Position numbers and translations under genes: made by a program. A DNA stretch of 64,000 nucleotides from NCBI RefSeq assembly GCF_900176425.1, contig NZ_FWXS01000001.1, forward strand, positions 310,001 to 374,000, given 5' to 3'. The DNA is from Moheibacter sediminis. GTDB lineage: Bacteria; Bacteroidota; Bacteroidia; Flavobacteriales; Weeksellaceae. The first letter of the stretch is position 1; every line of letters begins with the position of its first letter. Shown here one piece after another: positions 1-64,000 of this stretch. The notes beneath the pieces were generated by a model. The model ran no database searches and was not told where the DNA came from. It saw only the letters and a program-made list of their open reading frames with translations.

Positions 1-1079
1 CTTTTTCGAGGAAATGGCTGTTGTGCCAAAACATCCAAAGCGACTTTTACGGAATGTAAATCGGAATTGAAAGTATCGTTGATGACCACGCTTTCACGGA
101 TGCCTTCCTTAATTTCCAGACGCATTTCGATCGGTAAAAGATGTTCAGTTTCGGGTAAATATTTTTCTAATTCTAATTCCAAAGCATGAATAGTAGTCAA
201 AACAGTCAAAATATTTTCCACCGAAGCTTCGTCATGAAATGGAATTTTGAAACTCAATTCGTTGGAATCCAATCGGATTTTGATTTCTTTTCCGGTTGGA
301 ATTTCATTTATGGAAATCAGTTGAATCGTATCGTTTTCATTTTTCCCGAAAGTGTAAAATTCTTTATTTTTATCTGCATAAACTTCTTCAATTAATTTTT
401 TAATCAATTCATTATCAGAGTTGTAAATAATTTTATTTGAATTTTGAAATAATTTTATTTTCTCACGAATTAAATTCTCTTTCGAATCAAAATTCTCCAA
501 ATGCGCCGAACTCATGTGCGTCAAAACACCAATTTCAGGCTGGATGATTTCTTCCAAAGTTTGCATTTCGTTTGGCAATGAAATTCCGGCTTCAAAAATT
601 CCCAGATTATTTTCCGCTGTGATTTGTAAAACGGAAAGCGGCGCGCCGATTTGAGAATTGTAACTTTTTGGGCTCCGCACAATAGAAAAATCTTTCCATA
701 GAAGTTGATTCAGCCATTCTTTTACAATGGTTTTTCCGTTGCTTCCCGTAATTCCAACGATTGGAATTTGAAATTGATTTCGGTGAAATCCAGCCCATTT
801 TTGCAAAGCTTTTATGGGAGAATTTACTTTTAAATAAGCCGCATCTTCTTTTAAATCAATATCTTTTGAAATCACAAACTGTCGGATTCCTTTTCTGTAT
901 GCGTCTTCAATGTAGGAATGGCCATCATTTCCAAATTCGGAAAAAGCAAAGAAAACTGCATTTTTCGGTTGATAAATCGCACGCGAATCGAAATAGATTT
1001 GCTCGATATTTCCGTCGGGATTTCCAATGATTTCTGCAGAAATGATTGCTGTGAGTTCTTTTATTTTATAAGGTTTCAA
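1..1079 (-). CDS. murF: UDP-MurNAc-tripeptide:D-Ala-D-Ala ligase, N-terminal part (probably MurF-Alr fusion), cut by window edge
   Basis: The reverse strand is open from 1079 to the left edge (about 359 codons) and reads as MurF, which adds D-Ala-D-Ala to UDP-MurNAc-tripeptide in the cytoplasm. The ATP-binding P-loop reads ITGSNGKTIVKEW, followed by SPKSYNSQIGAPLSV and the Mur ligase sequence IFEAGIS. The variant TIVKEW, instead of the usual T-T/S-KE, is what I know from the Bacteroidota MurF fused to a C-terminal alanine racemase, so a fusion of roughly 800 residues is likely, but the racemase half is outside the window. The first in-frame initiator after the upstream stop is TTG at 1079 (product begins LKPYKIKEL). 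No ATG is available near the N-terminus, so the TTG start is inferred. The upstream flank is immediately occupied by repeat material. Confidence 0.85.
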   Translation of the reverse strand, partial: MKPYKIKELTAIISAEIIGNPDGNIEQIYFDSRAIYQPKNAVFFAFSEFGNDGHSYIEDAYRKGIRQFVISKDIDLKEDAAYLKVNSPIKALQKWAGFHRNQFQIPIVGITGSNGKTIVKEWLNQLLWKDFSIVRSPKSYNSQIGAPLSVLQITAENNLGIFEAGISLPNEMQTLEEIIQPEIGVLTHMSSAHLENFDSKENLIREKIKLFQNSNKIIYNSDNELIKKLIEEVYADKNKEFYTFGKNENDTIQLISINEIPTGKEIKIRLDSNELSFKIPFHDEASVENILTVLTTIHALELELEKYLPETEHLLPIEMRLEIKEGIRESVVINDTFNSDLHSVKVALDVLAQQPFPRK

Positions 1080-1095
1080 TGCTTTCTATTTTTTT

Positions 1096-1180
1096 AACCA
1101 CATAGTTTCATAGTCTTTCATCGCAAATAAGTTGGGATAGCCTACCTTTGGCGATATGGATTGATTACGTTAGCTTAAAT
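1096..1180. repeat. Left-end copy A of inverted-repeat element
   Basis: Begins with AACCACATAGTTTCATAG and continues through AATAAGTTGGGATAG and CTTTGGCG to a GATTACGTTAGCTTAAAT tail. The same order of motifs is found at 1594 (B), 1708 (C) and, more diverged, 35199 (D). The central hairpin seen in the other copies is degenerate here. The copy abuts the 3' end of the GxxExxY remnant. Confidence 0.75.
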
Positions 1181-1576
1181 TATTAAAATATTCATTTACA
1201 AACGCTTTTTGTCCTTCGTAAAAAATATTTGAGCTGTTAAAGTTAATGAGAATTCCTTTTGGCGCTTTTAGTATTTTCATGTAAGTCAATAACTGAGCTT
1301 CAAATATATTTGTAAAATCATTAACGGCTTTTAATTCGATAACAAACAATTTTCTACAAACAAATCACATCTTAAATCAATATCTAAATCTTTTTCTTTG
1401 TAAGAAACGGGGATTTTCATTTCTGAGCAAAAATTTATATTGCGATTACTCAATTCTATTTTCAAGCAATTTAAATAAATGCTTTCTAATAATCCTCTTC
1501 CCATAATTTTTTGAACTTCAATTGCGGAACCGATTATTTCGTAGGTAAGTTCATCTAAGTATTTTTTTGTGATCAT
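1170..1576 (-). pseudogene. GxxExxY family protein, frameshifted
   Basis: The first part (from ATG 1576, MITKKYLDELTYEI) has the family hallmark GSAIEVQKIMGRGLLESIY, that is, the G-x-x-E-x-x-Y motif region, and continues to DLFVEN near 1350. There the frame ends at a TAA, but the neighbouring frame continues as KLFVIELKAVNDFTNIFE, then AQLLTYMKILKAPKGILINF, and stops at 1170. Together they make a complete GxxExxY protein of about 130 residues, so one small indel near 1345-1360 has broken it (or there is a sequencing error). The family has no settled function; its C-terminal part resembles PD-(D/E)xK nuclease-like folds as far as I recall. It is bounded by copies of the AACCACATAG repeat on both sides, which suggests it is cargo of that repeat element. 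Confidence 0.8.
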
Positions 1577-1593
1577 CGGATGTTTATGTTTTT

Positions 1594-1662
1594 TAACCAC
1601 ATAGTTTCATAGTTTTCAGTGCGTATAAGTTGAGATAGTCGCCTTTGGCGGTATAGGTTAAA
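1594..1662. repeat. Left-end copy B of inverted-repeat element
   Basis: AACCACATAGTTTCATAG at 1594, then CAGTGCGTATAAGTTGAGATAG and a perfect CGCC-TTT-GGCG hairpin at 1640-1650. It lies just upstream of the GxxExxY start, so that gene is sandwiched between copies A and B. No right end follows it directly; copy C starts 46 bases later. Confidence 0.75.
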
Positions 1663-1707
1663 GAAATCATTTTTAAAATTTTGCATTTCATTAAAATAAT
1701 TTTTTTT

Positions 1708-1893
1708 AACCACATAGTTTTCAGTGCGTATAAGTTAGGATAGTACGCCTTTGGCGGTTATAGTTTTGATTATGTTAACTTAAATTTCATTTGACATATC
1801 ATTTAAGTTTCAAGTCCAATTGAAGCGAAGCTTCAAACTGATGTTTCTTTATGTTTACCCATGCAGCATTTGAACTATTGTAACTATGTGGTT
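1708..1893. repeat. Full-length inverted-repeat element (copy C)
   Basis: The left end AACCACATAGTT (1708-1719) and right end AACTATGTGGTT (1882-1893) are a perfect 12-bp terminal inverted repeat. Inside are the CGCC-TTT-GGCG hairpin (1746-1756) and a TTGAAGC-GAA-GCTTCAA hairpin (1820-1836), then the conserved stretch ATGTTTCTTTATGTTTAC. The diverged copy D at 35199-35362 has the same parts in the same order. No open frame of interest is inside, so this is a MITE-like, non-autonomous unit. The 1577-1883 stretch has no other content. Confidence 0.8.
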
Positions 1894-2474
1894 GAATTGT
1901 TTTTCATTTCATCCCAAAAAGCGCTTCTGCTAAGTGGTTCGTATTCGTCTTTTTCACCCAATTCTACCAGTTTGTCACTTTTCGATTTTCGATGTGAATA
2001 ATGCGCAAGATTTCCGGTTTTCATGCATATTGCGTGGACTTTGGTCACGTATTCGGCTGTTGCCATCAGATAGGGCATCGGTCCGAAAGGTCGTCCTTTG
2101 AAATCCATATCGAGTCCGGCGATGATGACGCGTTTACCAGAATTTGCGAGTTGATTGGCGACTTCTACGATGGCTTCATCAAAAAATTGGGCTTCGTCAA
2201 TTCCGACCACATCACATTCTCCTGCAAGAATCAGAATATTGTAAGCCGATTCCACGGGCGTTGCGTTTACTGAATTCTGATTGTGAGAAACGACTTCCTG
2301 ATTGTCATATCTTGTGTCAACAGCGGGTTTGAAGATTTCTACTTTTTGATTCGCAAATTCAGCACGGTGAATTCGACGGATGAGCTCTTCCGTTTTTCCG
2401 GAAAACATAGAACCGCAGATAACTTCTATCCAGCCGCTTTGCTTGGTATGATTTATTGTATTTTCTAAAAACAT
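1884..2474 (-). CDS. tdk: Thymidine kinase (type II)
   Basis: Phosphorylates thymidine to dTMP in the salvage pathway. The 196-residue product has the P-loop [10 protein letters not shown] (residues 21-30), the Walker B-like DEAQFF (93-98) and the [12 protein letters not shown] lasso segment. The length is normal for the family. The structural zinc site usual in type II kinases (two CxxC-like pairs) is largely lost: the first pair reads CMKT and the C-terminal pair is absent. I believe this is shared by other Bacteroidota homologues, but it was not checked. The last codons, TCA-ACC-ACA-TAG, come from the terminal inverted repeat at 1882-1893, so the stop codon and the final Thr-Thr are encoded by the repeat. 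A TAACTTTG box sits 8 bases upstream of the ATG. Confidence 0.95.
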
Positions 2475-2481
2475 GGAAAAG

Positions 2482-2489
2482 CAAAGTTA
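2482..2489 (-). promoter_or_regulatory. Candidate -7 box of tdk (TAACTTTG)
   Basis: On the minus strand the octamer TAACTTTG matches the Bacteroidota -7 consensus TAnnTTTG exactly. It ends 8 nt before the tdk ATG, so the 5' leader would be nearly absent. No convincing -33 TTTG was seen, so this rests on one box. Confidence 0.35.
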
Positions 2490-2578
2490 GGCATAAAACT
2501 GTTTTTGGTGCAGTATTTTTAGAACCCTGATAATGTTTTTGTCGATAATTAAGTGAATGGAATAAGGGAAAACTTTAA

Positions 2579-3103
2579 GATGCACAACATGATACTGAAA
2601 ACATTTCAATTGCCGGACATCACTTATTTGCAGACATAGATGAATACCCTAATATTGCGGCCTTAAATCTAACGGATACCAACCCTGTTCCACAAATTAT
2701 TATTGATGAAGATTTTTTATATGAAGGAATACTATCTTATCCTGTAGTGTTGAAGACTTTGCCGGATAATACAATGTTTGTGCTTACGTATTTCGACATG
2801 TATGATGAAAATGACAATTTTTTATACACAAAAAACCTGCTGTACAAAGTAGGTTTTGAAGGAATGAATACAACAGAAACTGAATTTTCTCATGATAGGT
2901 TTATTTATCCGAATCCCGGAAAAGATATTATCTACATTTCTAATTTACAAAGCGAAACAAGCTATGTTCTGTATGATCTTTCAGGAAGACTGACCCAGAC
3001 AGGAAAAGTAAAAGACAAAATCAATATTTCACAGCTTTATGCTGGAACATACATGCTTAAACTCGAAACCGGAGAATCTTTCAAGGTATATAAAATCAAA
3101 TAA
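2579..3103 (+). pseudogene. 3' remnant of a T9SS-secreted protein
   Basis: An open frame runs from the stop at 2576 to the stop ending at 3103 (174 codons) without a plausible ATG start or signal peptide; the first usable initiator is a GTG at 2747 in the middle of conserved-looking sequence. The C-terminus is a type A sorting domain for the type IX secretion system: IYPNPGKDIIYIS, then YDLSGRLTQTGKV and AGTYMLKLETG ending KVYKIK. The part before it (starting DAQHDTENISIAGHH) is not recognised. This is the tail of a formerly larger secreted protein whose 5' part has been lost, possibly in the rearrangements that also left repeats to the left. Confidence 0.65.
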
Positions 3104-3145
3104 TGCATCTGCTGTCCCTTCCAAATTTACCAAAAAAGAAAAATA

Positions 3146-3205
3146 ATGAGAATAAAGACCGTTTTACTTTTTATTTACTTTGTTTGTAGTATTGATGACT
3201 CTTAA
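3146..3205 (+). pseudogene. Signal-peptide-only ORF remnant
   Basis: An ATG at 3146 preceded by AAAAATA opens a 19-codon frame, MRIKTVLLFIYFVCSIDDS, which is a typical exported-protein N-terminus (basic start, hydrophobic core, Cys) and then stops. It follows the truncated T9SS gene by 42 bases. It could be the beginning of a deleted lipoprotein or exported gene, or chance. Confidence 0.3.
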
Positions 3206-3209
3206 CATG

Positions 3210-4001
3210 TCAATCAAAAACGTGGTTCAATACTTTGGCTAATCTCAATCCTCCTTTCAACAACTGTTCCTCCAACATTGAAACGTTGTCATAATTGTAT
3301 TTATACGACAGCTTATCGCCGGATTTAGCATTATTATAAATGATTTCTGCTTTTTGGTAAGAATCAAATAACCAGTTATTTAAATTTCCATGAGTTAAAT
3401 TTTGATTGAATTTTTTATCATGAAAATCCAAAACTTCTGCATATTCGGTATAGCTGTAATTTTGGAAATCAACCAGTTTGGTGTCCCAAAGCGAATGTAA
3501 ATTGGTTTGATCGCGAAACCATTCGACCTGAATTTTATTTCCTCCCAAATCTTCTTCACGTCCGATGTGTAAAGGTTGGTGCGCATCGCCAATCAAATGA
3601 ATCAGAAAATAAAGATTTTCCTGTTTCTTTTGTAGTGAAAGGTTTTTATTATTTTTTAATTCATCAATGATGATTAAACTTCTTTTGTATAGATTTTCAT
3701 CGGAGGAATTATTTAGATTTTCTTCAAAATCAAGTTGAGATAAACCTGATGGGAAATTAATGTAATGCCATGAATCTGCCATTTTCCAATCGGGATTTGA
3801 TTTCACAAAATCTCCCCAATTTGCCCAATACGCCAAAGGTTGTTCGCCGATGATTTTTTTGAGTTGTTTTTTTGCCTTATTTGATAAATGATTCTCTGCG
3901 ATTTCTGCTACCACTCGGTGTCCCGTTGTTCCCCAAGCATATGCCTGAATGGTTGCAAATAAAAATATAGTTAAAACTAAAAAACGAGTAAGATTTTTCA
4001 T
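3210..4001 (-). CDS. Secreted S1/P1-family nuclease
   Basis: A 263-residue zinc-dependent single-strand nuclease (phospholipase C/P1 fold) predicted to be exported to the periplasm or outside. After a signal peptide ending ..IQAYA, the mature protein starts with Trp23, which in this family supplies the N-terminal zinc ligand. All nine expected zinc ligands are visible: Trp23, His28 (WGTTGH), Asp64 (WGDF), His79 (WHY), His135, Asp139 and His145 (HLIGDAHQPLH), His169 and Asp173 (LHSLWD). The length is normal. It probably scavenges nucleic acids. It stands alone, convergent with the gene remnants to the left, with a TAACTTTG -7-like box close to the ATG. Confidence 0.92.
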   Translation of the reverse strand: MKNLTRFLVLTIFLFATIQAYAWGTTGHRVVAEIAENHLSNKAKKQLKKIIGEQPLAYWANWGDFVKSNPDWKMADSWHYINFPSGLSQLDFEENLNNSSDENLYKRSLIIIDELKNNKNLSLQKKQENLYFLIHLIGDAHQPLHIGREEDLGGNKIQVEWFRDQTNLHSLWDTKLVDFQNYSYTEYAEVLDFHDKKFNQNLTHGNLNNWLFDSYQKAEIIYNNAKSGDKLSYKYNYDNVSMLEEQLLKGGLRLAKVLNHVFD

Positions 4002-4006
4002 GGATA

Positions 4007-4014
4007 CAAAGTTA
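4007..4014 (-). promoter_or_regulatory. Candidate -7 box of the S1/P1 nuclease gene
   Basis: TAACTTTG on the minus strand, an exact TAnnTTTG match located 5 nt upstream of the nuclease ATG. The same octamer stands before tdk and the SufT-like gene. No -33 element was found. Confidence 0.3.
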
Positions 4015-4087
4015 TCGCTTTAAAAGCATTAATTGAATTCTTTGATATTATGGCACGGTTATTTTATAAGTCCACAAAATTAGAATT

Positions 4088-4300
4088 ATGAAACTGTTTA
4101 AAAGATTAGGATTTGTATTTGTCTGTACAGTGATTTTATTTTCATGTGTTCCAAGACCTCATGCTCATGGACATCACAGAATTCCGCCAGGGCAAGCTAA
4201 AAAAATATCTGGTTCAAAATCCGCTCGACCGCATGCGCCTGGTCAAGTTAAAAAAGTAAAACCCAACAAACCACCAAAACCACCAAAGCACAGGCACTAA
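4088..4300 (+). CDS. Small basic proline/histidine-rich lipoprotein, unknown function
   Basis: The 70-residue product has a lipoprotein signal peptide (VCTVILFSC, lipobox Cys20) followed by a highly basic tail in which the motif PPGQAKK...GSKSARPHAPGQVKK is duplicated in part, ending KPPKPPKHRH. The His, Pro and Lys content suggests an unstructured surface or periplasmic tail that could bind metal or polyanions, but this is only inference. Short lipoproteins with PPGQAKK-type motifs occur in Flavobacteriia as far as I remember; no function is known to me. It is a single gene, divergent from the nuclease and facing the ferritin-like operon. Confidence 0.7.
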   Translation: MKLFKRLGFVFVCTVILFSCVPRPHAHGHHRIPPGQAKKISGSKSARPHAPGQVKKVKPNKPPKPPKHRH

Positions 4301-4345
4301 ATTTATTGCTTCCTAAAATTTATTTGGTGAACTAATTAAAGAAAA

Positions 4346-4372
4346 AAGGCATTTAGAATTTCTAAATGCCTT
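4346..4372 (-). terminator. Intrinsic terminator of the ferritin-like operon
   Basis: A perfect 12-bp stem AAGGCATTTAGA / TCTAAATGCCTT with a 3-nt loop. On the minus strand it is followed by a TTTTTTC tract, so it terminates the leftward ferritin-like genes ending at 4407. The plus side lacks a U tract. Confidence 0.85.
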
Positions 4373-4406
4373 CGCAATGATTGTGTTAATTAAGTTAACC
4401 AAAAAA

Positions 4407-5201
4407 TTATACTATAAAAAGCGAAGCAATTGCAGTGGCCTGACTTCCGGTTAAGATTTCGTCATAAGCCGCAGATCCTGCAGCATCTCCAAAGGCACTT
4501 CCGGTGTCAAATCCGGCTTGCATTGTATTTCCTTCTCCATCGTAAACAGGATCAGTAGCTGGAGGCATGTTTCCTCCGTTACCTAATTCTATCCACCCCT
4601 TATTGGCTCTCATACGTCTTACCTGCGATGCGTGTCTTGCTTCAACTGAGTGAATCTGCAAAGCAGCTTGTAAAACTGTACTGTTTGATGTAACATTTCC
4701 GGCTTGCCCTTTGTAGGCTCTTACGCCGGTATCTTCAAATGCTTGTGCCAGAATTAAAAATTGATTGTAATCTCCAAAAGGATCAAAATTCCCGCCCACA
4801 GTAAAATCAAAAGTAGGTTTCGCGCCGGGCGTTTGACCTAATGAAGTAAGCGTATTTCTTAAAAAATTAACGTGAGCCGCTTCATGTTGTGAAATTTGTT
4901 GAAATACAACGCGGTCGTCGCTCGGGATCAAAGAAGAAGCGCCAAGTCCCATCGCATAATACTCGTCTTCCAGATATTCCAATATCAAAGCCAGTTGCAA
5001 AGCATCTGTCAAAGCGTCATTAGGTTCCAGCATCGAAGATTTTGAAGCCATGGCTGAGCCCGATGCAAAACTTCCTCTTGAAATAGTGGAAGTTTGTTTC
5101 TGGGTTCCGAAATTATAGGATTGTTTTTTATTGGAAGTTAATATGCCTTGTGTGAAAAATTTATCATCAGATAATTGATCTAATATTTTTAAAATGTTCA
5201 T
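4407..5201 (-). CDS. Ferritin-like domain protein (Ferritin_2 type)
   Basis: The 264-residue protein has a ferritin-like four-helix core from about residue 60 on. Carboxylate/His motifs are spaced as in the Pfam Ferritin_2 (PF13668) family: LEYLEDEYY, QHEAAHVNF, AFEDTGVRAY and SVEARHASQ. It lacks an obvious signal peptide; the N-terminal 55 residues are polar and Ser-rich. It lies 26 nt downstream of a second, Tat-targeted ferritin-like gene, so the two form an operon ended by the hairpin at 4346. Such pairs are common next to ECF sigma/anti-sigma genes in Bacteroidota. The substrate is unknown; a di-iron site for oxidative or metal stress is inferred from the motifs. Confidence 0.85.
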   Translation of the reverse strand: MNILKILDQLSDDKFFTQGILTSNKKQSYNFGTQKQTSTISRGSFASGSAMASKSSMLEPNDALTDALQLALILEYLEDEYYAMGLGASSLIPSDDRVVFQQISQHEAAHVNFLRNTLTSLGQTPGAKPTFDFTVGGNFDPFGDYNQFLILAQAFEDTGVRAYKGQAGNVTSNSTVLQAALQIHSVEARHASQVRRMRANKGWIELGNGGNMPPATDPVYDGEGNTMQAGFDTGSAFGDAAGSAAYDEILTGSQATAIASLFIV

Positions 5202-5227
5202 AATGTAAGATTTTGATGTTAAATGAA

Positions 5228-5941
5228 TTAATTGATGTTTTGCTCATTCCAAGTAAATGGCGTTTTGATGAAATTGGCAGCAATGGCAACAATTTCGCCT
5301 GGCTCTTTGGCAACATCCAAACCGTTTGAATCCACCACATCATTTCCTGAAAAATCTGCAGATCCCGGATTGATTAAATCCCGAATTGCAGCCGCATGTC
5401 TTGCTTCGACAGAAACAATTTTTCCGGCTATCACCAAATAATCTAGATTAGTGATGTATTTTCCTGCTGCATTATAAGCCGCAACACCTGTATCTTCTAA
5501 TGCTTTTGCAGTAGCCAAAACTGAATTTCGGTTACTGAAATCAACGCCTGTATATTGGAATTCCAAAGTTGGCAGAACATTATTCGTCACACCGCTGATG
5601 GCAGCTTTGAAGAAATCACGGTGAATCACTTCATGGTGATATAAATCGGTTAAAATTTCTCTTTCTGCTTCTGAAATTCCTGAATAGAATGAATTCACAA
5701 CTTTGGTATAGAAATCAGCTTCTAATTGCTCCAAAGCATAGGCATAATTGAGTACACCTACATCACCTTCTCCCAAATCAAAAATATCGTTTCCTCCACC
5801 CATGCCTCGGTCATCGTCATCGTTACATCCGGCCAAAGTAAGACCGGCAACCATAATCCCAAGTCCTCCAAGTTTCAAAAAATTTCTTCTGTTCGTATCC
5901 AGAGTTGCTCCCTGACTATCGACTTTAATAAGTTTTCCCAT
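5228..5941 (-). CDS. Tat-exported ferritin-like lipoprotein
   Basis: The 237-residue protein has a twin-arginine signal (RRNFLKLGG, residues 18-26) running into a lipobox LTLAGC followed by NDDDD, so it is predicted to be folded and cofactor-loaded in the cytoplasm, then exported and lipidated. The ferritin-like core has LEQLEADFY, LYHHEVIHRDFF, ALEDTGVAAY and SVEARHAAA, in the same spacing as its downstream paralogue at 4407. First gene of the two-gene operon. It is divergent from an ECF sigma factor at 6216, and a terminator-like hairpin (6055-6078) lies in its upstream region. Confidence 0.88.
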   Translation of the reverse strand: MGKLIKVDSQGATLDTNRRNFLKLGGLGIMVAGLTLAGCNDDDDRGMGGGNDIFDLGEGDVGVLNYAYALEQLEADFYTKVVNSFYSGISEAEREILTDLYHHEVIHRDFFKAAISGVTNNVLPTLEFQYTGVDFSNRNSVLATAKALEDTGVAAYNAAGKYITNLDYLVIAGKIVSVEARHAAAIRDLINPGSADFSGNDVVDSNGLDVAKEPGEIVAIAANFIKTPFTWNEQNIN

Positions 5942-6054
5942 AAAAATTTATTTATTTGTTCAATAATCATTTACGAGTGGATTTAATCTTTGGATTTATA
6001 AAACATGATTTTTTTCATATTTTTTTGAAGTGAATTTACTTTTGAAATGAAAAA

Positions 6055-6078
6055 TGCCACTCAAAATCTTGAGTGGCA
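6055..6078 (-). terminator. Terminator-like hairpin in the divergent intergenic region
   Basis: A perfect 10-bp stem TGCCACTCAA / TTGAGTGGCA with a 4-nt loop, followed on the minus strand by ATTTTTCATTT. This is a good leftward intrinsic terminator, but no leftward gene lies between it and the divergent sigma gene at 6216. It is about 115 nt before the ferritin-like start, so it could end a short antisense or regulatory RNA or act in a leader. No other feature was seen in 5942-6186. Confidence 0.6.
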
Positions 6079-6186
6079 CACAGGAAAACATTAAAAAGTG
6101 AGCATTATGTAAAAGTTAAAATCTTTAGGTTTGGAATCTATAATTAATTTTAACTCCTTCATAATCATATACGATTAAAAAATATA

Positions 6187-6218
6187 TTTAGATTTAGAAT
6201 TAAATTAATTTATATTTG
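6187..6218 (+). promoter_or_regulatory. Candidate promoter of the ECF sigma/anti-sigma operon
   Basis: TTTA (6187-6190) and TATATTTG (6211-6218) are separated by 20 nt, matching the Bacteroidota TTTG-N(17-23)-TAnnTTTG pattern with one mismatch at -33. The -7 box overlaps the first possible TTG codon (6216), which matters for choosing the sigma factor start. Confidence 0.4.
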
Positions 6219-6788
6219 GATTCTAAACTAAATTCTTTGGGTAATCCAAAACTTTCAGAAGATGAAGTTATTTCACTCCTATTAAATAGGGATGAGATGG
6301 GATTTAATTATCTTTATGACAACTATTCCGGTGCTTTGTATGGTGTGATTCTGAAAATTGTAATCTACAATGAAGACGCCAACGAAGTGATGCAGGATGT
6401 GTTTGTGAAAATCTGGAACTCAATCAACCAATTTGACAGCACAAAAGGCACTTTATACACCTGGATGCTCAATATCGCCAGAAATTCAGCTATTGATAAG
6501 CTGAAATCAAAAGCATTTCAAAATAATTTAAAAAACCAGACACTTCCGGATTTCGTAAGTGATAGTGAAACTTTGTCTTCTGAGCAAAAGCATAGTTTCC
6601 ACGAAATTGAAAATATAATTAATTCATTAAAAGAAGAATATAAGGTATTAATATACAAAGCATATTTTAGCGGTTTTACTCAGGAAGAAATTTCTGAAGA
6701 ACTAGGAATTCCTTTGGGAACGGTGAAAACCAGAACCAGAGCGGCTCTTATAGAGCTTAGAAATTTGTTGAAAGAATTTAAAAGTTAA
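6216..6788 (+). CDS. ECF-type RNA polymerase sigma factor
   Basis: A sigma-70 family ECF factor of up to 190 residues. Region 2 has YLYDNYSGALYGVI, then EVMQDVFVKIWNSINQF and TWMLNIARNSAIDKL; region 4 has VLIYKAYFSGFTQEEI and LGIPLGTVKTRTRAAL. There is no ATG before region 2. TTG at 6216 is the first initiator, but it overlaps the TATATTTG box, so the in-frame TTG at 6237 (product begins LGNPKLSEDEV) is an alternative. The anti-sigma gene follows after 7 nt. The divergent ferritin-like operon is an obvious candidate target, by position only. Confidence 0.9.
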   Translation: MDSKLNSLGNPKLSEDEVISLLLNRDEMGFNYLYDNYSGALYGVILKIVIYNEDANEVMQDVFVKIWNSINQFDSTKGTLYTWMLNIARNSAIDKLKSKAFQNNLKNQTLPDFVSDSETLSSEQKHSFHEIENIINSLKEEYKVLIYKAYFSGFTQEEISEELGIPLGTVKTRTRAALIELRNLLKEFKS

Positions 6789-6795
6789 GTAGATA

Positions 6796-7599
6796 GTGGA
6801 CATTCAATCGTACATATCATCTGGAGTCATTGAGCAATACGCTTTGGGTAATTTACCTAAAGAGGAAGCATCAATACTGGAGTGTGTGATGAAAAATAAT
6901 GCAGAAGTGGCTGCGGCTGTTTTTGAAGCCCAAAAGGTTTTGGAGGAATTGTCGTTGGTACAAAAAGTAGAACCGCCGGTGAAGTTGAAATCGCAGATTT
7001 TTGCAAAATTGAATTTTGAAAAACCTTTAAATGAAACTTCCACAACTGAATCTATTTCAACTGTCGAAAGAGAAATTAAACCTAAAAAAGAAATATCTAT
7101 TTCAAGGCCTAAAAGTAATTATGGTTGGTCGATGGCTGCGGCTTCAGTGGTTTTGATGATTGGTTTAGGATGGAGCATTTATGAGAATAATTCTAAGGTT
7201 GATAAAATCATTGCTTTGGCAAAAAATAATTCTGAACTGGAAGATAAATTGAATAAAGTTCAGCAACAAAACGAAATCATTGTCAATTCTCAACTTATTG
7301 ATTTAAAAGGAGTAGAGTCTAAACCTGGAATGCTTGCAAGCGTTTATTGGGACAATTCCAAAAATGTTTACTTAAGCTTGAAAAATCTTCCTCAAGCACC
7401 TGCCGGCAAACAATACCAACTTTGGGCAATTGTTGACGGAAAACCTGTGGATGCGGGAGTTTACGACCAAAATAATCCTGAGAAACTGCAGAAAATGAAA
7501 TCCATTGAAAACGCTCAAGCATTTGCCATCACTTTAGAAAATGAAGGTGGAAGCTCAACGCCAACAATGGATCAGATGTTTGTGATAGGAGAAATCTAA
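6796..7599 (+). CDS. Anti-sigma factor, RskA-like, single membrane span
   Basis: The 267-residue protein has a cytoplasmic N-terminal anti-sigma region (SGVIEQYALGNLPKEE), a single transmembrane helix at about residues 112-131 (WSMAAASVVLMIGLGW), a short coiled coil and a C-terminal periplasmic domain of the RskA type (PAGKQYQLWAIVDGKPVDAG). The N-terminal domain shows no HxxxCxxC zinc motif. The start is GTG at 6796, 7 nt after the sigma stop; the next in-frame ATG would remove conserved sequence. It presumably holds the sigma factor at the inner membrane until released by envelope or redox stress. It is convergent with the next gene with 13 nt between them and no clear terminator. Confidence 0.88.
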   Translation: MDIQSYISSGVIEQYALGNLPKEEASILECVMKNNAEVAAAVFEAQKVLEELSLVQKVEPPVKLKSQIFAKLNFEKPLNETSTTESISTVEREIKPKKEISISRPKSNYGWSMAAASVVLMIGLGWSIYENNSKVDKIIALAKNNSELEDKLNKVQQQNEIIVNSQLIDLKGVESKPGMLASVYWDNSKNVYLSLKNLPQAPAGKQYQLWAIVDGKPVDAGVYDQNNPEKLQKMKSIENAQAFAITLENEGGSSTPTMDQMFVIGEI

Positions 7600-7612
7600 A
7601 TTTATTCAATAA

Positions 7613-9286
7613 TTATAATCCTAAAATTTTATTCAAAATCATCTTGGTAATTAAATAAGTAGGCTTAACGCCGGTCAATCCTAATCCACCGGAAGCCAAT
7701 GTACCTCCTGTCTCCAACGGGTTATCCGAAGCGTAATAAGCATACATTACTTTCACATCGGGTGCGATGTGATTTCTAATTTTGGATGCTATTTGAATTG
7801 CCTTCTGGTAATGCCCGCCTTCCATTTCGAGTCCGCTTGCTTTCCATGAGGAATTTTTGAAATATTCCAACAAATCTTTATTTTGAAGAGAAGTTCCTAA
7901 AACTGTAATCATCGGACCTTCGAAAACGCCTAATCTGCTTCCTTTGAAATCAGCTGGTTTTAACTCATTTTCAAATACATAATTGTCTGCAAGACCTTCG
8001 ATGATATGAGAATTCGGAATCATGATGTCACCTTTTTTTCCTTCCAGAATTCCGGCTTTCCCCATTATAGAAATGGATTTTACATTCATCATCGTGCTGG
8101 TGGATTTCGTTTTGTAAGGTTTGAGCAATTCGTCCATTACTTCAAAAGCTTGTTCACCAAAAGCATAATCCATCACAATCAAAACATCTTCCGGATAAGC
8201 TTCTACTTTTGAAAATGTTGTATTTTTTAAATTAACTTTTTTCAAATCAATAATTTGAACGTCAATATTAGTTCCTGATGAATCCGGAATAAATATCATT
8301 CCGTTTTTATGAGAAAACTCGTGAACAGCATCTCTCAAAGCTTTGTTTTTGCTTGAGCTCAAATCTTTGTAAGTATCAAATTCACTCACCAAAGTCACAT
8401 CCTTTTTCAGCGCTTCAAACGCATAAAACATGTTGGAAACACTGTGCATATTGGCACTGATGATGTGCAGCGGACGGTGCAAAAGCCCGTTGTCGGCCAG
8501 TACTTTTTTGATGTCATTTGCCCATCTTTCGCCGATGATGTGGTGTCCGATTCTTTCACGAAGGGTTGAAGTGAAAGTGATTTCTCTTCTTTTGAAGCCA
8601 TTATGGTCCTGCTGCGAAGTTTGCCCCATCCAATAAATAATTTTGAAGAATTTTTCTTTATTGTTTTCTTCGCTGAAATATTTATAAGCAATCTGGGTTT
8701 CGTGGAAAGTTCTTCCTAAAATCGTTGAAAGATGCATCAATGCTACGTCTCTTTCTTTTGTATTTAATTTTTTCTCTTCCAGAACGATTTCCTCAATTTT
8801 CTGCCAAACTCTGTTGATTTTTTGAGTTTGTTTGTTGAAGGCACGGGCACGGATTTTCTCCGCTTCATTGTACAAGAAAGTCAAATGTGTTAAAGTGTCG
8901 TAAATCTCTGAACGACCACGCGTTACTTCAATATTCATTTGGTCGTCATCGACACGGTAGCACAATCTTCTTCTTTTTGGAGGAATGATTGGGATGAATT
9001 TAGTGGTGTCAATTCCTTCGTTAGCAGTAAAATTTACATAAGGTGTTTCAGTAATTCCTTCCGGTAATCTGTCCAAAACATAAATCAATCCGTCCAGTTC
9101 AACCTTTTCAGAATCTGCCATTGAACCATAAATTTCAGGATTCAATTGCAGCAATAAATCCTGGATGATCTGCCCGGATTGTCCTGTAGGTCGGTAAGTT
9201 CCACGGTGGAACATGTGGCGCATCGTTATATATAATCGCTCTATGGAAGCGGTTGATTGTCTGGCTCTTGTGATATTTGTAATCAT
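7613..9286 (-). CDS. Conserved Bacteroidota protein of unknown function (DUF6909-like)
   Basis: The 557-residue soluble protein has no signal peptide or membrane span. It begins with SIERLYITMRHMFHRGTYRPTG and includes a Gly-rich segment ASGGLGLTG near the C-terminus and IMNVKSISIMGKAGIL-like strands. I recall such proteins as a single-copy family in Flavobacteriia annotated as DUF6909, but am not certain of the number. Several stretches (ITVLGTS, SIMGKAGILEG, LEMEGGHYQKAIQI) look like nucleotide- or phosphate-binding loops, without any diagnostic motif. Its start overlaps the stop of the upstream DUF3109 gene by 4 nt (ATGA), so the two are translationally coupled and probably functionally linked. 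Confidence 0.7.
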   Translation of the reverse strand: MITNITRARQSTASIERLYITMRHMFHRGTYRPTGQSGQIIQDLLLQLNPEIYGSMADSEKVELDGLIYVLDRLPEGITETPYVNFTANEGIDTTKFIPIIPPKRRRLCYRVDDDQMNIEVTRGRSEIYDTLTHLTFLYNEAEKIRARAFNKQTQKINRVWQKIEEIVLEEKKLNTKERDVALMHLSTILGRTFHETQIAYKYFSEENNKEKFFKIIYWMGQTSQQDHNGFKRREITFTSTLRERIGHHIIGERWANDIKKVLADNGLLHRPLHIISANMHSVSNMFYAFEALKKDVTLVSEFDTYKDLSSSKNKALRDAVHEFSHKNGMIFIPDSSGTNIDVQIIDLKKVNLKNTTFSKVEAYPEDVLIVMDYAFGEQAFEVMDELLKPYKTKSTSTMMNVKSISIMGKAGILEGKKGDIMIPNSHIIEGLADNYVFENELKPADFKGSRLGVFEGPMITVLGTSLQNKDLLEYFKNSSWKASGLEMEGGHYQKAIQIASKIRNHIAPDVKVMYAYYASDNPLETGGTLASGGLGLTGVKPTYLITKMILNKILGL

Positions 9287-9879
9287 AGTCTAAATCTCTT
9301 TTTTTGTTTTTTTTGTTGGTATTCTTTGTCAATCAATAATAATTCGTCATACCATTCTTTTCCAAATTTCCGGGTCAGCGCATCTTTCAAAAAGTGAGCG
9401 ACATTTACTTTCAATTCTTTTCCCAAAGCACAGGCATCGGAACAAATGTCCCAAACGTGATAATTGACTGCTGTAAATTTTTTATATTCTTTGATTCTAA
9501 CCGGATACAAATGGCAGGAAATCGGTTTTTTGTAATCCACAGCACCTTCTTCATAAGCCTTTTCGATGCCGCATTTGGTAATGCCTCGCTCATCAAAAAT
9601 AACATAGGCACATTCGTTGCCATCGACTAAAGGTGTTACCCATTCGCCATCCGAATCCATATCATATTTTCCGATTTTTTCGATAGCAGCAATACCTTCC
9701 GGACGGAGGTAAGGTTTTACGTTTTCGTAAATGTCATCTAAAATAGGAAGTTCATCTTCGTTCAGCGGAGCGCCGGAATCTCCTTCTACGCAGCAGATTC
9801 CTTTACATTTATTTAAGTTGCAGACGAATTCTTCGGAAAGGATTTCTTCAGAAATTAAAGTGTCGCCAATTTGAAACAT
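9283..9879 (-). CDS. DUF3109 family cysteine-rich protein
   Basis: The 198-residue protein has eight or more conserved-looking cysteines: CNLNKCKGICC near the N-terminus, then ECAYV, KCGIE, SCHLYPVR and DICSDACALG. This matches the DUF3109 (PF11307) family, related to the YkgJ-type zinc or iron-sulfur cysteine cluster proteins. The biochemical role is unknown; a metal or Fe-S cluster is inferred from the cysteines. It is the first gene of a two-gene operon with the 557-residue protein (4-nt overlap) and has the best-formed promoter in this part (9902-9935). Confidence 0.85.
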   Translation of the reverse strand: MFQIGDTLISEEILSEEFVCNLNKCKGICCVEGDSGAPLNEDELPILDDIYENVKPYLRPEGIAAIEKIGKYDMDSDGEWVTPLVDGNECAYVIFDERGITKCGIEKAYEEGAVDYKKPISCHLYPVRIKEYKKFTAVNYHVWDICSDACALGKELKVNVAHFLKDALTRKFGKEWYDELLLIDKEYQQKKQKKRFRL

Positions 9880-9901
9880 AGACTTGTTTATTATTGACGC
9901 G

Positions 9902-9935
9902 CAAATATAAGTCGATTATTTGGTTTTTTTGCAAA
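9902..9935 (-). promoter_or_regulatory. Promoter of the DUF3109 operon
   Basis: On the minus strand TTTG (9932-9935), 22-nt spacer, TATATTTG (9902-9909). Both boxes match the Bacteroidota consensus exactly. The box is 22 nt before the ATG. Confidence 0.55.
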
Positions 9936-10035
9936 GTTCTGAGTTTTCAATTGGTACGTAATCAAAATTTTATATTGAGTTAATGTTGGAGTACAGTTAA
10001 AAACCATTAAAATTTTTATAACACTTGATTTTTCG

Positions 10036-10066
10036 ACCGGACGTTTTGATGTCCGGTTTTTTATTT
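10036..10066 (+). terminator. Rightward intrinsic terminator without an upstream gene
   Basis: Stem ACCGGAC / GTCCGGT with an 8-nt loop and a run of T (TTTTTTATTT) on the plus strand. The gene to its left is on the minus strand, so no annotated rightward transcript ends here. The stretch 9936-10035 has no ORF; it may contain a small RNA ending at this hairpin. Confidence 0.7.
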
Positions 10067-10127
10067 CTCAAAAATATCAATGCGTTTTGTTTAATTTTAC
10101 AAATTAAAATATACTGCAGAAAATTAA

Positions 10128-11531
10128 ATGTTCAGAAAGTACCTTTATATGTTATTCTTTTGCTTTGTGGTAGTCGCTTACCCACAACAAGATGCACATT
10201 TAAAGAGTCTCGAAGACAAAATAGCAGACAACAGAAAACTCTTTCAGGAAAGACCCGAACAAGCGCTTTATGACATCGGTAAATTGCTCAATGAAGCCGA
10301 AAAATCGGGACAAAAAAATTCTGAACTCAATCTGCTCGCCAACAGATGCGAATATTATTATTTCCTGCGTGTTGATTTTGAACAAATGATCAATTCCGCT
10401 CTGGAACTTCAGAAAAAGGCAATTACTTACAAAAATCTTTTGTACGAAGCCAAATCCCACAAATACCTTTCTCAGGCTTATTCATTCAATGAATTATTCG
10501 AAAAATCTTTGGAAGAATTGGAATTGGGAATGAAAGTTCTCAGTCGTGCAGATGCTAAAGATTCGCTCATCATTCTTGAAAAAGCGAATTTCCACACCGC
10601 TTTTGCCAATATTTACAACCTCAAAAAAGAGTATTTCAGCGGAATTCAATCTTTGTTAAATTCAGTGAAAGAACACGATAAATTAACTGAATCCGACTGG
10701 AAAAATGGCACGAAATTCATGGATTATGCCAATCTCGGGGGTGCTTATCTGATGGTAAATCTGGATTCGGCAGAATATTATGCCCAAAAATCCATTTCGT
10801 TCAGCACAGAACATGAAGCCAATCACAACCTCATGTTTCTGAACTATATCGTTTTAGGTGATGTTTTTCTCAAAAGAAAGAAATATGAAGAAGCGCTTGC
10901 CTATTACAAAAAAGCCGAATCTATACAGGAAAACAAACATTTTATCAACATAGAAAAATTGTATAATAATCTGATTGAAGTTTATGGAAACCTGAATCAA
11001 TCTGAATTAAAGGAACAATACGAACAAAAATTAAAAGACCTGCGTTTAACTGTTTCCGAAAACCAAAACAAATCATTGCGAACCATCATCCGTGAAACCG
11101 GAAAAAATTCTAAAGTACAGGAAGATACAAAAAACAACCAATGGATTTGGATCACAGGTGGTATTTTAATACTGGGAGGATTGATTTATTTCTTCACTTC
11201 AAGAAAAAAAGAATCCAAATTTTCAGTTTCTCTGACTCAGGAAGCTTACAACAAATTGATAGGCTTATTGAAAGAAAATGACCCTTCATTTCTCCTTGCT
11301 TTTGAAGAAGAATTCCCTGAATTTTCTCAGAAGCTTCTAAAAATTAATTCTGATTTATCCAATGCAGAAATCGAATTATTGGCGATGATCAAACTCAATC
11401 TTTCCAACAAGGAAATCGCACAATATAAATTTATCCAACACAAAACTGTTCAAAACCGCCGACACAAAATCCGTAAAAAAATCAACCTCACTTCAGACAC
11501 TGATTTGAATAAATGGGTGGAAAATTTCTGA
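10128..11531 (+). CDS. TPR membrane regulator with C-terminal LuxR-like HTH
   Basis: The 467-residue protein has a signal-anchor or signal peptide (YLYMLFFCFVVVAYPQQ), a TPR-rich periplasmic part (about residues 25-330), a transmembrane helix near 343-361 (WIWITGGILILGGLIYFF) and a cytoplasmic C-terminal helix-turn-helix (NAEIELLAMIKLNLSNKEIA...KTVQNRRHKIRKKINL) of the LuxR/GerE-like type. This architecture (sensor TPRs outside, DNA-binding domain inside) is frequent in Flavobacteriia. It is followed by a 188-nt gap with direct repeats at 11618-11651 and two T9SS-secreted genes in the same orientation, which are candidate targets by position. Confidence 0.85.
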   Translation: MFRKYLYMLFFCFVVVAYPQQDAHLKSLEDKIADNRKLFQERPEQALYDIGKLLNEAEKSGQKNSELNLLANRCEYYYFLRVDFEQMINSALELQKKAITYKNLLYEAKSHKYLSQAYSFNELFEKSLEELELGMKVLSRADAKDSLIILEKANFHTAFANIYNLKKEYFSGIQSLLNSVKEHDKLTESDWKNGTKFMDYANLGGAYLMVNLDSAEYYAQKSISFSTEHEANHNLMFLNYIVLGDVFLKRKKYEEALAYYKKAESIQENKHFINIEKLYNNLIEVYGNLNQSELKEQYEQKLKDLRLTVSENQNKSLRTIIRETGKNSKVQEDTKNNQWIWITGGILILGGLIYFFTSRKKESKFSVSLTQEAYNKLIGLLKENDPSFLLAFEEEFPEFSQKLLKINSDLSNAEIELLAMIKLNLSNKEIAQYKFIQHKTVQNRRHKIRKKINLTSDTDLNKWVENF

Positions 11532-11617
11532 AAAATTGAATTTCAGGATTAATTATTTATCCAAAATTCATTCAAAAATCGATTTTACAAAACACTTTAA
11601 TCCAGTATGTTAAAGTA

Positions 11618-11651
11618 AGAGGGAATATAGAGGGAACCTAAGAGGATGTTT
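11618..11651 (+). promoter_or_regulatory. Three direct repeats upstream of the T9SS gene pair
   Basis: AGAGGGAATAT, AGAGGGAACCTA and AGAGGATGTTT follow each other at 11-12-nt spacing, close to one helical turn, about 70-100 nt before the ATG at 11720. This is the geometry of a regulator binding on one DNA face. The neighbouring TPR/LuxR-like regulator is an obvious but untested partner. Confidence 0.35.
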
Positions 11652-11719
11652 GTTTCTGGCATTTCATATTGTATTCAGCTAAGTTCGTTTTTCGAATTCA
11701 AAAACAATTCTGAAAACAC

Positions 11720-13498
11720 ATGAGAAAATTTTTACTGATTCCAATTTTATTAATCTTCGTTTCCAATTTGATGGCGCAGACTCCCGATGCAAATAATGTT
11801 TTGTATGTGAATGGTCAGTCGTCCTCAGGAAATCAAAGTGGCGATAGTTGGCAAAATGCAATTACCAATTTATCTGATGCACTGAAATGGGCAAGACAAA
11901 ACCAAAACGGAACGATTTGGACTTCCGAAAATCCACTTCAGATTTGGGTTGCGCGAGGAACTTACAAGCCGATGTACAACCATGCGGATGGGCAATTCAC
12001 AACCAATGGAAATCGTTCCAATTCATTTGTAATGGTCAAAAATGTTCAGATTTATGGTGGGTTTTCCGGTCAGGAGAGCAGCCTGGAACAGCGGAATTTT
12101 GAAAATAATGTTACAATTCTGACAGGAGAAATCGGAACGCAGCATTCTACATTGGACAATGCTTATCACGTTGTCGTTTCTGCAGGTGACGTTGAGAATG
12201 CCTTGCTTGATGGATTTACTATTACAGCGGGAAGAGGAGATGATTTTGATGTTGTTACCATCAATGGATTTGAAGTGAAAAACTATGACGGAGCGGGAAT
12301 TACCAATAACAATTCATCACCCACTTATAAAAATTTAAAAGTGGATAGTAATTATGGTTATTGGGGCGGACAGATTCACAATTATAAATCGAATTCTGTT
12401 TTCGAAAATATGTCCATCACCAAAGGTTGGGGATTCTGGGGAGGAGGAGTTTACAACTGGCTTTCATCCACGACTTTTAACAATGTTTACATTGCAGAAA
12501 ATTATGGTGATTTAGCAGGCGGTGGAATGTACAATGTGGAAAATTCTTCTACCACATTAAACCATGTTGTATTTTATAAAAACCAGACAGCTCTTGACAA
12601 AGATAGTCAGGGAGGTGGTTTGTACAGTTATGTTCAATCTCCGATTGAACTGAATTACGTAAGTTTTATCGAAAATGAATCCTTAACTGCAGGAGGAGGA
12701 ATTGCTTGGGTTGGAGACGGATTGAATGGAAATTTGGCGTTCAATAATTGTTTATTTGTAGGAAATAAAGCGGAGCAAAGAGGAGGCGCAATCTTATATG
12801 ATGACCAATCAGGCGGGAGTTTCAAAGTTATAAATTCAACTTTTTACGGAAATGAATCTGCAAATGGGGCATCACTTTTTATTAGAAGAGATTCAGGGAA
12901 TATTCCGGTAGAAATCAATAATTCAATCATTTGGGGTAATTCAAATTCGGTTTATCAGGATGTTGCTGGAACTGTAAATATCCAGAATTCTTTGGTTCAG
13001 GATACCAATTGTCCAACTGGGATGAACTGTAATGAACTTGTTCTTTTCAATACAGATCCGAAATTTACAGATGCCGAAAACGGAGACTTTTCATTGCTCG
13101 AAAACTCGCCGGCAAAAAATGCAGGAAACAATTCATTTTTTATTGGATTAAATAATGAAACAATTGATCTGGCTGGAAATTCAAGACTTTCCGGAAGCGC
13201 AATCGACATGGGTGCATATGAATTTCAGGAAGAAATGAGTATGTATGAAACAGATTTTTCCAATATCAAACTATATCCAAATCCGGTCTCAAAAGGGTCA
13301 AATATTTATTTGACAGGATTAAATGTCAGAGAATCTAAAATTCAAATTTATTCAATGACAGGCGCATTGATTTTGGAAATTAACTCAAACCAAAAAGAAA
13401 CTTCAATTCAAATTCCATTCAATTTATCTACAGGAGTTTACATTTTGAAATATGAAAATGAAAAGCAAACGAAAAGCGTAAAATTTATCGTGAAATAA
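11720..13498 (+). CDS. T9SS-secreted right-handed beta-helix protein
   Basis: The 592-residue secreted protein has a signal peptide ending NLMAQ, a pectate-lyase-like parallel beta-helix region (repeats such as GGQIHNYKSNSVFENMSI, GGGVYNWLSSTTFNNVYI, GGGMYNVENSSTTLNHVVF) typical of choice-of-anchor Q / DUF1565-like proteins, the closing motif DLAGNSRLSGSAIDMGAYEF, and a C-terminal type A T9SS sorting domain (LYPNPVSKGSNIYL ... GVYILKYENEKQTK). No catalytic residues can be assigned; polysaccharide binding or cleavage is a guess. A second T9SS gene follows after 36 nt, so the two are likely cotranscribed. Confidence 0.85.
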   Translation: MRKFLLIPILLIFVSNLMAQTPDANNVLYVNGQSSSGNQSGDSWQNAITNLSDALKWARQNQNGTIWTSENPLQIWVARGTYKPMYNHADGQFTTNGNRSNSFVMVKNVQIYGGFSGQESSLEQRNFENNVTILTGEIGTQHSTLDNAYHVVVSAGDVENALLDGFTITAGRGDDFDVVTINGFEVKNYDGAGITNNNSSPTYKNLKVDSNYGYWGGQIHNYKSNSVFENMSITKGWGFWGGGVYNWLSSTTFNNVYIAENYGDLAGGGMYNVENSSTTLNHVVFYKNQTALDKDSQGGGLYSYVQSPIELNYVSFIENESLTAGGGIAWVGDGLNGNLAFNNCLFVGNKAEQRGGAILYDDQSGGSFKVINSTFYGNESANGASLFIRRDSGNIPVEINNSIIWGNSNSVYQDVAGTVNIQNSLVQDTNCPTGMNCNELVLFNTDPKFTDAENGDFSLLENSPAKNAGNNSFFIGLNNETIDLAGNSRLSGSAIDMGAYEFQEEMSMYETDFSNIKLYPNPVSKGSNIYLTGLNVRESKIQIYSMTGALILEINSNQKETSIQIPFNLSTGVYILKYENEKQTKSVKFIVK

Positions 13499-13534
13499 AC
13501 ATAAAAACACTTACATTAATAACATTAATTAACA

Positions 13535-15877
13535 ATGAGAAAAAAATTACTTTACCTTGCCACGCTCGCAATGAGCGCAATGAGCTTTGGTCAGATCTTT
13601 TACGAAGATTTTGATCAGGGAAACTTCCCTCAGTCCGGATGGACTTTGCAGAATTCCGGTGATTTGAACTGGGATTTACAAGTGATGAATGGTGGCGGAT
13701 TTAACGAAAATATCGTATATGTTCATGGCTCTTTCTGGGAAGATCAGGACGAATGGCTGATCAGTCCTTCTATTGATTTATCAACAGCAGATGCACCTTA
13801 CCTTACATTCAATACTTTACTTTTTTATGTAGCGCCGGAAAATCCTTCTGAGTTCAATGTGAAAATTACAACAAACGGAACCGACTGGACGGAAGTATGG
13901 AATTGGGGAATGGCCGATATTCCTAATGATTGGGAAGGAAGAATTTATGCAATAAATATTGATTTGTCGGCTTATGAAGGGCAAAGCAATGTGAAAATTG
14001 CATTTAATTATAAAACACCTAAACAAATAGGATTGGGAGCTTATTTTGACAAAGTTCAGATTTTTGATAATTCATTGTATGCAGGCTGTGAAAATACCAT
14101 TACATCGTTTCCATTTACAGAAACATTTGAAGATGATAGTGCAAGCCGTTATTGCTGGAAAAATGAATATGTCAACAATGTTTCTGACTGGAATTTCAGA
14201 ACTGGAACAGGAGATGAAGGAATGGGAGAGTGGGTTTTTACAGCTCACAATGGTCAGTTAAATGCAGCATTTGGTGGCTTAGAACCTCAAGGTTCAATTA
14301 CCAAATTGGTCTCTCCAAAAATGGATTTGACGTCTTTAACTTATCCGGAACTTTCATTTTGGCATGTAAATGCATCTGGAATGTACGGAAACGAAAAAAT
14401 GGAAATTTATTACAAAACCTCTGAAAATGGAGTTTGGAAAGCTATTCCGGGAGCAGTTTACACAATGTTCAATACACCTGACTGGAAAGAAGCAAAAGTT
14501 TATTTACCTGAACCAAGCTCCGAATATTACATTGCCTTTCATGGAACTAAACAAAACGGACTCGGATTTGGATTGGATGATGTTACGGTTCAGGAAGGTT
14601 CTTATTGCAGCCCATCAACACCAAGCAACAATTTTCAAAATGGAGCAGATGTGGAATCTAAATATGTAGCAAATGACTTTTTTGTTTCTTCTGGAACAAC
14701 TTATAAAGCAAGTCAGTTGATTTTAAATTTAATTTCAAGTACTCCAACAGAAGAAATAACATTGACCTTTTATACAGATGACAACGGAAAACCAGGGGGC
14801 CAAATCACTCAATTCGAATCCATTACTCCGGTTTTAAGAGAAGTGATAGGAACTTGGAATAGTCATTCGGTAGAAAAAATGACAGTAGAATTTCCTCAGG
14901 CTTTATCTTTCGACGGAGGCGAAGAAGGTGCTACCTATTGGGTGTCAGCATTTGTGAATTCAACTGATGAAAATGCTGTTTACGCTTGGGAAACAACTTC
15001 TGTCATCAATACAGAATATTCAGGATTTACAAGCACTGACGGAACTACATGGCAAGCTGTTGAAAATAATGTAGATGGCGTATTTGAGTTTGTTGGGAAT
15101 TGCTCTGAAACACCAGATCCCTATGATGGTTGTGCTCCATTTACGCCAAGTAATGATTTCGAAAACGGACATGGTTACTTGAATGATTTTATTGCACATG
15201 ATTTTCAGGTAAATGCTAACTCAAATCTTGTTTTTGATGAAATTGTTTTTAATGCAATGACTGAGAATAGTACGTTAGGTGTTTCATTGTTTTTCCATGA
15301 AGACAACAATGGTTTACCTGGAGATGTCGTGGCGGAATATATTGACCTGGAACCTCATAAAGTTTTGATTGGCGCTAAGGGAGGTTATTTTGTTGAAGAA
15401 ACTACAGTTAATTTACCAAGCCAGTTGTCATTGTCAGGAGGAGAAAATGGCAAAACTTATTGGTTGGCAATCAGCATCTATGGACCAACGACATTCTGGG
15501 AAAGCACTTCAATTTTAAACTCTGAAAACACAGGAAAGTGGAGTGCAAACGGAATAGATTGGTCTGATTTTGACAGCGAAGGAGATTGGGACGGAGTTTT
15601 CAAAATAGTAGGAGAATGTACGGAATTAAGTACATCTGATTTGGATAAATTTGATTTCACTTATTATCCAAATCCTGTGAAAGATTATTTGACAATTCAA
15701 ACGAATTTAAAAATTCAAAATGTTGAAATTTTCAATCTGGCAGGGCAATCAATCGCTTCTAAGATTAAAGTTTTGAGTGGAAAAATCGACACGCAAAACC
15801 TTTCGGCAGGAGTTTATGTCTTCAAAGTAATGCTTGACGGAGGAAAAGTAGAAACTTTTAAAATTCTAAAGAAATAA
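13535..15877 (+). CDS. T9SS-secreted choice-of-anchor J protein with duplicated C-terminal modules
   Basis: The 780-residue protein has a signal peptide (ATLAMSAMSFG), two choice-of-anchor J / MAM-like lectin-fold domains (about residues 18-180, FYEDFDQGNFPQSGWT; and 190-365, FPFTETFEDDSASRYCW), then two tandem copies of a module of about 165 residues, each opening with C-x-P-x-T-PSN-(N/D)-F and ending GVF(E/K)(F/I)VG(N/E)C, and a T9SS type A sorting domain (YYPNPVKDYLTIQ...KILKK). Each module carries an internal FYTDDNGKPGG / FFHEDNNGLPGD motif and a GG-x-x-G-x-TYW motif. No enzyme motif was seen; a surface adhesin or binding protein is inferred. It ends an operon with the beta-helix gene. 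Confidence 0.85.
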   Translation: MRKKLLYLATLAMSAMSFGQIFYEDFDQGNFPQSGWTLQNSGDLNWDLQVMNGGGFNENIVYVHGSFWEDQDEWLISPSIDLSTADAPYLTFNTLLFYVAPENPSEFNVKITTNGTDWTEVWNWGMADIPNDWEGRIYAINIDLSAYEGQSNVKIAFNYKTPKQIGLGAYFDKVQIFDNSLYAGCENTITSFPFTETFEDDSASRYCWKNEYVNNVSDWNFRTGTGDEGMGEWVFTAHNGQLNAAFGGLEPQGSITKLVSPKMDLTSLTYPELSFWHVNASGMYGNEKMEIYYKTSENGVWKAIPGAVYTMFNTPDWKEAKVYLPEPSSEYYIAFHGTKQNGLGFGLDDVTVQEGSYCSPSTPSNNFQNGADVESKYVANDFFVSSGTTYKASQLILNLISSTPTEEITLTFYTDDNGKPGGQITQFESITPVLREVIGTWNSHSVEKMTVEFPQALSFDGGEEGATYWVSAFVNSTDENAVYAWETTSVINTEYSGFTSTDGTTWQAVENNVDGVFEFVGNCSETPDPYDGCAPFTPSNDFENGHGYLNDFIAHDFQVNANSNLVFDEIVFNAMTENSTLGVSLFFHEDNNGLPGDVVAEYIDLEPHKVLIGAKGGYFVEETTVNLPSQLSLSGGENGKTYWLAISIYGPTTFWESTSILNSENTGKWSANGIDWSDFDSEGDWDGVFKIVGECTELSTSDLDKFDFTYYPNPVKDYLTIQTNLKIQNVEIFNLAGQSIASKIKVLSGKIDTQNLSAGVYVFKVMLDGGKVETFKILKK

Positions 15878-15899
15878 ATACCTCAAGTTTATGTTAACG

Positions 15900-15928
15900 C
15901 AATGCCGGCGACGAAAGTCCCGGCATTG
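15900..15928 (+). terminator. Intrinsic terminator after the T9SS gene pair
   Basis: CAATGCCGG / CCGGCATTG stem around GCGACGAAAGTC-like loop sequence, followed by TTATTTTA, 22 nt after the stop at 15877. Confidence 0.75.
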
Positions 15929-15977
15929 TTATTTTATGCAAGTTTCAATGAGTTTTATGTAATTTTACCAATTCAAA

Positions 15978-17726
15978 ATGGAAAAAATTCTCGACAATAT
16001 CAATTCTCCTGAAGGTTTAAGAAAATTAAATCAAAACCAACTTCCTCAACTCGCTCACGAAATCAGGGAATTCATTCTCGATACGTTGTCGGTAAAGGCA
16101 GGGCATCTTGGTGCTAGCCTGGGCGTGGTGGAACTGACAATTGCTTTGCACCATTTTTACAATACACCCCAAGACTTATTGATTTGGGATGTTGGACACC
16201 AATGTTATCCGCATAAAATCCTCACAGGAAGGAAAAATAATTTCGATTCGTTGCGTCAAAAAGACGGAATTTCAGGATTTCCGGCGCGTGAAGAAAATGA
16301 ATTTGATACGTTCGGAACGGGACATTCTTCGACTTCGATTTCCGCGATTACGGGAATGGCTTTTGCGAACCAAATCCAGCATAAAACCAACAAACACATT
16401 GCGGTTATCGGCGATGCTTCTATCGTTTCGGGCATGGCATTGGAAGGGTTGAATCATTTGGGAAGTACGGATTTGGATGTTTTGATTATTTTGAATGACA
16501 ATTCTATTGGGATTGATCCTTCGGTTGGCGCATTGAAAGAGCATTTTTTTCAGTTGGAAAATGGATTAAATCATTCTGTTTTTGAAGATTTTGGAATGCA
16601 CTACAAAGGCGTTATTGATGGTCATAATTTTGATGAATTGTTTAATGCTTTTGATGAATTAAATGAAATTTCCGGTCCAAAGTTACTTCATATCAAAACC
16701 ATCAAAGGAAAGGGTTATGCGCAGGCAGAAGCTGATCAGGTAAAATGGCATGCGCCGGGAAGATTCAACAAAGCAACCGGAGAAATTTCTTCTGTAATTA
16801 ATTCAAAAATATCGTATCAACATATTTTTGGAGAAACGATTTCAGAATTTATGCGCCAAAACGAAAATATCGTTGCTATAACGCCCGCAATGCTTTCCGG
16901 AAGCAATTTAATCCAAACAAAAATCGAATTTCCTGACCGAGTAATAGATGTTGGAATTGCCGAACAACACGCTGTGACTTTCGCTGCAGGATTGGCTTCG
17001 CAAGGGATTGTTACATATTTAGCGATTTATTCGACATTTTTGCAACGTGCTTATGACCAAGTTATTCATGATGTTTCTTTGCAGAATCTGCCGGTTGTTT
17101 TTTGCATCGACCGTGCAGGAATTGTCGGCACGGACGGCGCTACGCATCACGGTTTTTTCGATATTTCATTTTTGAGGAGCATTCCAAATATGATTGTTGC
17201 TGCGCCGATGGATGAAATGGATTTTCAGAATTTACTTTACACTGCTCAATTCACAGAACAACCTTTCTCAATCCGTTTTCCAAAAGGAAATTCCAATGCT
17301 GAAGTTTTATCGAATGAATTTGAAAAAATTGAAATCGGTAAAGCAATAGAAATTCAAAAAGGAACTGAAATTGCAATTCTCACTTTCGGAACGATTGGTC
17401 AAAGAATTCAAAATATTTTGAATGAAATTAATTCCAAAGAAAAATTCGGTCATTATAAATTCATTTTCTGCAAACCTTTGGATTTTAATTTATTGGGTGA
17501 AATTCTTAATCAATATGAAACCATCATCACTTTTGAAGACGGAATCTTGAACGGAGGATTTGGAGATTCAATTTTAGAATATGCGCAGGAAAAAGATTTC
17601 AAAGGAAAAATTATCAGAAGAGGTTACCCGGATGAATTCATCGGTCATGCTTCCATCGAAGAATTGGAAAAAGAAATCGGTTTGGATGAAGAGGCGATTT
17701 TGAAGTTTTTGATAAAATTAATTTAA
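15978..17726 (+). CDS. dxs: 1-deoxy-D-xylulose-5-phosphate synthase
   Basis: Condenses pyruvate and glyceraldehyde-3-phosphate to DXP, the first step of the MEP isoprenoid pathway; thiamine diphosphate dependent, cytoplasmic. Recognised from VWDVGHQ-like LIWDVGHQCYPHKILTGRK, the TPP motif GDASIVSGMALEG...LNDN, HIKTIKGKGYAQAE, the transketolase central domain EQHAVTFAAGLA and DRAGIVGTDGATHHG. 582 residues is slightly shorter than the E. coli enzyme (about 620) but normal for this group. Start ATG 15978 directly gives MEKILDNINSPEGLRKL. A TAATTTTA box lies 17 nt upstream. No pathway neighbours are adjacent. Confidence 0.96.
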   Translation: MEKILDNINSPEGLRKLNQNQLPQLAHEIREFILDTLSVKAGHLGASLGVVELTIALHHFYNTPQDLLIWDVGHQCYPHKILTGRKNNFDSLRQKDGISGFPAREENEFDTFGTGHSSTSISAITGMAFANQIQHKTNKHIAVIGDASIVSGMALEGLNHLGSTDLDVLIILNDNSIGIDPSVGALKEHFFQLENGLNHSVFEDFGMHYKGVIDGHNFDELFNAFDELNEISGPKLLHIKTIKGKGYAQAEADQVKWHAPGRFNKATGEISSVINSKISYQHIFGETISEFMRQNENIVAITPAMLSGSNLIQTKIEFPDRVIDVGIAEQHAVTFAAGLASQGIVTYLAIYSTFLQRAYDQVIHDVSLQNLPVVFCIDRAGIVGTDGATHHGFFDISFLRSIPNMIVAAPMDEMDFQNLLYTAQFTEQPFSIRFPKGNSNAEVLSNEFEKIEIGKAIEIQKGTEIAILTFGTIGQRIQNILNEINSKEKFGHYKFIFCKPLDFNLLGEILNQYETIITFEDGILNGGFGDSILEYAQEKDFKGKIIRRGYPDEFIGHASIEELEKEIGLDEEAILKFLIKLI

Positions 17727-17731
17727 ACAAA

Positions 17732-18115
17732 ATGAAGAGTTTTCCGGTAATTGTTATTATGATTTCAATATTCATTTTTTCTTGTAAAAATGATAGAATG
17801 GAATTCGAATCCGAAAAATGGAAACCTTACGAGAGTGGAGTTTCAATAGGGGGTTTTAGGTAAAAAATGGTTTGGGATTTGGTTAAAAATCGTTTGAAAA
17901 CGGAATATCGGCATAATAAAAGCTCAACCTATAAAGAAGTGGTTGAATTGATTGGTGAGCCGGAATCAATTGATACAATCAATGGATTTGCGAAATTTTT
18001 GATAGAGGAAAAATTTGATTATAACATTGATCCAAATGGATATGTTTATCTTCATTTTAACAAAGATTCCTTGTTGCAAAAATGGGTAATTGTTGATACC
18101 GGGTTTGAACCGTAA
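17732..18115 (+). pseudogene. Small lipoprotein gene interrupted by an in-frame TAA
   Basis: ATG at 17732 begins MKSFPVIVIMISIFIFSCKND, a lipoprotein signal peptide with lipobox Cys, and runs 43 codons to TAA at 17861. The same frame then continues directly as KMVWDLVKNRLKTEYRHN, then STYKEVVELIGEPESID, and KDSLLQKWVIVDTGFEP to 18115. The second half looks like the SmpA/OmlA-type fold of small lipoproteins (ELIGEPESID turn, final KWVIVD strand), so the two parts are one gene of about 127 codons broken by a single nonsense codon. Either a real recent pseudogene, a sequencing error, or readthrough. It follows dxs by 5 nt. Confidence 0.65.
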
Positions 18116-18124
18116 ACATCAAAC

Positions 18125-18156
18125 CTTGAACTTCAAACTATTTTCGCGTAACTTTG
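18125..18156 (+). promoter_or_regulatory. Promoter of the SufT-like gene
   Basis: CTTG (18125-18128), 20-nt spacer, TAACTTTG (18149-18156). The -7 box is an exact TAnnTTTG match and the spacing is right; ATG follows 17 nt later. Confidence 0.55.
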
Positions 18157-18173
18157 TACAAAACAAATTTAAA

Positions 18174-18500
18174 ATGTCACTTACAGAACAACAATTGGAT
18201 GCAATCGGCGAAAAATTAGTCGAAAAATTCAAATCCATATACGATCCTGAAATCCCGGTAGATATCTATGAATTGGGGTTGATTTACGATGCTTTGGTCA
18301 ATAATGACGGTGAAGCAAAAATTATTATGACACTTACTTCTCCGAACTGCCCCGTGGCGGAAAGTTTGCCAAATGAAGTCCGCGAAAAAGTGGAGCAAAT
18401 CGAGGGAATCGAAAAAGCAGAAGTTGAAATTACCTTTGATCCACCTTGGGACAGGGACATGATGAGCGAAGAAGCGAAATTTGAATTAGGAATGCTCTAA
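18174..18500 (+). CDS. sufT: SufT-like / DUF59 (MIP18 family) Fe-S assembly protein
   Basis: A 108-residue DUF59 protein implicated in Fe-S cluster maturation. Family motifs: YDPEIPVDIYELGLIYD, MTLTSPNCPVAESLP with the conserved Cys, and ITFDPPWDRDMMSEEAK. Length matches bacterial SufT (about 100 residues). The ATG at 18174 is chosen rather than upstream in-frame codons because it follows a promoter (18125-18156) and begins exactly at the conserved MSLTEQQLDAIGEKLVEKF-like N-terminus. The other suf genes are not nearby. The gene symbol is by family, not by experiment. Confidence 0.88.
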   Translation: MSLTEQQLDAIGEKLVEKFKSIYDPEIPVDIYELGLIYDALVNNDGEAKIIMTLTSPNCPVAESLPNEVREKVEQIEGIEKAEVEITFDPPWDRDMMSEEAKFELGML

Positions 18501-18532
18501 AAAAAATTGTATTTTACCAAAAATTTAAAACT

Positions 18533-19501
18533 ATGAATCCATTTGAACTTTTATCGACTTTCTCAACTGTCATTTACATCGTATTTGGAATTTTCATTTT
18601 GAGTATGTTGGGATTATTCTTCATTGTAAAACAACAAACAGCCGTAATAGTAGAACGTTTTGGTAAATTTCAAGGAGTACGTACAGCTGGTTTCCAATTG
18701 AAAATTCCGGTTGTTGACAGAATTGCAGGGAAACTTTCACTCAAAATCCAGCAATTAGATGTTGTCGTAGAAACCAAAACACAAGATGATGTTTTTGTGA
18801 AATTGAAAGTTTCTGTTCAATATGTGGTAATCAAAGAGAAAGTGTATGATGCATTTTATAAACTGGACAATCCTTATGCGCAGATCACTTCCTATGTTTT
18901 TGATGTGGTGCGTGCTGAAGTTCCAAAATTGCGCTTAGATGATGTTTTTGAGAAAAAAGATGACATTGCGATTGCAGTAAAAGGTGAATTACAGGAAGCG
19001 ATGAACGATTATGGATACGACATCATAAAAACTTTGGTGACAGATATTGACCCCGATGACCAAGTAAAACATGCGATGAACCGTATCAACGCTTCGGAAC
19101 GTGAAAAAGTTGCTGCGCAATATGAGGGGGATGCACAAAGAATCCTTATCGTTGAAAAAGCTAAAGCAGAAGCGGAAAGCAAACGTTTACAAGGACGAGG
19201 AATCGCGGATCAAAGACGTGAAATCGCCAAAGGTTTATTGGAGTCTGTGGATGTGTTGAACGGCGTGGGAATCAGTTCTCAGGAGGCATCGGCATTGATT
19301 GTCGTTACACAGCATTATGATACTTTACAATCTATAGGTGAACACACCAATTCCAAATTGATTCTTTTGCCTAATTCCCCAACGGCTGCGAGCGAAATGC
19401 TCAATACCATGGTTGCTTCTTTTTCGGCTGCGAATCAAATTGGAGAAGAAATGAAAAAAGTGAATCCTCCAAGAGCCAATAAAGGAAATCAGGAAAGCTG
19501 A
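18533..19501 (+). CDS. SPFH-domain (stomatin/HflK-like) membrane protein
   Basis: The 322-residue protein has one N-terminal transmembrane helix (about residues 9-30, VIYIVFGIFILSMLGLFFIV) followed by a band-7/SPFH domain (TAVIVERFGKFQGVRTAGF ... VVETKTQDDVFVKLKVSVQY) and a coiled-coil tail (NRINASEREKVAAQYEGDAQ ... KAEAESKRLQGRGIADQRREI). It is a stomatin-like scaffold that organises membrane microdomains or controls a protease; no NfeD partner is adjacent. It lies between the SufT-like gene (32 nt) and a Fur-family gene (22 nt) and may be cotranscribed with them. Confidence 0.92.
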   Translation: MNPFELLSTFSTVIYIVFGIFILSMLGLFFIVKQQTAVIVERFGKFQGVRTAGFQLKIPVVDRIAGKLSLKIQQLDVVVETKTQDDVFVKLKVSVQYVVIKEKVYDAFYKLDNPYAQITSYVFDVVRAEVPKLRLDDVFEKKDDIAIAVKGELQEAMNDYGYDIIKTLVTDIDPDDQVKHAMNRINASEREKVAAQYEGDAQRILIVEKAKAEAESKRLQGRGIADQRREIAKGLLESVDVLNGVGISSQEASALIVVTQHYDTLQSIGEHTNSKLILLPNSPTAASEMLNTMVASFSAANQIGEEMKKVNPPRANKGNQES

Positions 19502-19523
19502 TGTATTAATTTCAAAAGGTTTT

Positions 19524-19937
19524 ATGAAACCTGAATTAGAAAAAAAATTAAAATCAAGAGATATTCATCCCACTGCGATGCGGATTTTGGTTTTGGATGA
19601 ATTAGAAAAATCCGATTCGGCTTTGAGCTTGAATGAACTTGAAACGCATTTTGATCAAGCCGATAAAACAACGATTTACCGTACGCTCAAAACTTTCCAA
19701 AAACACAAACTCGTTCACAGCATCGAAGACGGAACCGGTTCGGTGAAATATGCACTTTGCGACGAAGATTGTGAGTGCATGCCTGAGCAATCCCATGCCC
19801 ATTTTCATTGCAACAAATGCAGTGTAACTTTTTGCATGAAAGAATTTCATTTGCCCAAAATTTCATTGCCTAAAAACTTCAAAGCCCAAGAAAATAGTTT
19901 GGTAATCAAAGGATTATGTGATAAATGTTCTGTTTGA
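19524..19937 (+). CDS. Fur-family metalloregulator
   Basis: A 137-residue Fur superfamily repressor: winged helix with HPTAMRILVLDELE, SLNELETHF and the recognition region DKTTIYRTLKTFQKHKLVH, then a metal-sensing half with AHFHCNKCSVTFC (structural zinc Cys pair plus His residues) and a final CDKC. The Cys/His pattern is closer to Zur/PerR-like proteins than classic Fur, but the metal cannot be decided from sequence. Likely targets include the Zn/Cd exporter three genes downstream, whose promoter holds a 7-1-7 palindrome (22659-22673); this is inference. Confidence 0.88.
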   Translation: MKPELEKKLKSRDIHPTAMRILVLDELEKSDSALSLNELETHFDQADKTTIYRTLKTFQKHKLVHSIEDGTGSVKYALCDEDCECMPEQSHAHFHCNKCSVTFCMKEFHLPKISLPKNFKAQENSLVIKGLCDKCSV

Positions 19938-19943
19938 TTTAAC

Positions 19944-19979
19944 ATTGCGGCAAAAATAAAAGAATATCTTTACCGCAAT
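19944..19979 (+). terminator. Hairpin after the Fur-family gene
   Basis: ATTGCGGCAAA / TTTACCGCAAT, 10 of 11 pairs, followed by TTTTC. It lies 6 nt after the stop at 19937 and reaches to 14 nt before the next ATG. The right arm contains TATCTTTA, a near match to a -7 box with TTG 17 nt upstream, so termination and the next promoter may overlap. Confidence 0.5.
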
Positions 19980-19993
19980 TTTCAAAACTAAAC

Positions 19994-21178
19994 ATGAGAC
20001 ACATTTACATTTTATTTCTATTGGCGTTCGCCAATTTATTTGCACAAGGTACAAGTACAGAAACCATCAGCTTTGAATTTATCAAAGCACCGGAAGTTGT
20101 TTTGGCGGAAAACCAAAGATCATTTTCTGTAAAGGTAAATTCTCCGTATAATCTTACTGCCGATGAAGTTGTAGCTCAGCACAAAGCAAATTTTGAGAAA
20201 GAATTGGCAGATTATGATAACAAGGTAAAACAAAGCGAAAAAGATTATCACGATTTATTGGCAAAACATGATGATGAGGTTAAAAGAGCAAACGAAAAAT
20301 TTAAAACTGAGTCACAAGCTTTCGAAAAATTGAGCATGATTGAGCGTTTGGCTATGATCGATCAAGGAAAGAAACCAGTACTAGCTATTCCTGCAAAACC
20401 CGAATATATAAAGCCTTTAAAACCAGTTTACACAGAACCTAATTTAAGTGAATACATAATTGTGAACAATGATGTATTGGCTTCACAGATTTCTATTAAA
20501 GGATTTCAAAGAGGAAAAAACAATGTCGATATTTCTGTTGAAATGCAGCAGGTTCAATTTCAGGACAATGCTGGTCAATCTTATGCAAGAATGCCAATTA
20601 CAATGATTGTGAAAGCCAATGGTGAAGAAAAACTGAACGAAAGTTATTTTCAGGAATTTGAATTTATTTCTACTTCTCCAACCAACAATATCAACAAACC
20701 TTATCAGGAAAAAATATATTTAGAAAAGGTAATGGTTTTTCTGAATAAAAAGTTGAACGATATGTTTGCTTACCAAGGAGAAACTAAAAACATTACCCTG
20801 GAAACCATCAAAAACAAAAAGAATGAATATGATGATTTGGAGCGTGCAGATATTTATGTTGCTACAAATCTGAAAAAACTTCAAGCCGGTAATGATTCTG
20901 AGGTCAATGAAATGGCATTTCAAAACATGAAAAAAGGAACCGATATCTGGATTGAAACACTTAAAAAAGTTGATTATAAAGATTCCAAAGCAAAATACAA
21001 TGGTAAAATTGCCAAGATGTTGTATTTCAATTTGATAAAACTAAATGTAGCATTAGACAACAAAAAAGAAGCTGAAAAATTCTTAAATGAAATGCAAGAG
21101 AATTTAATCAATTTAAAATTAAGTTATTCCGAAGAACAAGAGTTAAATCAACTGGAAAGAACTATCTACAAAAAATAA
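19994..21178 (+). CDS. Exported coiled-coil protein of unknown function
   Basis: The 394-residue protein has a clear signal peptide (YILFLLAFANLFAQG). Residues 50-130 are a charged coiled coil (AQHKANFEKELADYDNKVKQ...), followed by a Pro-rich linker (KPVLAIPAKPEYIKPLKP), a beta-rich middle (SQISIKGFQRGKNNVDISVE) and a C-terminal helical half resembling TPR-type repeats (KMLYFNLIKLNVALDNKKEA). I do not recognise the family. It precedes another exported protein by only 3 nt, so the two are one operon and probably act together in the periplasm or at the surface. Confidence 0.75.
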   Translation: MRHIYILFLLAFANLFAQGTSTETISFEFIKAPEVVLAENQRSFSVKVNSPYNLTADEVVAQHKANFEKELADYDNKVKQSEKDYHDLLAKHDDEVKRANEKFKTESQAFEKLSMIERLAMIDQGKKPVLAIPAKPEYIKPLKPVYTEPNLSEYIIVNNDVLASQISIKGFQRGKNNVDISVEMQQVQFQDNAGQSYARMPITMIVKANGEEKLNESYFQEFEFISTSPTNNINKPYQEKIYLEKVMVFLNKKLNDMFAYQGETKNITLETIKNKKNEYDDLERADIYVATNLKKLQAGNDSEVNEMAFQNMKKGTDIWIETLKKVDYKDSKAKYNGKIAKMLYFNLIKLNVALDNKKEAEKFLNEMQENLINLKLSYSEEQELNQLERTIYKK

Positions 21179-21181
21179 AAT

Positions 21182-22609
21182 ATGAAAACTAAACTATACT
21201 CATTATTTGCATTTATTTGCATTTTAGGAAACATTGCGACAGCACAGGAAACGTACGAATGGGGAGCAAAATTTGAATTTGATCCTGAAAATGAGAAAGA
21301 CGTCAAATTTGCAATGGTCGATAATTACAATACTTTCCTTACTTCTTACATAGACGTTTACGGAATGGTGGCAGAACATAAACTCCTCGTGAGGAAATTC
21401 GACCAGAAAAATCAATTAATTGAAACCTATACAACCGAATTACCCACATTTGATAAAGGAGCATATTATAATTACATCGGTTCAGCAGATGCGGGAAAGG
21501 ATAAAGTAGTTTTCTTTTCAGAAGCTTATGTAGGAAAGACAAAGAAAAAAGAAATTTCTCAGACCGTTTTTGATAAATCTACCGGTAAATTTACCAGCAT
21601 GGTTATCGCGAATATTCCAATAGAATCAGCCATGAAATCTGGAACGACTTATTTTGAATTATCACAAAATAAACGTTTTGCAGCCATTCGTCATGAAAAA
21701 CATTCCGGACGAAAAGATCCGCAGGTAAATATCATCACTGTGATTGATTTACAAAATATTTCCACGGTTTGGAATAAAGAATATATATTTCAAGATGGAT
21801 TTCATGCTAAATCTTATGGAGTTTCAAATACAGGAAATATCGTAATTGTAGCAGCTGACAAAGCAACAAAATTACAGGATTATCTACTTTTGGGTTCAGC
21901 TTTAGGTTTTGAAAAGAAAGCGTTCAGCACTTATATGGAAGTACACAAACCTACCATTTTCAATATCGGTCAGAAAGAATATTTAATTGCTTTTAATAAA
22001 GAAGTAAAAGGAATTATTAAAGATCCTTACGAAAATATCCTGCTATATGATTTAGAATCAGGAAACGTAATTGCCAACAACAAAGCGGTAGGACTTTATT
22101 CGCACAAAGATATCGTAGATGTGTCTATACGTAACCTTTTTATAGAAAATAACGAGATTGTAATTTTCTCAGAAGGAAAGTTAAAAGCGGGAACAAAAGA
22201 ACAAAAATCTTACGGTTCTACCATGACCATTCCCACCGCTTATTATCATTTTACGCCTTCTTACATGATTAAATTATCATTAGAAGGAGAAATAAAACAG
22301 AAAGTGAAATTAGAAATCTCAAACAACAACGAAGCCGATTTATACCACTCTTTTGGCGTTAATTTAAACAAAGGGAAATTTTATATAAAAACCAGTGGAT
22401 ATTCAGGAATCATACATCTTCAAATTGATGGTAGTCACACTCCTGTTTTTTACATAGATGGCGGAACTGACCCAAATAAAACCAGCCAAATGAAATACAT
22501 AAACCAACTCACACACTATCTTCCGGATAGCAATACATTTATCTTAACAAGAACAATTGATCAAAACGGAATGTCTTTGGTAAGTGTAAAAGGTGCAAAT
22601 ATTAAATAA
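21182..22609 (+). CDS. Exported protein of unknown function, possible beta-propeller
   Basis: The 475-residue protein has a signal peptide (SLFAFICILGNIATAQ). The rest is rich in repeated strand-turn units (KRFAAIRHEKHSG, NTGNIVIVAADKAT, NEIVIFSEGKLKAG, NTFILTRTIDQNG), suggesting a beta-propeller, but no named repeat motif was recognised. No sorting domain, so probably periplasmic or outer-membrane associated. Start ATG 21182, three bases after the stop of the coiled-coil protein. Partner function is unknown. Confidence 0.75.
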   Translation: MKTKLYSLFAFICILGNIATAQETYEWGAKFEFDPENEKDVKFAMVDNYNTFLTSYIDVYGMVAEHKLLVRKFDQKNQLIETYTTELPTFDKGAYYNYIGSADAGKDKVVFFSEAYVGKTKKKEISQTVFDKSTGKFTSMVIANIPIESAMKSGTTYFELSQNKRFAAIRHEKHSGRKDPQVNIITVIDLQNISTVWNKEYIFQDGFHAKSYGVSNTGNIVIVAADKATKLQDYLLLGSALGFEKKAFSTYMEVHKPTIFNIGQKEYLIAFNKEVKGIIKDPYENILLYDLESGNVIANNKAVGLYSHKDIVDVSIRNLFIENNEIVIFSEGKLKAGTKEQKSYGSTMTIPTAYYHFTPSYMIKLSLEGEIKQKVKLEISNNNEADLYHSFGVNLNKGKFYIKTSGYSGIIHLQIDGSHTPVFYIDGGTDPNKTSQMKYINQLTHYLPDSNTFILTRTIDQNGMSLVSVKGANIK

Positions 22610-22646
22610 TCAATTTGCAACCCGATTGCACATAAACTTGACGAAC

Positions 22647-22676
22647 TTTGTTTTATAGAATGAATGATTCATTTTG
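22647..22676 (+). promoter_or_regulatory. Promoter with operator-like palindrome upstream of the P-type ATPase
   Basis: TTTG (22647-22650) and TCATTTTG (22669-22676) with an 18-nt spacer fit the Bacteroidota promoter pattern with one mismatch at -7. Between and over the -7 box lies the perfect 7-1-7 palindrome A-ATGAAT-G-ATTCAT-T (22659-22673), and the outer arms AATGATT (22664) / AATCATT (about 22682-22688) form a second inverted repeat. This is the layout expected of a metal-responsive operator (Fur/Zur-type, or MerR-type by its place in the spacer). Confidence 0.5.
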
Positions 22677-22712
22677 AAATAATCATTCTTAAATCTAAAA
22701 TTAAACAAAACT

Positions 22713-24659
22713 ATGTCAGCAAATTGTTGTTCAACCGAAGATACAAAACATAAACCTTCAAACAATGAAGTGAATCATGATGACCACGACCATGGTGATT
22801 CTTCTACGTTTAAAACATACATTCCTGCAATCATCAGTTTTACCATGCTGATGGCGGGAATTTCATTTGATTATTTCGACCAACCTCAATTTTTCCAAAA
22901 CCAAACCGTTCGCCTCGTTTGGTATTTAATTGCATACATTCCGGTTGGATTTCCCGTTTTCAAAGAAGCTTTTGAAACAATGAAAAAGGGAGAATTATTT
23001 ACCGAATTTACCTTGATGTCCGTGGCGACAATTGGTGCATTTATTTTGGGAGAATTCCCCGAAGGCGTTGCCGTGATGCTCTTTTATGCCGTTGGCGAAT
23101 TGTTCCAAAGTGCCGCAGTCAATCGTGCCAAAAATAACATCAAAGCCTTGCTAGATGTACGCCCCGATTCGGCAAATGTTTTCAGAAATAACCAATGGGA
23201 AAATGCTAAACCCGAAGAAGTCGAAATCGGAGAAACCATCCAAATCAAGGTGGGAGAAAAAGTTCCATTAGATGGGATTATGTTGTCCGAATTTTCGAGT
23301 TTCAACACTGCCGCTTTGACAGGAGAAAGCAAGCCGAATTCCATCAAAAAAGATGAAAATGTTTTGGCGGGAATGCTCAATCTGGAAAAAGTCATTGAAA
23401 TAAAAACCACTAAAAAATTTGAAGACAGTTCTCTCGCGAAAATCTTACAAATGGTTCAGGAAGCTAGTTCAAGAAAAGCCAAAACAGAATTATTCATCCG
23501 GAAATTTGCCAAAATTTATACGCCTATTGTTTTCTTCTTAGCAGTTGCATTGACGTTTGTTCCTTATTTGTTTGTAGAAAATTATTTGTTTGAACAATGG
23601 TTTTACCGCGCTCTGGTTTTCTTAGTGATTTCATGTCCCTGTGCCTTGGTGATTTCGATTCCCTTGGGCTATTTCGGGGGAATTGGTGCGGCTTCGCGAA
23701 ACGGAATTTTGTTCAAAGGTTCAAATTATCTGGATTTAATGGCGAAGGTAAATACCGTTGTGATGGATAAAACGGGAACTTTAACCGAAGGTGTTTTCAA
23801 AGTGCAAGAAATTAATTCCGAATTAGAACAAAATGAATTTCTAAATTATCTTTCTGCGATTGAATCCAATTCTACACATCCGATTGCTAAAGCGATTGTG
23901 GAATTTCATCCATCAGAATTCAAAGCTGAAAATGTTGAAGAAATTTCAGGTCATGGGTTGAAAGGAATTGTAAATGGTAGAGAAATTCTAGTTGGAAATG
24001 GAAAATTACTTCAAAAATTCAATATTCCTTACGATGCTGAAATTGATAAAATTGTCGAAAGTATTGTTTTAGTAGCAATTGACTGGAAATTTGCAGGTTA
24101 TGTAACCATCGCAGATGAAATAAAAACCGACGCTAAACAAGCCGTTTCCGAAATGAAACAAAATGGTGTTTTACAAACGGTTATGTTGAGCGGAGATAAA
24201 GATAGCATTGTGCAGAAAGTTGCGCAGGAATTAAAAATAAACAAAGCATTCGGGAATTTACTTCCGGAAAATAAAGTTGAAAAATTCCAGGAATTAAAAC
24301 AAAATCCTAAAAATGTAATCGCATTTGTAGGCGATGGAATCAACGACGCCCCCGTTCTGGCATTGAGTGATGTCGGAATTGCGATGGGCGGAATGGGAAG
24401 CGATGCCGCTATTGAAACCGCCGATGTAGTCATTCAAACTGATCAGCCGTCAAAAATTTCAACCGCTATCAAAATCGGCCGCAAAACCAAACAAATTGTC
24501 ATTCAAAATATCGCATTGGCATTTGGTGTGAAAATCATCGTTTTGATTCTCGGAGCAGGTGGATTGGCGACGATGTGGGAAGCCGTTTTTGCTGATGTAG
24601 GTGTTGCGCTTCTGGCGATTCTAAATGCAGTTAGGATTCAGAATTTGAAATTTAATTAA
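22713..24659 (+). CDS. Heavy-metal P1B-type ATPase (Zn/Cd exporter type)
   Basis: The 648-residue protein couples ATP hydrolysis to metal export across the inner membrane. It has a short Cys/His-rich N-terminus (NCCST ... NHDDHDHGD) in place of an HMA domain, paired membrane helices, ALTGES (201-206), the CPC motif in SCPCALVIS (308-310) with P1B-2-like surroundings, the phosphorylation site DKTGT (352-356), a SNSTHPIAKAIV-type HP locus and the hinge GDGINDAP. The CPC with GYFGGIG in the following helix and a DKTGTLTEG site suggests Zn/Cd/Pb (ZntA/CadA class) rather than copper. An operator-like palindrome precedes it, and a Fur-family gene is nearby. Confidence 0.92.
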   Translation: MSANCCSTEDTKHKPSNNEVNHDDHDHGDSSTFKTYIPAIISFTMLMAGISFDYFDQPQFFQNQTVRLVWYLIAYIPVGFPVFKEAFETMKKGELFTEFTLMSVATIGAFILGEFPEGVAVMLFYAVGELFQSAAVNRAKNNIKALLDVRPDSANVFRNNQWENAKPEEVEIGETIQIKVGEKVPLDGIMLSEFSSFNTAALTGESKPNSIKKDENVLAGMLNLEKVIEIKTTKKFEDSSLAKILQMVQEASSRKAKTELFIRKFAKIYTPIVFFLAVALTFVPYLFVENYLFEQWFYRALVFLVISCPCALVISIPLGYFGGIGAASRNGILFKGSNYLDLMAKVNTVVMDKTGTLTEGVFKVQEINSELEQNEFLNYLSAIESNSTHPIAKAIVEFHPSEFKAENVEEISGHGLKGIVNGREILVGNGKLLQKFNIPYDAEIDKIVESIVLVAIDWKFAGYVTIADEIKTDAKQAVSEMKQNGVLQTVMLSGDKDSIVQKVAQELKINKAFGNLLPENKVEKFQELKQNPKNVIAFVGDGINDAPVLALSDVGIAMGGMGSDAAIETADVVIQTDQPSKISTAIKIGRKTKQIVIQNIALAFGVKIIVLILGAGGLATMWEAVFADVGVALLAILNAVRIQNLKFN

Positions 24660-24712
24660 CCATTAAGAAGTTTAGAAAATTAAGAGAAAACTTAATAAAC
24701 TTCTTAATGGTT
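24658..24712. repeat. Perfect 17-bp inverted repeat (AACCATTAAGAAGTTTA family), likely bidirectional terminator
   Basis: AACCATTAAGAAGTTTA (24658-24674) and TAAACTTCTTAATGGTT (24696-24712) pair perfectly around a 21-nt loop. It separates convergent genes and starts within the TAA of the ATPase. Single arms of the same sequence occur at 30048-30080 and 34350-34374, so it is a dispersed repeat that also serves as a terminator here. Confidence 0.8.
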
Positions 24713-24731
24713 CAAAAAAATGAAGATTCAA

Positions 24732-27700
24732 TTAATCTTTGATTACAATTTTCTTAGTTACCAAATCACCATTTTCAGTCTTTACCCGTATAACCAAAAC
24801 TTGTTTACCAAAAGATTGTTTTGAAATTTCAATTTGATTTGAATTTACTTTTGTGTTATTGTACATATTTCTCCCGACTAAATCGAAAATTTCTACTGAA
24901 ATGATACGAGTGTTTTTAGAAAAAACCACAATATTTTGATTGTGTTGGTAAATTTGAATACCGCTCAAATTACTATCATCCACACCCATTATTTCCTTCG
25001 TTTCGTAAACAATTTGAAAACGCTCGTCAAACTGACCCGCTTCCGAAACAAAATCATAAGGAGCTTCAGTCAAATTATGCAGGGTTTCATTGTATTGATC
25101 TTTCATATAAATGAGTTGTCCTTCTGTAAACAATCCTTCTGTTTCCTTGATTGAAATACTGTATCGACCGGTCTCTGCTGCATAAAATCCTAATGGAACA
25201 ACATCGAAAGTTTCAAAGGGCATGGCGCGGCCTTGTATCACAAATTTTTCCGAATTGATTAAACTATACAAAGCATTTCCACTGAAATTAAACATCCTTC
25301 CATCAATTTGCGCATCAAATTCATTGGTAGCATTTTCCTGATATCCTACAAGAATTTGATTCAATCCCGTTCCGTTTGAACCCGAAAGATTTAACCAAAA
25401 ACGGTGTTTGTCAGCTTTGAAAAACGGCGCCGCTCCTGAAATTCTCATGCTGTTATTGAAATTCACTGTACTTGCATTATTGGTTTTGACAATGAATCCC
25501 TGACCGATGGAAATGATTCCGTTTGGAATTTCTGAAGTACCATCGCCATTGGCATCTGTGCCGCCCATCAGCGTGTAATAAGCATAGTTGTTTTGTTCGT
25601 AACCCGTTTCAGTTGCCGGACTTGTATTGGTCCAAAAATAAAGCGTTTCTACTTCCAGATTTTGAGCAAGAAATACATCCGCGTCGATATTGGATGGATA
25701 AGGATTTCCAACTGAAGTATATTCATTGCTGTGAACATTTACACCAAAAGTTCCATTGAACGGAGTTCCCAAAAATTCTCCTTTATAGGGCGTGGTTGCC
25801 GTAGTTATCCAATTATTAGGCGAGCGGAACAAATATCCTTTTCCTGCTGCAAACAAATCATTTGCATTGGAAACCGCAACATATTCATTTATTCCTTCAT
25901 AAGTATAAATACGGTTGGGTAAAGTCTGAGGCGAAAATCCTTGCAATTGCTGTCCGTATACTGGCGAAGACCAGAACGTATAGTCCAATCTTTTCATCGG
26001 GTCACTGTCTCGGAAAACTATTATTTGCCCCTTATTAGTTTCGGTAAAAGCTGTTGTTTGAATTAAATTTCCACCATTTCTCACAGCGATACCTGAAGTA
26101 AGTGTCTCATCTGTAAATTGCGGACTTAGGGTTGTTATCTTCCCTGCCAGCGTTACCGTGTTTCCATCTGTGATATCCAAACTTCCGGTAGAAAAAACAG
26201 TTATATTCTTGGCTTCAAATGAACTTCCCGTATAATCTCCTTTGATGATGATGTCATCGCTCAAAGTAGGACCCGTTTCGTTTGACCAAACATTTGCAAT
26301 TGTCCATGTAATCGGCTGAGGGCAGTTGGTATTTCCCGTATACAAAGTTGTGTTCTGATTGCCGGAATTAGAAAATTTCTCATAAATCAAAACGTCCGAT
26401 GCATCATAAACCTGAATCGCTACTTCCTCAGGCCATTCTCCGCCGGGATTCCAAAACAATTCAAACGGAATGCCATTTGTCAGCGAAACATATTCAGTTG
26501 CAGTTTCGGGTTCTGTCAGCTCTAAAGTATTAATAACATTGCCGTTTTGGATAACATTCATTGTATTACCATTCCAAGTGTCACCGTATTGGTCAGTTAG
26601 AACAAATTTATAATCACATGCAAAACTTTCAGCCATTATAAAAGTAAACGGACCTGTCCAACTGCTGTTGCCATCAGTGCCACAATCGCTGCGTACATAA
26701 TAATTGTATTCATTATTTTCAGTCAGCCCTGTGAGTAAATAGCTGTTTTCTGAAATATCAGAAATCATAGTTCCGTTCCCTTGTACAAAACCGGCAGCAC
26801 CCCATTCTATCTCAAATGAATTAGCAATCGATGACCATCCTAGTAACATCGAGTCGGTGGATTGGTAATCGGCAGTTAATTCTATTGGTTTTGGACAGGG
26901 AAGTACATTTACAGTGTAATCTTCAATTTCTCCATAATAAAATGAAACACAGGCATCGGGTGTTTGATCAAAATATTGCAGCATGATACGCATGCGTGTA
27001 TTTCCGGCAACGGCATCCATCGGAACGGGAAGATTAAATGTATAAGTTCCGTTGCTGGTAACATTCAAAGCAACATTATATCTTTCATCTTCATTTTCCA
27101 ACAATCCATTTTGATTCCAGTCGATGAATGCAGTTGCATAAACTGGATAGCCGCCTGCTCTCACTCCTATACTCAGAAGATAAGTGTTTCCTCTTTCTAC
27201 ATTAGCAACCAGATGCGTATAATTATTATAGCCAGCAATTCCGCCGGTTGGATTATTAATTTCATTCAAACTTATGTTGTTAATCCACATATAAGACGCA
27301 TCACTTGTACTGGGAGTACAGTACCCTTCTGCGCCAAGTATGAAACCATAAGGTCCTGCCCAGCCGCTGGTTATTGTTTCATCACAATTGCTTCTTACAT
27401 AGTACTCATAGTTGGTATTGGATAAGATTTCTTCCAATAAATAAGAATTTTCAGCAATGTCTTCAACCAAATTCCCTTCTCCTTGTGTAAATCCTTTCAA
27501 TCCCCACTCCAAATCAAAAGAAGTTCCATCGCTTACCCAGGAAAGCTGGGTAGAAGTCAAGTCTTGCTGCGATTGATTTAATTCAATCGGAATCGGACAT
27601 GTAGAACAAGTTGCAGGATCGGGTACGCTGAAATCTTGAGTTCCATCCGTTACGCTGTCACGCGTTCCTTGGTCTGCACTTACACCCAAACCTCTTTTTG

Positions 27701-29525
27701 CAAAAGCATTCCAGATGATACATTGGTTCGCTCCGTCATACAACAAATGATCTGCAAGCAAAATAGCATCACGTCCATCCACAAATCCGGGATTGGTAGG
27801 TTGCAGTTTGAGTCCTTCCATTACAAGGTGCATGGCGATATTGTTTCCGCCCGTTCCATCATATACATCAGCATCATAACCATATTCATCAATCAAAGCC
27901 CAAGTCATTTCCCACAACATTCCGGTCCAGACTTCTCCCACTTTGTGCGGACTCGTTCCTGCAGTTTTGATAGCGTCATAAGTTTGAGGATTGATGCTCA
28001 TGTCTGTTGTATAAGGGTAAGTTCTGATGCCGTCTCCGCCGATGCCTTGTCCATATAAATAATTGCCGACTGTTCTTCGGCTGATGCCTGTATCTCCCGG
28101 TTTTATAGTGATCATCAGCCCAAACCAATCGCTCCATCCTTCACCCATTTGTTCTCTGTTGCTCAAACCATAAACAAATGCAGCTCCTCCCGTTAGTCGG
28201 GTTGAAATTCCATGCCCGTATTCATGTGCGATGACGATGTTGTCATAGTCTCCGTCCTTATTATTGCAAGTAAACATTTGCATTCGCGGAGAAAGCCCAT
28301 CCGCTGGTGTTCCGAAATTGGCATTACAAGTGCTGCTTCCGTCTTGTGCTTCCGCAAGTACAAAATCATTTCCTATTCCTCCTTTTCCATAATTATTTGC
28401 TTGAAAATTTCCACTGGTCTCGTCAAAACCATATTGATAAAATATATCATGCATTAAATTACTCCAATAAAATAAATTTGTAATTGCGGCATCCTGATAC
28501 CTGTTGCTGGCAGAGTAATTTTGATCAAAAGGATAGTCAAAAAGCAAAGAGCTGGCATTCGGCTGATAACCTCCTGTATTATTAGCATCCCTGTCTTCAT
28601 AAGCATTGACATTATTTCCTCGTGTCGTAAAATATTCCGGTCCGGCGACACCTTCTGTATCGTGCCAACCATAAGGCGAGGCAGTTAGATTGGCTACATC
28701 ATTTTCCGCAACCAAAATCCTGCCGCCATGATAAGGATTATCCAGCGGTCTGTCAAAAACATTGTAAACTGCACCCGAACCATTGATGGTCAACGAATTA
28801 TTTTCTTCATGAAAATGATTTTCAGGTTCAATTAACGAATGGGAATGAACTCCATTGTGCTCACCATTACCATGTTCAAAACTACAAGAAATCACCATAT
28901 TAAATTTACGGATGACCTGTCCCGTATGGGCACTAACAAACACCGTGTACCATTCTTTCCCCGATTTTTCCTCGATCGAAATTTCCCAAACCAATTCTAT
29001 ATTCCCATCATCCTTCAGCATATACATCAAACGTGCAGGAATTTCGCGCGAAGCCATTCCACCCTTGCTCACGCGCGTCTTTCGATCAACATTTTGTTCC
29101 TCCGAAATGATGACCAAAGGTTCAGAAATTACATACCCCAGATATGCAGCCACTCTGTTTACAGCCTGTAAAGCATCTAAAGAGGGTTGCGCACTGCCTT
29201 GCTTTTTAGACGAAACAGATGAGATGAATTGATTATTCGCCGAAATCAAACTCCCGTCAGCTTTTAGGAAAAGCCCGCTTTCCGTTCCGAAAATTTCCAA
29301 ATCATCCATCGTCTGACGTAGATAGATATGTTGAATGCCTTTCTTTTTTTCTTTGCTGAAAGAAGTAACCGAAAACTCAGCCAGATCAGCCAGACTAAGG
29401 CCGTCTTTTTGCATTGCCTGAGTTAATTTCTGACGCACAAATTCTGCATCAGGTTTTTCCGTTTGTGCAAAGGATTTGATATTTAAACAAAGAAAAACAA
29501 TGAGAAAGTAGAGGTTTGTTTTCAT
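24732..29525 (-). CDS. T9SS-secreted M36 (fungalysin-type) metalloprotease, multidomain
   Basis: The 1597-residue secreted protease has a signal peptide (FLCLNIKSFAQ), an FTP-like propeptide (about 25-210), and an M36 catalytic domain with zinc motif HEYGH (434-438) and the third ligand Glu462 in EGWSDWF. The catalytic domain ends near 640 (DGTQDFSVPDPATC). Then follow an Fn3-like domain (WVSDGTSFDLEW, VRSNCD), a GEVED-type domain (AFIDWNQNGLLENEDE ... FYYGEIEDYTVNV), a second near-copy of the Fn3-like domain (FEIEWGAAGFVQGNG), a beta-rich stretch of several hundred residues and a type A T9SS sorting domain (GIQIYQHNQNIVVFS ... VVTKKIVIKD-like end). It probably degrades extracellular protein. 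Single gene, ended by the inverted repeat at 24658. Confidence 0.93.
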   Translation of the reverse strand: MKTNLYFLIVFLCLNIKSFAQTEKPDAEFVRQKLTQAMQKDGLSLADLAEFSVTSFSKEKKKGIQHIYLRQTMDDLEIFGTESGLFLKADGSLISANNQFISSVSSKKQGSAQPSLDALQAVNRVAAYLGYVISEPLVIISEEQNVDRKTRVSKGGMASREIPARLMYMLKDDGNIELVWEISIEEKSGKEWYTVFVSAHTGQVIRKFNMVISCSFEHGNGEHNGVHSHSLIEPENHFHEENNSLTINGSGAVYNVFDRPLDNPYHGGRILVAENDVANLTASPYGWHDTEGVAGPEYFTTRGNNVNAYEDRDANNTGGYQPNASSLLFDYPFDQNYSASNRYQDAAITNLFYWSNLMHDIFYQYGFDETSGNFQANNYGKGGIGNDFVLAEAQDGSSTCNANFGTPADGLSPRMQMFTCNNKDGDYDNIVIAHEYGHGISTRLTGGAAFVYGLSNREQMGEGWSDWFGLMITIKPGDTGISRRTVGNYLYGQGIGGDGIRTYPYTTDMSINPQTYDAIKTAGTSPHKVGEVWTGMLWEMTWALIDEYGYDADVYDGTGGNNIAMHLVMEGLKLQPTNPGFVDGRDAILLADHLLYDGANQCIIWNAFAKRGLGVSADQGTRDSVTDGTQDFSVPDPATCSTCPIPIELNQSQQDLTSTQLSWVSDGTSFDLEWGLKGFTQGEGNLVEDIAENSYLLEEILSNTNYEYYVRSNCDETITSGWAGPYGFILGAEGYCTPSTSDASYMWINNISLNEINNPTGGIAGYNNYTHLVANVERGNTYLLSIGVRAGGYPVYATAFIDWNQNGLLENEDERYNVALNVTSNGTYTFNLPVPMDAVAGNTRMRIMLQYFDQTPDACVSFYYGEIEDYTVNVLPCPKPIELTADYQSTDSMLLGWSSIANSFEIEWGAAGFVQGNGTMISDISENSYLLTGLTENNEYNYYVRSDCGTDGNSSWTGPFTFIMAESFACDYKFVLTDQYGDTWNGNTMNVIQNGNVINTLELTEPETATEYVSLTNGIPFELFWNPGGEWPEEVAIQVYDASDVLIYEKFSNSGNQNTTLYTGNTNCPQPITWTIANVWSNETGPTLSDDIIIKGDYTGSSFEAKNITVFSTGSLDITDGNTVTLAGKITTLSPQFTDETLTSGIAVRNGGNLIQTTAFTETNKGQIIVFRDSDPMKRLDYTFWSSPVYGQQLQGFSPQTLPNRIYTYEGINEYVAVSNANDLFAAGKGYLFRSPNNWITTATTPYKGEFLGTPFNGTFGVNVHSNEYTSVGNPYPSNIDADVFLAQNLEVETLYFWTNTSPATETGYEQNNYAYYTLMGGTDANGDGTSEIPNGIISIGQGFIVKTNNASTVNFNNSMRISGAAPFFKADKHRFWLNLSGSNGTGLNQILVGYQENATNEFDAQIDGRMFNFSGNALYSLINSEKFVIQGRAMPFETFDVVPLGFYAAETGRYSISIKETEGLFTEGQLIYMKDQYNETLHNLTEAPYDFVSEAGQFDERFQIVYETKEIMGVDDSNLSGIQIYQHNQNIVVFSKNTRIISVEIFDLVGRNMYNNTKVNSNQIEISKQSFGKQVLVIRVKTENGDLVTKKIVIKD

Positions 29526-29636
29526 AGCAGATTTATTTTAATTGCTAAAATAATGCTATTTAACTCATTGGTTGTAAGGTGTTTCTTGGGTAAATGAAAA
29601 ATCAGGGTTTTCCCTGGGTTTTGAAATTGAATCCAT

Positions 29637-29672
29637 TGTCATTCTGAATGAGTGAAACGAGATGAAGAATCT
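29637..29672 (+). repeat. Dispersed CATTCTGA...GAAGAATC repeat
   Basis: TGTCATTCTGAATGAGTGAA followed by ACGAGATGAAGAATCT. Its two ends (ATTCT / AGAAT) pair, as in the common flavobacterial repeat that I know from memory; copy number in this genome cannot be seen here. Confidence 0.5.
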
Positions 29673-30047
29673 ATTTTTGACAAAAAATTTGAAAAAATTT
29701 GTTTTTGATAATGAATTATTGGTTTTCATATTAAATAGTTTTCTTGAACGCAAGCATCATAATTTTCTTATTTCATTTATGGTTCAATTCCAAATCATCA
29801 AAATCAAATCCTTGTTTCATAATCCATGTCAATCTTATTATCATGTATCAATTGACACAGTTCAGTCAATACTTCCAACACTCCGATTAGCACTTTCTGT
29901 GGAAGCTTTAGCTAACCCATAGTCATTCTAAACAGCTGCAGAAATCATTACTGACAAAGACTTTCAATGCATTATTTTAAATGAAATAAATTTTCATTTT
30001 TTTAGAATTAAATTCATAATCATCAAAAAAATGATTAGCACTTATTC

Positions 30048-30080
30048 AAATCTTAATAAACTTCACTTCTTAATGGTTTA
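30048..30080 (-). repeat. Solo arm of the AACCATTAAGAAGT repeat
   Basis: On the minus strand AACCATTAAGAAGTGAAGTTTATTAAG, the same core as the full inverted repeat at 24658-24712 with a small insertion; no matching second arm within 100 nt. Confidence 0.55.
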
Positions 30081-30084
30081 AGAA

Positions 30085-30115
30085 TTTCCCATTGGCAAAT
30101 AATTCTTTACTTTTG
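30085..30115 (+). promoter_or_regulatory. Promoter of argH
   Basis: TTTC (30085-30088), 19-nt spacer, TACTTTTG (30108-30115, exact TAnnTTTG match). ATG follows 31 nt downstream. The upstream edge touches the solo repeat arm. Confidence 0.5.
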
Positions 30116-30146
30116 TCCAACTTCATTTCAATAAAACACACACAAT

Positions 30147-31430
30147 ATGAAAATCTGGGACAAAGGCTTCTCTGTCAACGACAAAATCGAAAAATTCACC
30201 GTAGGAAAAGATAGAATCCTCGACATCTACCTCGCCAAATACGATGCGATTGCTTCAAAAGCACAAGCCAATATGCTAGCAAAAATCGGTTTAATTTCTC
30301 AAGACGAGAATGCAAAACTCCAAACTGCATTAGATGAAATCATTAAACAAACCGAAGACGGAAATTTTGTCATCGACGAAAATTTTGAAGACGTTCACTC
30401 CAAAATAGAAGCAGAACTCATCGAAAAAACAGGCGATGCCGGAAAGATGATTCATACTGCCCGTTCCAGAAACGATCAGGTTTTAGTAGCCATCCAATTA
30501 TTCTTGAAAGAATACTTAGGCGAAACCAAAGAGAAAATTGTTTCACTCATCAATATTTTGGTGGACAAAGCAGAAGCACACAAAGACGACTTATTACCAG
30601 GTTATACGCACTTCCAGGCTGCGATGCCCAATAGTTTCGGGATGTGGTTTTCAGCTTATGCAGAGAATTTACTTTCAGATTTATATTTCTTCGATGCTGC
30701 TTACAAAGTTGCAGACCAAAATCCATTGGGATCAGGCGCAGGATTCGGAACGAGTTTTCCAATCGACCGTAAAATGACGACTTCAGAATTAGGTTTTGCA
30801 GAAATGGCGGTAAGTTCAGTCGGTGCACAAATGTTACGTGGTAAATCTGAAAAGTCCACAGCTGTTGCGATTTCGATGGTTGCCGGAACTTTGTCAAAAT
30901 TGTCTTATGATTTGGTGATGTACAACAGCCAGGACATGGGATTTGTGAAATTGCCAAACGAAATGACAACCGGATCCAGTATCATGCCGCACAAGAAAAA
31001 TCCTGATGTTTTCGAATTGACGCGTGCACATTGCAACCGTTTACAGGCTTTGCCAAACGACATCATTTTAACGATTAACAATCTCCCAAGCGGTTATCAC
31101 AGAGATTTCCAAATCCTGAAAGAAATTTTATTTGAACCGATGGTTCAGTTCAATGATATTTTAGATATTTTGATTTTTGCATTGCCACAATTGGAAATCA
31201 AATCCGGATTCATGGATCAGGAAAAATACGATTCCATTTACACTGTGGAAAACATCAACCACTTATTACAAACCGGAACTTCTTTCCGTGATGCTTACAA
31301 AATCGTTGGGATTTCGGTTGAAGATGGTTCTTACGTTCCGCACAAAGAATTCAAAACTTCTCACATGGGAAGCATCCACAATTTAGGTTTGGATGAAATT
31401 CGCGAAAAAATCAAAAGATATAAAGCGTAA
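30147..31430 (+). CDS. argH: Argininosuccinate lyase
   Basis: Cleaves argininosuccinate to arginine and fumarate, last step of arginine synthesis. The 427-residue product belongs to the fumarase/aspartase superfamily: DEDVHSKIEAEL-like DENFEDVHSKIEAEL with the TARSRNDQV motif (HTARSRNDQVL), YTHFQAAMP, and the signature loop GSSIMPHKKNPD (usual form GSSxMPxKKNPD). Somewhat shorter than the E. coli enzyme (457) but typical of Bacteroidota ArgH. It is a single gene with its own promoter and a strong terminator; no other arg gene is adjacent. Confidence 0.95.
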   Translation: MKIWDKGFSVNDKIEKFTVGKDRILDIYLAKYDAIASKAQANMLAKIGLISQDENAKLQTALDEIIKQTEDGNFVIDENFEDVHSKIEAELIEKTGDAGKMIHTARSRNDQVLVAIQLFLKEYLGETKEKIVSLINILVDKAEAHKDDLLPGYTHFQAAMPNSFGMWFSAYAENLLSDLYFFDAAYKVADQNPLGSGAGFGTSFPIDRKMTTSELGFAEMAVSSVGAQMLRGKSEKSTAVAISMVAGTLSKLSYDLVMYNSQDMGFVKLPNEMTTGSSIMPHKKNPDVFELTRAHCNRLQALPNDIILTINNLPSGYHRDFQILKEILFEPMVQFNDILDILIFALPQLEIKSGFMDQEKYDSIYTVENINHLLQTGTSFRDAYKIVGISVEDGSYVPHKEFKTSHMGSIHNLGLDEIREKIKRYKA

Positions 31431-31446
31431 GCCTATTTTAAATTTC

Positions 31447-31487
31447 AATAAGACCTCACAAGTTTTAGAAATCTGTGAGGTCTTATT
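31447..31487. terminator. Bidirectional terminator between argH and the OmpA-like gene
   Basis: A perfect 14-bp stem AATAAGACCTCACA / TGTGAGGTCTTATT with a 13-nt loop, flanked by TTTTG on the right and A/T-rich sequence on the left. It separates convergent genes. Confidence 0.85.
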
Positions 31488-31492
31488 TTGAA

Positions 31493-32809
31493 TTATTCAA
31501 TGATTATATTATTTTGTTCATTGTAATTTTTTCTATTAGGATTGTCCAGTATTTTAAATTCTTTCTCTAATCCTTCCCAAGTTATTTTGACCAAATTTAA
31601 ATTTTCAGTCTGCATTTCTCCGATTGTAATTTCTTTGCTTGCATAATAAGGTTCGCCATCAATTTCTGTAAAAGCGATGATGGTTGTTTTGCTTTGTTTG
31701 GGTAAATTAATAAACTCATATAATTCGCTTTGAAAATTAACAGGAGGCATTATAGAATTGATTTTCTTGAAAACCAATTTAACTTCAGCCGAAATATTTG
31801 TACGAACCTTCAAATCGGTCAAATCTTCCTTTTTAGCATTTAGAAATCGATCACAGTTAATCCAAAAAAGATTATTTGAAGTTAAATATTTGTTGACGAT
31901 ATTATTCTGTTGGGGTTGTATGCGCTTTATGGTGTCAAATGAAATAATATCACCTTCCATTTCGATAGAATTATTTCTTCTGCTTAGTTCTGGAATTTTT
32001 GATTTTTCCAGTTTCCAGTTAAACTTTTCTCCTTTGGTTTCGCCTACAAAAATCTCCATTCTTTCCATATCATCTGTAGCAAATTCAATCTCAATTTCCT
32101 TGTCTTTTTTTAGTTTTAATTCCTCATTTTTATATTTGATGACAATATGAATCATTCCCCCAGTTTCCAAAATATTTCTATCAGATAAAGTATGCAGATT
32201 TGCTTTTATGATATCTGAATTTGTATAATATTCCTCAAGGAAAATCTTAACTTCGCCGATGACAGTTTTATTTTTGGAATTGATTAAAGAATATTTCGGA
32301 ATTTTGATTACGGTTCCCTCATTTCCTTTGATTTCAACGTTTTCTTTTGCAACTGCAGTGAAAATTTGTGGCTTCTTTTTGAACCTTGAATAAATTGCGA
32401 GTTTGTCTGATTTTGGATTTAAAATATCAACTTCAACTCTCCGGTTTTTCTGTTTGCCTTCTTCAATTTGATTGTCTCCAACTGGATTTTCTTCTCCAAA
32501 ATAACTGAGTTTTATTTGATCTTTTTTAATTCCATGAACCAAAAGAAAATCATGGACGGCCTGAACTCTTTTTTTAGATAACTGTAGATTCATTTTTGTG
32601 TCTCCATCAGAATCCGAAAAACCTTTTATTTCAAGTTTTTTATTTTCATCCGATTTAATTGCATTTGCAAATTTTTCAAGATTTATTTTTTCTGATTCAT
32701 TCATTAAAAATGAATTCTTGTCAAAATAAATTACTTCTTGAATTTGTGCGAAAATCTGGGAAAATAAAGTCAATAAAATAGCCGTGAAAAGAAACTTCGT
32801 TTTTTTCAT
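31493..32809 (-). CDS. OmpA-like periplasmic protein with unusual N-terminal OmpA domain
   Basis: The 438-residue protein has a signal peptide (FLFTAILLTLFSQIFAQ). The OmpA peptidoglycan-binding domain is at the N-terminus (about residues 22-132: IYFDKNSFLMNESEKINLEKF, then GFSDSDGDTKMNLQLSKKR, and RRVEVDI), instead of the usual C-terminal place. It is followed by about 300 residues of mostly beta structure without a recognised domain. Third gene of an operon with an ECF sigma and a putative anti-sigma factor (26 nt downstream of the latter), so it is a likely effector or regulator of that envelope response. Confidence 0.82.
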   Translation of the reverse strand: MKKTKFLFTAILLTLFSQIFAQIQEVIYFDKNSFLMNESEKINLEKFANAIKSDENKKLEIKGFSDSDGDTKMNLQLSKKRVQAVHDFLLVHGIKKDQIKLSYFGEENPVGDNQIEEGKQKNRRVEVDILNPKSDKLAIYSRFKKKPQIFTAVAKENVEIKGNEGTVIKIPKYSLINSKNKTVIGEVKIFLEEYYTNSDIIKANLHTLSDRNILETGGMIHIVIKYKNEELKLKKDKEIEIEFATDDMERMEIFVGETKGEKFNWKLEKSKIPELSRRNNSIEMEGDIISFDTIKRIQPQQNNIVNKYLTSNNLFWINCDRFLNAKKEDLTDLKVRTNISAEVKLVFKKINSIMPPVNFQSELYEFINLPKQSKTTIIAFTEIDGEPYYASKEITIGEMQTENLNLVKITWEGLEKEFKILDNPNRKNYNEQNNIIIE

Positions 32810-32835
32810 AATAATAAATTTTAAAAGATGAGTGA

Positions 32836-33759
32836 TTATTCTATCTGGATTCCGGACTCAAATCCGGCGTTGTAAATAGCATTTTTATTTTTGTTGATAT
32901 ATGATTGGATTTCAGTGCTTTCCTTTGAACCTTTTCTTTTTGAATTTCCCAAGTATTCTACAATTACAGTTCCTTCTTTTTTCTTGAAGATTATTTTTTG
33001 AGGAAACGAAATGTTCGCATTATAAAATACAACTGAATCGTCTGTATTTTCTATTAAATCATATAAAATTGTTTTATTGGAAAGTTTAAGCGGAAGTTGT
33101 TGAATGATTTTCTTACTATAAATAGTATCGTATGTAATTGTCGACTCGGCCATATTCCCCATTCTTCGACTATCTTCACTTTTAGAGGTAATGACATTTT
33201 TCCCTTTCTTCTCTGGTGTTTCGCCACGAAAAACGATGGATTCATCTGCCATTTTTTCTTGCTTGGCTGAATACATTTCTCCTTCCGTTTCTTTCATCAC
33301 AGGAGTTCCGTAATCCATCGATGCTGCGGGAGCCATGTCGTAATATATATCCGCTTTTGGCGTAGGAATGGCTTCTGGCTTTAACTCTTTAACTTTATAA
33401 ATTTCAGGCGCATCAAAAGGTTTGTCTGTGGTGACAATGGATTGTTTTTGTTCTTCAATTTTATCCAAAATTTCAGAAGCATTTTCTTCGTTGATTTCCA
33501 TCGGTTGATGCACAATTTCAGCCTCATGATTTTGCTGTGCAGGCAGATTGGAATCATACAAAAATAGATATGAAGCAAACGACAATCCCACAACCAAACA
33601 AGCTGCCGCAGCATATTTCCAGCCATTATTTTTTTTAGGAACAATGGTTTTTTCTTCTAATTTTTCTTCGATTTTATCCCAGATCAAACCGCGCGGCTGT
33701 TCGTCCAACCCGTGCTGATTGTCTCGGAATAAATCTTCTATGGGATCTTTAACGCTCAT
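32836..33759 (-). CDS. Putative membrane anti-sigma factor
   Basis: The 307-residue protein has a short cytoplasmic N-terminus (DPIEDLFRDNQHGLDEQP, RGLIWDKIEEKLEE), one transmembrane helix (about 50-70, YAAAACLVVGLSFASYLFLY) and a long charged, low-complexity periplasmic part. No zinc-binding motif. The start overlaps the stop of the ECF sigma gene by 4 nt (ATGA), which is the main basis for the anti-sigma call together with the topology; no named domain was recognised. Confidence 0.7.
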   Translation of the reverse strand: MSVKDPIEDLFRDNQHGLDEQPRGLIWDKIEEKLEEKTIVPKKNNGWKYAAAACLVVGLSFASYLFLYDSNLPAQQNHEAEIVHQPMEINEENASEILDKIEEQKQSIVTTDKPFDAPEIYKVKELKPEAIPTPKADIYYDMAPAASMDYGTPVMKETEGEMYSAKQEKMADESIVFRGETPEKKGKNVITSKSEDSRRMGNMAESTITYDTIYSKKIIQQLPLKLSNKTILYDLIENTDDSVVFYNANISFPQKIIFKKKEGTVIVEYLGNSKRKGSKESTEIQSYINKNKNAIYNAGFESGIQIE

Positions 33760-34307
33760 GACGATTTGTATTTGGTGATTCCATAATTTTCTAACAATAC
33801 TTTCAATTTTTCTTTGGCCAAATTCAATTGAGATTTGGAAGTTCCTTCAGTTATATTCAGCTTTTCAGCGATTTCATTATGTTTAAATCCTTCGATCACG
33901 TAGAGGTTAAAAACCGTCCGGCAGCCGATGGGCAAAAACTCTAATAATTTCAAGACATCTTGCTCATACAAAGATTCCAAGACGGTTGCATCTTTTTGCG
34001 GTTGAATGTTGGACGATTCCAGATAAATGGTAAAATCTTGTTTTTTGCGCAATTCCATCAAACATTCGTTCACCATTATTCGCTGCATCCATCCTTCAAA
34101 ACTTCCTTTGTTTTCGAAAGAATTGATATTGTCAAAAATCTTCAAAAAACCTTTGACCAAGACATCTTCCGCCGCTTCCACGTCTTTCATGTACCGTTTG
34201 CAAACCCCAAAATAGCGCACACTGTACTTCTCGTACAACAGCTTTTGCGTTTTCCGGTCTTGTTTTTTGCAACCTTGTATGAGTTCCACTTCTTTCAAGT
34301 TGTTCAA
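33756..34307 (-). CDS. ECF-type RNA polymerase sigma factor
   Basis: The 183-residue sigma-70 family factor has region 2 as EKYSVRYFGVCKRYMKDVEAAEDVL (with V-K-G-F instead of the more usual Q-E/D-F run) and INSFENKGSFEGWMQRIMVN, and region 4 as FNLYVIEGFKHNEIAEKLNITEGTSKSQLNLAKEKL. It is the first gene of a sigma / anti-sigma / OmpA-like operon. Start ATG 34307 gives MNNLKEVELIQGCKKQD, a typical N-terminus for this class. The nearby solo repeat arm at 34350 lies in its upstream region. Confidence 0.92.
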   Translation of the reverse strand: MNNLKEVELIQGCKKQDRKTQKLLYEKYSVRYFGVCKRYMKDVEAAEDVLVKGFLKIFDNINSFENKGSFEGWMQRIMVNECLMELRKKQDFTIYLESSNIQPQKDATVLESLYEQDVLKLLEFLPIGCRTVFNLYVIEGFKHNEIAEKLNITEGTSKSQLNLAKEKLKVLLENYGITKYKSS

Positions 34308-34349
34308 ATTTTAGACTTAATTTTTTCAATTCTCAACGGCAAGTCAAAA

Positions 34350-34374
34350 CATTAAGAAGTTAAGTTAATTAAGG
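34350..34374 (+). repeat. Solo arm of the CATTAAGAAGTT repeat
   Basis: CATTAAGAAGTTAAGTTAATTAAGG matches the left arm of the 24658-24712 repeat; no second arm was found close by. Confidence 0.5.
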
Positions 34375-34376
34375 AT

Positions 34377-35123
34377 TTAGTCAAAATATTCATTTCCGTG
34401 TACATCCACATATCCGGTTTTTCCGTCAGTGGTTTTAATGCTTGCTAAGTTAAAAATAAATGGCTGAATGTCTGCGTATTTGATTTTTGTATAGCCGTAA
34501 AATCCTAATTTCCCATCTTTTTTCAGTTTCAAATTTGAATCTTCAAACTCAATTTCATCATACAAGGTTTTGGTTTCATCTTGCCAGATGCCAAATTTTC
34601 CGCCTTTTTTATAAATTACCAAATCAGGTTGCGCGCCAACTCCTGTGAAACCATAATTTCCATCGTAATTGAATTCCTCTTTTCCATTTATGAAATAAAT
34701 TTCCTCCGCATCATTTTTAGAAATTATGAATTTTTCTTCGGCCGGAATCTGGTTTCCATAATCGTAAAAAGTTTCATCTTCCATCACGATAAATTCTTTT
34801 TGGGTTGAATGAACTTTCAATGTATAATGAGGAACCGTGCCGCACAAACCCAGAAAATTATCTTCAATATTGGATTCTTTCATTTTATCATTGAGGTAGA
34901 ACATTTCGTTATTTTCATCAATTACTTGCCAGTAGCGAAGAGCATTGCCGAAATATTTCAAATTTTTATGCAGAGTTTTTCCTGAATTTGATTTGACGGA
35001 AAAAGATTTTTCATTTTTATAAACTTTGAATTCTCCCAGATCATAGACCAGAGAATCCTTTGCAGAAACACCTGAAAGGCTTAAAGTCAAACCTGCCAAC
35101 ACAATTATTTTTCTAAAATCCAT
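34377..35123 (-). CDS. Exported WG-repeat-like protein
   Basis: The 248-residue product starts MDFRKIIVLAGLTLSLSGVSA, a signal peptide. ATG 35123 is preferred to the upstream in-frame ATG at 35261 because the longer form would put 46 residues, partly encoded by the repeat region, before the signal peptide. The body has short repeated strands (GEFKVYKNEKSFSV, GKFGIWQDETKTLYDEIEFE, GKLGFYGYTKIKYADIQPF, GKTGYVDVHGNEYF) of the WG-repeat (KWG / KYGYID) type. Periplasmic or surface protein of unknown function. Stands alone. Confidence 0.78.
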   Translation of the reverse strand: MDFRKIIVLAGLTLSLSGVSAKDSLVYDLGEFKVYKNEKSFSVKSNSGKTLHKNLKYFGNALRYWQVIDENNEMFYLNDKMKESNIEDNFLGLCGTVPHYTLKVHSTQKEFIVMEDETFYDYGNQIPAEEKFIISKNDAEEIYFINGKEEFNYDGNYGFTGVGAQPDLVIYKKGGKFGIWQDETKTLYDEIEFEDSNLKLKKDGKLGFYGYTKIKYADIQPFIFNLASIKTTDGKTGYVDVHGNEYFD

Positions 35124-35198
35124 AACTTTAATTTTTGAATCTACTTTTATAGATGCGATTGAAATCAAAATGGTTGGTTGAGGTTGAAAAAAATAATT

Positions 35199-35362
35199 TA
35201 AACCGCATAGTTTCATAGAAAATATTGCGCATAAGTTTTCACAGTCTGACTTTGTCAGCATAGGATGAAATCATTTCATATAAATTGAAGCAAAGCTTCA
35301 AACTCATGTTTCTTTATGTTTACTCCCATCGGTTTTAAACCTATTATAACTATGTGGTTAAA
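35199..35362. repeat. Full-length inverted-repeat element (copy D)
   Basis: Left end AAACCGCATAGTTTCATAG and right end TAACTATGTGGTTAAA give a terminal inverted repeat with one mismatch. It contains GCGCATAAGTT, a CTGAC-TTT-GTCAG hairpin (35246-35258) in the place where copies B and C have CGCC-TTT-GGCG, then TTGAAGC-AAA-GCTTCAA (35285-35301) and ATGTTTCTTTATGTTTACT. About 164 bp, no ORF; same element as copy C at 1708-1893. Confidence 0.8.
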
Positions 35363-35664
35363 TTTTTCACGCTCAATTTGAGGTCACTGAATTGCGAATT
35401 TTTTACCAAAATCATTCATCTGTTGCATTATTTTTTATAATCATTCTAAATTATAAACCAATAATTAAATTGAATTGGCAAATTCATGCAAAATGACTAA
35501 TTAAAAAGTAAATTTGTAACCCTTTAAAGAGGACTCATTTGAGGTGTTGAATAGCGTCAGATAGTTTATCAAGGCAGGTTCAGCATTTCAATGATATTTA
35601 TTATAAATTAACTAGGCAGTAAAAGAAAAATAGCTGTCTTAACATTGAAAAGATTCCTAAATTT
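35363..35664. other. Gene-free leader region upstream of the aconitase operon
   Basis: No ORF supported. A TAAATTTG octamer (35509-35516), an exact -7 box match without a clear -33 partner, could start the acnB transcript about 150 nt upstream of its ATG. The long leader shows no riboswitch I recognise. Confidence 0.4.
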
Positions 35665-38436
35665 ATGGACATTTATAACGATTACATCAAAGAAATCGAA
35701 GAAAGAAAAGAACACGGATTGCATCCTAAACCCATCGACGGGGCTGAACTTCTAGGCGCAATCATCACACAAATCAAAGATGTCAACAACAAGCACCGCG
35801 AAGATTCACTTAAATTTTTCATTTACAATACTTTACCTGGAACAACAAGTGCTGCCGGAGTGAAAGCCAGATTTTTAAAAGAAATCATTTTAGGCGAATC
35901 GGTTTTGGAAGAAATCACGCCTGTTTTTGCGTTTGAATTGTTGTCTCACATGAAAGGTGGACCTTCTATCGAAGTATTGCTTGATTTGGCTTTGGGCGAA
36001 GATATCGTTATCGCAAAACAAGCGGCAGAAGTATTGAAAACACAAGTTTTCTTGTACGATGCGGACACAGACCGTTTGAAAGAAGCCTTCAAAAACGAGA
36101 ATCCAATCGCGAGAGATATTTTGGAAAGCTATGCAAAAGCAGAATTTTTTACCAAACTTCCGGAAGTTCCGGAAGAAATTCAAATCGTAACTTTCATTGC
36201 AGGCGAAGGAGATATTTCTACAGATTTACTTTCTCCGGGAAATCAAGCGCATTCTCGTTCAGACCGTGAATTGCACGGTTTGTGTATGATTACGCCTAAG
36301 GCACAATCTGAAATCAGAGGTTTGCAGGCTCAACATCCTGACAAAAGTGTGATGTTGATTGCGGAAAAAGGTACAATGGGTGTAGGTTCATCGAGAATGT
36401 CAGGTGTAAACAATGTGGCGCTTTGGACGGGTAAACAAGCAAGTCCTTATGTTCCATTTGTAAATATAGCTCCGATTGTGGGTGGTACAAACGGTATTTC
36501 TCCAATTTTCTTGACGACAGTTGACGTGACAGGTGGAATTGGTTTGGATCTGAAAAACTGGGTGAAAAAAGTTGATGAAAATGGACAAGTGGTACGCAAT
36601 GAAAGCGGAGATCCAATTTTGGAAGAAGTTTATTCTGTCGCTACCGGAACCGTTTTGACCATTAATACAAAAACAAAAAAATTATACAACGGCGAACAGG
36701 AATTGATTGACATTTCCAAAGCACTTACGCCGCAGAAAAGAGAATTCATTAGAGCAGGTGGTTCCTATGCGATTGTTTTCGGTAAAAAAATCCAGACGAT
36801 TGCAGCAAAAATTTTAGATATTGAACCGACGTTGGTATTTGCACCGTCGAAAGAAATTTCTAACGAAGGACAAGGTTTGACTGCGGTTGAAAAGATATTC
36901 AATAGAAACGCTGTTGGCACAACTCCGGGTAAAGTTTTACATGCTGGTTCTGATGTTCGTGTTGAGGTTAATATCGTCGGTTCTCAGGACACTACAGGTT
37001 TGATGACCTCACAGGAATTGGAAGCGATGGCAGCGACGGTTATTTCACCAATTGTTGATGGAGCTTACCAATCAGGTTGTCACACGGCTTCGGTTTGGGA
37101 TAAAAAAGCACAAGCCAATATTCCGAAATTGATGAAATTCATGAACGATTTTGGATTAATTACAGCGCGTGACCCGAAAGGTGAATACCATTCGATGACC
37201 GATGTAATTCACAAGGTTTTGAACGATATTACAATCGACGAATGGGCAATCATCATCGGTGGTGATTCACATACGAGAATGTCCAAAGGAGTTGCTTTTG
37301 GCGCTGACTCGGGAACGGTTGCACTAGCATTGGCTACAGGAGAGGCTTCTATGCCGATTCCTGAATCAGTGAAAGTTACCTTCAAAGGCGAAATGAAAGA
37401 ACACATGGATTTCCGTGACGTGGTTCATGCGACACAAGCGCAAATGTTGCAACAATTTGGTGGTGAAAATGTTTTCCAAGGTAGAATTATTGAAGTTCAC
37501 ATCGGTACACTTCCTGCTGACCAGGCATTTACATTTACCGATTGGACTGCAGAAATGAAAGCGAAAGCTTCCATCAATATTTCCGAAGATGATACTTTGA
37601 TCGAATCATTGGAAATTGCCAAAGCCAGAATTCAAATTATGATAGACAAAGGCATGGACAATGCCCGTCAAGTGCTTCAAGGTTTGATTAATAAAGCTGA
37701 CAAACGTATTGCAGAAATTAAATCCGGAGAAAAACCAGCTTTGACTCCTGACGAAAATGCAAAATATTACGCAGAAGTTGTCATAGATTTGGATGTAATT
37801 GTTGAGCCAATGATTGCAGATCCCGACGTAAACAATAAAGACGTTTCTAAAAGATACACACACGATACCATCCGTCCGCTTTCTTTTTATGGAAATGACA
37901 AAAAAGTGGATTTAGGATTTATCGGCTCTTGTATGGTTCACAAAGGAGATTTGAAAATTGTTTCTCAAATGCTTAAAAACATTGAGGAACAACAGGGTAA
38001 AGTTGAGTTCAATGCGCCGTTAATTGTTGCCGCTCCGACTTATAACATCATTGAAGAATTGAAAGAAGAAGGCGATTGGGATGTGTTGCAAAAATATTCT
38101 GGCTTCGAATTTGATGATAATGCTCCGAAAGTAGCAGCACGTACTGAATATGAAAACATGATGTATTTGGAGCGTCCGGGTTGTAATCTTTGTATGGGTA
38201 ATCAGGAAAAAGCAGCGAAAGGAGATACCGTTTTGGCAACTTCTACACGTCTTTTCCAAGGTAGAGTCGTTGAAGATTCTGAAGGTAAAAAAGGAGAATC
38301 TTTATTGGCATCTACACCGGTTGTAGTGCTTTCTGCAGTTTTGGGAAGAATTCCTAATATTGAAGAATATAAATCAGCTGTGGCAGGTATCGATTTGACA
38401 AAATTCGCCCCTGCCCAAAAGCAATTGGTAGGATAA
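35665..38436 (+). CDS. acnB: Aconitate hydratase B (AcnB type)
   Basis: Interconverts citrate and isocitrate in the TCA cycle (and, in AcnB enzymes, 2-methylisocitrate) using a [4Fe-4S] cluster. The 923-residue product has the AcnB-specific N-terminal HEAT-like domain (YIKEIEERKEHGLHPKPI), then the swivel domain and catalytic core with GSSRMSGVNNVALW, GGDSHTRMSKGVAFGADSG, and cluster cysteines in GSCMVHKGDLKI and RPGCNLCMGNQ. The length is slightly above E. coli AcnB (865). It is followed after 60 nt by a second, unrelated-subfamily aconitase. Confidence 0.95.
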   Translation: MDIYNDYIKEIEERKEHGLHPKPIDGAELLGAIITQIKDVNNKHREDSLKFFIYNTLPGTTSAAGVKARFLKEIILGESVLEEITPVFAFELLSHMKGGPSIEVLLDLALGEDIVIAKQAAEVLKTQVFLYDADTDRLKEAFKNENPIARDILESYAKAEFFTKLPEVPEEIQIVTFIAGEGDISTDLLSPGNQAHSRSDRELHGLCMITPKAQSEIRGLQAQHPDKSVMLIAEKGTMGVGSSRMSGVNNVALWTGKQASPYVPFVNIAPIVGGTNGISPIFLTTVDVTGGIGLDLKNWVKKVDENGQVVRNESGDPILEEVYSVATGTVLTINTKTKKLYNGEQELIDISKALTPQKREFIRAGGSYAIVFGKKIQTIAAKILDIEPTLVFAPSKEISNEGQGLTAVEKIFNRNAVGTTPGKVLHAGSDVRVEVNIVGSQDTTGLMTSQELEAMAATVISPIVDGAYQSGCHTASVWDKKAQANIPKLMKFMNDFGLITARDPKGEYHSMTDVIHKVLNDITIDEWAIIIGGDSHTRMSKGVAFGADSGTVALALATGEASMPIPESVKVTFKGEMKEHMDFRDVVHATQAQMLQQFGGENVFQGRIIEVHIGTLPADQAFTFTDWTAEMKAKASINISEDDTLIESLEIAKARIQIMIDKGMDNARQVLQGLINKADKRIAEIKSGEKPALTPDENAKYYAEVVIDLDVIVEPMIADPDVNNKDVSKRYTHDTIRPLSFYGNDKKVDLGFIGSCMVHKGDLKIVSQMLKNIEEQQGKVEFNAPLIVAAPTYNIIEELKEEGDWDVLQKYSGFEFDDNAPKVAARTEYENMMYLERPGCNLCMGNQEKAAKGDTVLATSTRLFQGRVVEDSEGKKGESLLASTPVVVLSAVLGRIPNIEEYKSAVAGIDLTKFAPAQKQLVG

Positions 38437-38496
38437 ACCATTGAAATTTATTACTTCCAGCTGCAACATATAAAAATTAATTTAATTAAAAAAGAT

Positions 38497-40767
38497 ATGG
38501 CATTTGATATTGAAATGATAAAAGGAGTGTACGGACTCATGAATGAACGAGTAAATAAAGCTCGCCAAATCGTGGGGCGTCCGCTGACTTATTCAGAGAA
38601 AATTTTATATGCACATCTATTTGACGGTGTTGCAACAGAAGCCTTTAAACGCGGAGAATCTTATGTAGATTTTGCGCCGGATAGGGTAGCGATGCAGGAT
38701 GCAACTGCGCAGATGGCACTTTTACAATTTATGCAAGCCGGAAAAACAAAAACAGCAGTTCCTTCAACGGTTCACTGCGACCACTTAATTCAGGCAAAAG
38801 TAGGTGCAAAAACAGATTTACAGGATGCAATTCATAAATCTTCGGAAGTGTTTAATTTCCTCGAATCCGTTTCTAATAAATACGGAATCGGTTTCTGGGA
38901 ACCGGGCGCAGGCATCATCCACCAAGTAGTTTTGGAAAATTATGCTTTTCCCGGAGGAATGATGATTGGAACGGATTCTCACACACCTAATGCTGGAGGA
39001 TTGGGAATGGTTGCAATCGGAGTTGGTGGAGCAGATGCGGTTGACGTGATGGCTGGAATGGCTTGGGAATTAAAAATGCCAAAATTAATCGGTGTTAAAT
39101 TAACCGGAAAACTAAACGGTTGGGCTTCCGCTAAAGATGTGATTTTAGAAGTTGCTGGAATTTTAACCGTAAAAGGAGGAACTGGAGCAATCGTAGAATA
39201 CTTCGGAGAAGGAGCTGAAAATCTTTCTGCAACCGGTAAAGGAACGATTTGTAACATGGGAGCGGAAATCGGAGCAACGACTTCAATTTTTGCTTATGAC
39301 GATGCTTCTGAAAGATATTTGAGAGCGACTGATCGTGCTGATATCGCGGATTTGGCAAACCACAACAGAGAACATTTGCGTTCAGATGAGGAAGTTTATG
39401 CCAATCCTGAACAATATTATGATCAATTAATCGAAATTAATTTGTCAGAATTGGAACCAAGATTAAATGGTCCTTTCACGCCTGATTTGATGACGCCTGT
39501 TTCTAAAATGAAAGAACTGGCCTCAGCCAATGATTGGCCAACTACGGTTGAATGGGGTTTAATCGGTTCTTGTACCAATTCTTCTTATGAAGATTTGTCC
39601 AGGGCGGCTTCTATCGCGAGACAAGCGGTTGACAAAGGATTGGGAACCAAGTCAAGCTTTGGGATCAATCCGGGTTCGGAACAAGTTCGATATACAGCAG
39701 AACGAGACGGAATTTTGAAACCGTTCAATGATTTAGATGCAGTTATCTTCACAAATGCCTGCGGTCCATGCATTGGTCAATGGGACAGAGAAGGCGCTGA
39801 AAAAGAAGAAAAAAATACAATTGTTCATTCGTTCAACCGTAACTTCAAAAAACGTGCAGACGGAAATCCAAATACATATGCGTTTGTGACTTCCCCTGAA
39901 ATGGTTGCTGCGATTGCAATTGCGGGTCGATTGGATTTCAATCCTCTGACTGATACCTTGACGAATGACAAAGGCGAACAAGTAAAATTGGATCCGCCAA
40001 CAGGATTTGAATTGCCTTCGAAAGGATTTTCTTATGAAGATAATGGTTATCAGGCACCCGTTGAAGACGGTTCAAATGTAATTGTCGATGTAAAGCCCGA
40101 TTCGGAACGTTTGCAATTGTTAGAAGGTTTCAAACCTTGGAACGGACAAAATATAATGGGAGCAAAATTGCTCATCAAAGCTTACGGTAAATGTACGACT
40201 GACCACATTTCGATGGCAGGACCTTGGTTACGTTTCCGTGGCCATTTGGACAATATTTCCAACAATACCTTGATCGGAGCTGTAAATGAATTCAACCAGG
40301 AAACAAATAAAGTTAAAAATCAAATCACTGGCGAATACGGAACTGTGCCTGATACGGCGCGTGCATACAAAGCTGCGGGTGTTCCTTCGGTAGTTGTCGG
40401 TGACCAAAATTACGGTGAAGGTTCATCACGTGAACATGCTGCGATGCAGCCTCGTCATTTGGGTGTGGTAGCAGTTATCGTTCGTTCTTTTGCTAGGATT
40501 CACGAAACTAACTTGAAAAAACAAGGAATGTTAGGTTTGACTTTTGCAAACGAAGCCGATTATGACAAAGTGCAAGAAGATGATACTTTCAATTTTGTTG
40601 ATTTGACGGAATTTGCGCCGGATAGACAATTGACTTTGGAATTGGTCCACGCAGATGGCTCAAAAGATTTGATTAAATTAAATCACACTTACAACGCTGC
40701 CCAAATCGAATGGTTCAAAGCAGGTTCTGCATTGAATTTAATCAAAGCAAAGGAAGCGCAGAATTAA
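38497..40767 (+). CDS. acnA: Aconitate hydratase, mitochondrial (ACO2) type
   Basis: A second aconitase of 756 residues of the mitochondrial-type clade, distinct in domain order from AcnB. Motifs: [50 protein letters not shown] (cluster cysteines) and [17 protein letters not shown] at the swivel domain. Cotranscribed with acnB judging by the 60-nt gap without terminator, and ended by the hairpin at 40788. Having both types side by side suggests different stability or regulation (oxidative stress, iron) of the two enzymes; the symbol acnA is used loosely. Confidence 0.93.
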
Positions 40768-40787
40768 ATTAATTTTTAAATAATATA

Positions 40788-40816
40788 AATCCCGTTGATA
40801 ATTTCTTGACGGGATT
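40788..40816 (+). terminator. Terminator of the aconitase operon
   Basis: AATCCCGT / ACGGGATT stem followed by TTTTTGTTTTT, 20 nt after the stop of the second aconitase gene. Confidence 0.85.
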
Positions 40817-40884
40817 TTTTGTTTTTGTCGATTAATTTGAACTTTATGTCGATGGATTTAATTTTTAATAAAATTTAGCACAGA

Positions 40885-40914
40885 TTTGGTATTTAACCAT
40901 TCAAATTAAATTTA
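40885..40914 (+). promoter_or_regulatory. Promoter of the RSN-repeat protein gene
   Basis: TTTG (40885-40888), 18-nt spacer, TAAATTTA (40907-40914; one mismatch to TAnnTTTG). ATG follows 5 nt later, so the mRNA leader is very short. Confidence 0.45.
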
Positions 40915-40919
40915 CAAAA

Positions 40920-41816
40920 ATGAAAACTGTTAGATTATTTTTAGGCGCATTCATGATTTTGACGAGTTCAATCATGGTAGATGCACAAGTGAGATCGAAT
41001 GGAAATTCGACTCGTGGCGGGTCTGAAAAAGCGACCAGAACCAATCAGTCTGTGCGGTCAAACGAATCCAACCAGGTTCGTCAGTCCAACAGAGGAAATG
41101 CAACGGTGCGATCTAATCAGAATTCCGGAACCAAAGAACAAACGGTTAGATCCAATCACCCCACAGTCCGCAATGAACAACCAGTTCGTTCTTCAAATCA
41201 GCAAGTTGTGAAAAATGAAACCGTTCGTTCCAATGGGAATTCAAATGTAAAGCCAGTGAGAACTGCTCAAAATGCAAATGAAAACCAAACCATTAGAAAT
41301 AATAGTACACGCAATAATGATGAGAAAGTAAGAACGGTACGCGTAGAGAATCAGCCTGCAGTAAGGAATTTCGACAAGAAATCAGTTCGATACGAGAGAA
41401 ATGAATCTGACCGAATCATTTACAACAGCAATCCGCGTGCGAATTATAGAAAGGTAACTTACAATTCCAATCATTATTATATGGACAACGGTTATTATTA
41501 CCAGTTCTACAACAATAGATACCGCAGAATTTCTGCGCCGATTGGATTCTTTATCAATGTTTTGCCAGTAGGTTACACGAACATTTACATTGCGGGAAAT
41601 CAATATTACTATTACAATGGAACGTACTACAATTGGAACAACGACAATTATTATGTAGTTCAGCCGCCGGTAGGTTCAATCATTTATACACTGCCGATGG
41701 ACTATGAAAAAGTGTACATCAACGGCGAGCGATATTATGAATATTTCGGAGTGCTTTATCAAAAAATTCACTTCCAGGGAAAGAGAGCTTACCAAGTGGT
41801 GGGATACCTAAATTAA
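40920..41816 (+). CDS. Exported Arg/Ser/Asn-repeat protein with DUF6515-like C-terminus
   Basis: The 298-residue protein has a signal peptide (GAFMILTSSIMVDAQ), then about 130 residues of low-complexity, positively charged sequence built on repeated (T)VRSN units (QVRSNGNS, QSVRSNES, ATVRSNQNS, QTVRSNHP, ETVRSNGNS), and a Tyr-rich C-terminal domain with two similar halves, each of the form (A/V)PIGF..LP.GY..(I/V)YI.G..YYYY(N)G.YY. That part resembles the DUF6515 family as I remember it. The repeat tract may be an anchoring or nucleic-acid/polyanion-binding region; function unknown. Single gene with its own promoter and terminator. Confidence 0.8.
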   Translation: MKTVRLFLGAFMILTSSIMVDAQVRSNGNSTRGGSEKATRTNQSVRSNESNQVRQSNRGNATVRSNQNSGTKEQTVRSNHPTVRNEQPVRSSNQQVVKNETVRSNGNSNVKPVRTAQNANENQTIRNNSTRNNDEKVRTVRVENQPAVRNFDKKSVRYERNESDRIIYNSNPRANYRKVTYNSNHYYMDNGYYYQFYNNRYRRISAPIGFFINVLPVGYTNIYIAGNQYYYYNGTYYNWNNDNYYVVQPPVGSIIYTLPMDYEKVYINGERYYEYFGVLYQKIHFQGKRAYQVVGYLN

Positions 41817-41839
41817 ACAAAATACATTATCAAACACCA

Positions 41840-41866
41840 AACCCGGCATTTTGTCGGGTTTTTTTA
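41840..41866 (+). terminator. Terminator after the RSN-repeat gene
   Basis: AACCCG / CGGGTT stem with a 9-nt loop followed by TTTTTTTATTTG on the plus strand. Confidence 0.8.
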
Positions 41867-41872
41867 TTTGGA

Positions 41873-44029
41873 TTAATCTTTATCTTTCTTAAAAATGCTT
41901 CCGATTCCTTTTCCGATTTGTTCGATGGCTTCAATTCCTTTGCTCAAAGGTGCCGAAGTGAAATTCTCATAATCATCAATGGAAATACCACTTATATGCT
42001 CTTGCGGATAAATCACAATCAAATCATTTTGGTCTAAATAACGCTCAAATTTAGCAGGAATTTTTTCTAATGAAGGCGAATATGAAATAGAACCACGTCG
42101 AGAAGAGTTGAAAACAATCAAATCATTTGGATCAATGTCTTTTGTGATAACCAAAAAATCTTCCCAATAAGTAAATGGTTTGAAGGTGATTTTACTATTG
42201 AGTTTTAGGCTTTTCATAATGATTTGGATGGCATCATGCGTTTTTTCCTCCGCATACAAAATGACAGGAATGCTGAATTCCTGAGAAATCCTAAACACTT
42301 TTTGGAGGATCAACGGAAATCCGCTCTCTTTTTCAGAAAATGGCGGACAGATAAAAACGAGTCTTTTTTTATCAATTAAAGGTTTTATAAAACGGCAAAT
42401 CAATAAATTTCTGTCCACATTATTGATTATAGAATCTGTTTTTTCACCAAATATTTTATCAAAAAATCCAGCTTTCTGAGGCCAGCCAATGATCACAAAA
42501 TCTGCCATGATTTCTTTTGACGTTCTGACAATTCCGCTTGCAGGATTGTGGTCAATAGTTGCAATTGTATTTACTTTCGTTTCAGATGCAGAACCTTGTA
42601 AGATGAATTTCTCAAGCTCTTTTCTGTATTTCATGATGTTGACTTCCGCTTCATCATTGTTGGGGACGACGGAAAGCAATGTAATCGGGTTGACGGAATT
42701 TTTATCTTTTATAAGCAATGCAAAATCAAGTAAATTTTCTACCAAATTTAAATTTGCAACAGGAATCAAAATCTGTTCGGTCTGGTAAGAATGATTTTTT
42801 AAATCATCTACGGAAGGCGTTTCTTCTTCGCTCAGTGCAATTTTTTTCGAAGCTTTTTCTGCGGCAAATGAAGCAACTACACAAGTAATCAAAATCAAAA
42901 TAATCGTTCCGTTCAATATATTTTCATCTAAAATATTGGCTTTGTATCCTACTAAAATTACCGCGAGTGTTGCCGCAGCATGTGCTCCGCTCAATCCAAA
43001 TATCAATTGGCGCTGGGCTTGTGTAAATTTAAAAACTAATTGTGTGAAAAGTGCTGCCACCCACTTACTGAAAATGGCTACTGTGCTTAATGTCAGCGCA
43101 ATGATGATTGCCATAGGTCCGCTTAGAATTACACTTACATCTACCAGCATTCCAACAGAAATCAAGAAGAAAGGAATGAATAGTGCATTTCCGATGAACT
43201 CAATTCTGTTCATCAAAGCAGAAGAATGAGGAATCAAAGGATTCAAAGCCAAACCGGCAACAAAAGCTCCGATGATGGGTTCAACGCCGGCTACTTCAGC
43301 TAAAAAAGCAGCGAAGAAAACCACTGCCAATACAAAAATATAATGCGCATGTTTCTCACTTTCAAGCTTTCTGAAAAACCACTTTGCAATCTTTGGAATT
43401 ACAAAAAACATGATTGCTGAAAAAATTGCCAACGATACAATTAATTTAATCCAAAAAGTCTGGTCTAAACTTCCTTCATTTTTTCCAATAAGAACCGCCA
43501 GTATGATTAAAACTGCGGTATCCGTCAAAATCGTTCCACCCACAGTCACTGCAACGGCTTGGTTTTTAGCTATTCCGAGTTTGCTGACAATCGGGTAGGC
43601 GACAAGCGTGTGCGTCGCAAACATGCTCGCAGTGAGGAAACTTGCATTGAAATCGTAATCTAATAAATAATAACAAACCGGAAATCCCATCGTGATGGGA
43701 ATGGCAAATGTGAAAAATCCAAACAGTAAGCTTTTGTTTTTGTGTGCTTTGAATTCATTCAAATCCAATTCCAGTCCGGCAATGAACATGATGTATAAAA
43801 GTCCGATGGTTGAAAATAAATCTACTGCCGAATTTTTTTCTAAAATATTAAAACCAAAAGGTCCGATTATCACACCTGAAATAATTAATCCGATAATTCC
43901 CGGAATGTTTAATCTTTTGAGTAAAATGGGAGCCAATAATATGATGAGTAGTACCAGTGAAAAAATCAGTACAGGATTGTGCAACGGCAGCTCAAATTCG
44001 TGCGCGAGTTGGTTGAAAAAATTTGTCAT
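41873..44029 (-). CDS. CPA2-family cation:proton antiporter with C-terminal USP-like domains
   Basis: The 718-residue protein has about 12-13 membrane helices in the first 400 residues typical of the monovalent cation:proton antiporter-2 family (NapA/KefB-like): IPGIIGLIISGVIIGPFGF, SMFATHTLVAYPIVSKLGI and AVTVGGTILTDTAVLII (the Thr-Asp pair of the ion site) and AFVAGLALNPLIP. The C-terminal 300 residues form two universal-stress-like cytoplasmic domains (ILIPVANLNLVENLL ... VFICPPFSEKE). No TrkA-N domain. ATG 44029 is chosen over the TTG at 44053 because AAGGAA lies 5 nt upstream of it. A CAAATTTA (TAAATTTG on this strand) box is 100 nt upstream. Confidence 0.9.
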   Translation of the reverse strand: MTNFFNQLAHEFELPLHNPVLIFSLVLLIILLAPILLKRLNIPGIIGLIISGVIIGPFGFNILEKNSAVDLFSTIGLLYIMFIAGLELDLNEFKAHKNKSLLFGFFTFAIPITMGFPVCYYLLDYDFNASFLTASMFATHTLVAYPIVSKLGIAKNQAVAVTVGGTILTDTAVLIILAVLIGKNEGSLDQTFWIKLIVSLAIFSAIMFFVIPKIAKWFFRKLESEKHAHYIFVLAVVFFAAFLAEVAGVEPIIGAFVAGLALNPLIPHSSALMNRIEFIGNALFIPFFLISVGMLVDVSVILSGPMAIIIALTLSTVAIFSKWVAALFTQLVFKFTQAQRQLIFGLSGAHAAATLAVILVGYKANILDENILNGTIILILITCVVASFAAEKASKKIALSEEETPSVDDLKNHSYQTEQILIPVANLNLVENLLDFALLIKDKNSVNPITLLSVVPNNDEAEVNIMKYRKELEKFILQGSASETKVNTIATIDHNPASGIVRTSKEIMADFVIIGWPQKAGFFDKIFGEKTDSIINNVDRNLLICRFIKPLIDKKRLVFICPPFSEKESGFPLILQKVFRISQEFSIPVILYAEEKTHDAIQIIMKSLKLNSKITFKPFTYWEDFLVITKDIDPNDLIVFNSSRRGSISYSPSLEKIPAKFERYLDQNDLIVIYPQEHISGISIDDYENFTSAPLSKGIEAIEQIGKGIGSIFKKDKD

Positions 44030-44129
44030 ATTCCTTAATTCATTTGACCGCAATTAGTTATGCGATTAAGTAATAAGACCAAAACTTAAATTCAGAATTT
44101 TTTAATGTGTAAAAGTTTAGTCATTTAAA

Positions 44130-44137
44130 CAAATTTA
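44130..44137 (-). promoter_or_regulatory. Candidate -7 box of the antiporter gene
   Basis: TAAATTTG on the minus strand, exact TAnnTTTG match, 100 nt before ATG 44029; no clear -33 box. Confidence 0.3.
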
Positions 44138-44195
44138 CAAAAATTGGTTTTACCGAAGATGAATTCGTGCGTTAAATAGACAAATGTAGAAATTG

Positions 44196-45383
44196 TCAAC
44201 TGATGGTTGTGATGTTTTTTTTACTGCTGAATTTTATACTCAAAAGCAAATAAGTAATAGCTCCGAAAACCAATGCACCACAAATACTTAAAATGAAACT
44301 TCCTACTAAATATTCAGAAAGATGCTGCGCCAAAAATGTTGTGTAAGAATCAAATTTATCCAATTCAAATGAGCCCGGATTAGGTTTTCCCAAAATGGCA
44401 CTTCCTATCTGAAGCGAACCAAAAACAATAAAAGGAATGAATGGCGGAATGCTCACGTTAGAAAAAGCAAATGCAATCAATTTGTTGAGCTTCAGCGCAA
44501 AAGCCAAAGATAAAACGGTAATGGTATGAAATCCCCACAAAGGCGAAAGTCCGATGAAAACACCCAACATGACCGAAAGTGTCTTTTTTAATTTGGAGTC
44601 TTCACTATGCAATAAATCCTCTAAAAAGAATCGTTTAAATCCTTTTTTTTTAAATTTAAATATATAATCGCGCGGTTTGATGTAAAGTAAAGCAATGATT
44701 ACAAGCCAGGTATTGAGTAAGCTGATGCGTGTAAAGTCTTTGAACGGGCGGAAATGGGAAACGCGTTCCGACTCGTCATACAAAACATGAATCGGGACAT
44801 TTTTTACGGGAATTCTTTTCCATGCAGATTTTACGATTACTTCTATTTCAAATTCAAATTTGCGTGTAAAGAATTTTATTTTTTTCATCCTTTTAATCGG
44901 ATACAAACGAAATCCTGATTGCGTATCATTCAATCGGATTCCTGTTTCAAAACAAAACCAGAAATTCGAAAATCGATTGCCAAAACTGCTTTTTTTTGGA
45001 ATCCCTTCCTGTTCCATATTTCGGTCGCCGATGAGCAAAGATTCTCCATTTTCAGTAATTTCGTCAACGAACACAACAATATCTTCGGGAAAGTGCTGTC
45101 CGTCGGAATCGATTGTAATTGCATAATCAAAATTCTGCTTCAAGGCTTCTTTGAAACCTTTTCTCAAAGCAAAACCTTTACCTTTATTTCTAGGGAAATG
45201 AATTTGCTGAATTTGTGTAAATTCATTTAGAATCAAAGGTGTAGAATCGGTTGAGCCGTCATTTACGACAATTATATCGGAAGTAAATTCCAGAATTTTG
45301 AGTAAAACTCTTTTGAGTGTTTTTTCGTTGTTGTAAGTAGGAATTATGACGCAAGCGTTGATAGCAGAGAGTATGTTGCGCAT
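44196..45383 (-). CDS. GT2 glycosyltransferase fused to DUF2062 membrane domain
   Basis: The 395-residue protein has an N-terminal family 2 glycosyltransferase (residues 10-230: VIIPTYNNEKTLKRVL, VVNDGSTDST, the DXD-like IDSDGQHFPED, DTQSGFRLYP) of the dolichol-phosphate-mannose synthase type, then a linker and a C-terminal DUF2062 domain with three membrane helices (VMLGVFIGLSPLWGFHTI ... FSNVSIPPFIPFIVF). Fusions or neighbours of this kind are common in flexirubin/aryl-polyene clusters; a role in modifying or transferring the lipid-linked pigment is inferred. Last gene of the minus-strand cluster, 9 nt after the preceding gene. No clear terminator follows. Confidence 0.85.
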   Translation of the reverse strand: MRNILSAINACVIIPTYNNEKTLKRVLLKILEFTSDIIVVNDGSTDSTPLILNEFTQIQQIHFPRNKGKGFALRKGFKEALKQNFDYAITIDSDGQHFPEDIVVFVDEITENGESLLIGDRNMEQEGIPKKSSFGNRFSNFWFCFETGIRLNDTQSGFRLYPIKRMKKIKFFTRKFEFEIEVIVKSAWKRIPVKNVPIHVLYDESERVSHFRPFKDFTRISLLNTWLVIIALLYIKPRDYIFKFKKKGFKRFFLEDLLHSEDSKLKKTLSVMLGVFIGLSPLWGFHTITVLSLAFALKLNKLIAFAFSNVSIPPFIPFIVFGSLQIGSAILGKPNPGSFELDKFDSYTTFLAQHLSEYLVGSFILSICGALVFGAITYLLLSIKFSSKKNITTIS

Positions 45384-45392
45384 AAAAAGAGT

Positions 45393-45857
45393 TTATTTTT
45401 TCTTTGAAAATTCGGTAAAATATCCATTGATCATTTCTACCAATTCTTTGTCTTTGATGTTAGGCAAAGCATCTTTGACGAATTTCTTATCTTCCTCAAT
45501 ATTGTCATTGTATCCCAAAAATTTTGGAAGATTTTCCTGAACGCTCAATCGCAAAAGTCTGATTTCGACATTATCAGAATCGGCTTTAACAGCTTTTTCT
45601 ATCCATTCGATGGCTTCTTTGATTTTTGGTTTTCTTTTGGTAAGCGGCGCATAACGAGCGAGAAGCATTTTTCCTGCGCCTTTGTACGCGACCATCACGG
45701 CTTTATCTGATTGTGATACATCATCTACCAAATTGTAAAAAGTTTTCGCTTTTTCCTCTGATTTTGTAGCATCCCTGTAGGCTTTTCTTATGGCAGTAGA
45801 TTGAGCAAATAAAGAAATACTTCCCAATAAGACAACGAATAAAATGGCATTCTTCAT
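45393..45857 (-). CDS. Exported protein of unknown function in pigment cluster
   Basis: The 154-residue protein has a signal peptide (FVVLLGSISLFAQ) and a short helical body (AIRKAYRDATKSEEKAKTFY; AIEWIEKAVKADSDNVEIRL) resembling one or two TPR-like repeats. No family is recognised. It lies 2 nt downstream of the FabZ-like dehydratase and 9 nt upstream of the GT2 gene, so it is a cluster member, possibly a periplasmic adaptor for assembly of the pigment at the outer membrane. Confidence 0.75.
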   Translation of the reverse strand: MKNAILFVVLLGSISLFAQSTAIRKAYRDATKSEEKAKTFYNLVDDVSQSDKAVMVAYKGAGKMLLARYAPLTKRKPKIKEAIEWIEKAVKADSDNVEIRLLRLSVQENLPKFLGYNDNIEEDKKFVKDALPNIKDKELVEMINGYFTEFSKKK

Positions 45858-45859
45858 AA

Positions 45860-46234
45860 TTAGACTTTTTGAAATATCCCGCTGAATTTGAGTGCCGGAT
45901 TGTTTTCAATCGAAACAGTACTTTTTACAGAAAATTCATTGTCATTTACTGGTTCCAATTGCAATTCAAACTCCACATCTTCATTCAGTTCCGGGTTGAT
46001 GATAGCCATAAACTTCACATTTCGTGCCGTTTTCAATATAAGACTTTCACCTGCCCATTTCTCAGAAAGTTCTTTGATGATTTGCATTGTGCAAACGCCC
46101 GGGGTAACGGGATGATTGGGAAAATGCCCTTTGAATATCGGATGGAACTTGTCAATCTTTACCAAAGCAAGCAATTTGTCGCTTTCAGTTTCATATAAAT
46201 TTATGATTTTATAAAAGTTATTGAGAAGTTCCAT
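45860..46234 (-). CDS. FabZ-like 3-hydroxyacyl-ACP dehydratase (hotdog)
   Basis: A 124-residue single hotdog domain with the FabZ motif GHFPNHPVTPGV, whose His is the catalytic base, and ELLNNFYKI at the start. Shorter than housekeeping FabZ (about 150). In aryl-polyene clusters such dehydratases make the conjugated double bonds by removing water from 3-hydroxyacyl-ACP, and this one is the third in the cluster. The acyl-ACP substrate is inferred. Confidence 0.85.
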   Translation of the reverse strand: MELLNNFYKIINLYETESDKLLALVKIDKFHPIFKGHFPNHPVTPGVCTMQIIKELSEKWAGESLILKTARNVKFMAIINPELNEDVEFELQLEPVNDNEFSVKSTVSIENNPALKFSGIFQKV

Positions 46235-46248
46235 CCTTATTATTATTT

Positions 46249-46857
46249 TTATTTGTTCATGTGGAATTTGTAAGCGATTCCAAATTGGAAAACCTGATTT
46301 AGTCTTGATTTAGTATCATTGTCCCAATTGATAAAATCCATCACATCCTGTAATCCTTGTTTATACCTTGCTTCGAAAGTTAATCCGAAAGGTAAATCAT
46401 ATCCTAAACCGCCTACAATTGTAAAATCAAAAGGCTGTGGATCTGAGCCGCCAATCCAATTTCCGTCTTCGTCATAATAGTCATCACCGTTCCAATCAGA
46501 GAAAGTATCATTTACTTTGAAATTGAATTCCGGACCTGCCAAAATATGAAACCCATCAACGATATATAATTTATTTATAACCCCCAGTGTAAAATAGTTT
46601 AATGTCAATTCTTCATTTGTGTTGTAAATGTCATTTGTCCCTTGCATCGAAAATCCTATCTCGGGCTGTAAAGCATATCTTTCACTAAATTTAATTGCAA
46701 ATGCCGCTCCGCCGTAAGCACCAATCAAAGATTTTCCGTCGATGTTGCTTACGTTTGCAAGGTTGACACCGGCTTTGGGTCCTAACCAAAGTTCAACCTG
46801 TGCGTTTGAGATTCCGAATAGGAATAGTAAAGAGAAAGCAGTAAATAATTTTTTCAT
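46249..46857 (-). CDS. Outer membrane beta-barrel protein (PorT-like fold)
   Basis: The 202-residue protein has a signal peptide (AFSLLFLFGISNAQ) and alternating strands ending in aromatic residues (GPKAGVNLANVSNIDG, YALQPEIGFSMQGTND, FHILAGPEFNFKVND, LTFEARYKQGLQDVMD, FGIAYKFHMNK with a final aromatic-basic end), typical of the small 8-stranded OMP_b-brl family. Its place among pigment genes suggests an outer membrane role, perhaps in lodging the flexirubin, but such barrels are common and it may be unrelated. Confidence 0.82.
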   Translation of the reverse strand: MKKLFTAFSLLFLFGISNAQVELWLGPKAGVNLANVSNIDGKSLIGAYGGAAFAIKFSERYALQPEIGFSMQGTNDIYNTNEELTLNYFTLGVINKLYIVDGFHILAGPEFNFKVNDTFSDWNGDDYYDEDGNWIGGSDPQPFDFTIVGGLGYDLPFGLTFEARYKQGLQDVMDFINWDNDTKSRLNQVFQFGIAYKFHMNK

Positions 46858-46873
46858 AAATGAGTTGTTATTT

Positions 46874-47485
46874 TTAATTTGATTCCAGCAAATGTAAGTA
46901 AATTTTAATTTTCACTTTACCGTGTGAAATTTCCACATCAGGAAATTCTGTTTGTATGTAATGGTACTGTAAACTAATCTTTTCCTTTTTTCCTGAGGTC
47001 ATTACAGTTTTTTCAAGTACATCATTTTTAGTGAAATAATACACTGGTTTGTCATTAATTTCGCTTTCTAGAATTGAATAATCATCTGATTCAAAGGCTT
47101 TTGTTATTTTATTGTTTTCATTGAACAACAAATTGAAATCTTTACTAAGCATATTCAAAATGATCTTTCGATTTAATTTTTCTATCACATGATGGACTTT
47201 TATTTGTTGGTTTTCCAATTCAAAATCAAGCATTTTACCACCAAATTCATTCAAAAATGCAAAACGATAGTGATTGGGATTGATTTTTTTGGAAACCACA
47301 ATTCCGCTGAAATTATTTCCATAGGCATCGATGGACATCCTAAATGATTTTTCCTTGGATGAATTTACTAAAAATTCAGGTGTAAAACTTTCCAATTTCT
47401 TTTCAGAAACCTGAAAATTGTCCGAATAAGAAGCACATGAATTTAGAAAAACCAGTAATAGGCTATTTAAAACTAAATTTTTCAT
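46874..47485 (-). CDS. Lipoprotein, partner of LolA-like protein
   Basis: The 203-residue product starts MKNLVLNSLLLVFLNSCASYS, a lipobox signal peptide. ATG 47485 is preferred over the ATG at 47524 since only the former begins at the signal peptide. It overlaps the end of the LolA-like gene by 23 nt, so the two are tightly coupled. The body is beta-rich without a known motif; proteins like this next to LolA in aryl-polyene clusters resemble the LolB-like partner, which is a plausible but unproven reading (as in the APE cluster, where LolA-like and lipoprotein genes are paired). Confidence 0.72.
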   Translation of the reverse strand: MKNLVLNSLLLVFLNSCASYSDNFQVSEKKLESFTPEFLVNSSKEKSFRMSIDAYGNNFSGIVVSKKINPNHYRFAFLNEFGGKMLDFELENQQIKVHHVIEKLNRKIILNMLSKDFNLLFNENNKITKAFESDDYSILESEINDKPVYYFTKNDVLEKTVMTSGKKEKISLQYHYIQTEFPDVEISHGKVKIKIYLHLLESN

Positions 47486-48095
47486 CGGCGATGGTTGCGT
47501 TTTTTTTCTGATTGGAAAATTCAACCAAAGTGTAGTCCAAAGAAGGTTCCGTGCTTTTCATTTTTTTGAGAAAAAATGTTTTGCTGTCAAAAGTCAAATC
47601 GATTTGTTTGATGTATTTTTTATAGTTTTTATCAGTTGGAATCATGGTTGCAAGAAAATCTGAACCACTTTTGTAATAAGAGATTGAGAATTTTGTTTCA
47701 TCAAAAATTCCGCTTCCATTTACTGTTGAAAGCATAATTTTATTGATGTCTTTGAGCAATTTACTCGAAGAAAGTTCTGTTTCTTTTTTCTTTCCATTGT
47801 CATTTACAAACATTTTTTCATTGCTGAAAATCACATAATAACTAAAAGGAGAAGTGTATTCCCAGCGGATTTTATTGCTTGATTTGTAATATAACTTTCC
47901 TGAAGATTTTACATCATTTTCCATGAAATCCAAATGTTTGGTTTGTTTGAAATCACACTGAAGCGATTTCATTTCTTTGGAATTGGAAGTAATATTCTGT
48001 TTAAAAGTTTTGATTTCAGCTGAATTCAACTTCGTTTGTGCCAAAAGCATTCCTCCAAGAAATAAAAATAATATGCAGAGTTTAAACGGATTCAT
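47463..48095 (-). CDS. LolA-like outer-membrane lipoprotein carrier
   Basis: The 210-residue protein has a signal peptide (CILFLFLGGMLLAQ) and a LolA fold: SLQCDFKQTKHLDFMEND, GKLYYKSSNKIRWEYTSPFSYYVIF and FFLKKMKSTEPS. It carries hydrophobic cargo across the periplasm. In aryl-polyene clusters a dedicated LolA is thought to ferry the hydrophobic product or its carrier to the outer membrane. Overlaps the deacetylase gene start region by 14 nt. Confidence 0.85.
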   Translation of the reverse strand: MNPFKLCILFLFLGGMLLAQTKLNSAEIKTFKQNITSNSKEMKSLQCDFKQTKHLDFMENDVKSSGKLYYKSSNKIRWEYTSPFSYYVIFSNEKMFVNDNGKKKETELSSSKLLKDINKIMLSTVNGSGIFDETKFSISYYKSGSDFLATMIPTDKNYKKYIKQIDLTFDSKTFFLKKMKSTEPSLDYTLVEFSNQKKNATIADEKFSFK

Positions 48096-48852
48096 AATTT
48101 ATTAATTCATCAACAGTTACAAAGGTAAAATTTCTCTCTTGAAGTTCAGGCAACAACTGTTCCAATATGGTAAAGATGCCGGGCAGATGATCATGAAGAA
48201 GGATGATGCTTCCGGGTTTGGTTTTGGATAGAATTCTCTTGACAATTTTATCAGGATTTTGATTGGAAATTGTGTCGAAAGAACGGATATTCCAGCCAAT
48301 GACTTTGTGTTTCGTTTCATCGATTGCTTTTGCCAGATGCGGCGTAGTCACACCAAATGGCGGACGAAAGAATTGTGGTTTTTGACCTATGATATTTTGA
48401 ATTTTATCATCGGTAGAATTAATTTCATCCAGCCATTTTGATTTATTGTTGAAATCAATTTTGTGGGAATGCGTGAAAGAATGATTGCCAATGATATGTT
48501 GGTTTTCGTAGATTTTTACTAAAATTTCAGGGTATTTCTCGACGTTTCTTCCGATGCAGAAAAAAGTTGCTTGGGCATTATATTTTTCCAGTAATTCTAA
48601 AACTTTTGGTGTGAATTCCGGATGTGGTCCGTCGTCAAAAGTTAAAGCGATTTTATTTACTTCAGGATTTCCTTTTGAAATGGATTTTAGAAAAAAATTC
48701 CATTGAATATTGGATGAAACAATTGAAACGATTAAAACCCAAATAATTCCCGGAACAAAAATGAAACCCCAATTCAAATCATACCAAAAAATCAATCCTA
48801 AAATAATTAGAATTGATGTTAATGTGATATAATTCAGCAATTTGAATTTCAT
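48082..48852 (-). CDS. Polysaccharide deacetylase (NodB, CE4) membrane protein
   Basis: The 256-residue protein has two N-terminal membrane helices (about 5-45) and a CE4 domain: TFDDGPHPEFTPKVL (metal Asp), HSFTHSHKID (His-box), RPPFGVTTPHLA and LLHDHLPG. All conserved residues for divalent-metal-dependent deacetylation are present. The acceptor is unknown; a sugar or amide group in the envelope or in the pigment's anchor is inferred. Start overlaps the ketosynthase stop by 4 nt. Confidence 0.88.
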   Translation of the reverse strand: MKFKLLNYITLTSILIILGLIFWYDLNWGFIFVPGIIWVLIVSIVSSNIQWNFFLKSISKGNPEVNKIALTFDDGPHPEFTPKVLELLEKYNAQATFFCIGRNVEKYPEILVKIYENQHIIGNHSFTHSHKIDFNNKSKWLDEINSTDDKIQNIIGQKPQFFRPPFGVTTPHLAKAIDETKHKVIGWNIRSFDTISNQNPDKIVKRILSKTKPGSIILLHDHLPGIFTILEQLLPELQERNFTFVTVDELINYESV

Positions 48853-49907
48853 CTCTCAAGTAAAATGAGTGAGTGGTTTTTTTCTCTTCGTTGGTTGTAA
48901 ATAAGGATTTTGTTGTAAGCATTTTTATTTTTTCCGTTTAGATTGAGTATTCGTGGAATTTCCTGATGTTTAAATATTTTCAGCGTAACATCCACTGCAA
49001 GCGAGGTTGCCGTATCAAATTCGCCCAAAACATTTTTAAAAATTATCTGTGGAATTTCTGAAAATAATTTTTCTGAAACAGAATTGTAAATTCCATCGTA
49101 TCGGCTGTCAGTATTATTTCCTAAAATAATTGCGTCTAAATCTTCTGATTTTAAATTATTTTCATTTAGAAATTTGGAAATAAATTCTTGGGGATTTTCA
49201 ACTTCATAAACCGTTTTTGTATTGATGATTTTGCCCAGACAATTTGCTCTTTTCTCTCCGGAGGCTACATAAAATCCAGCGCCTTCAGCAATAATTTCTC
49301 CCGGATTTTTATCTTTTAAATTTGTAGGAATTTGAACATTTTCCGTTTTGGTGTAATTAACTTTGCTCCAAAATTTCATAGTTTGTTCGCTTACTTCATC
49401 TAGTCCTCCAATCACTACATTTTCTTTTGGAGATTCATTTAAATATAAGAATCCATCGATAAGTGCAGATTCAAAAGAACTGGAATTATTAGTGTAAGTC
49501 ATGTTATAGCCTTTGCAATTCAGTGCAAGCGCTATGGTTGCGGCGGCCATATTGTGCGTGGATTGGATAAATGGAGTAGGGTTGAGCATTCCACCATCAT
49601 TTTCCCAAAGTGCTTCGACAAATTTTTCGGAATCGCGAAGACAACCTTCTCCGGTTCCCGTAATCACCGCATGTATTTCAGGATTTCCGGCTTGTTGAAT
49701 GGCTTTTTGCGAAGCATAAACTGCCATGCGCATGCTTTTTCCCATACGTCGCAATTGTAATGCGGGAATGAATTCTTTGTAATCCGGGTCGATGGCTTTG
49801 ATTCCGTTTTCATGGTAAGATGAAATTTCATCATAGAAAAAATTTTCTTGAAATGTAGGTTGAATGGAAATCGTGCCCGAACCGTAAATGTAAATTTCTT
49901 TCATCAT
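48849..49907 (-). CDS. Ketosynthase-like protein without catalytic cysteine (chain-length factor type)
   Basis: The 352-residue thiolase-fold protein aligns to FabF-type KSs (THNMAAATIALALNCKGYNM; GGLDEVSEQTMKFWSKV), but where the nucleophilic Cys should be the sequence reads MTYTNNSSSFESAL, and the HGT and second His motifs are missing. This is the pattern of chain-length factors (KS-beta), which form a heterodimer with an active KS. Partners are the active KSs at 50756 or 53330. Likely controls polyene length (compare ApeC in aryl polyene clusters, by analogy). Confidence 0.82.
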   Translation of the reverse strand: MMKEIYIYGSGTISIQPTFQENFFYDEISSYHENGIKAIDPDYKEFIPALQLRRMGKSMRMAVYASQKAIQQAGNPEIHAVITGTGEGCLRDSEKFVEALWENDGGMLNPTPFIQSTHNMAAATIALALNCKGYNMTYTNNSSSFESALIDGFLYLNESPKENVVIGGLDEVSEQTMKFWSKVNYTKTENVQIPTNLKDKNPGEIIAEGAGFYVASGEKRANCLGKIINTKTVYEVENPQEFISKFLNENNLKSEDLDAIILGNNTDSRYDGIYNSVSEKLFSEIPQIIFKNVLGEFDTATSLAVDVTLKIFKHQEIPRILNLNGKNKNAYNKILIYNQRREKNHSLILLER

Positions 49908-49942
49908 TACAAAGTAATTATAATAAAATCAATTTGAAAGAA

Positions 49943-50752
49943 TTATTCTATTTCAACTTCGTATTTATTTATAATTATATTTCCTTTTGAATTCAAAACT
50001 TCAGTTCCGAACTCTATCGAAGAAATGTATAAATCAGATGAAATGTAGTTTTTTTGAATGAGGAAATCGAGTAATTCTTTCAAATTAATTTTCCCTGTTG
50101 TCCGTTTGTCCGTTCGGATGAACGCTATGTAAATCCATTTGGAATTGATTTCCGGTTTTTTCATGATGCCGTACAACATATCATAAGTTCCGAAAGATGT
50201 TCTTATTGTTTCTTTCTTTTTTCCATGCGATTTGAATTTATTGTAGTCTTCCCAAACCATGAGTTCAACGGCAATATTTTCTTTTGCGACAGTGCTTTCC
50301 GAATGTAGCCAAATATCAAATGCGAGGTTATACTTTTTGTCTGTGGCCGTGATTTTAGTATCGAATTCTGCTTTTAGAGTTTTTAATTCATCCAGCTTTT
50401 TGAAATAATTTGGCTGTTTGATTTCACTTTTTAATCCCCAAGCTGAAGTTCCCAACCAAAGTTCCGGATAACCCAATACGCCGTAAGATTTCGAAGGTGC
50501 ATCCCATTCCCAACCGAAAATTCCATCTTTATGGTAAATACATTGGGTGTAATTTCCTGATTTGATTTTGTACACGCCCCACTTGTTATTGATTAAACTG
50601 AAATTTTCAAATTGTTTTGTTGCGCCTGAACAATCTTTGTAATCTGCTTGATTTTTTAATTTTGTAAATTCAGGATTTTCTACTGAAATAATATGCGTGG
50701 TGGAGCAGGAAATTAAGAATGTGAAATTAAAAATGTGGAATAGATATTTCAA
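49943..50752 (-). CDS. Lipoprotein of unknown function inserted in pigment operon
   Basis: The 269-residue product starts MKYLFHIFNFTFLISCSTT, a lipobox signal. The body includes GIFGWEWDAPSKSYGVLGYPELW and LAFDIWLHSESTVAKENIAVELMVW, with regular beta strands and many Trp/Tyr; the second half resembles the Glyco_hydro_12 / concanavalin-like jelly roll (ELMVWEDY, IYIAFIRTD), which would be an endoglucanase-like fold, but I am not sure. It is unlike the fatty-acid enzymes around it and lies between two KS genes with 3 and 35 nt gaps. Confidence 0.7.
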   Translation of the reverse strand: MKYLFHIFNFTFLISCSTTHIISVENPEFTKLKNQADYKDCSGATKQFENFSLINNKWGVYKIKSGNYTQCIYHKDGIFGWEWDAPSKSYGVLGYPELWLGTSAWGLKSEIKQPNYFKKLDELKTLKAEFDTKITATDKKYNLAFDIWLHSESTVAKENIAVELMVWEDYNKFKSHGKKKETIRTSFGTYDMLYGIMKKPEINSKWIYIAFIRTDKRTTGKINLKELLDFLIQKNYISSDLYISSIEFGTEVLNSKGNIIINKYEVEIE

Positions 50753-50755
50753 AAT

Positions 50756-51946
50756 TTAATATTTAGAAAAAATCAAACTGCTGCAATTCCCTCCAAACCC
50801 AAGTGAATTGGAAAGAACGTTTTTGATTTCTTTATGTTTAGTTTCAGTTTGAGGAATGATTCCTAAATCTTCAATTTTATTTTGGAAATTTAAATTAGGA
50901 AATACAGTTTGATTTTTTAAAGCGAACAAAGAAAACACAGCTTCAACCGCTCCCGCTGCAGCCAGCGTATGTCCCGTAAATGCTTTTGTGGAACTGAAAT
51001 CGGGTAATTCTCCAAATATCCTTTGTAAAGATTTTCCTTCGGACAAATCATTATTAGGCGTCGCCGTTCCATGTGCGTTGATGTAGTCAATTTCAGAGGG
51101 ATTTAATCCTGAAATTTTCAATGCTTTTTGAATTGCCAAATAAGCACCTTCACCATCTTCAGAAGAAGCCGTTTGGTGAAAGGCATCGTTCGCATTTCCA
51201 TATCCGGAAAGAAATCCGATTGTTTTTTTATTTTTTGCTAATTCTTCCGATTCAAGCACGATGTAAGCAGCCGCTTCGCCTAAATTTAAACCTTTACGGT
51301 TTTCGTCAAAAGGGGTGCAATGTTCGTCCGAATAAATCATCAAAGACGAAAAACCATTGATGGTAAATGCCGACAAACTATCTGTCCCGCCTGCAATCAC
51401 ACGGTCAAGCAATCCTGCTTTGATCATCCTTGCACCAAGCATAATCGCATTGGCAGCGGAAGAACAAGCGGTGCTAATTGTCGTGATGTAATCTTTGATT
51501 CCGAGAATTTCAGCGATTTGTTCGGCATGAATACCACAATTCTGCGTAGGAATGAATTTTAAATTTTCATCAGATTCTAAAAAGTTGAAATAAAACTTTT
51601 CGGTTGCATCCATTCCGCCGACTGTTGTAGCAGAAATGAATCCGGTTCTGAATCCGTCATTTAAATTTATTCCAGCTGAATTTATGGACTCTTTTGCTGC
51701 TATCAAGCCTAACAAAGTACTTCTCGTAAAGGCTTCGTCAGGATTTAAATTTAATTCTTCATATAATTCTTGATTGGATTTATTAATTTCTCCAACGAGA
51801 ACTTCTTTGTGAATCAATTTATCTTTTTGAGTGTAAAGCCGAATGCCATGTTTGCCGTTGAGAAGCGAATGTTCGTTTTCCTGAACATCTAACCCAATGG
51901 CAGACACAATGCCCATTCCGGTAATGGCAATCGGTTGTTTTTCCAT
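50756..51946 (-). CDS. Beta-ketoacyl-ACP synthase II-type (active KS)
   Basis: A 396-residue FabF-type KS with nucleophile Cys161 in TISTACSSAAN, HGTATPNND and FTGHTLAAAGAVE (both catalytic His). It extends the polyene chain with malonyl-ACP. Its start shares one base with the ACP gene stop. It probably pairs with the cysteine-less protein at 48849. Cytoplasmic. Confidence 0.92.
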   Translation of the reverse strand: MEKQPIAITGMGIVSAIGLDVQENEHSLLNGKHGIRLYTQKDKLIHKEVLVGEINKSNQELYEELNLNPDEAFTRSTLLGLIAAKESINSAGINLNDGFRTGFISATTVGGMDATEKFYFNFLESDENLKFIPTQNCGIHAEQIAEILGIKDYITTISTACSSAANAIMLGARMIKAGLLDRVIAGGTDSLSAFTINGFSSLMIYSDEHCTPFDENRKGLNLGEAAAYIVLESEELAKNKKTIGFLSGYGNANDAFHQTASSEDGEGAYLAIQKALKISGLNPSEIDYINAHGTATPNNDLSEGKSLQRIFGELPDFSSTKAFTGHTLAAAGAVEAVFSLFALKNQTVFPNLNFQNKIEDLGIIPQTETKHKEIKNVLSNSLGFGGNCSSLIFSKY

Positions 51947-52203
51947 TATTTGGTGCGGTTTGCTTCGATGTAATCTGCCATCGTTCGTACAGTTTCAAAT
52001 ATTTTGCGACCTTCTTTCGGGTCGGCTAATTTGATTCCGTAAGTTTTGTCAAGCATTACGATCAATTCCAAAGCGTCGATGGAATCCAATCCCAATCCGT
52101 CTCCAAATAATGGTGTGTTATCTTGTAAATCTTCAACTGAAATATCTTCCAAGTTCAATTGAGAGATGATTTTTTCTTTTAATTCTTGAGTTAATTCGCT
52201 CAT
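51946..52203 (-). CDS. Acyl carrier protein
   Basis: An 85-residue ACP with phosphopantetheine attachment Ser41 in GLGLDSIDALEL. Carries the growing chain of the cluster. 4-nt overlap with the upstream gene and 1-nt overlap with the KS gene, so it is tightly coupled. Distinct from the second ACP at the right edge. Confidence 0.93.
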   Translation of the reverse strand: MSELTQELKEKIISQLNLEDISVEDLQDNTPLFGDGLGLDSIDALELIVMLDKTYGIKLADPKEGRKIFETVRTMADYIEANRTK

Positions 52204-52811
52204 TTTTTTAAATATAAATTGTTTAAATTTTCTTCGTTATGTTCCAAAGCACCTTCTTTACTAACCAAATACAAAAATACATCTGCATCGTTTTCATCAA
52301 TTTCCGCCCAGCCTGCCAAAACCAAATCCGATTTTTTATCATTTAAGTTTTGTTCAGCATAAGGCACAAGAAATTCAGGTGTAAATTTATCAAAAATAAA
52401 AAAAACATTTTCACTCAAAAGTTTATGTCGGATACTCATCTCGCCCAAAGCGATATTGGGCAAAGTATAAACGAAAACCGCAGGGCTCGCTGTGGATTCT
52501 TCACCATAAATGGAAAGTGCATGCTTCTCGTCAGAAATCATACTGGATGAATGATTGGAAAACACCAAAGCCGTTTCCGTTTCGTAAATATTTTCTTTTT
52601 TGGAAATGAATTCTGCCGCTAAAAAAGTGGCTTTGCAAAGCAAATCCATCTTGTGGTATTTTGGATAATTGGCTTCTGATTTTTGATAAATCCTTTTCAG
52701 AAATTCATCTATGGATTCAGAATTATTTCTTTCCAAAATAACTTCATCATCGCAAATAATTTTGTTATTTGTGATCTGGCAGTAGGATTTTATGTACGTT
52801 TTTGTAATCAT
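52200..52811 (-). CDS. Half-ketosynthase / thiolase-fold fragment-type protein
   Basis: A 203-residue protein homologous to the N-terminal half of a KS (KKENIYETETALVFSNHSSSM; VYTLPNIALGEMSIRHKLLSEN), without Cys-His-His. Proteins like this, annotated as 3-oxoacyl-ACP synthase, are regular members of flexirubin clusters as I remember. The short length is therefore probably normal, not a truncation; it may be a structural partner of one of the KSs. Sequence before residue 40 has no clear homology. Confidence 0.72.
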   Translation of the reverse strand: MITKTYIKSYCQITNNKIICDDEVILERNNSESIDEFLKRIYQKSEANYPKYHKMDLLCKATFLAAEFISKKENIYETETALVFSNHSSSMISDEKHALSIYGEESTASPAVFVYTLPNIALGEMSIRHKLLSENVFFIFDKFTPEFLVPYAEQNLNDKKSDLVLAGWAEIDENDADVFLYLVSKEGALEHNEENLNNLYLKK

Positions 52812-52815
52812 TTAG

Positions 52816-53313
52816 TTACAGCCACATTCTATTATCATTTTTTTCAATTTCAATTTTAAATTGATTAAATTTTTCATATTTATTTAAAATACTTATAATT
52901 ATAGAATCAAATTTTAAAATATTTTGACCAATAGAATTAACCTTATTTATTTTAGCTAATCCAGAAATGTAAATTGAAACTTCTTCATCAGAATTTAAAA
53001 TTTTTAAATTTCGTTCAGACAAATCAGGGATAATTGCCATACCGTCATTATTTGTAACCTCAATGTCAGTTTTAATAGTATCTAAATGATTATTAAAAAA
53101 AGCATTAATTAATTTCAATTTATCAGTTTCATTAATTTTAATTGTGTCTATCAATTTTGAATCATAACTCTTGACAACATAATTTTTTAAATTGAAGTTA
53201 AAATCTTTGTTTTCGTAAATGACTTCAATTTTTTCAAATTTATTAATTTGGTTTTCTTTATTCGAACAGTTTAAAAAGAAACCACAAATTAAAATCATTA
53301 ATAAATATTTCAT
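52816..53313 (-). CDS. Very AT-rich lipoprotein of unknown function in pigment operon
   Basis: The 165-residue product begins MKYLLMILICGFFLNCSNKEN, lipobox Cys. ATG 53313 is preferred over the GTG at 53370, which would overlap the KS gene and put 19 residues before the signal. The body is rich in Asn, Lys and Ile and contains LIDTIKINETDKLKLINAFF. Base composition is clearly more AT-rich than its neighbours, suggesting a late insertion. No function is recognised. Confidence 0.7.
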   Translation of the reverse strand: MKYLLMILICGFFLNCSNKENQINKFEKIEVIYENKDFNFNLKNYVVKSYDSKLIDTIKINETDKLKLINAFFNNHLDTIKTDIEVTNNDGMAIIPDLSERNLKILNSDEEVSIYISGLAKINKVNSIGQNILKFDSIIISILNKYEKFNQFKIEIEKNDNRMWL

Positions 53314-53329
53314 ACATTCTAATTTGAAA

Positions 53330-54451
53330 TTAAACTTTCTCAAAAACCGTTGCAATATTACTTCCACCAAATCCTGAGGCGGTTTTCAGGAAAGTTTTTA
53401 ATTCTTTTTGTTCAGACTTTTTTATGATGTTGACCGACTGCGTTGTTCCTTGTTTGTCAAATCCAAATGAAGGAATCAATGTGTTGTTTTTCAAAGAATG
53501 AATGCCTAAAATCGTTTCCAACAAACCGCTTGCGCCCAAAGTATGTCCGAAATATCCTTTCAAACTATTGGTTGGAATTTCAGATAAATTGGTACGATGG
53601 AAAGCAATCGCCTCCATTTCATCGTTGTAAATAGTCGCCGTTCCATGCGCAGAAATGTAATCTACTTTTTCAAGTTTTGCTTCATTCATTGCTGACTGGA
53701 TGCTTTTATATAAACCTTCGGCGGTCCTAGAAGGACCGGAAATATGGTTGGCATCGTTATAAGTTCCGCTTCCTAAAATTTTTACTGAAGAATTTTCTGC
53801 TGATTTTGTTAGGTAAACTGCAGCGACAGCTTCGCCTAAATTGATGCCGTTTCGATCTTTGTCAAATGGTTTACAAATGGAATCGCTGATCGCCTGAAAT
53901 GATTCAAATCCGGATAAAATGAATTTTGAAACTTCGTCTGCACCGATGACAATTGCTCTTTCGTAGGTGTCATTTTGTAATTGTCTTCTTGCGATTTCAA
54001 TTGCCAAAGAACCTGAAATGCAAGCGTTGGAAACAATTAAAATTTTATTTTTTAATTTGAAATAATGTTCAATCTGACTTGTAAGAGAAGTTAAATAAGT
54101 TCTTTGTTTATCAAATTTAGAATCTGGATTTTGTAAATGGGAAATATTTCCTTTGGTCGTGGAAAGAACAATCAAGGTTTTTTCATCGAGCGGAATTTCA
54201 TTTTGCTGAATTAAATTCTGAATAGAAAGAATGATTAATTGTTCTAATCTTGTAAAATATTTAGCGTTTTTGATGTCATCCAAATTAATCAATTCACCTG
54301 AAATAATTCCTGCAAAAAATGGATTTTGAGAGAAATTATTATGATGTTGTTTAATTCCTGAAATTCCATTTTTAATTTGTTCAAAATTCAATTCAGAACC
54401 AACTCCCAAAGGAGAAATAATAAAATCTCCGGAAATAAAAACGTCGGTCAT
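53330..54451 (-). CDS. Beta-ketoacyl-ACP synthase (active KS)
   Basis: The 373-residue KS has nucleophile Cys144 in VSNACISGSLA, HGTATIYNDEME and GYFGHTLGASGLLE. Shorter than the other KS and lacking its Nterminal insert. Likely a second elongation enzyme for the polyene or the resorcinol alkyl arm (compare ApeO/ApeR in aryl-polyene clusters). It overlaps the thioesterase stop by 4 nt. Confidence 0.9.
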   Translation of the reverse strand: MTDVFISGDFIISPLGVGSELNFEQIKNGISGIKQHHNNFSQNPFFAGIISGELINLDDIKNAKYFTRLEQLIILSIQNLIQQNEIPLDEKTLIVLSTTKGNISHLQNPDSKFDKQRTYLTSLTSQIEHYFKLKNKILIVSNACISGSLAIEIARRQLQNDTYERAIVIGADEVSKFILSGFESFQAISDSICKPFDKDRNGINLGEAVAAVYLTKSAENSSVKILGSGTYNDANHISGPSRTAEGLYKSIQSAMNEAKLEKVDYISAHGTATIYNDEMEAIAFHRTNLSEIPTNSLKGYFGHTLGASGLLETILGIHSLKNNTLIPSFGFDKQGTTQSVNIIKKSEQKELKTFLKTASGFGGSNIATVFEKV

Positions 54452-54855
54452 AAAAAGTTGTATTTACGTTTCCATTCTTCAAAAAATGGCGGATTTGACA
54501 AAAATAATTCTCCCTTGAGATCCGTAAAAACTTGAACGGTTTCACCGGTTGCGATGAGCGTTTCTCCAATAAATATTTTGTAAGTGAAATGTAATTTTGC
54601 GGCAATATTATTTACAAAAATCGTTTCAATGGTAGCCCAATCGCCGTGACGCAACGGCGATTTGTAATCTACGGTACATTTGACAATCGGAGCGAAAAGA
54701 TTTGCATTTTGAATATCTTTGTAGGAAATTCCGAATTCCTCACCAAATGCTTCGCGTCCGTCTTCCAAATAAGTCACATAATGCCCGTGCCAGACGATTC
54801 CCAAAGGGTCAGTTTCATTGAATCGAACTCTGAATTTTGAAGTGTGAGTGAGCAT
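54448..54855 (-). CDS. 4-hydroxybenzoyl-CoA-type thioesterase
   Basis: A 135-residue hotdog thioesterase of the YbgC/4HBT type: RFNETDPLGIVWHGHYVTYLEDGREAF contains the active-site Asp (D in ETDPLGIVWHGHY) and the conserved HGHY. Probably releases or proofreads acyl-ACP during aryl-polyene synthesis. The stop overlaps the start of the next KS gene by 4 nt and the start overlaps the permease stop by 1 nt. Confidence 0.9.
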   Translation of the reverse strand: MLTHTSKFRVRFNETDPLGIVWHGHYVTYLEDGREAFGEEFGISYKDIQNANLFAPIVKCTVDYKSPLRHGDWATIETIFVNNIAAKLHFTYKIFIGETLIATGETVQVFTDLKGELFLSNPPFFEEWKRKYNFL

Positions 54856-56147
54856 TAAATCAAATTATTTCTTTTGTTAATCCATAGTGACAAAATGAAA
54901 GTTGCCACGAAAAACAAAAATAGTGAGATTAATTCGATTGAAATGTCCATTAAACTTCCATTTCGCAAAATGATATCATAAAATGCAGTAATTCCCCAAT
55001 TCATCGGCGAAAAAACCGCAACTTTCTGCATGATTGCCGGCATCAGATAAACCGGAACCCAAATTCCGCCGATTGCTGAAATGATAATTGTGAAGATTGC
55101 GCCAAAAGGCGCACTTTGTTCCTGTGTTTTCATTAGAGTTCCGATTAAAATTCCTAAACCTATTGCCGCAAATGATGAAAAAATCACAATAATTGTCATA
55201 GGAAATAATTGTGCGCCAGGTTTGAATGGAATCAATCCTAAACATGGAAATAAAAATCTCGCAATCAAGAGCATTAATGCAAATTGAATCAGGCAAATAA
55301 TCATATAAGTAATGATTTTTCCTGAAATAATAGTTGCATAAGAAACCGGACTTGTACGAATTCTAATGAGCGTGCCCAGATTTTTTTCTTTCACAATATT
55401 AATACCCAAAGGAACTACAATGAAGAAAATTCCAAAGAGAATCCATGCAGGAACGTTGTGCTGAACAGTGTTGGGCGTAATGCCGTCTTCACCTTTCTGC
55501 GCAATGATTTCGTCGAATTGAATGGCATTTTCGGTCATGATGTTTCCCTCGGTTTCGATGCCCATTTGTTCTTCAAAAACTGTGTAAATTCTTTTGGACT
55601 CAACTTTTGACATCATTTTTTCGATGTCATTTTTGACTGAATTCCTGAAAGTTTCGCCTGCGGCGGGATCGAAGAAAATTTTGATTTTTGAGATTTCTTT
55701 CGGTCTTTCGGTTAAAGAATTTATTTCACTTGAATCGATTTCTTCCATTGAAAATTCAGCCAGAATTTTTTCCACATTAGTATTAATTCTTGACTCCAAA
55801 GCATCAGAAAGATTTTCAGGGATGACCAACGCAATCTGGTATTTGCCGTCGCTTACCAGTTTTTGAGCGGTTGATTCATTTATTTTTTGGTTGTTCCAAT
55901 TCTGAATTAATTTCAGAGAAGGTGTTTCAGAGATATTTTTTTCAATGGTTTCTCCAAATTCGCCGCCATCATTATTTACAACCACAATCGGCATGACCAT
56001 ATCATTTGCATCCTTGAAAGTGCTTTGTTGAATCAAAGTAATGGTAATCAATAAAATAGAAGGCATGATAAAGAGAATGCCCAAACCACCCCAATCGCGT
56101 ACAAGCAAAAGAATTTCTTTCTTGATAGAAGCTAATAATTTATGCAT
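54855..56147 (-). CDS. ABC-2 type transporter permease
   Basis: The 430-residue protein has one N-terminal helix, a large extracytoplasmic region (about 45-230) and a C-terminal five-helix ABC-2 module (WILFGIFFIVVPLGINIVKE, GKIITYMIICLIQFALMLLI, FSSFAAIGLGILIGTLMK, IISAIGGIWVPVYLMP). Pairs with the ATPase at 56140 (8-nt overlap). Of the type found in flexirubin clusters; exports the pigment or an intermediate across the inner membrane by inference. Confidence 0.9.
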   Translation of the reverse strand: MHKLLASIKKEILLLVRDWGGLGILFIMPSILLITITLIQQSTFKDANDMVMPIVVVNNDGGEFGETIEKNISETPSLKLIQNWNNQKINESTAQKLVSDGKYQIALVIPENLSDALESRINTNVEKILAEFSMEEIDSSEINSLTERPKEISKIKIFFDPAAGETFRNSVKNDIEKMMSKVESKRIYTVFEEQMGIETEGNIMTENAIQFDEIIAQKGEDGITPNTVQHNVPAWILFGIFFIVVPLGINIVKEKNLGTLIRIRTSPVSYATIISGKIITYMIICLIQFALMLLIARFLFPCLGLIPFKPGAQLFPMTIIVIFSSFAAIGLGILIGTLMKTQEQSAPFGAIFTIIISAIGGIWVPVYLMPAIMQKVAVFSPMNWGITAFYDIILRNGSLMDISIELISLFLFFVATFILSLWINKRNNLI

Positions 56148-56889
56148 CGTTTCGAACTTGGTTACCGGTTAATTCCAAAAATACATCTTCCAAATTTTGA
56201 GCGTCACTTACTGATTGGATCAATTCATCAGGCGTTCCTTCTTTCAAAATTTGTCCTTGATCAATGATGGTAATCCGCGTGCAGAAATCCTGGGCTTCGC
56301 TCAAATGATGTGAAGTATAAACAATCGTGGTTCCGTTGTCATTGAGTTTTTTGAGGATATTCATAATGACTTCTTTGGATTGAATGTCAACTCCAACCGT
56401 TGGTTCATCTAAAAATAAAATTTCAGGATTATGCAGGATTCCGGTCAATAAATTAATTCTACGTTTCATTCCTCCGGAAAAATCTTTGATGGCTTTATTT
56501 TTATAATCCAGAAGCCCAACCTGCTCCAAACCATTTTCAACTCTCTGTTTCAAGTCATTTCCATGTAAATTGTACAAGCTTCCAAAATAATTCAAATTTT
56601 CTCCAGCCGTCAAAGTTGGATAAAGTGCATATTCCTGAGGGACAACGCCAATTTTTTTCAAAATCTGGGTGCGTTTGTTTTTGAAATTTAATTCATTTAA
56701 AAAAACTTCGCCCGAAGTAGGCTTCAAAAGCCCGCACATCATAGAAATCAAAGTGGTTTTACCTGCTCCGTTTGGACCCAGCAAACCAAAAATTTCACCT
56801 TGACTAATGGTTATGTTTAAATCTTTTCCGGCAAAGGTTTTTTGACCATCATAAGATTTGCTCAGATTTTGCGTGCGAATGGCTTCCAT
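56140..56889 (-). CDS. ABC transporter ATP-binding protein
   Basis: A 249-residue ABC ATPase: Walker A GPNGAGKTTL, Q-loop VVPQEYALYP, signature FSGGMKRR, Walker B ILFLDEPTVGVD, switch His in YTSHH. Pairs with the ABC-2 permease downstream. The 278-nt gap to the next upstream gene contains a Fic-domain gene fragment. Confidence 0.93.
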   Translation of the reverse strand: MEAIRTQNLSKSYDGQKTFAGKDLNITISQGEIFGLLGPNGAGKTTLISMMCGLLKPTSGEVFLNELNFKNKRTQILKKIGVVPQEYALYPTLTAGENLNYFGSLYNLHGNDLKQRVENGLEQVGLLDYKNKAIKDFSGGMKRRINLLTGILHNPEILFLDEPTVGVDIQSKEVIMNILKKLNDNGTTIVYTSHHLSEAQDFCTRITIIDQGQILKEGTPDELIQSVSDAQNLEDVFLELTGNQVRNDA

Positions 56890-56995
56890 CGATGCGAAAG
56901 TAGAAAGAATTTAAAAATTATTAAAACAAATTACTCACCTAAATTCCTTTTTTGTTTTCGGTTTTGGATTTAATCTTCCACTGCTTCTTTGGTTG

Positions 56996-57166
56996 TCAGC
57001 CAGTTTCTGCTTTCAAAGTATTGGGCGGAACGAAATTTGCACCAGAAATTCTTACACCTGAATTTCTGAATCTTCCTGCGAAATCCTTTTCAATTTTTTG
57101 GAACAATGAATTATGTGTATTTAAAATATCGGATTCATTAATTTTGTATTTATCCGATATTAATAA
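56996..57166 (-). pseudogene. Fic-domain gene fragment
   Basis: On the minus strand an open frame (in a different frame from the BtrH-like gene) reads YKINESDILNTHNSLFQKIE, then KDFAGRFRNSGVRISGAN, FVPPNTLKAETG and stops. It has the sequence features of the N-terminal region of Fic family proteins just before the HPFxxGNGR motif (alpha-helix with THN/LHxxL, GxFRxxxVRIxGANFVPPN). The downstream catalytic part is absent. Short inverted repeats AATATCGGA / TCCGATATT (57126-57162) lie within it. A decay remnant of a toxin-like AMPylase, left inside the pigment cluster. Confidence 0.55.
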
Positions 57167-57167
57167 T

Positions 57168-58163
57168 TTATATGTTTTTTTTCAATTTCTTAAAGAATTC
57201 TTTTTCTCTTTCAGCTAAAGAATAAAGCTGATTTGATAATTGTTCATAAACATTTTCCTGACCGCTGCGATTTTTGTAAACGCGTGAAATATTTAATGCA
57301 AAATCACGCCATTCATCACCAATTTTTGTCATCTCTTCTGAACGAACTTTTAATTCAGGATTGTTTAAAATTCTGGAAGATTCTTCTAAAAATGCAGCAT
57401 AAATAAATCGAAATCCTCCACCGCCAGTTCCGATTTCCTCTTGCATTCTAATCAGTTGGCCCAAGTAGTGATTGGTTTTTTTAACACCGATTTTCTTTGG
57501 CCAATTTTTTATATTTTTCGCCACCCATTTCATTGCATTTACGCCAACAATTGGAACGGGCGCAAGCATGTCGTTACAGGTTTTTTTAATTCCTTTTTTG
57601 ATTGCATTTTCAAAATCATATTGCGTCGGAATCTTTTCTAAATAATACAGATGTCCTTTCGGCGCCAATGCACCTTTTGCAAAACGAACTTTTTCCAATT
57701 CCTTATCGGTCAAAGTTGTGGTCGCTTCCATAACCGGGTCACTGATGAGGTAATTGCCATTTTCTTTTCCAAAAACAACCAAATTATGTGCATTGAAATG
57801 AAAGCGGTATTCGTCGGGAAAATAAGTCAAATTGTAAACTCCGACTTGCAATCCAACGGGAATTCCTTGTTTTAATTTTTGATCCAAAACTTTTTGAGCT
57901 TCTTGAGTAGACGAGAATTTTTTATGAATGACTTTGATTCCCAATTGCTTTGCAAATCTTCTGAAAATAAATCCCGGCATCGGGCGATAACTGAACCCCG
58001 GAGCGAAATTTACTTTCAAAAAAGGTAAATAAACAAAAAACAATCCGGCACCAATTCCGAAAACCAGGGGCTCGGAAACTTTTACACCATTGTGGTTCAT
58101 GAGATTGGAAATCACGCCATTTTCACAATGGGCAGATTGCTGGTGTTGAAAATCGATTTGCAT
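57168..58163 (-). CDS. BtrH-like acyltransferase (BtrH N-terminal / DUF4872)
   Basis: The 331-residue protein has the BtrH-type papain-like domain: candidate Cys nucleophile in AHCENGVISNLM, His in FHFNAHNLVVFG and Asp in LISDPVMEAT, then a helical C-terminal domain of the DUF4872 type. In butirosin biosynthesis BtrH moves an acyl group from an ACP to the aminoglycoside. Here an ACP-to-hydroxyl transfer is a natural parallel: the ester bond between the aryl polyene acid and the dialkylresorcinol in flexirubin. This is inference. Its start shares a base with the upstream gene stop. Confidence 0.8.
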   Translation of the reverse strand: MQIDFQHQQSAHCENGVISNLMNHNGVKVSEPLVFGIGAGLFFVYLPFLKVNFAPGFSYRPMPGFIFRRFAKQLGIKVIHKKFSSTQEAQKVLDQKLKQGIPVGLQVGVYNLTYFPDEYRFHFNAHNLVVFGKENGNYLISDPVMEATTTLTDKELEKVRFAKGALAPKGHLYYLEKIPTQYDFENAIKKGIKKTCNDMLAPVPIVGVNAMKWVAKNIKNWPKKIGVKKTNHYLGQLIRMQEEIGTGGGGFRFIYAAFLEESSRILNNPELKVRSEEMTKIGDEWRDFALNISRVYKNRSGQENVYEQLSNQLYSLAEREKEFFKKLKKNI

Positions 58164-58567
58164 TAATTGGGTTTAAATTTTTTTAATTCTTCAATAGAAA
58201 TTTCAAAGACATCGGCATATTTCTTCAAAGTTTTATCCGATAATTTCTGAAATCTTTTAGGGCTAAAATGTCTTTTCACAAACCAACGATGAATGCCTGC
58301 ATAGCTTGCCAAAATCTGTAAATCCATTCGATGAAGTTCCATGAAATAAGCAATCGGGCTGAGTTTTCCTTCCGAAATTTCCTTTTTGGTTTGATTGACT
58401 CTTTCTTCTATCAACTGCATGGATTCGTCCAAAGCCGAAGCTTTTACATCCCAACCCGAACTTTGAACAGTTGTATAATTCCCATTTTCATCAACGGCAT
58501 AACAAAGCTCATGTATGTTTTTTTTGGCGAGGCCACTGTTGTCCTGCGGAACTTGTTCTTTTTTCAT
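58163..58567 (-). CDS. Small conserved protein of pigment cluster, unknown
   Basis: The 134-residue soluble protein has a middle LSPIAYFMELHRMDLQILASYAGIHRWFVKRHF segment with alternating helices and a final LSDKTLKKYADVFEISIEELKKF that looks like the C-terminal helix-turn-helix of XRE-type proteins (LAxxAGI, ADxFxISxEEL). It may therefore bind DNA or simply be a helical adaptor. It is directly coupled to the BtrH-like gene. No annotation is known to me. Confidence 0.7.
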   Translation of the reverse strand: MKKEQVPQDNSGLAKKNIHELCYAVDENGNYTTVQSSGWDVKASALDESMQLIEERVNQTKKEISEGKLSPIAYFMELHRMDLQILASYAGIHRWFVKRHFSPKRFQKLSDKTLKKYADVFEISIEELKKFKPN

Positions 58568-58584
58568 CGTTTTCGAATTTGGAA

Positions 58585-59040
58585 TTACAAATTGGTTGTT
58601 TGCAGAATCATTTTCATTTCTGCCTCAAACGCAATTTTTTCATTGATAGTCGTTTGCGCTTTGACATTGCAAATTTTCAAATTTTCTGAATTAAAAACAA
58701 GTTCTGTTTCTGTGGTTGTATTTAATTTTTCTCTTAACTGGGGAAGGAATTGAATTTTCATACTTGAGATATGGCTGATGAAGCCCACAGAATTTGTTTT
58801 TTCATCTAATAATTTGTCATTTGATTCATTCAAGAAAAAATTCAAAAACACAAAACTTGTCTGCGCCGAATTTTCCAATAAACCCAGTTCTGAAAAAGAA
58901 TTTCCAGTAACAAATATAGAATCAGATTTTACAATATATGAAGTCATCGAAATCAAAGCATCAACCAAAATCACTTCATCCACACATAAAATCGGTGCGC
59001 GGTGCGGAATTAATTTTTCGATTGACTGATATTTTTCCAT
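58585..59040 (-). CDS. ApeP-like hotdog dehydratase
   Basis: The 151-residue hotdog protein begins MEKYQSIEKLIPHRAPIL and carries SELGLLENSAQTSFV in the catalytic helix position, which matches the ApeP-like family of 3-hydroxyacyl-ACP dehydratases. The start is ATG 59040, overlapping the stop of the preceding KSIII gene in TGATG. The active-site His is not at the FabZ position, so its activity is not certain. Confidence 0.78.
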   Translation of the reverse strand: MEKYQSIEKLIPHRAPILCVDEVILVDALISMTSYIVKSDSIFVTGNSFSELGLLENSAQTSFVFLNFFLNESNDKLLDEKTNSVGFISHISSMKIQFLPQLREKLNTTTETELVFNSENLKICNVKAQTTINEKIAFEAEMKMILQTTNL

Positions 59041-60182
59041 CAACAAACTGTCAAAACTGCGCAAGAATAAGCGAAACGTCCACTTTCAGGAATGCATAAC
59101 AAAATTTTCTGATCTTTTTTCAATTTTCCCGAATTCATCAATTCTTCAGTTGCTATGAAAATGGAAGCAGCTCCGATGTTTCCAACTTCAGATAAATTAT
59201 AATACCATTTTTCCACTGGAAAATCCAATCCGACATTGGCAAATTCTTCTCTCAATCCGTCTTTAAAATAATTGGAAGAAATATGAGCCAATACATAATC
59301 CATATCATTTGGATCTAAATTATGTTTGTCAAACGAAGCTCTGAGCGACTGCGCGCCTTTTTTCAGAATATGTTCATCGAGCAAACGCGTATCTTGTTTC
59401 AAAGCAAAAATGGATTGATTTAACCATTCGTCAGCTGAATATTCAGCCCAGGATTTCAAACTTCCGTCTTCTTGTTTTTCTGCGCCGGAATACATACAAG
59501 CTTCAATTTCATGTGCATACGAATAAAAATCGATGAATTCAATTCTTAAATTTATACTGTTTTCCCGTGGTTTATTTTGCAATAAAAATGCGCCTGCGCC
59601 GTCGGAAAGCATCCAACGGAGAAATTCTCTTTTGAACGCAACAATCGGTTTTTCTTCCAATAATTTTAAATTTTCAACTTCATGGTTGAATTTATCAGCC
59701 GTCATCCAGCTTGAAAATCTTTCTGAACCCACTGCAACTGCATTTTCTACTGCGCCCGCTTTTACCGAAAGAAAAGCGTAATTCAAAGCATTCATTCCCG
59801 CATTGCACAATCCCATCGAAGTATTAACTTCTATTGAATTCTTTGTTTTCAATTCACCATGCACCATGGAAGCATGAGAGGGTTGAATCTGATCAGCTGA
59901 AGTTGTACCACACGAAAGCAGCTGTAAATCATTTTTAGAAAAATTTTCATCAAATAAGCCTTCGACTGCTTTTGCGGTAATTTCAGCATTTTTATGTGTT
60001 GGATTGCTGTTCTTGTCTAAAGCATAATAACGGGTTTTAATTCCGTTATTCCTTAAAATCAATGCTTTGGCTTTTGATGGTTTTCCATTTACCAATCCTA
60101 AGTATTCCTCCATTTCATCGTTTTGTACCGGTTCATTTGGAAGGTAGGTCGAGGATTTGGTGATATATACTTCATTCATCAT
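59040..60182 (-). CDS. darB: KSIII-type beta-ketoacyl synthase, DarB-like
   Basis: The 380-residue KSIII has Cys126 in TSMGLCNAGMNAL, His in LAHISSNYF and Asn in SEVGNIGAAS. In dialkylresorcinol synthesis DarB condenses two beta-ketoacyl thioesters into a cyclohexanedione that DarA aromatises. DarA follows 15 nt upstream in transcription, so this KS is the best DarB candidate. A close paralogue lies at 61632 (LRWMLSDGAGA shared), so which one is DarB cannot be settled from sequence alone. Confidence 0.82.
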   Translation of the reverse strand: MMNEVYITKSSTYLPNEPVQNDEMEEYLGLVNGKPSKAKALILRNNGIKTRYYALDKNSNPTHKNAEITAKAVEGLFDENFSKNDLQLLSCGTTSADQIQPSHASMVHGELKTKNSIEVNTSMGLCNAGMNALNYAFLSVKAGAVENAVAVGSERFSSWMTADKFNHEVENLKLLEEKPIVAFKREFLRWMLSDGAGAFLLQNKPRENSINLRIEFIDFYSYAHEIEACMYSGAEKQEDGSLKSWAEYSADEWLNQSIFALKQDTRLLDEHILKKGAQSLRASFDKHNLDPNDMDYVLAHISSNYFKDGLREEFANVGLDFPVEKWYYNLSEVGNIGAASIFIATEELMNSGKLKKDQKILLCIPESGRFAYSCAVLTVC

Positions 60183-60197
60183 TTTATATAGCTTAGT

Positions 60198-61103
60198 TTA
60201 AATTCCTTGAAAATATTTGATATCTCTTTGTCTTTTCCACCAAAAAATAGGTGTAGTCAGAATAAATAATATTAAAACAATCGGCGAAACCACCCAAATG
60301 GCAGCCATCAAATAGAACTTATAAATACCGAGCCAAAATTTCCTTTTGTGCGGATTTTTGCTAATTATTTTTGAAAAAATTGTAAAAAGACGATTTCCGA
60401 CACGTTCCACTTTTACTAAAAACGGACGGATTTCTACCGCTCCATTCTCAACTAATCCTTTCTGCATTCCTTCGTAATTTCCTTTTTGTGAATAAGGCAA
60501 AATGATGTTTCCATATTTAAAGGAATTCTCAATTTCTGAATCAGAAACGCCTGCCTTAGGCCAAGGTTTCGGAGAAACTTTATTTCCGGTTTGCAGCCAA
60601 TTTAAAATTGTAATTACACTTGTGTAATTGTCGTGACGGTCAACCAATGCGATGTTTCCGACTAATTTTGCATTCAAATTATTGAAATGAACTTTTAATT
60701 TTTCTTGCGATAGCATCCACATATTTCGAGTTCCCGAAACAGTGATAATTGGTTTTCCGCCAATTAATTGGGGAGCATATTCACTTTTCAAAAAAGATAC
60801 AATTGGAATCGACGGCGTCAAAAACCAAACCTGATAACCGAAAACAATTAAATCATAATCTTTGCCTAGAATTTCATCTGAAGGTTTTTCAATCTCAACC
60901 GGAATTTGAAGGTAAGATTCCGGAAATGTATCGAAAAAAACATCCTTTGGCCAAGGAAAAGGAAAATCTTTTTTGGGTTTTATTTCATAGTAAGTTACCG
61001 TAAATTCTTCTTGATTTTCAAGAAAAGGTTTTGTGAGATTTCTTACGATTTCTTCCAATTGACCTGTTTGGGAATAATACGTCACAAGAATATTTTTTGC
61101 CAT
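60198..61103 (-). CDS. darA: Dialkylresorcinol-forming enzyme DarA (flavodoxin-like aromatase)
   Basis: The 301-residue protein has an N-terminal flavodoxin-like fold (KNILVTYYSQTGQLEEIV with the FMN-loop SQTGQ; DLIVFGYQVWFLTPSIPI), then an extended C-terminal domain and a membrane segment (about 270-290). This is the DarA layout of dialkylresorcinol clusters, where it oxidises/aromatises the cyclohexanedione to the resorcinol. The start ATG 61103 (MAKNILVTYYSQ) is preferred over the ATG at 61118, since a TATTTTTG -7 box at 61124-61131 would place the transcript start at about 61117. Confidence 0.88.
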   Translation of the reverse strand: MAKNILVTYYSQTGQLEEIVRNLTKPFLENQEEFTVTYYEIKPKKDFPFPWPKDVFFDTFPESYLQIPVEIEKPSDEILGKDYDLIVFGYQVWFLTPSIPIVSFLKSEYAPQLIGGKPIITVSGTRNMWMLSQEKLKVHFNNLNAKLVGNIALVDRHDNYTSVITILNWLQTGNKVSPKPWPKAGVSDSEIENSFKYGNIILPYSQKGNYEGMQKGLVENGAVEIRPFLVKVERVGNRLFTIFSKIISKNPHKRKFWLGIYKFYLMAAIWVVSPIVLILFILTTPIFWWKRQRDIKYFQGI

Positions 61104-61123
61104 TTGTCGATTCAGCATTTATA

Positions 61124-61131
61124 CAAAAATA
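61124..61131 (-). promoter_or_regulatory. Candidate -7 box upstream of darA
   Basis: TATTTTTG on the minus strand (exact TAnnTTTG match) 20 nt before ATG 61103; TTTTTG occurs 25 nt upstream of it, slightly too far for a good -33 box. This is the first gap of over 80 nt after the KSIII-dehydratase pair, so a second transcription start is plausible. Confidence 0.35.
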
Positions 61132-61191
61132 GCCAATTAATTTTTTAATCGAAATTCAAAAAGATGGTTTGGTCAATTTATGGTCGAACTA

Positions 61192-61635
61192 TTATTCGCT
61201 GTCTTTAGCAATTATCGTGCGCATTTCCCCCGATGCAATAAGTTTTTCTCCCAAATAAACTTCACCGCTTACCATCGTTACGCCCAATAATTGATTTAAA
61301 ACAATAACTTTTGTTCGGATTTCCTGATTGGCTTTTGGCAATTCAAAAATATCGATATTTTTGATGGAACCAATGTAGCCAACCGGGGCAGGGAGATTTT
61401 GCAAGTAATAATAATAACCTTGGTAAAGTGCAATTGTCTGAGCGAAATGTTCAATAATTCCTGATTCTGAAAGTTGTCCCAAATTATTTAACAAAACATG
61501 ATCTTCAGGAATCGTAAATCCGGAAAGGATTTCATTTTCAGAATGCGTGTAGATTTTGTCCACCAAAACAAACGGAGGTCTTTGTGGGATTAACTTTAGT
61601 ATTTCTTCAGCTGAATCTATAATGGGTTCGCTCAT
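61192..61635 (-). CDS. Hotdog dehydratase (3-hydroxyacyl-ACP dehydratase-like)
   Basis: The 147-residue hotdog protein has ILKLIPQRPPFVLVDKI near the start and GIIEHFAQTIALYQGY in the catalytic helix region, similar to ApeP-like dehydratases and the 58585 paralogue. Start overlaps the KSIII stop by 4 nt (ATGA). The third dehydratase of the cluster, likely for the alkyl/polyene intermediates. Confidence 0.82.
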   Translation of the reverse strand: MSEPIIDSAEEILKLIPQRPPFVLVDKIYTHSENEILSGFTIPEDHVLLNNLGQLSESGIIEHFAQTIALYQGYYYYLQNLPAPVGYIGSIKNIDIFELPKANQEIRTKVIVLNQLLGVTMVSGEVYLGEKLIASGEMRTIIAKDSE

Positions 61636-62771
61636 GCAACTTCTAATAAACCGTAAACATAAGAAAATCTCCCGCTTTCAGGAACTGATAAGAGGATTTT
61701 TTCTCCTTTTTTAAGTTTGCCGGAATAAAAAAGTTGCTCTAATTGCAGATAAATCGATGCGGAACCGATATTTCCAAAGGTTTCCAAGTTGACAAACCAT
61801 TTCTCCAACGGAATATTAATTCCTTCTGAAATAAACGCCTCATTCAATCTGTCATGAAAATAATAAGATGAAATGTGTGGAAGAAAATAATCGATTTCTT
61901 CAGGTTTTACACTATTTTCATTCAATATATGCTGAATGCTTTCCGCACCTTTTTTGATAATATGAGCATCTAATAATTTTATGTCTTGTTTAATGGAAAA
62001 AATGGAATCCGTCAGCCATTCTTCAGGTTTGGAATCGCTCCAAGAAATCAGATTTCCGTTTTCATCTTTGGTCGCACCTGCATACATACAGGTTTCAAGT
62101 TCATTTGCGTATGAAATTCCTTTAATCCAATTAATTTTTAAAGAAATTCCTTCAGCATTCGGTTCATCGCTGAGCAACATCGCTCCGGCACCGTCTGAAA
62201 GCATCCATCTCAAAAAATCTTTGTCAAAAGCGATGATTGGATTTTGTTCCAATTCGATTAATTTTTCTGCTTCATTGTTATATTTATCGGCTCTTAACCA
62301 TGATGAAACTCTTTCTGATCCTGTGCTGATCGCATTTTTTGCATTCCCGGCAGCAACGGTCATGAAAGCATATTTCAAAGCATTCATTCCTGAAGTACAA
62401 ATTCCAATTGCAGAATTGATTTCAATCGGTTTATTTTGCCACAAACCGTGAACCATGCTCGCATGAGAAGGAAGCAACTGGTCAGGAGTGGAAGTTCCAC
62501 ATGACAAAACATCAACATCGTTTTTTGAAATTTTTCCCAATTCCAAAACTTTATTGATGGCTTCAACCGTTAAGTCTGTATTATTATGTGTTGGGTTTCC
62601 GTTTTCATCGATTGCATAATAACGCGATTTGATTTTATTGTTTCTGAGAACAATGGCTTTAGCCCGCGATGCATTTCCATTTACAAAACCTAAAACCTGC
62701 TCCATTTCGTCATTGCTAACGGCTTGATTTGGAAGGAATTTGGAAACGGCTTTGATGTAAACTTCTTGCAT
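61632..62771 (-). CDS. KSIII-type beta-ketoacyl synthase, second paralogue
   Basis: The 379-residue KSIII has Cys125 in AIGICTSGMNALKYAF, His in FLPHISSYYF and Asn in TFGNIGSAS. It is closely related to the DarB candidate at 59040 but with diverged pocket residues. It could supply the 3-oxoacyl chain for the resorcinol arm or initiate the polyene, or be the real DarB. First gene after a 113-nt gap with a promoter-like sequence. Confidence 0.85.
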   Translation of the reverse strand: MQEVYIKAVSKFLPNQAVSNDEMEQVLGFVNGNASRAKAIVLRNNKIKSRYYAIDENGNPTHNNTDLTVEAINKVLELGKISKNDVDVLSCGTSTPDQLLPSHASMVHGLWQNKPIEINSAIGICTSGMNALKYAFMTVAAGNAKNAISTGSERVSSWLRADKYNNEAEKLIELEQNPIIAFDKDFLRWMLSDGAGAMLLSDEPNAEGISLKINWIKGISYANELETCMYAGATKDENGNLISWSDSKPEEWLTDSIFSIKQDIKLLDAHIIKKGAESIQHILNENSVKPEEIDYFLPHISSYYFHDRLNEAFISEGINIPLEKWFVNLETFGNIGSASIYLQLEQLFYSGKLKKGEKILLSVPESGRFSYVYGLLEVA

Positions 62772-62828
62772 TGAGTATTTCAGGTTAACGATTGATATTT
62801 AAAAAATTTCAAGTATAAAACAGAACGG

Positions 62829-62861
62829 CAAAGATAATATTAAAAATAAAACAGATGCAAG
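62829..62861 (-). promoter_or_regulatory. Promoter upstream of the second KSIII gene
   Basis: On the minus strand CTTG (62858-62861), 21-nt spacer, TATCTTTG (62829-62836, exact TAnnTTTG). The box is 57 nt before the ATG at 62771. Confidence 0.45.
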
Positions 62862-62884
62862 CCGTTTTATGAACTGTAGTTTAA

Positions 62885-63754
62885 TTAAGATTTATTCCAA
62901 AAATCGTAATAATTAAACCATTGAAGCGGATATTTCTCCAGAATTTTCTCAATAGATTTTGTGTAAGCTTCCAAAAGTGAATTGGCATCGCGATTTGTAA
63001 ATTCGGCTTTTCGTGCATACAAATGGTAATGACGGTTTCTCTCGCGCATCACATAAACGAATAAGACTGGCGTTCTCAATCGCGAACTTATGAGAAAAGT
63101 CCCAGCAGGAAATTTAGCCTTTTCACCTAAAAATTCCGCTTCGAGTGTTTTTGTATTTGGGAAAAATCTGTCGCCTGTAAAACAAATCATTTGTTTTTCT
63201 TCGATGATTTTGTTGATTTCAAAAATATGTGACAAATCTTCGCTGACAATGATGAATTCGACTTTTGATTTAGCCATTACATTATCTAGAAGTGATTTGA
63301 TGGCGGCACGTTCTTCATCAGTTGTCACAAGATGAATTTTTTTGTCAAATTCTCCCATGAAATGCTGTGCTACTTCGAAATTTCCGACGTGTGCACTGAT
63401 CAAAATTCCCGCAGAATCATCTTTAGCTAATTGGTGAATGTTTTCAATGCCGTCAAATTCGTAGGTAAATTTATTTTCTAAACCTGCTGCAATGGCGACT
63501 TTGTCAACGATGGTTTGGCCGAAAACGAAATTATTTCTATAAGTATTGATTAAACTTTGAAAAACATTTTGCTTGTGTTTTTCTCGGAAATACTTGTAAA
63601 TAATTCGGGTCTGTTTTTGATTAAAAATAAAATAATAAAATGACACAAACGCCAGCAAAGCGTATGCTGCGTTGAGTCCTGCATTTTTAATGAGAAAGAT
63701 AAATATTTTGTAACCCGTTACGGTACCTTTTGATTTGCCTTCCCACTCAGCCAT
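62885..63754 (-). CDS. LpxL/HtrB-like lysophospholipid acyltransferase
   Basis: The 289-residue membrane-associated protein has an N-terminal hydrophobic helix (AAYALLAFVSFYYFIF) and the family motif HVGNFE (HX4E) in SAHVGNFEVAQHFMGE, then FTGDRFFP and FPAGTFLISSRLRTPVLFVYV. This family is regularly found in flexirubin/APE clusters, where it may add an acyl or the pigment to a lipid anchor. It follows the ACP gene after 17 nt, so the ACP is the likely acyl donor. Confidence 0.88.
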   Translation of the reverse strand: MAEWEGKSKGTVTGYKIFIFLIKNAGLNAAYALLAFVSFYYFIFNQKQTRIIYKYFREKHKQNVFQSLINTYRNNFVFGQTIVDKVAIAAGLENKFTYEFDGIENIHQLAKDDSAGILISAHVGNFEVAQHFMGEFDKKIHLVTTDEERAAIKSLLDNVMAKSKVEFIIVSEDLSHIFEINKIIEEKQMICFTGDRFFPNTKTLEAEFLGEKAKFPAGTFLISSRLRTPVLFVYVMRERNRHYHLYARKAEFTNRDANSLLEAYTKSIEKILEKYPLQWFNYYDFWNKS

Positions 63755-63771
63755 TTATAAAATTGGATTTT

Positions 63772-64000
63772 TTATGCTAATGCGTGAAATTTCTGATCAA
63801 CCACATCATACAAATCATTGAATGTATGAATGTTGGCGAAATCTTTTCCTTCCAGTTTTACGCCGAAATTAGATTCGATAATTACTACCAAATCAACGTA
63901 ATCCAAACTGTCCAGATCTAAAGATTGTTTTAGGTTGGCGTTGGGTTGGATAACATTTGCTTCTACTTCAAATTCTTCAACCAAAAAATTATTAATTGTT
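63772..64000 (-). CDS. Acyl carrier protein, second copy, 5' end cut by window edge
   Basis: The frame is open from the right edge (reading INNFLVEEFEVEANV on the minus strand) and ends at 63772, giving an ACP with phosphopantetheine Ser in LDLDSLDYVDLV and the end DVVDQKFHALA. The start is outside the window; the TTG inside it at 63984 is not the start since the frame continues before it. Second ACP of the cluster, next to the acyltransferase. Confidence 0.9.
   Translation of the reverse strand, partial: TINNFLVEEFEVEANVIQPNANLKQSLDLDSLDYVDLVVIIESNFGVKLEGKDFANIHTFNDLYDVVDQKFHALA

Follow-up and report, generated by a model that had tools for sequence, protein, structure and literature searches.

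Our comparative analysis of a 64,000-nucleotide stretch of the Moheibacter sediminis genome (contig NZ_FWXS01000001.1; hereafter the window) points to darH as the best current candidate for the gene whose product joins the two halves of flexirubin, an aryl polyene and a dialkylresorcinol. Judging from its sequence, modelled structure and distribution, we consider it fairly probable that DarH is a flexirubin ester synthase, which would pass the polyene from an acyl carrier protein (ACP) via its residue Cys13 to a hydroxyl group of the resorcinol. Flexirubins are a long-used chemotaxonomic marker. For the step that joins their halves, the literature within our reach holds no demonstrated enzyme, and now that a gene and a particular cysteine can be named, the question is open to direct testing in a laboratory strain.

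The darH open reading frame spans positions 57168-58163 of the window and encodes 331 amino acids on the minus strand; the plus-strand reading of the same interval contains 12 stops. The initial annotation had placed a BtrH-like acyltransferase here, which the family searches confirmed, with the strand now given as minus. The Pfam domains BtrH_N (residues 12-143, 6.8e-51, 172.4 bits) and DUF4872 (residues 154-327, 6.1e-61, 205.6 bits) were both found above their gathering scores, and the NCBIfam model NF053550 (cut-off 300 bits) matched DarH at 514.5 bits, covering profile positions 1-325 of 325. This was the single NF053550 match in the M. sediminis genome. Since NF053550 bears the name 'BtrH-related acyltransferase DarH', the family had already been named, as an acyltransferase, by NCBI; DarH belongs to it over the full length, and the family record speaks of an acyltransferase with no donor, acceptor or bond stated. 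By family and predicted fold, DarH is thus a papain-like acyl-transfer enzyme, in which Cys13, His126 and Asp142 form the likely catalytic triad and the DUF4872 part carries a glycine-rich GTGGGGFR motif.

The expectation that Cys, His and Asp would stand at their proper places was borne out by the alignments. Residues H126 and D142 were invariant in all 113 DarH rows (112 distinct sequences) and C13 in all 112 rows reaching that position, as counted after removal of L001 and L020, which duplicate the protein encoded in the window. The three residues were likewise kept in 11/11 rows when DarH was aligned with distant relatives, namely five BtrH_N proteins of haloarchaea, Streptomyces and Acinetobacter and three Bacteroidota paralogs, BtrH itself being left out. 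The GTGG motif of DUF4872 was conserved throughout this alignment except in Haloferax, which retains the following FR. The AlphaFold2 model of DarH, built on a 49-row alignment, reached a pLDDT of 90.2 and a pTM of 0.89. A Foldseek search of the PDB with this model returned CtaG, AziU2-U3 and CcbD among the top 19 rows (E 1.7e-9 to 6e-7), and VIA-align matched the model to CtaG with Z 23.5 over 294 residues, to AziU3/U2 with Z 22.8 and to CcbD with Z 21.8. These whole-length matches (Z 21.6-23.5 over 293-305 residues) were followed by single-domain cysteine peptidases, the next-best chains, at 12.2 over 147 residues. A sequence-only search for solved relatives of DarH gave none that was significant, and identity to the solved fold relatives is about 13%, so that the link rests on fold.

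Among these relatives, AziU3/U2 makes an aziridine, and BtrH of the butirosin pathway acylates an amine of an aminoglycoside, whereas the acceptor of DarH would be a phenol. None of the three enzymes BtrH, CcbD and CtaG is known to make an ester. In the available part of one report, BtrH is an ACP:aminoglycoside acyltransferase that contains a papain-like domain, and BtrH_N is assigned to the papain-like superfamily (PMC10318531). DarH and BtrH share the BtrH_N domain, and Cys, His and Asp are conserved among the BtrH_N relatives that were aligned. CcbD of celesticetin biosynthesis is described, in the available text, as moving a carrier-bound acyl group to its own Cys and from there to an amine, yielding an amide, by means of a Cys-His-Glu triad and a ping-pong mechanism in which fatty acyl groups are also accepted (PMC12945683). 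CtaG of closthioamide biosynthesis has been proposed to transfer 4-hydroxybenzoyl from one carrier protein to tri-beta-alanine on another, according to the accessible portion of the report (PMC6772006). The CtaG variants named in PDB titles (C11A, H128A, D144N) imply a His-Asp spacing of 16, the same as that of H126 and D142 in DarH. CcbD and CtaG, the former amide-forming and the latter proposed to be so, match DarH over its whole length. The residues typical of papain-like carrier-protein-dependent acyltransferases such as BtrH, CcbD and CtaG (Cys-His-Asp/Glu) are therefore present in DarH by alignment, and the two-domain fold of these enzymes is present in its model. Both features fit a carrier-protein-dependent acyltransferase, and what would be new here is most likely a new type of bond on a known fold and mechanism.

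The genes surrounding darH, all on the minus strand, include those assigned to both halves of the proposed product. From high to low coordinates, the cluster begins with an ACP (PP-binding, 63772-63999, the second in the window and continuing past its end), an LpxL-like acyltransferase (Pfam Lip_A_acyltrans, 62885-63754), darB copy 2 (NF053539, 615.3 bits, 61632-62771), a FabZ-like dehydratase (61192-61635), putative darA (60198-61118), darB copy 1 (NF053539, 625.1 bits, 59040-60182), encoding the resorcinol ketosynthase/cyclase, a further FabZ-like dehydratase (58585-59064), darG (58163-58567) and darH. Beyond darH it continues with an ABC transporter ATPase (56140-56889), an ABC-2 type permease (54855-56147), a 4HBT-type thioesterase (54448-54855) and a block of polyene ketosynthases, a chain-length-factor-like protein (PF13723) and their partners (48849-54451), which encloses an ACP that might be the donor carrier (51946-52203). 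A polysaccharide deacetylase family protein (48082-48852), LolB2 and LolA2 (NF053540 and NF053544, 46874-48095), which are likely to serve outer-membrane transport of the pigment, and a GT2 + DUF2062 glycosyltransferase (44196-45383), which served us as a polyene-cluster marker, complete the order, with LolA2 preceding LolB2. DarH thus lies, as the initial annotation had it, between dar genes (darG, darB and putative darA upstream) and the exporter (ATPase and permease downstream). DarA is a resorcinol aromatase according to the accessible part of PMC3949708; the frame at 60198-61118 was assigned to it from its place beside darB and from weak flavodoxin matches, the family-profile search having given no match of this frame to a DarA family model. 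Past the window, the same contig carries genes for a ketosynthase, a ketoreductase and an aromatic amino acid lyase; the opposite strand there encodes an AAT-family acyltransferase (L033:5871-7544), an AMP-binding ligase and a halogenase-like FAD protein.

Several further features of the window were recorded. It holds two copies of darB, each with its own FabZ-like dehydratase, and one darB is found in each of the other 31 hybrid neighbourhoods compared below. Two frames judged lipoprotein-like by eye (49943-50752 and 52816-53370, minus strand) lie amid the polyene synthase genes, and neither had a match in those 31 neighbourhoods. On the plus strand, two distinct aconitase genes stand side by side (35665-38436 and 38497-40767), one of the Aconitase_B_N + Aconitase_2_N type and the other of the Aconitase/Aconitase_C type.

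If DarH joins the two halves, it should occur where both are encoded and be absent from plain aryl-polyene clusters, a check named in the initial annotation, and this is the pattern that emerged from a whole-genome survey of Bacteroidota, comprising a first draw of 392 genomes across the phylum and a second of 386 genomes of the class. In the first draw, DarH was found above the cut-off in 33 genomes and DarB in 32, all of them within the 33; in the remaining one (G017) DarB scored 518.7 bits against a cut-off of 550. PF13723, used as a chain-length-factor marker, occurred in 38 of the 392 genomes, that is, in the 33 with DarH, in G118, G238 and G373, and weakly in G079 and G237; matches below the Pfam cut-off were those of G079, G237 and G352, and G079 and G237 were left out of the polyene genomes. 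In the second draw PF13723 was found in 79 of 386 genomes, 60 of them new. DarH was present in 51 of these 60 and a full DarB in 52, with 44 above the cut-off, seven at 517-548 bits and one (G462) split at contig ends. The GT2-DUF2062 marker was detected in 56 of the 60, including 51 of the 52 with darB; it was missing at the threshold in G439, which has DarH and darB.

Taken together, the two draws contain 85 genomes with a full DarB, a count from which a partial DarB (G219) and fused DarB-like proteins of 616-675 amino acids were left out. DarH is present in 84 of them and in none of eight genomes with polyene markers and no darA-darB pair (G118, G373, G238, G550, G564, G622, G676 and G687). 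A Fisher test of 84/1 against 0/8 gives 9e-11, a value that ignores phylogeny among related genomes and is based on only eight polyene-only ones. The sole miss, G506, has darB and no DarH in an assembly of 360 contigs; its gene order equals that of its genus-mate G405 up to a contig end, beyond which G405 continues with permease, ATPase, darH and darG. As the contig of G506 ends before the place that DarH holds in G405, the absence is probably an assembly gap. Two of the polyene-only assignments need a qualification. G238, which we placed among the polyene-only genomes, carries a solo DarB-like gene (498.9 bits) that has no neighbouring DarA-like match, and G676 is a weak case because its polyene contig is just 7.8 kb long and ABC-like genes lie on another contig; it was left out of the neighbourhood comparison. 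In some genomes PF13723 also matches a dar-operon protein that resembles a chain-length factor, and it is therefore no pure polyene marker. For this reason, polyene clusters were checked against their neighbouring genes, against a polyene-type ketosynthase (KS) if the neighbourhood showed none of them, or against the GT2-DUF2062 marker. In G017 the opened PF13723 locus was no polyene cluster, and a 62%-identical polyene-type KS was found on another contig; G397 (L144) has DarH and DarB with a KS match at FabF level only.

Comparison of 32 hybrid neighbourhoods with seven polyene-only ones (G118, G373, G238, G550, G564, G622 and G687) revealed which genes accompany the resorcinol half. DarA, DarB, DarG and DarH were each present in 32/32 hybrid and 0/7 polyene-only neighbourhoods. 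The ABC ATPase, the permease and a small protein (45393-45857, minus strand) were each found in 31/32 and 0/7, one FabZ-like dehydratase beside darB (that at 58585-59064) in 26/32 and 0/7, and an outer-membrane-like protein in 18/32 and 0/7. Occurrence alone does not single out DarH, since DarG, the small protein and the ABC pair are distributed in the same way. The thioesterase, found in both cluster types, the LpxL-like acyltransferase and the AMP-ligase occurred in all seven polyene-only neighbourhoods and the AAT-family acyltransferase in six of them. The small protein, which has a signal-peptide-like start (by eye) and no Pfam match, is a second hybrid-specific factor; it stands immediately before darA in 65 of the best 80 of 566 confirmed loci.

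DarH is closely coupled to DarG (NF053545), a protein of 134 amino acids with a C-terminal HTH_26 match, and in the window the TAA stop of darG and the start of darH share one base (TAATG). DarG lies immediately upstream of DarH in 32/32 hybrid neighbourhoods and in G017, and directly before it in 78 of the best 80 of the 566 confirmed loci; the two exceptions lie at a contig edge or have no match. In 13 of the 84 genomes (12 of the 51 second-draw DarH genomes plus G017), DarH and DarB were located on different contigs or more than 15 kb apart, where in fragmented assemblies different contigs do not prove distance. In G405, the separated DarH and DarB are both well inside their contigs. In G017, darG-darH stands with no other cluster gene within 20 kb, and two further contigs hold darA-darB and the polyene-type KS, respectively; at locus L161 the pair is alone in 21 kb, with DarB elsewhere in that genome, and in G602 DarH sits at a contig end. 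The DarG-DarH pair can thus leave the dar operon, and the retention of DarH apart from darB in the 13 genomes indicates that co-retention does not reflect operon hitch-hiking only.

Evidence from resorcinol biosynthesis places DarH late in the pathway. Heterologous darA and darB of Chitinophaga pinensis are reported to yield the resorcinol (available text of PMC3992019), and since the two suffice, DarH should act later. Resorcinol proteins of Azoarcus likewise make resorcinol in E. coli, and free resorcinol was undetected in Azoarcus extracts, according to the accessible sections of PMC3949708. According to the available part of a further study, bacteria that carry the resorcinol genes esterify their polyenes with the resorcinol, and two strains possessing darA and darB are said there, from its own data or by citation, to test positive for flexirubin; no enzyme is named in it for the polyene-resorcinol esters (PMC5932025). 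The contribution of DarH should accordingly follow the making of both halves, either in joining them or in handling the joined product, and the predicted fold points to joining. What the analysis shows is the gene, the predicted fold of its product, the conserved residues and the joint occurrence with both halves. In the model that we infer from this, which extends to an ACP as donor, the resorcinol as acceptor, an ester as product, the compartment and the order of transport, DarH would be a probably cytosolic papain-fold enzyme working in two steps. Cys13 would first take over the completed aryl-polyene acyl chain, borne until then on the phosphopantetheine arm of an ACP from the cluster; His126, held by Asp142, would then activate a phenolic hydroxyl of the dialkylresorcinol made by DarA and DarB, which would attack the Cys13 thioester and release the ester. 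The ABC transporter together with LolA2 and LolB2 would subsequently carry the pigment to the outer membrane.

The view that no other enzyme for the ester step is evident in the cluster did not survive the analysis, which found LpxL-like and AAT-family acyltransferases and an AMP-ligase, the ester step having also been assigned in proposal to the ligase-like FlxW in 2014 (Schoner 2014, available text of PMC3992019). The LpxL-like protein is an acyltransferase by family, and its gene is present in 27/32 hybrid neighbourhoods; if it made the ester, DarH would have another task in hybrid producers. We regard this as unlikely, as the gene is also present in 7/7 polyene-only neighbourhoods, where the darA-darB pair was not found. 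In E. coli, whose control genome gave no DarB above the cut-off, deletion of either acyltransferase, ApeD or ApeJ, is reported in the accessible part of PMC8253772 to leave likely polyene acids unattached to the lipid anchor, an outcome that suggests lipid anchoring, a task that the LpxL-like protein may share. It seems equally improbable that the ester is made by the AAT-family protein, despite its AAT domain (1.6e-23), or by FlxW, given that the former recurs in 6/7 and the AMP-ligase in 7/7 polyene-only neighbourhoods; the lone AMP-ligase seen may be a starter ligase of the FlxY type and not FlxW.

Two other readings keep DarH within hybrid producers and give it different work. DarH might act on the resorcinol side, for instance by handing acyl chains of the dar-operon ACP over to DarB or by attaching a fatty acid to the resorcinol, as ACP, KS and chain-length-factor-like genes follow the dar-operon ABC genes in many loci. 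Matches to these three anywhere in the fetched flank numbered 67, 59 and 48 of the best 80 of 566 loci, some of them from polyene clusters. We give this reading little credence, because darA and darB alone already yield resorcinol in the heterologous host (available text of PMC3992019) and the solo darB regions opened on two Bacteroidales plasmids show no DarH. DarH and DarG might instead form a unit for regulation, protection or quality control, such as one that hydrolyses misloaded ACP; the HTH match of DarG, the base it shares with DarH, and the BtrH-type genes that directly follow a TetR, GyrI-like or MerR gene in Acinetobacter and on two Streptomyces plasmids would agree with such a role. 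The restriction of DarH to genomes with both halves, its retention apart from darB and the acyl-transfer chemistry of its fold make this, too, a doubtful explanation, and ester formation by DarH stays the preferred one.

Outside the Bacteroidota, the proteobacterial evidence comes from the table of one paper. Arcuflavin of Azoarcus is a polyene-resorcinol ester as predicted from mass spectra, and the available part of the same report gives the dar order as darA, darB, darD, darE (a BtrH-like peptidase), ABC ATPase, a toxin-antitoxin-like pair, permease, ACP, KS and darK (PMC3949708). The toxin-antitoxin-like pair aside, this order, described there for another phylum, is that of many Bacteroidota loci, and Azoarcus darE, by gene order and description a probable counterpart, holds the same place in a hybrid producer as DarH. 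A BtrH-like gene had thus been listed earlier in a dar cluster, with no role given in the accessible text of PMC3949708, where the name darH denotes a different gene with a PilT domain. Our literature search, to which subscription papers were outside reach, found no paper that assigns the flexirubin ester step to DarH or shows it.

BtrH relatives found by the plasmid search occur mostly in Acinetobacter, haloarchaea and actinobacteria. In five annotated plasmid regions, neither a dar gene beside the BtrH-type gene nor an ACP near it was annotated, and a regulator precedes the gene in 3/5; a sixth region that was opened bears no annotation. In Acinetobacter and Streptomyces (L049, L201 and L203), each BtrH-type gene comes immediately after a TetR, GyrI-like or MerR gene, with a slight overlap, and regulator-BtrH coupling like that of darG-darH may be common. 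Three opened plasmid regions with darB-like genes had no DarH annotated; in two of them, from Phocaeicola and Prevotella (L046 and L047), a TetR regulator immediately precedes a solo darB-like gene, and neither darA nor DarH is annotated in the stretch that was opened. DarH-like paralogs at L037-L040 (G269, G210, G265 and G158; 151-186 bits) were set aside, having no other match to the 26 cluster proteins of the window nearby. DarB-like ketosynthases of 616-675 amino acids were noted at L041:637-2535 and L043:8422-10272, with similar frames in G254, G407 and G415; the two that were scanned, those of L041 and L043, carry a fused haem-oxygenase-like PF14518 domain, and on the Pseudoalteromonas plasmid L048 a DarB-like gene lies beside an 'iron-containing redox enzyme'. 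Such fused or adjacent genes possibly belong to a different resorcinol-type pathway that does without DarA.

A wider reading, which we hold to be about evenly balanced, is that DarH couples all polyene-resorcinol hybrids, those of Bacteroidota as well as the betaproteobacterial arcuflavin type, that it would be the first BtrH-fold carrier-protein-dependent cysteine acyltransferase to make a phenol ester and not an amide, and that DarG-DarH would form a transferable module whose gain turns a producer of aryl polyene and resorcinol into a flexirubin producer. If DarH is the ester synthase, ester formation would be added to a fold known for amides, a tool for joining polyenes and phenols would become available, and darH would serve as a genomic marker separating flexirubin producers from plain aryl-polyene producers.
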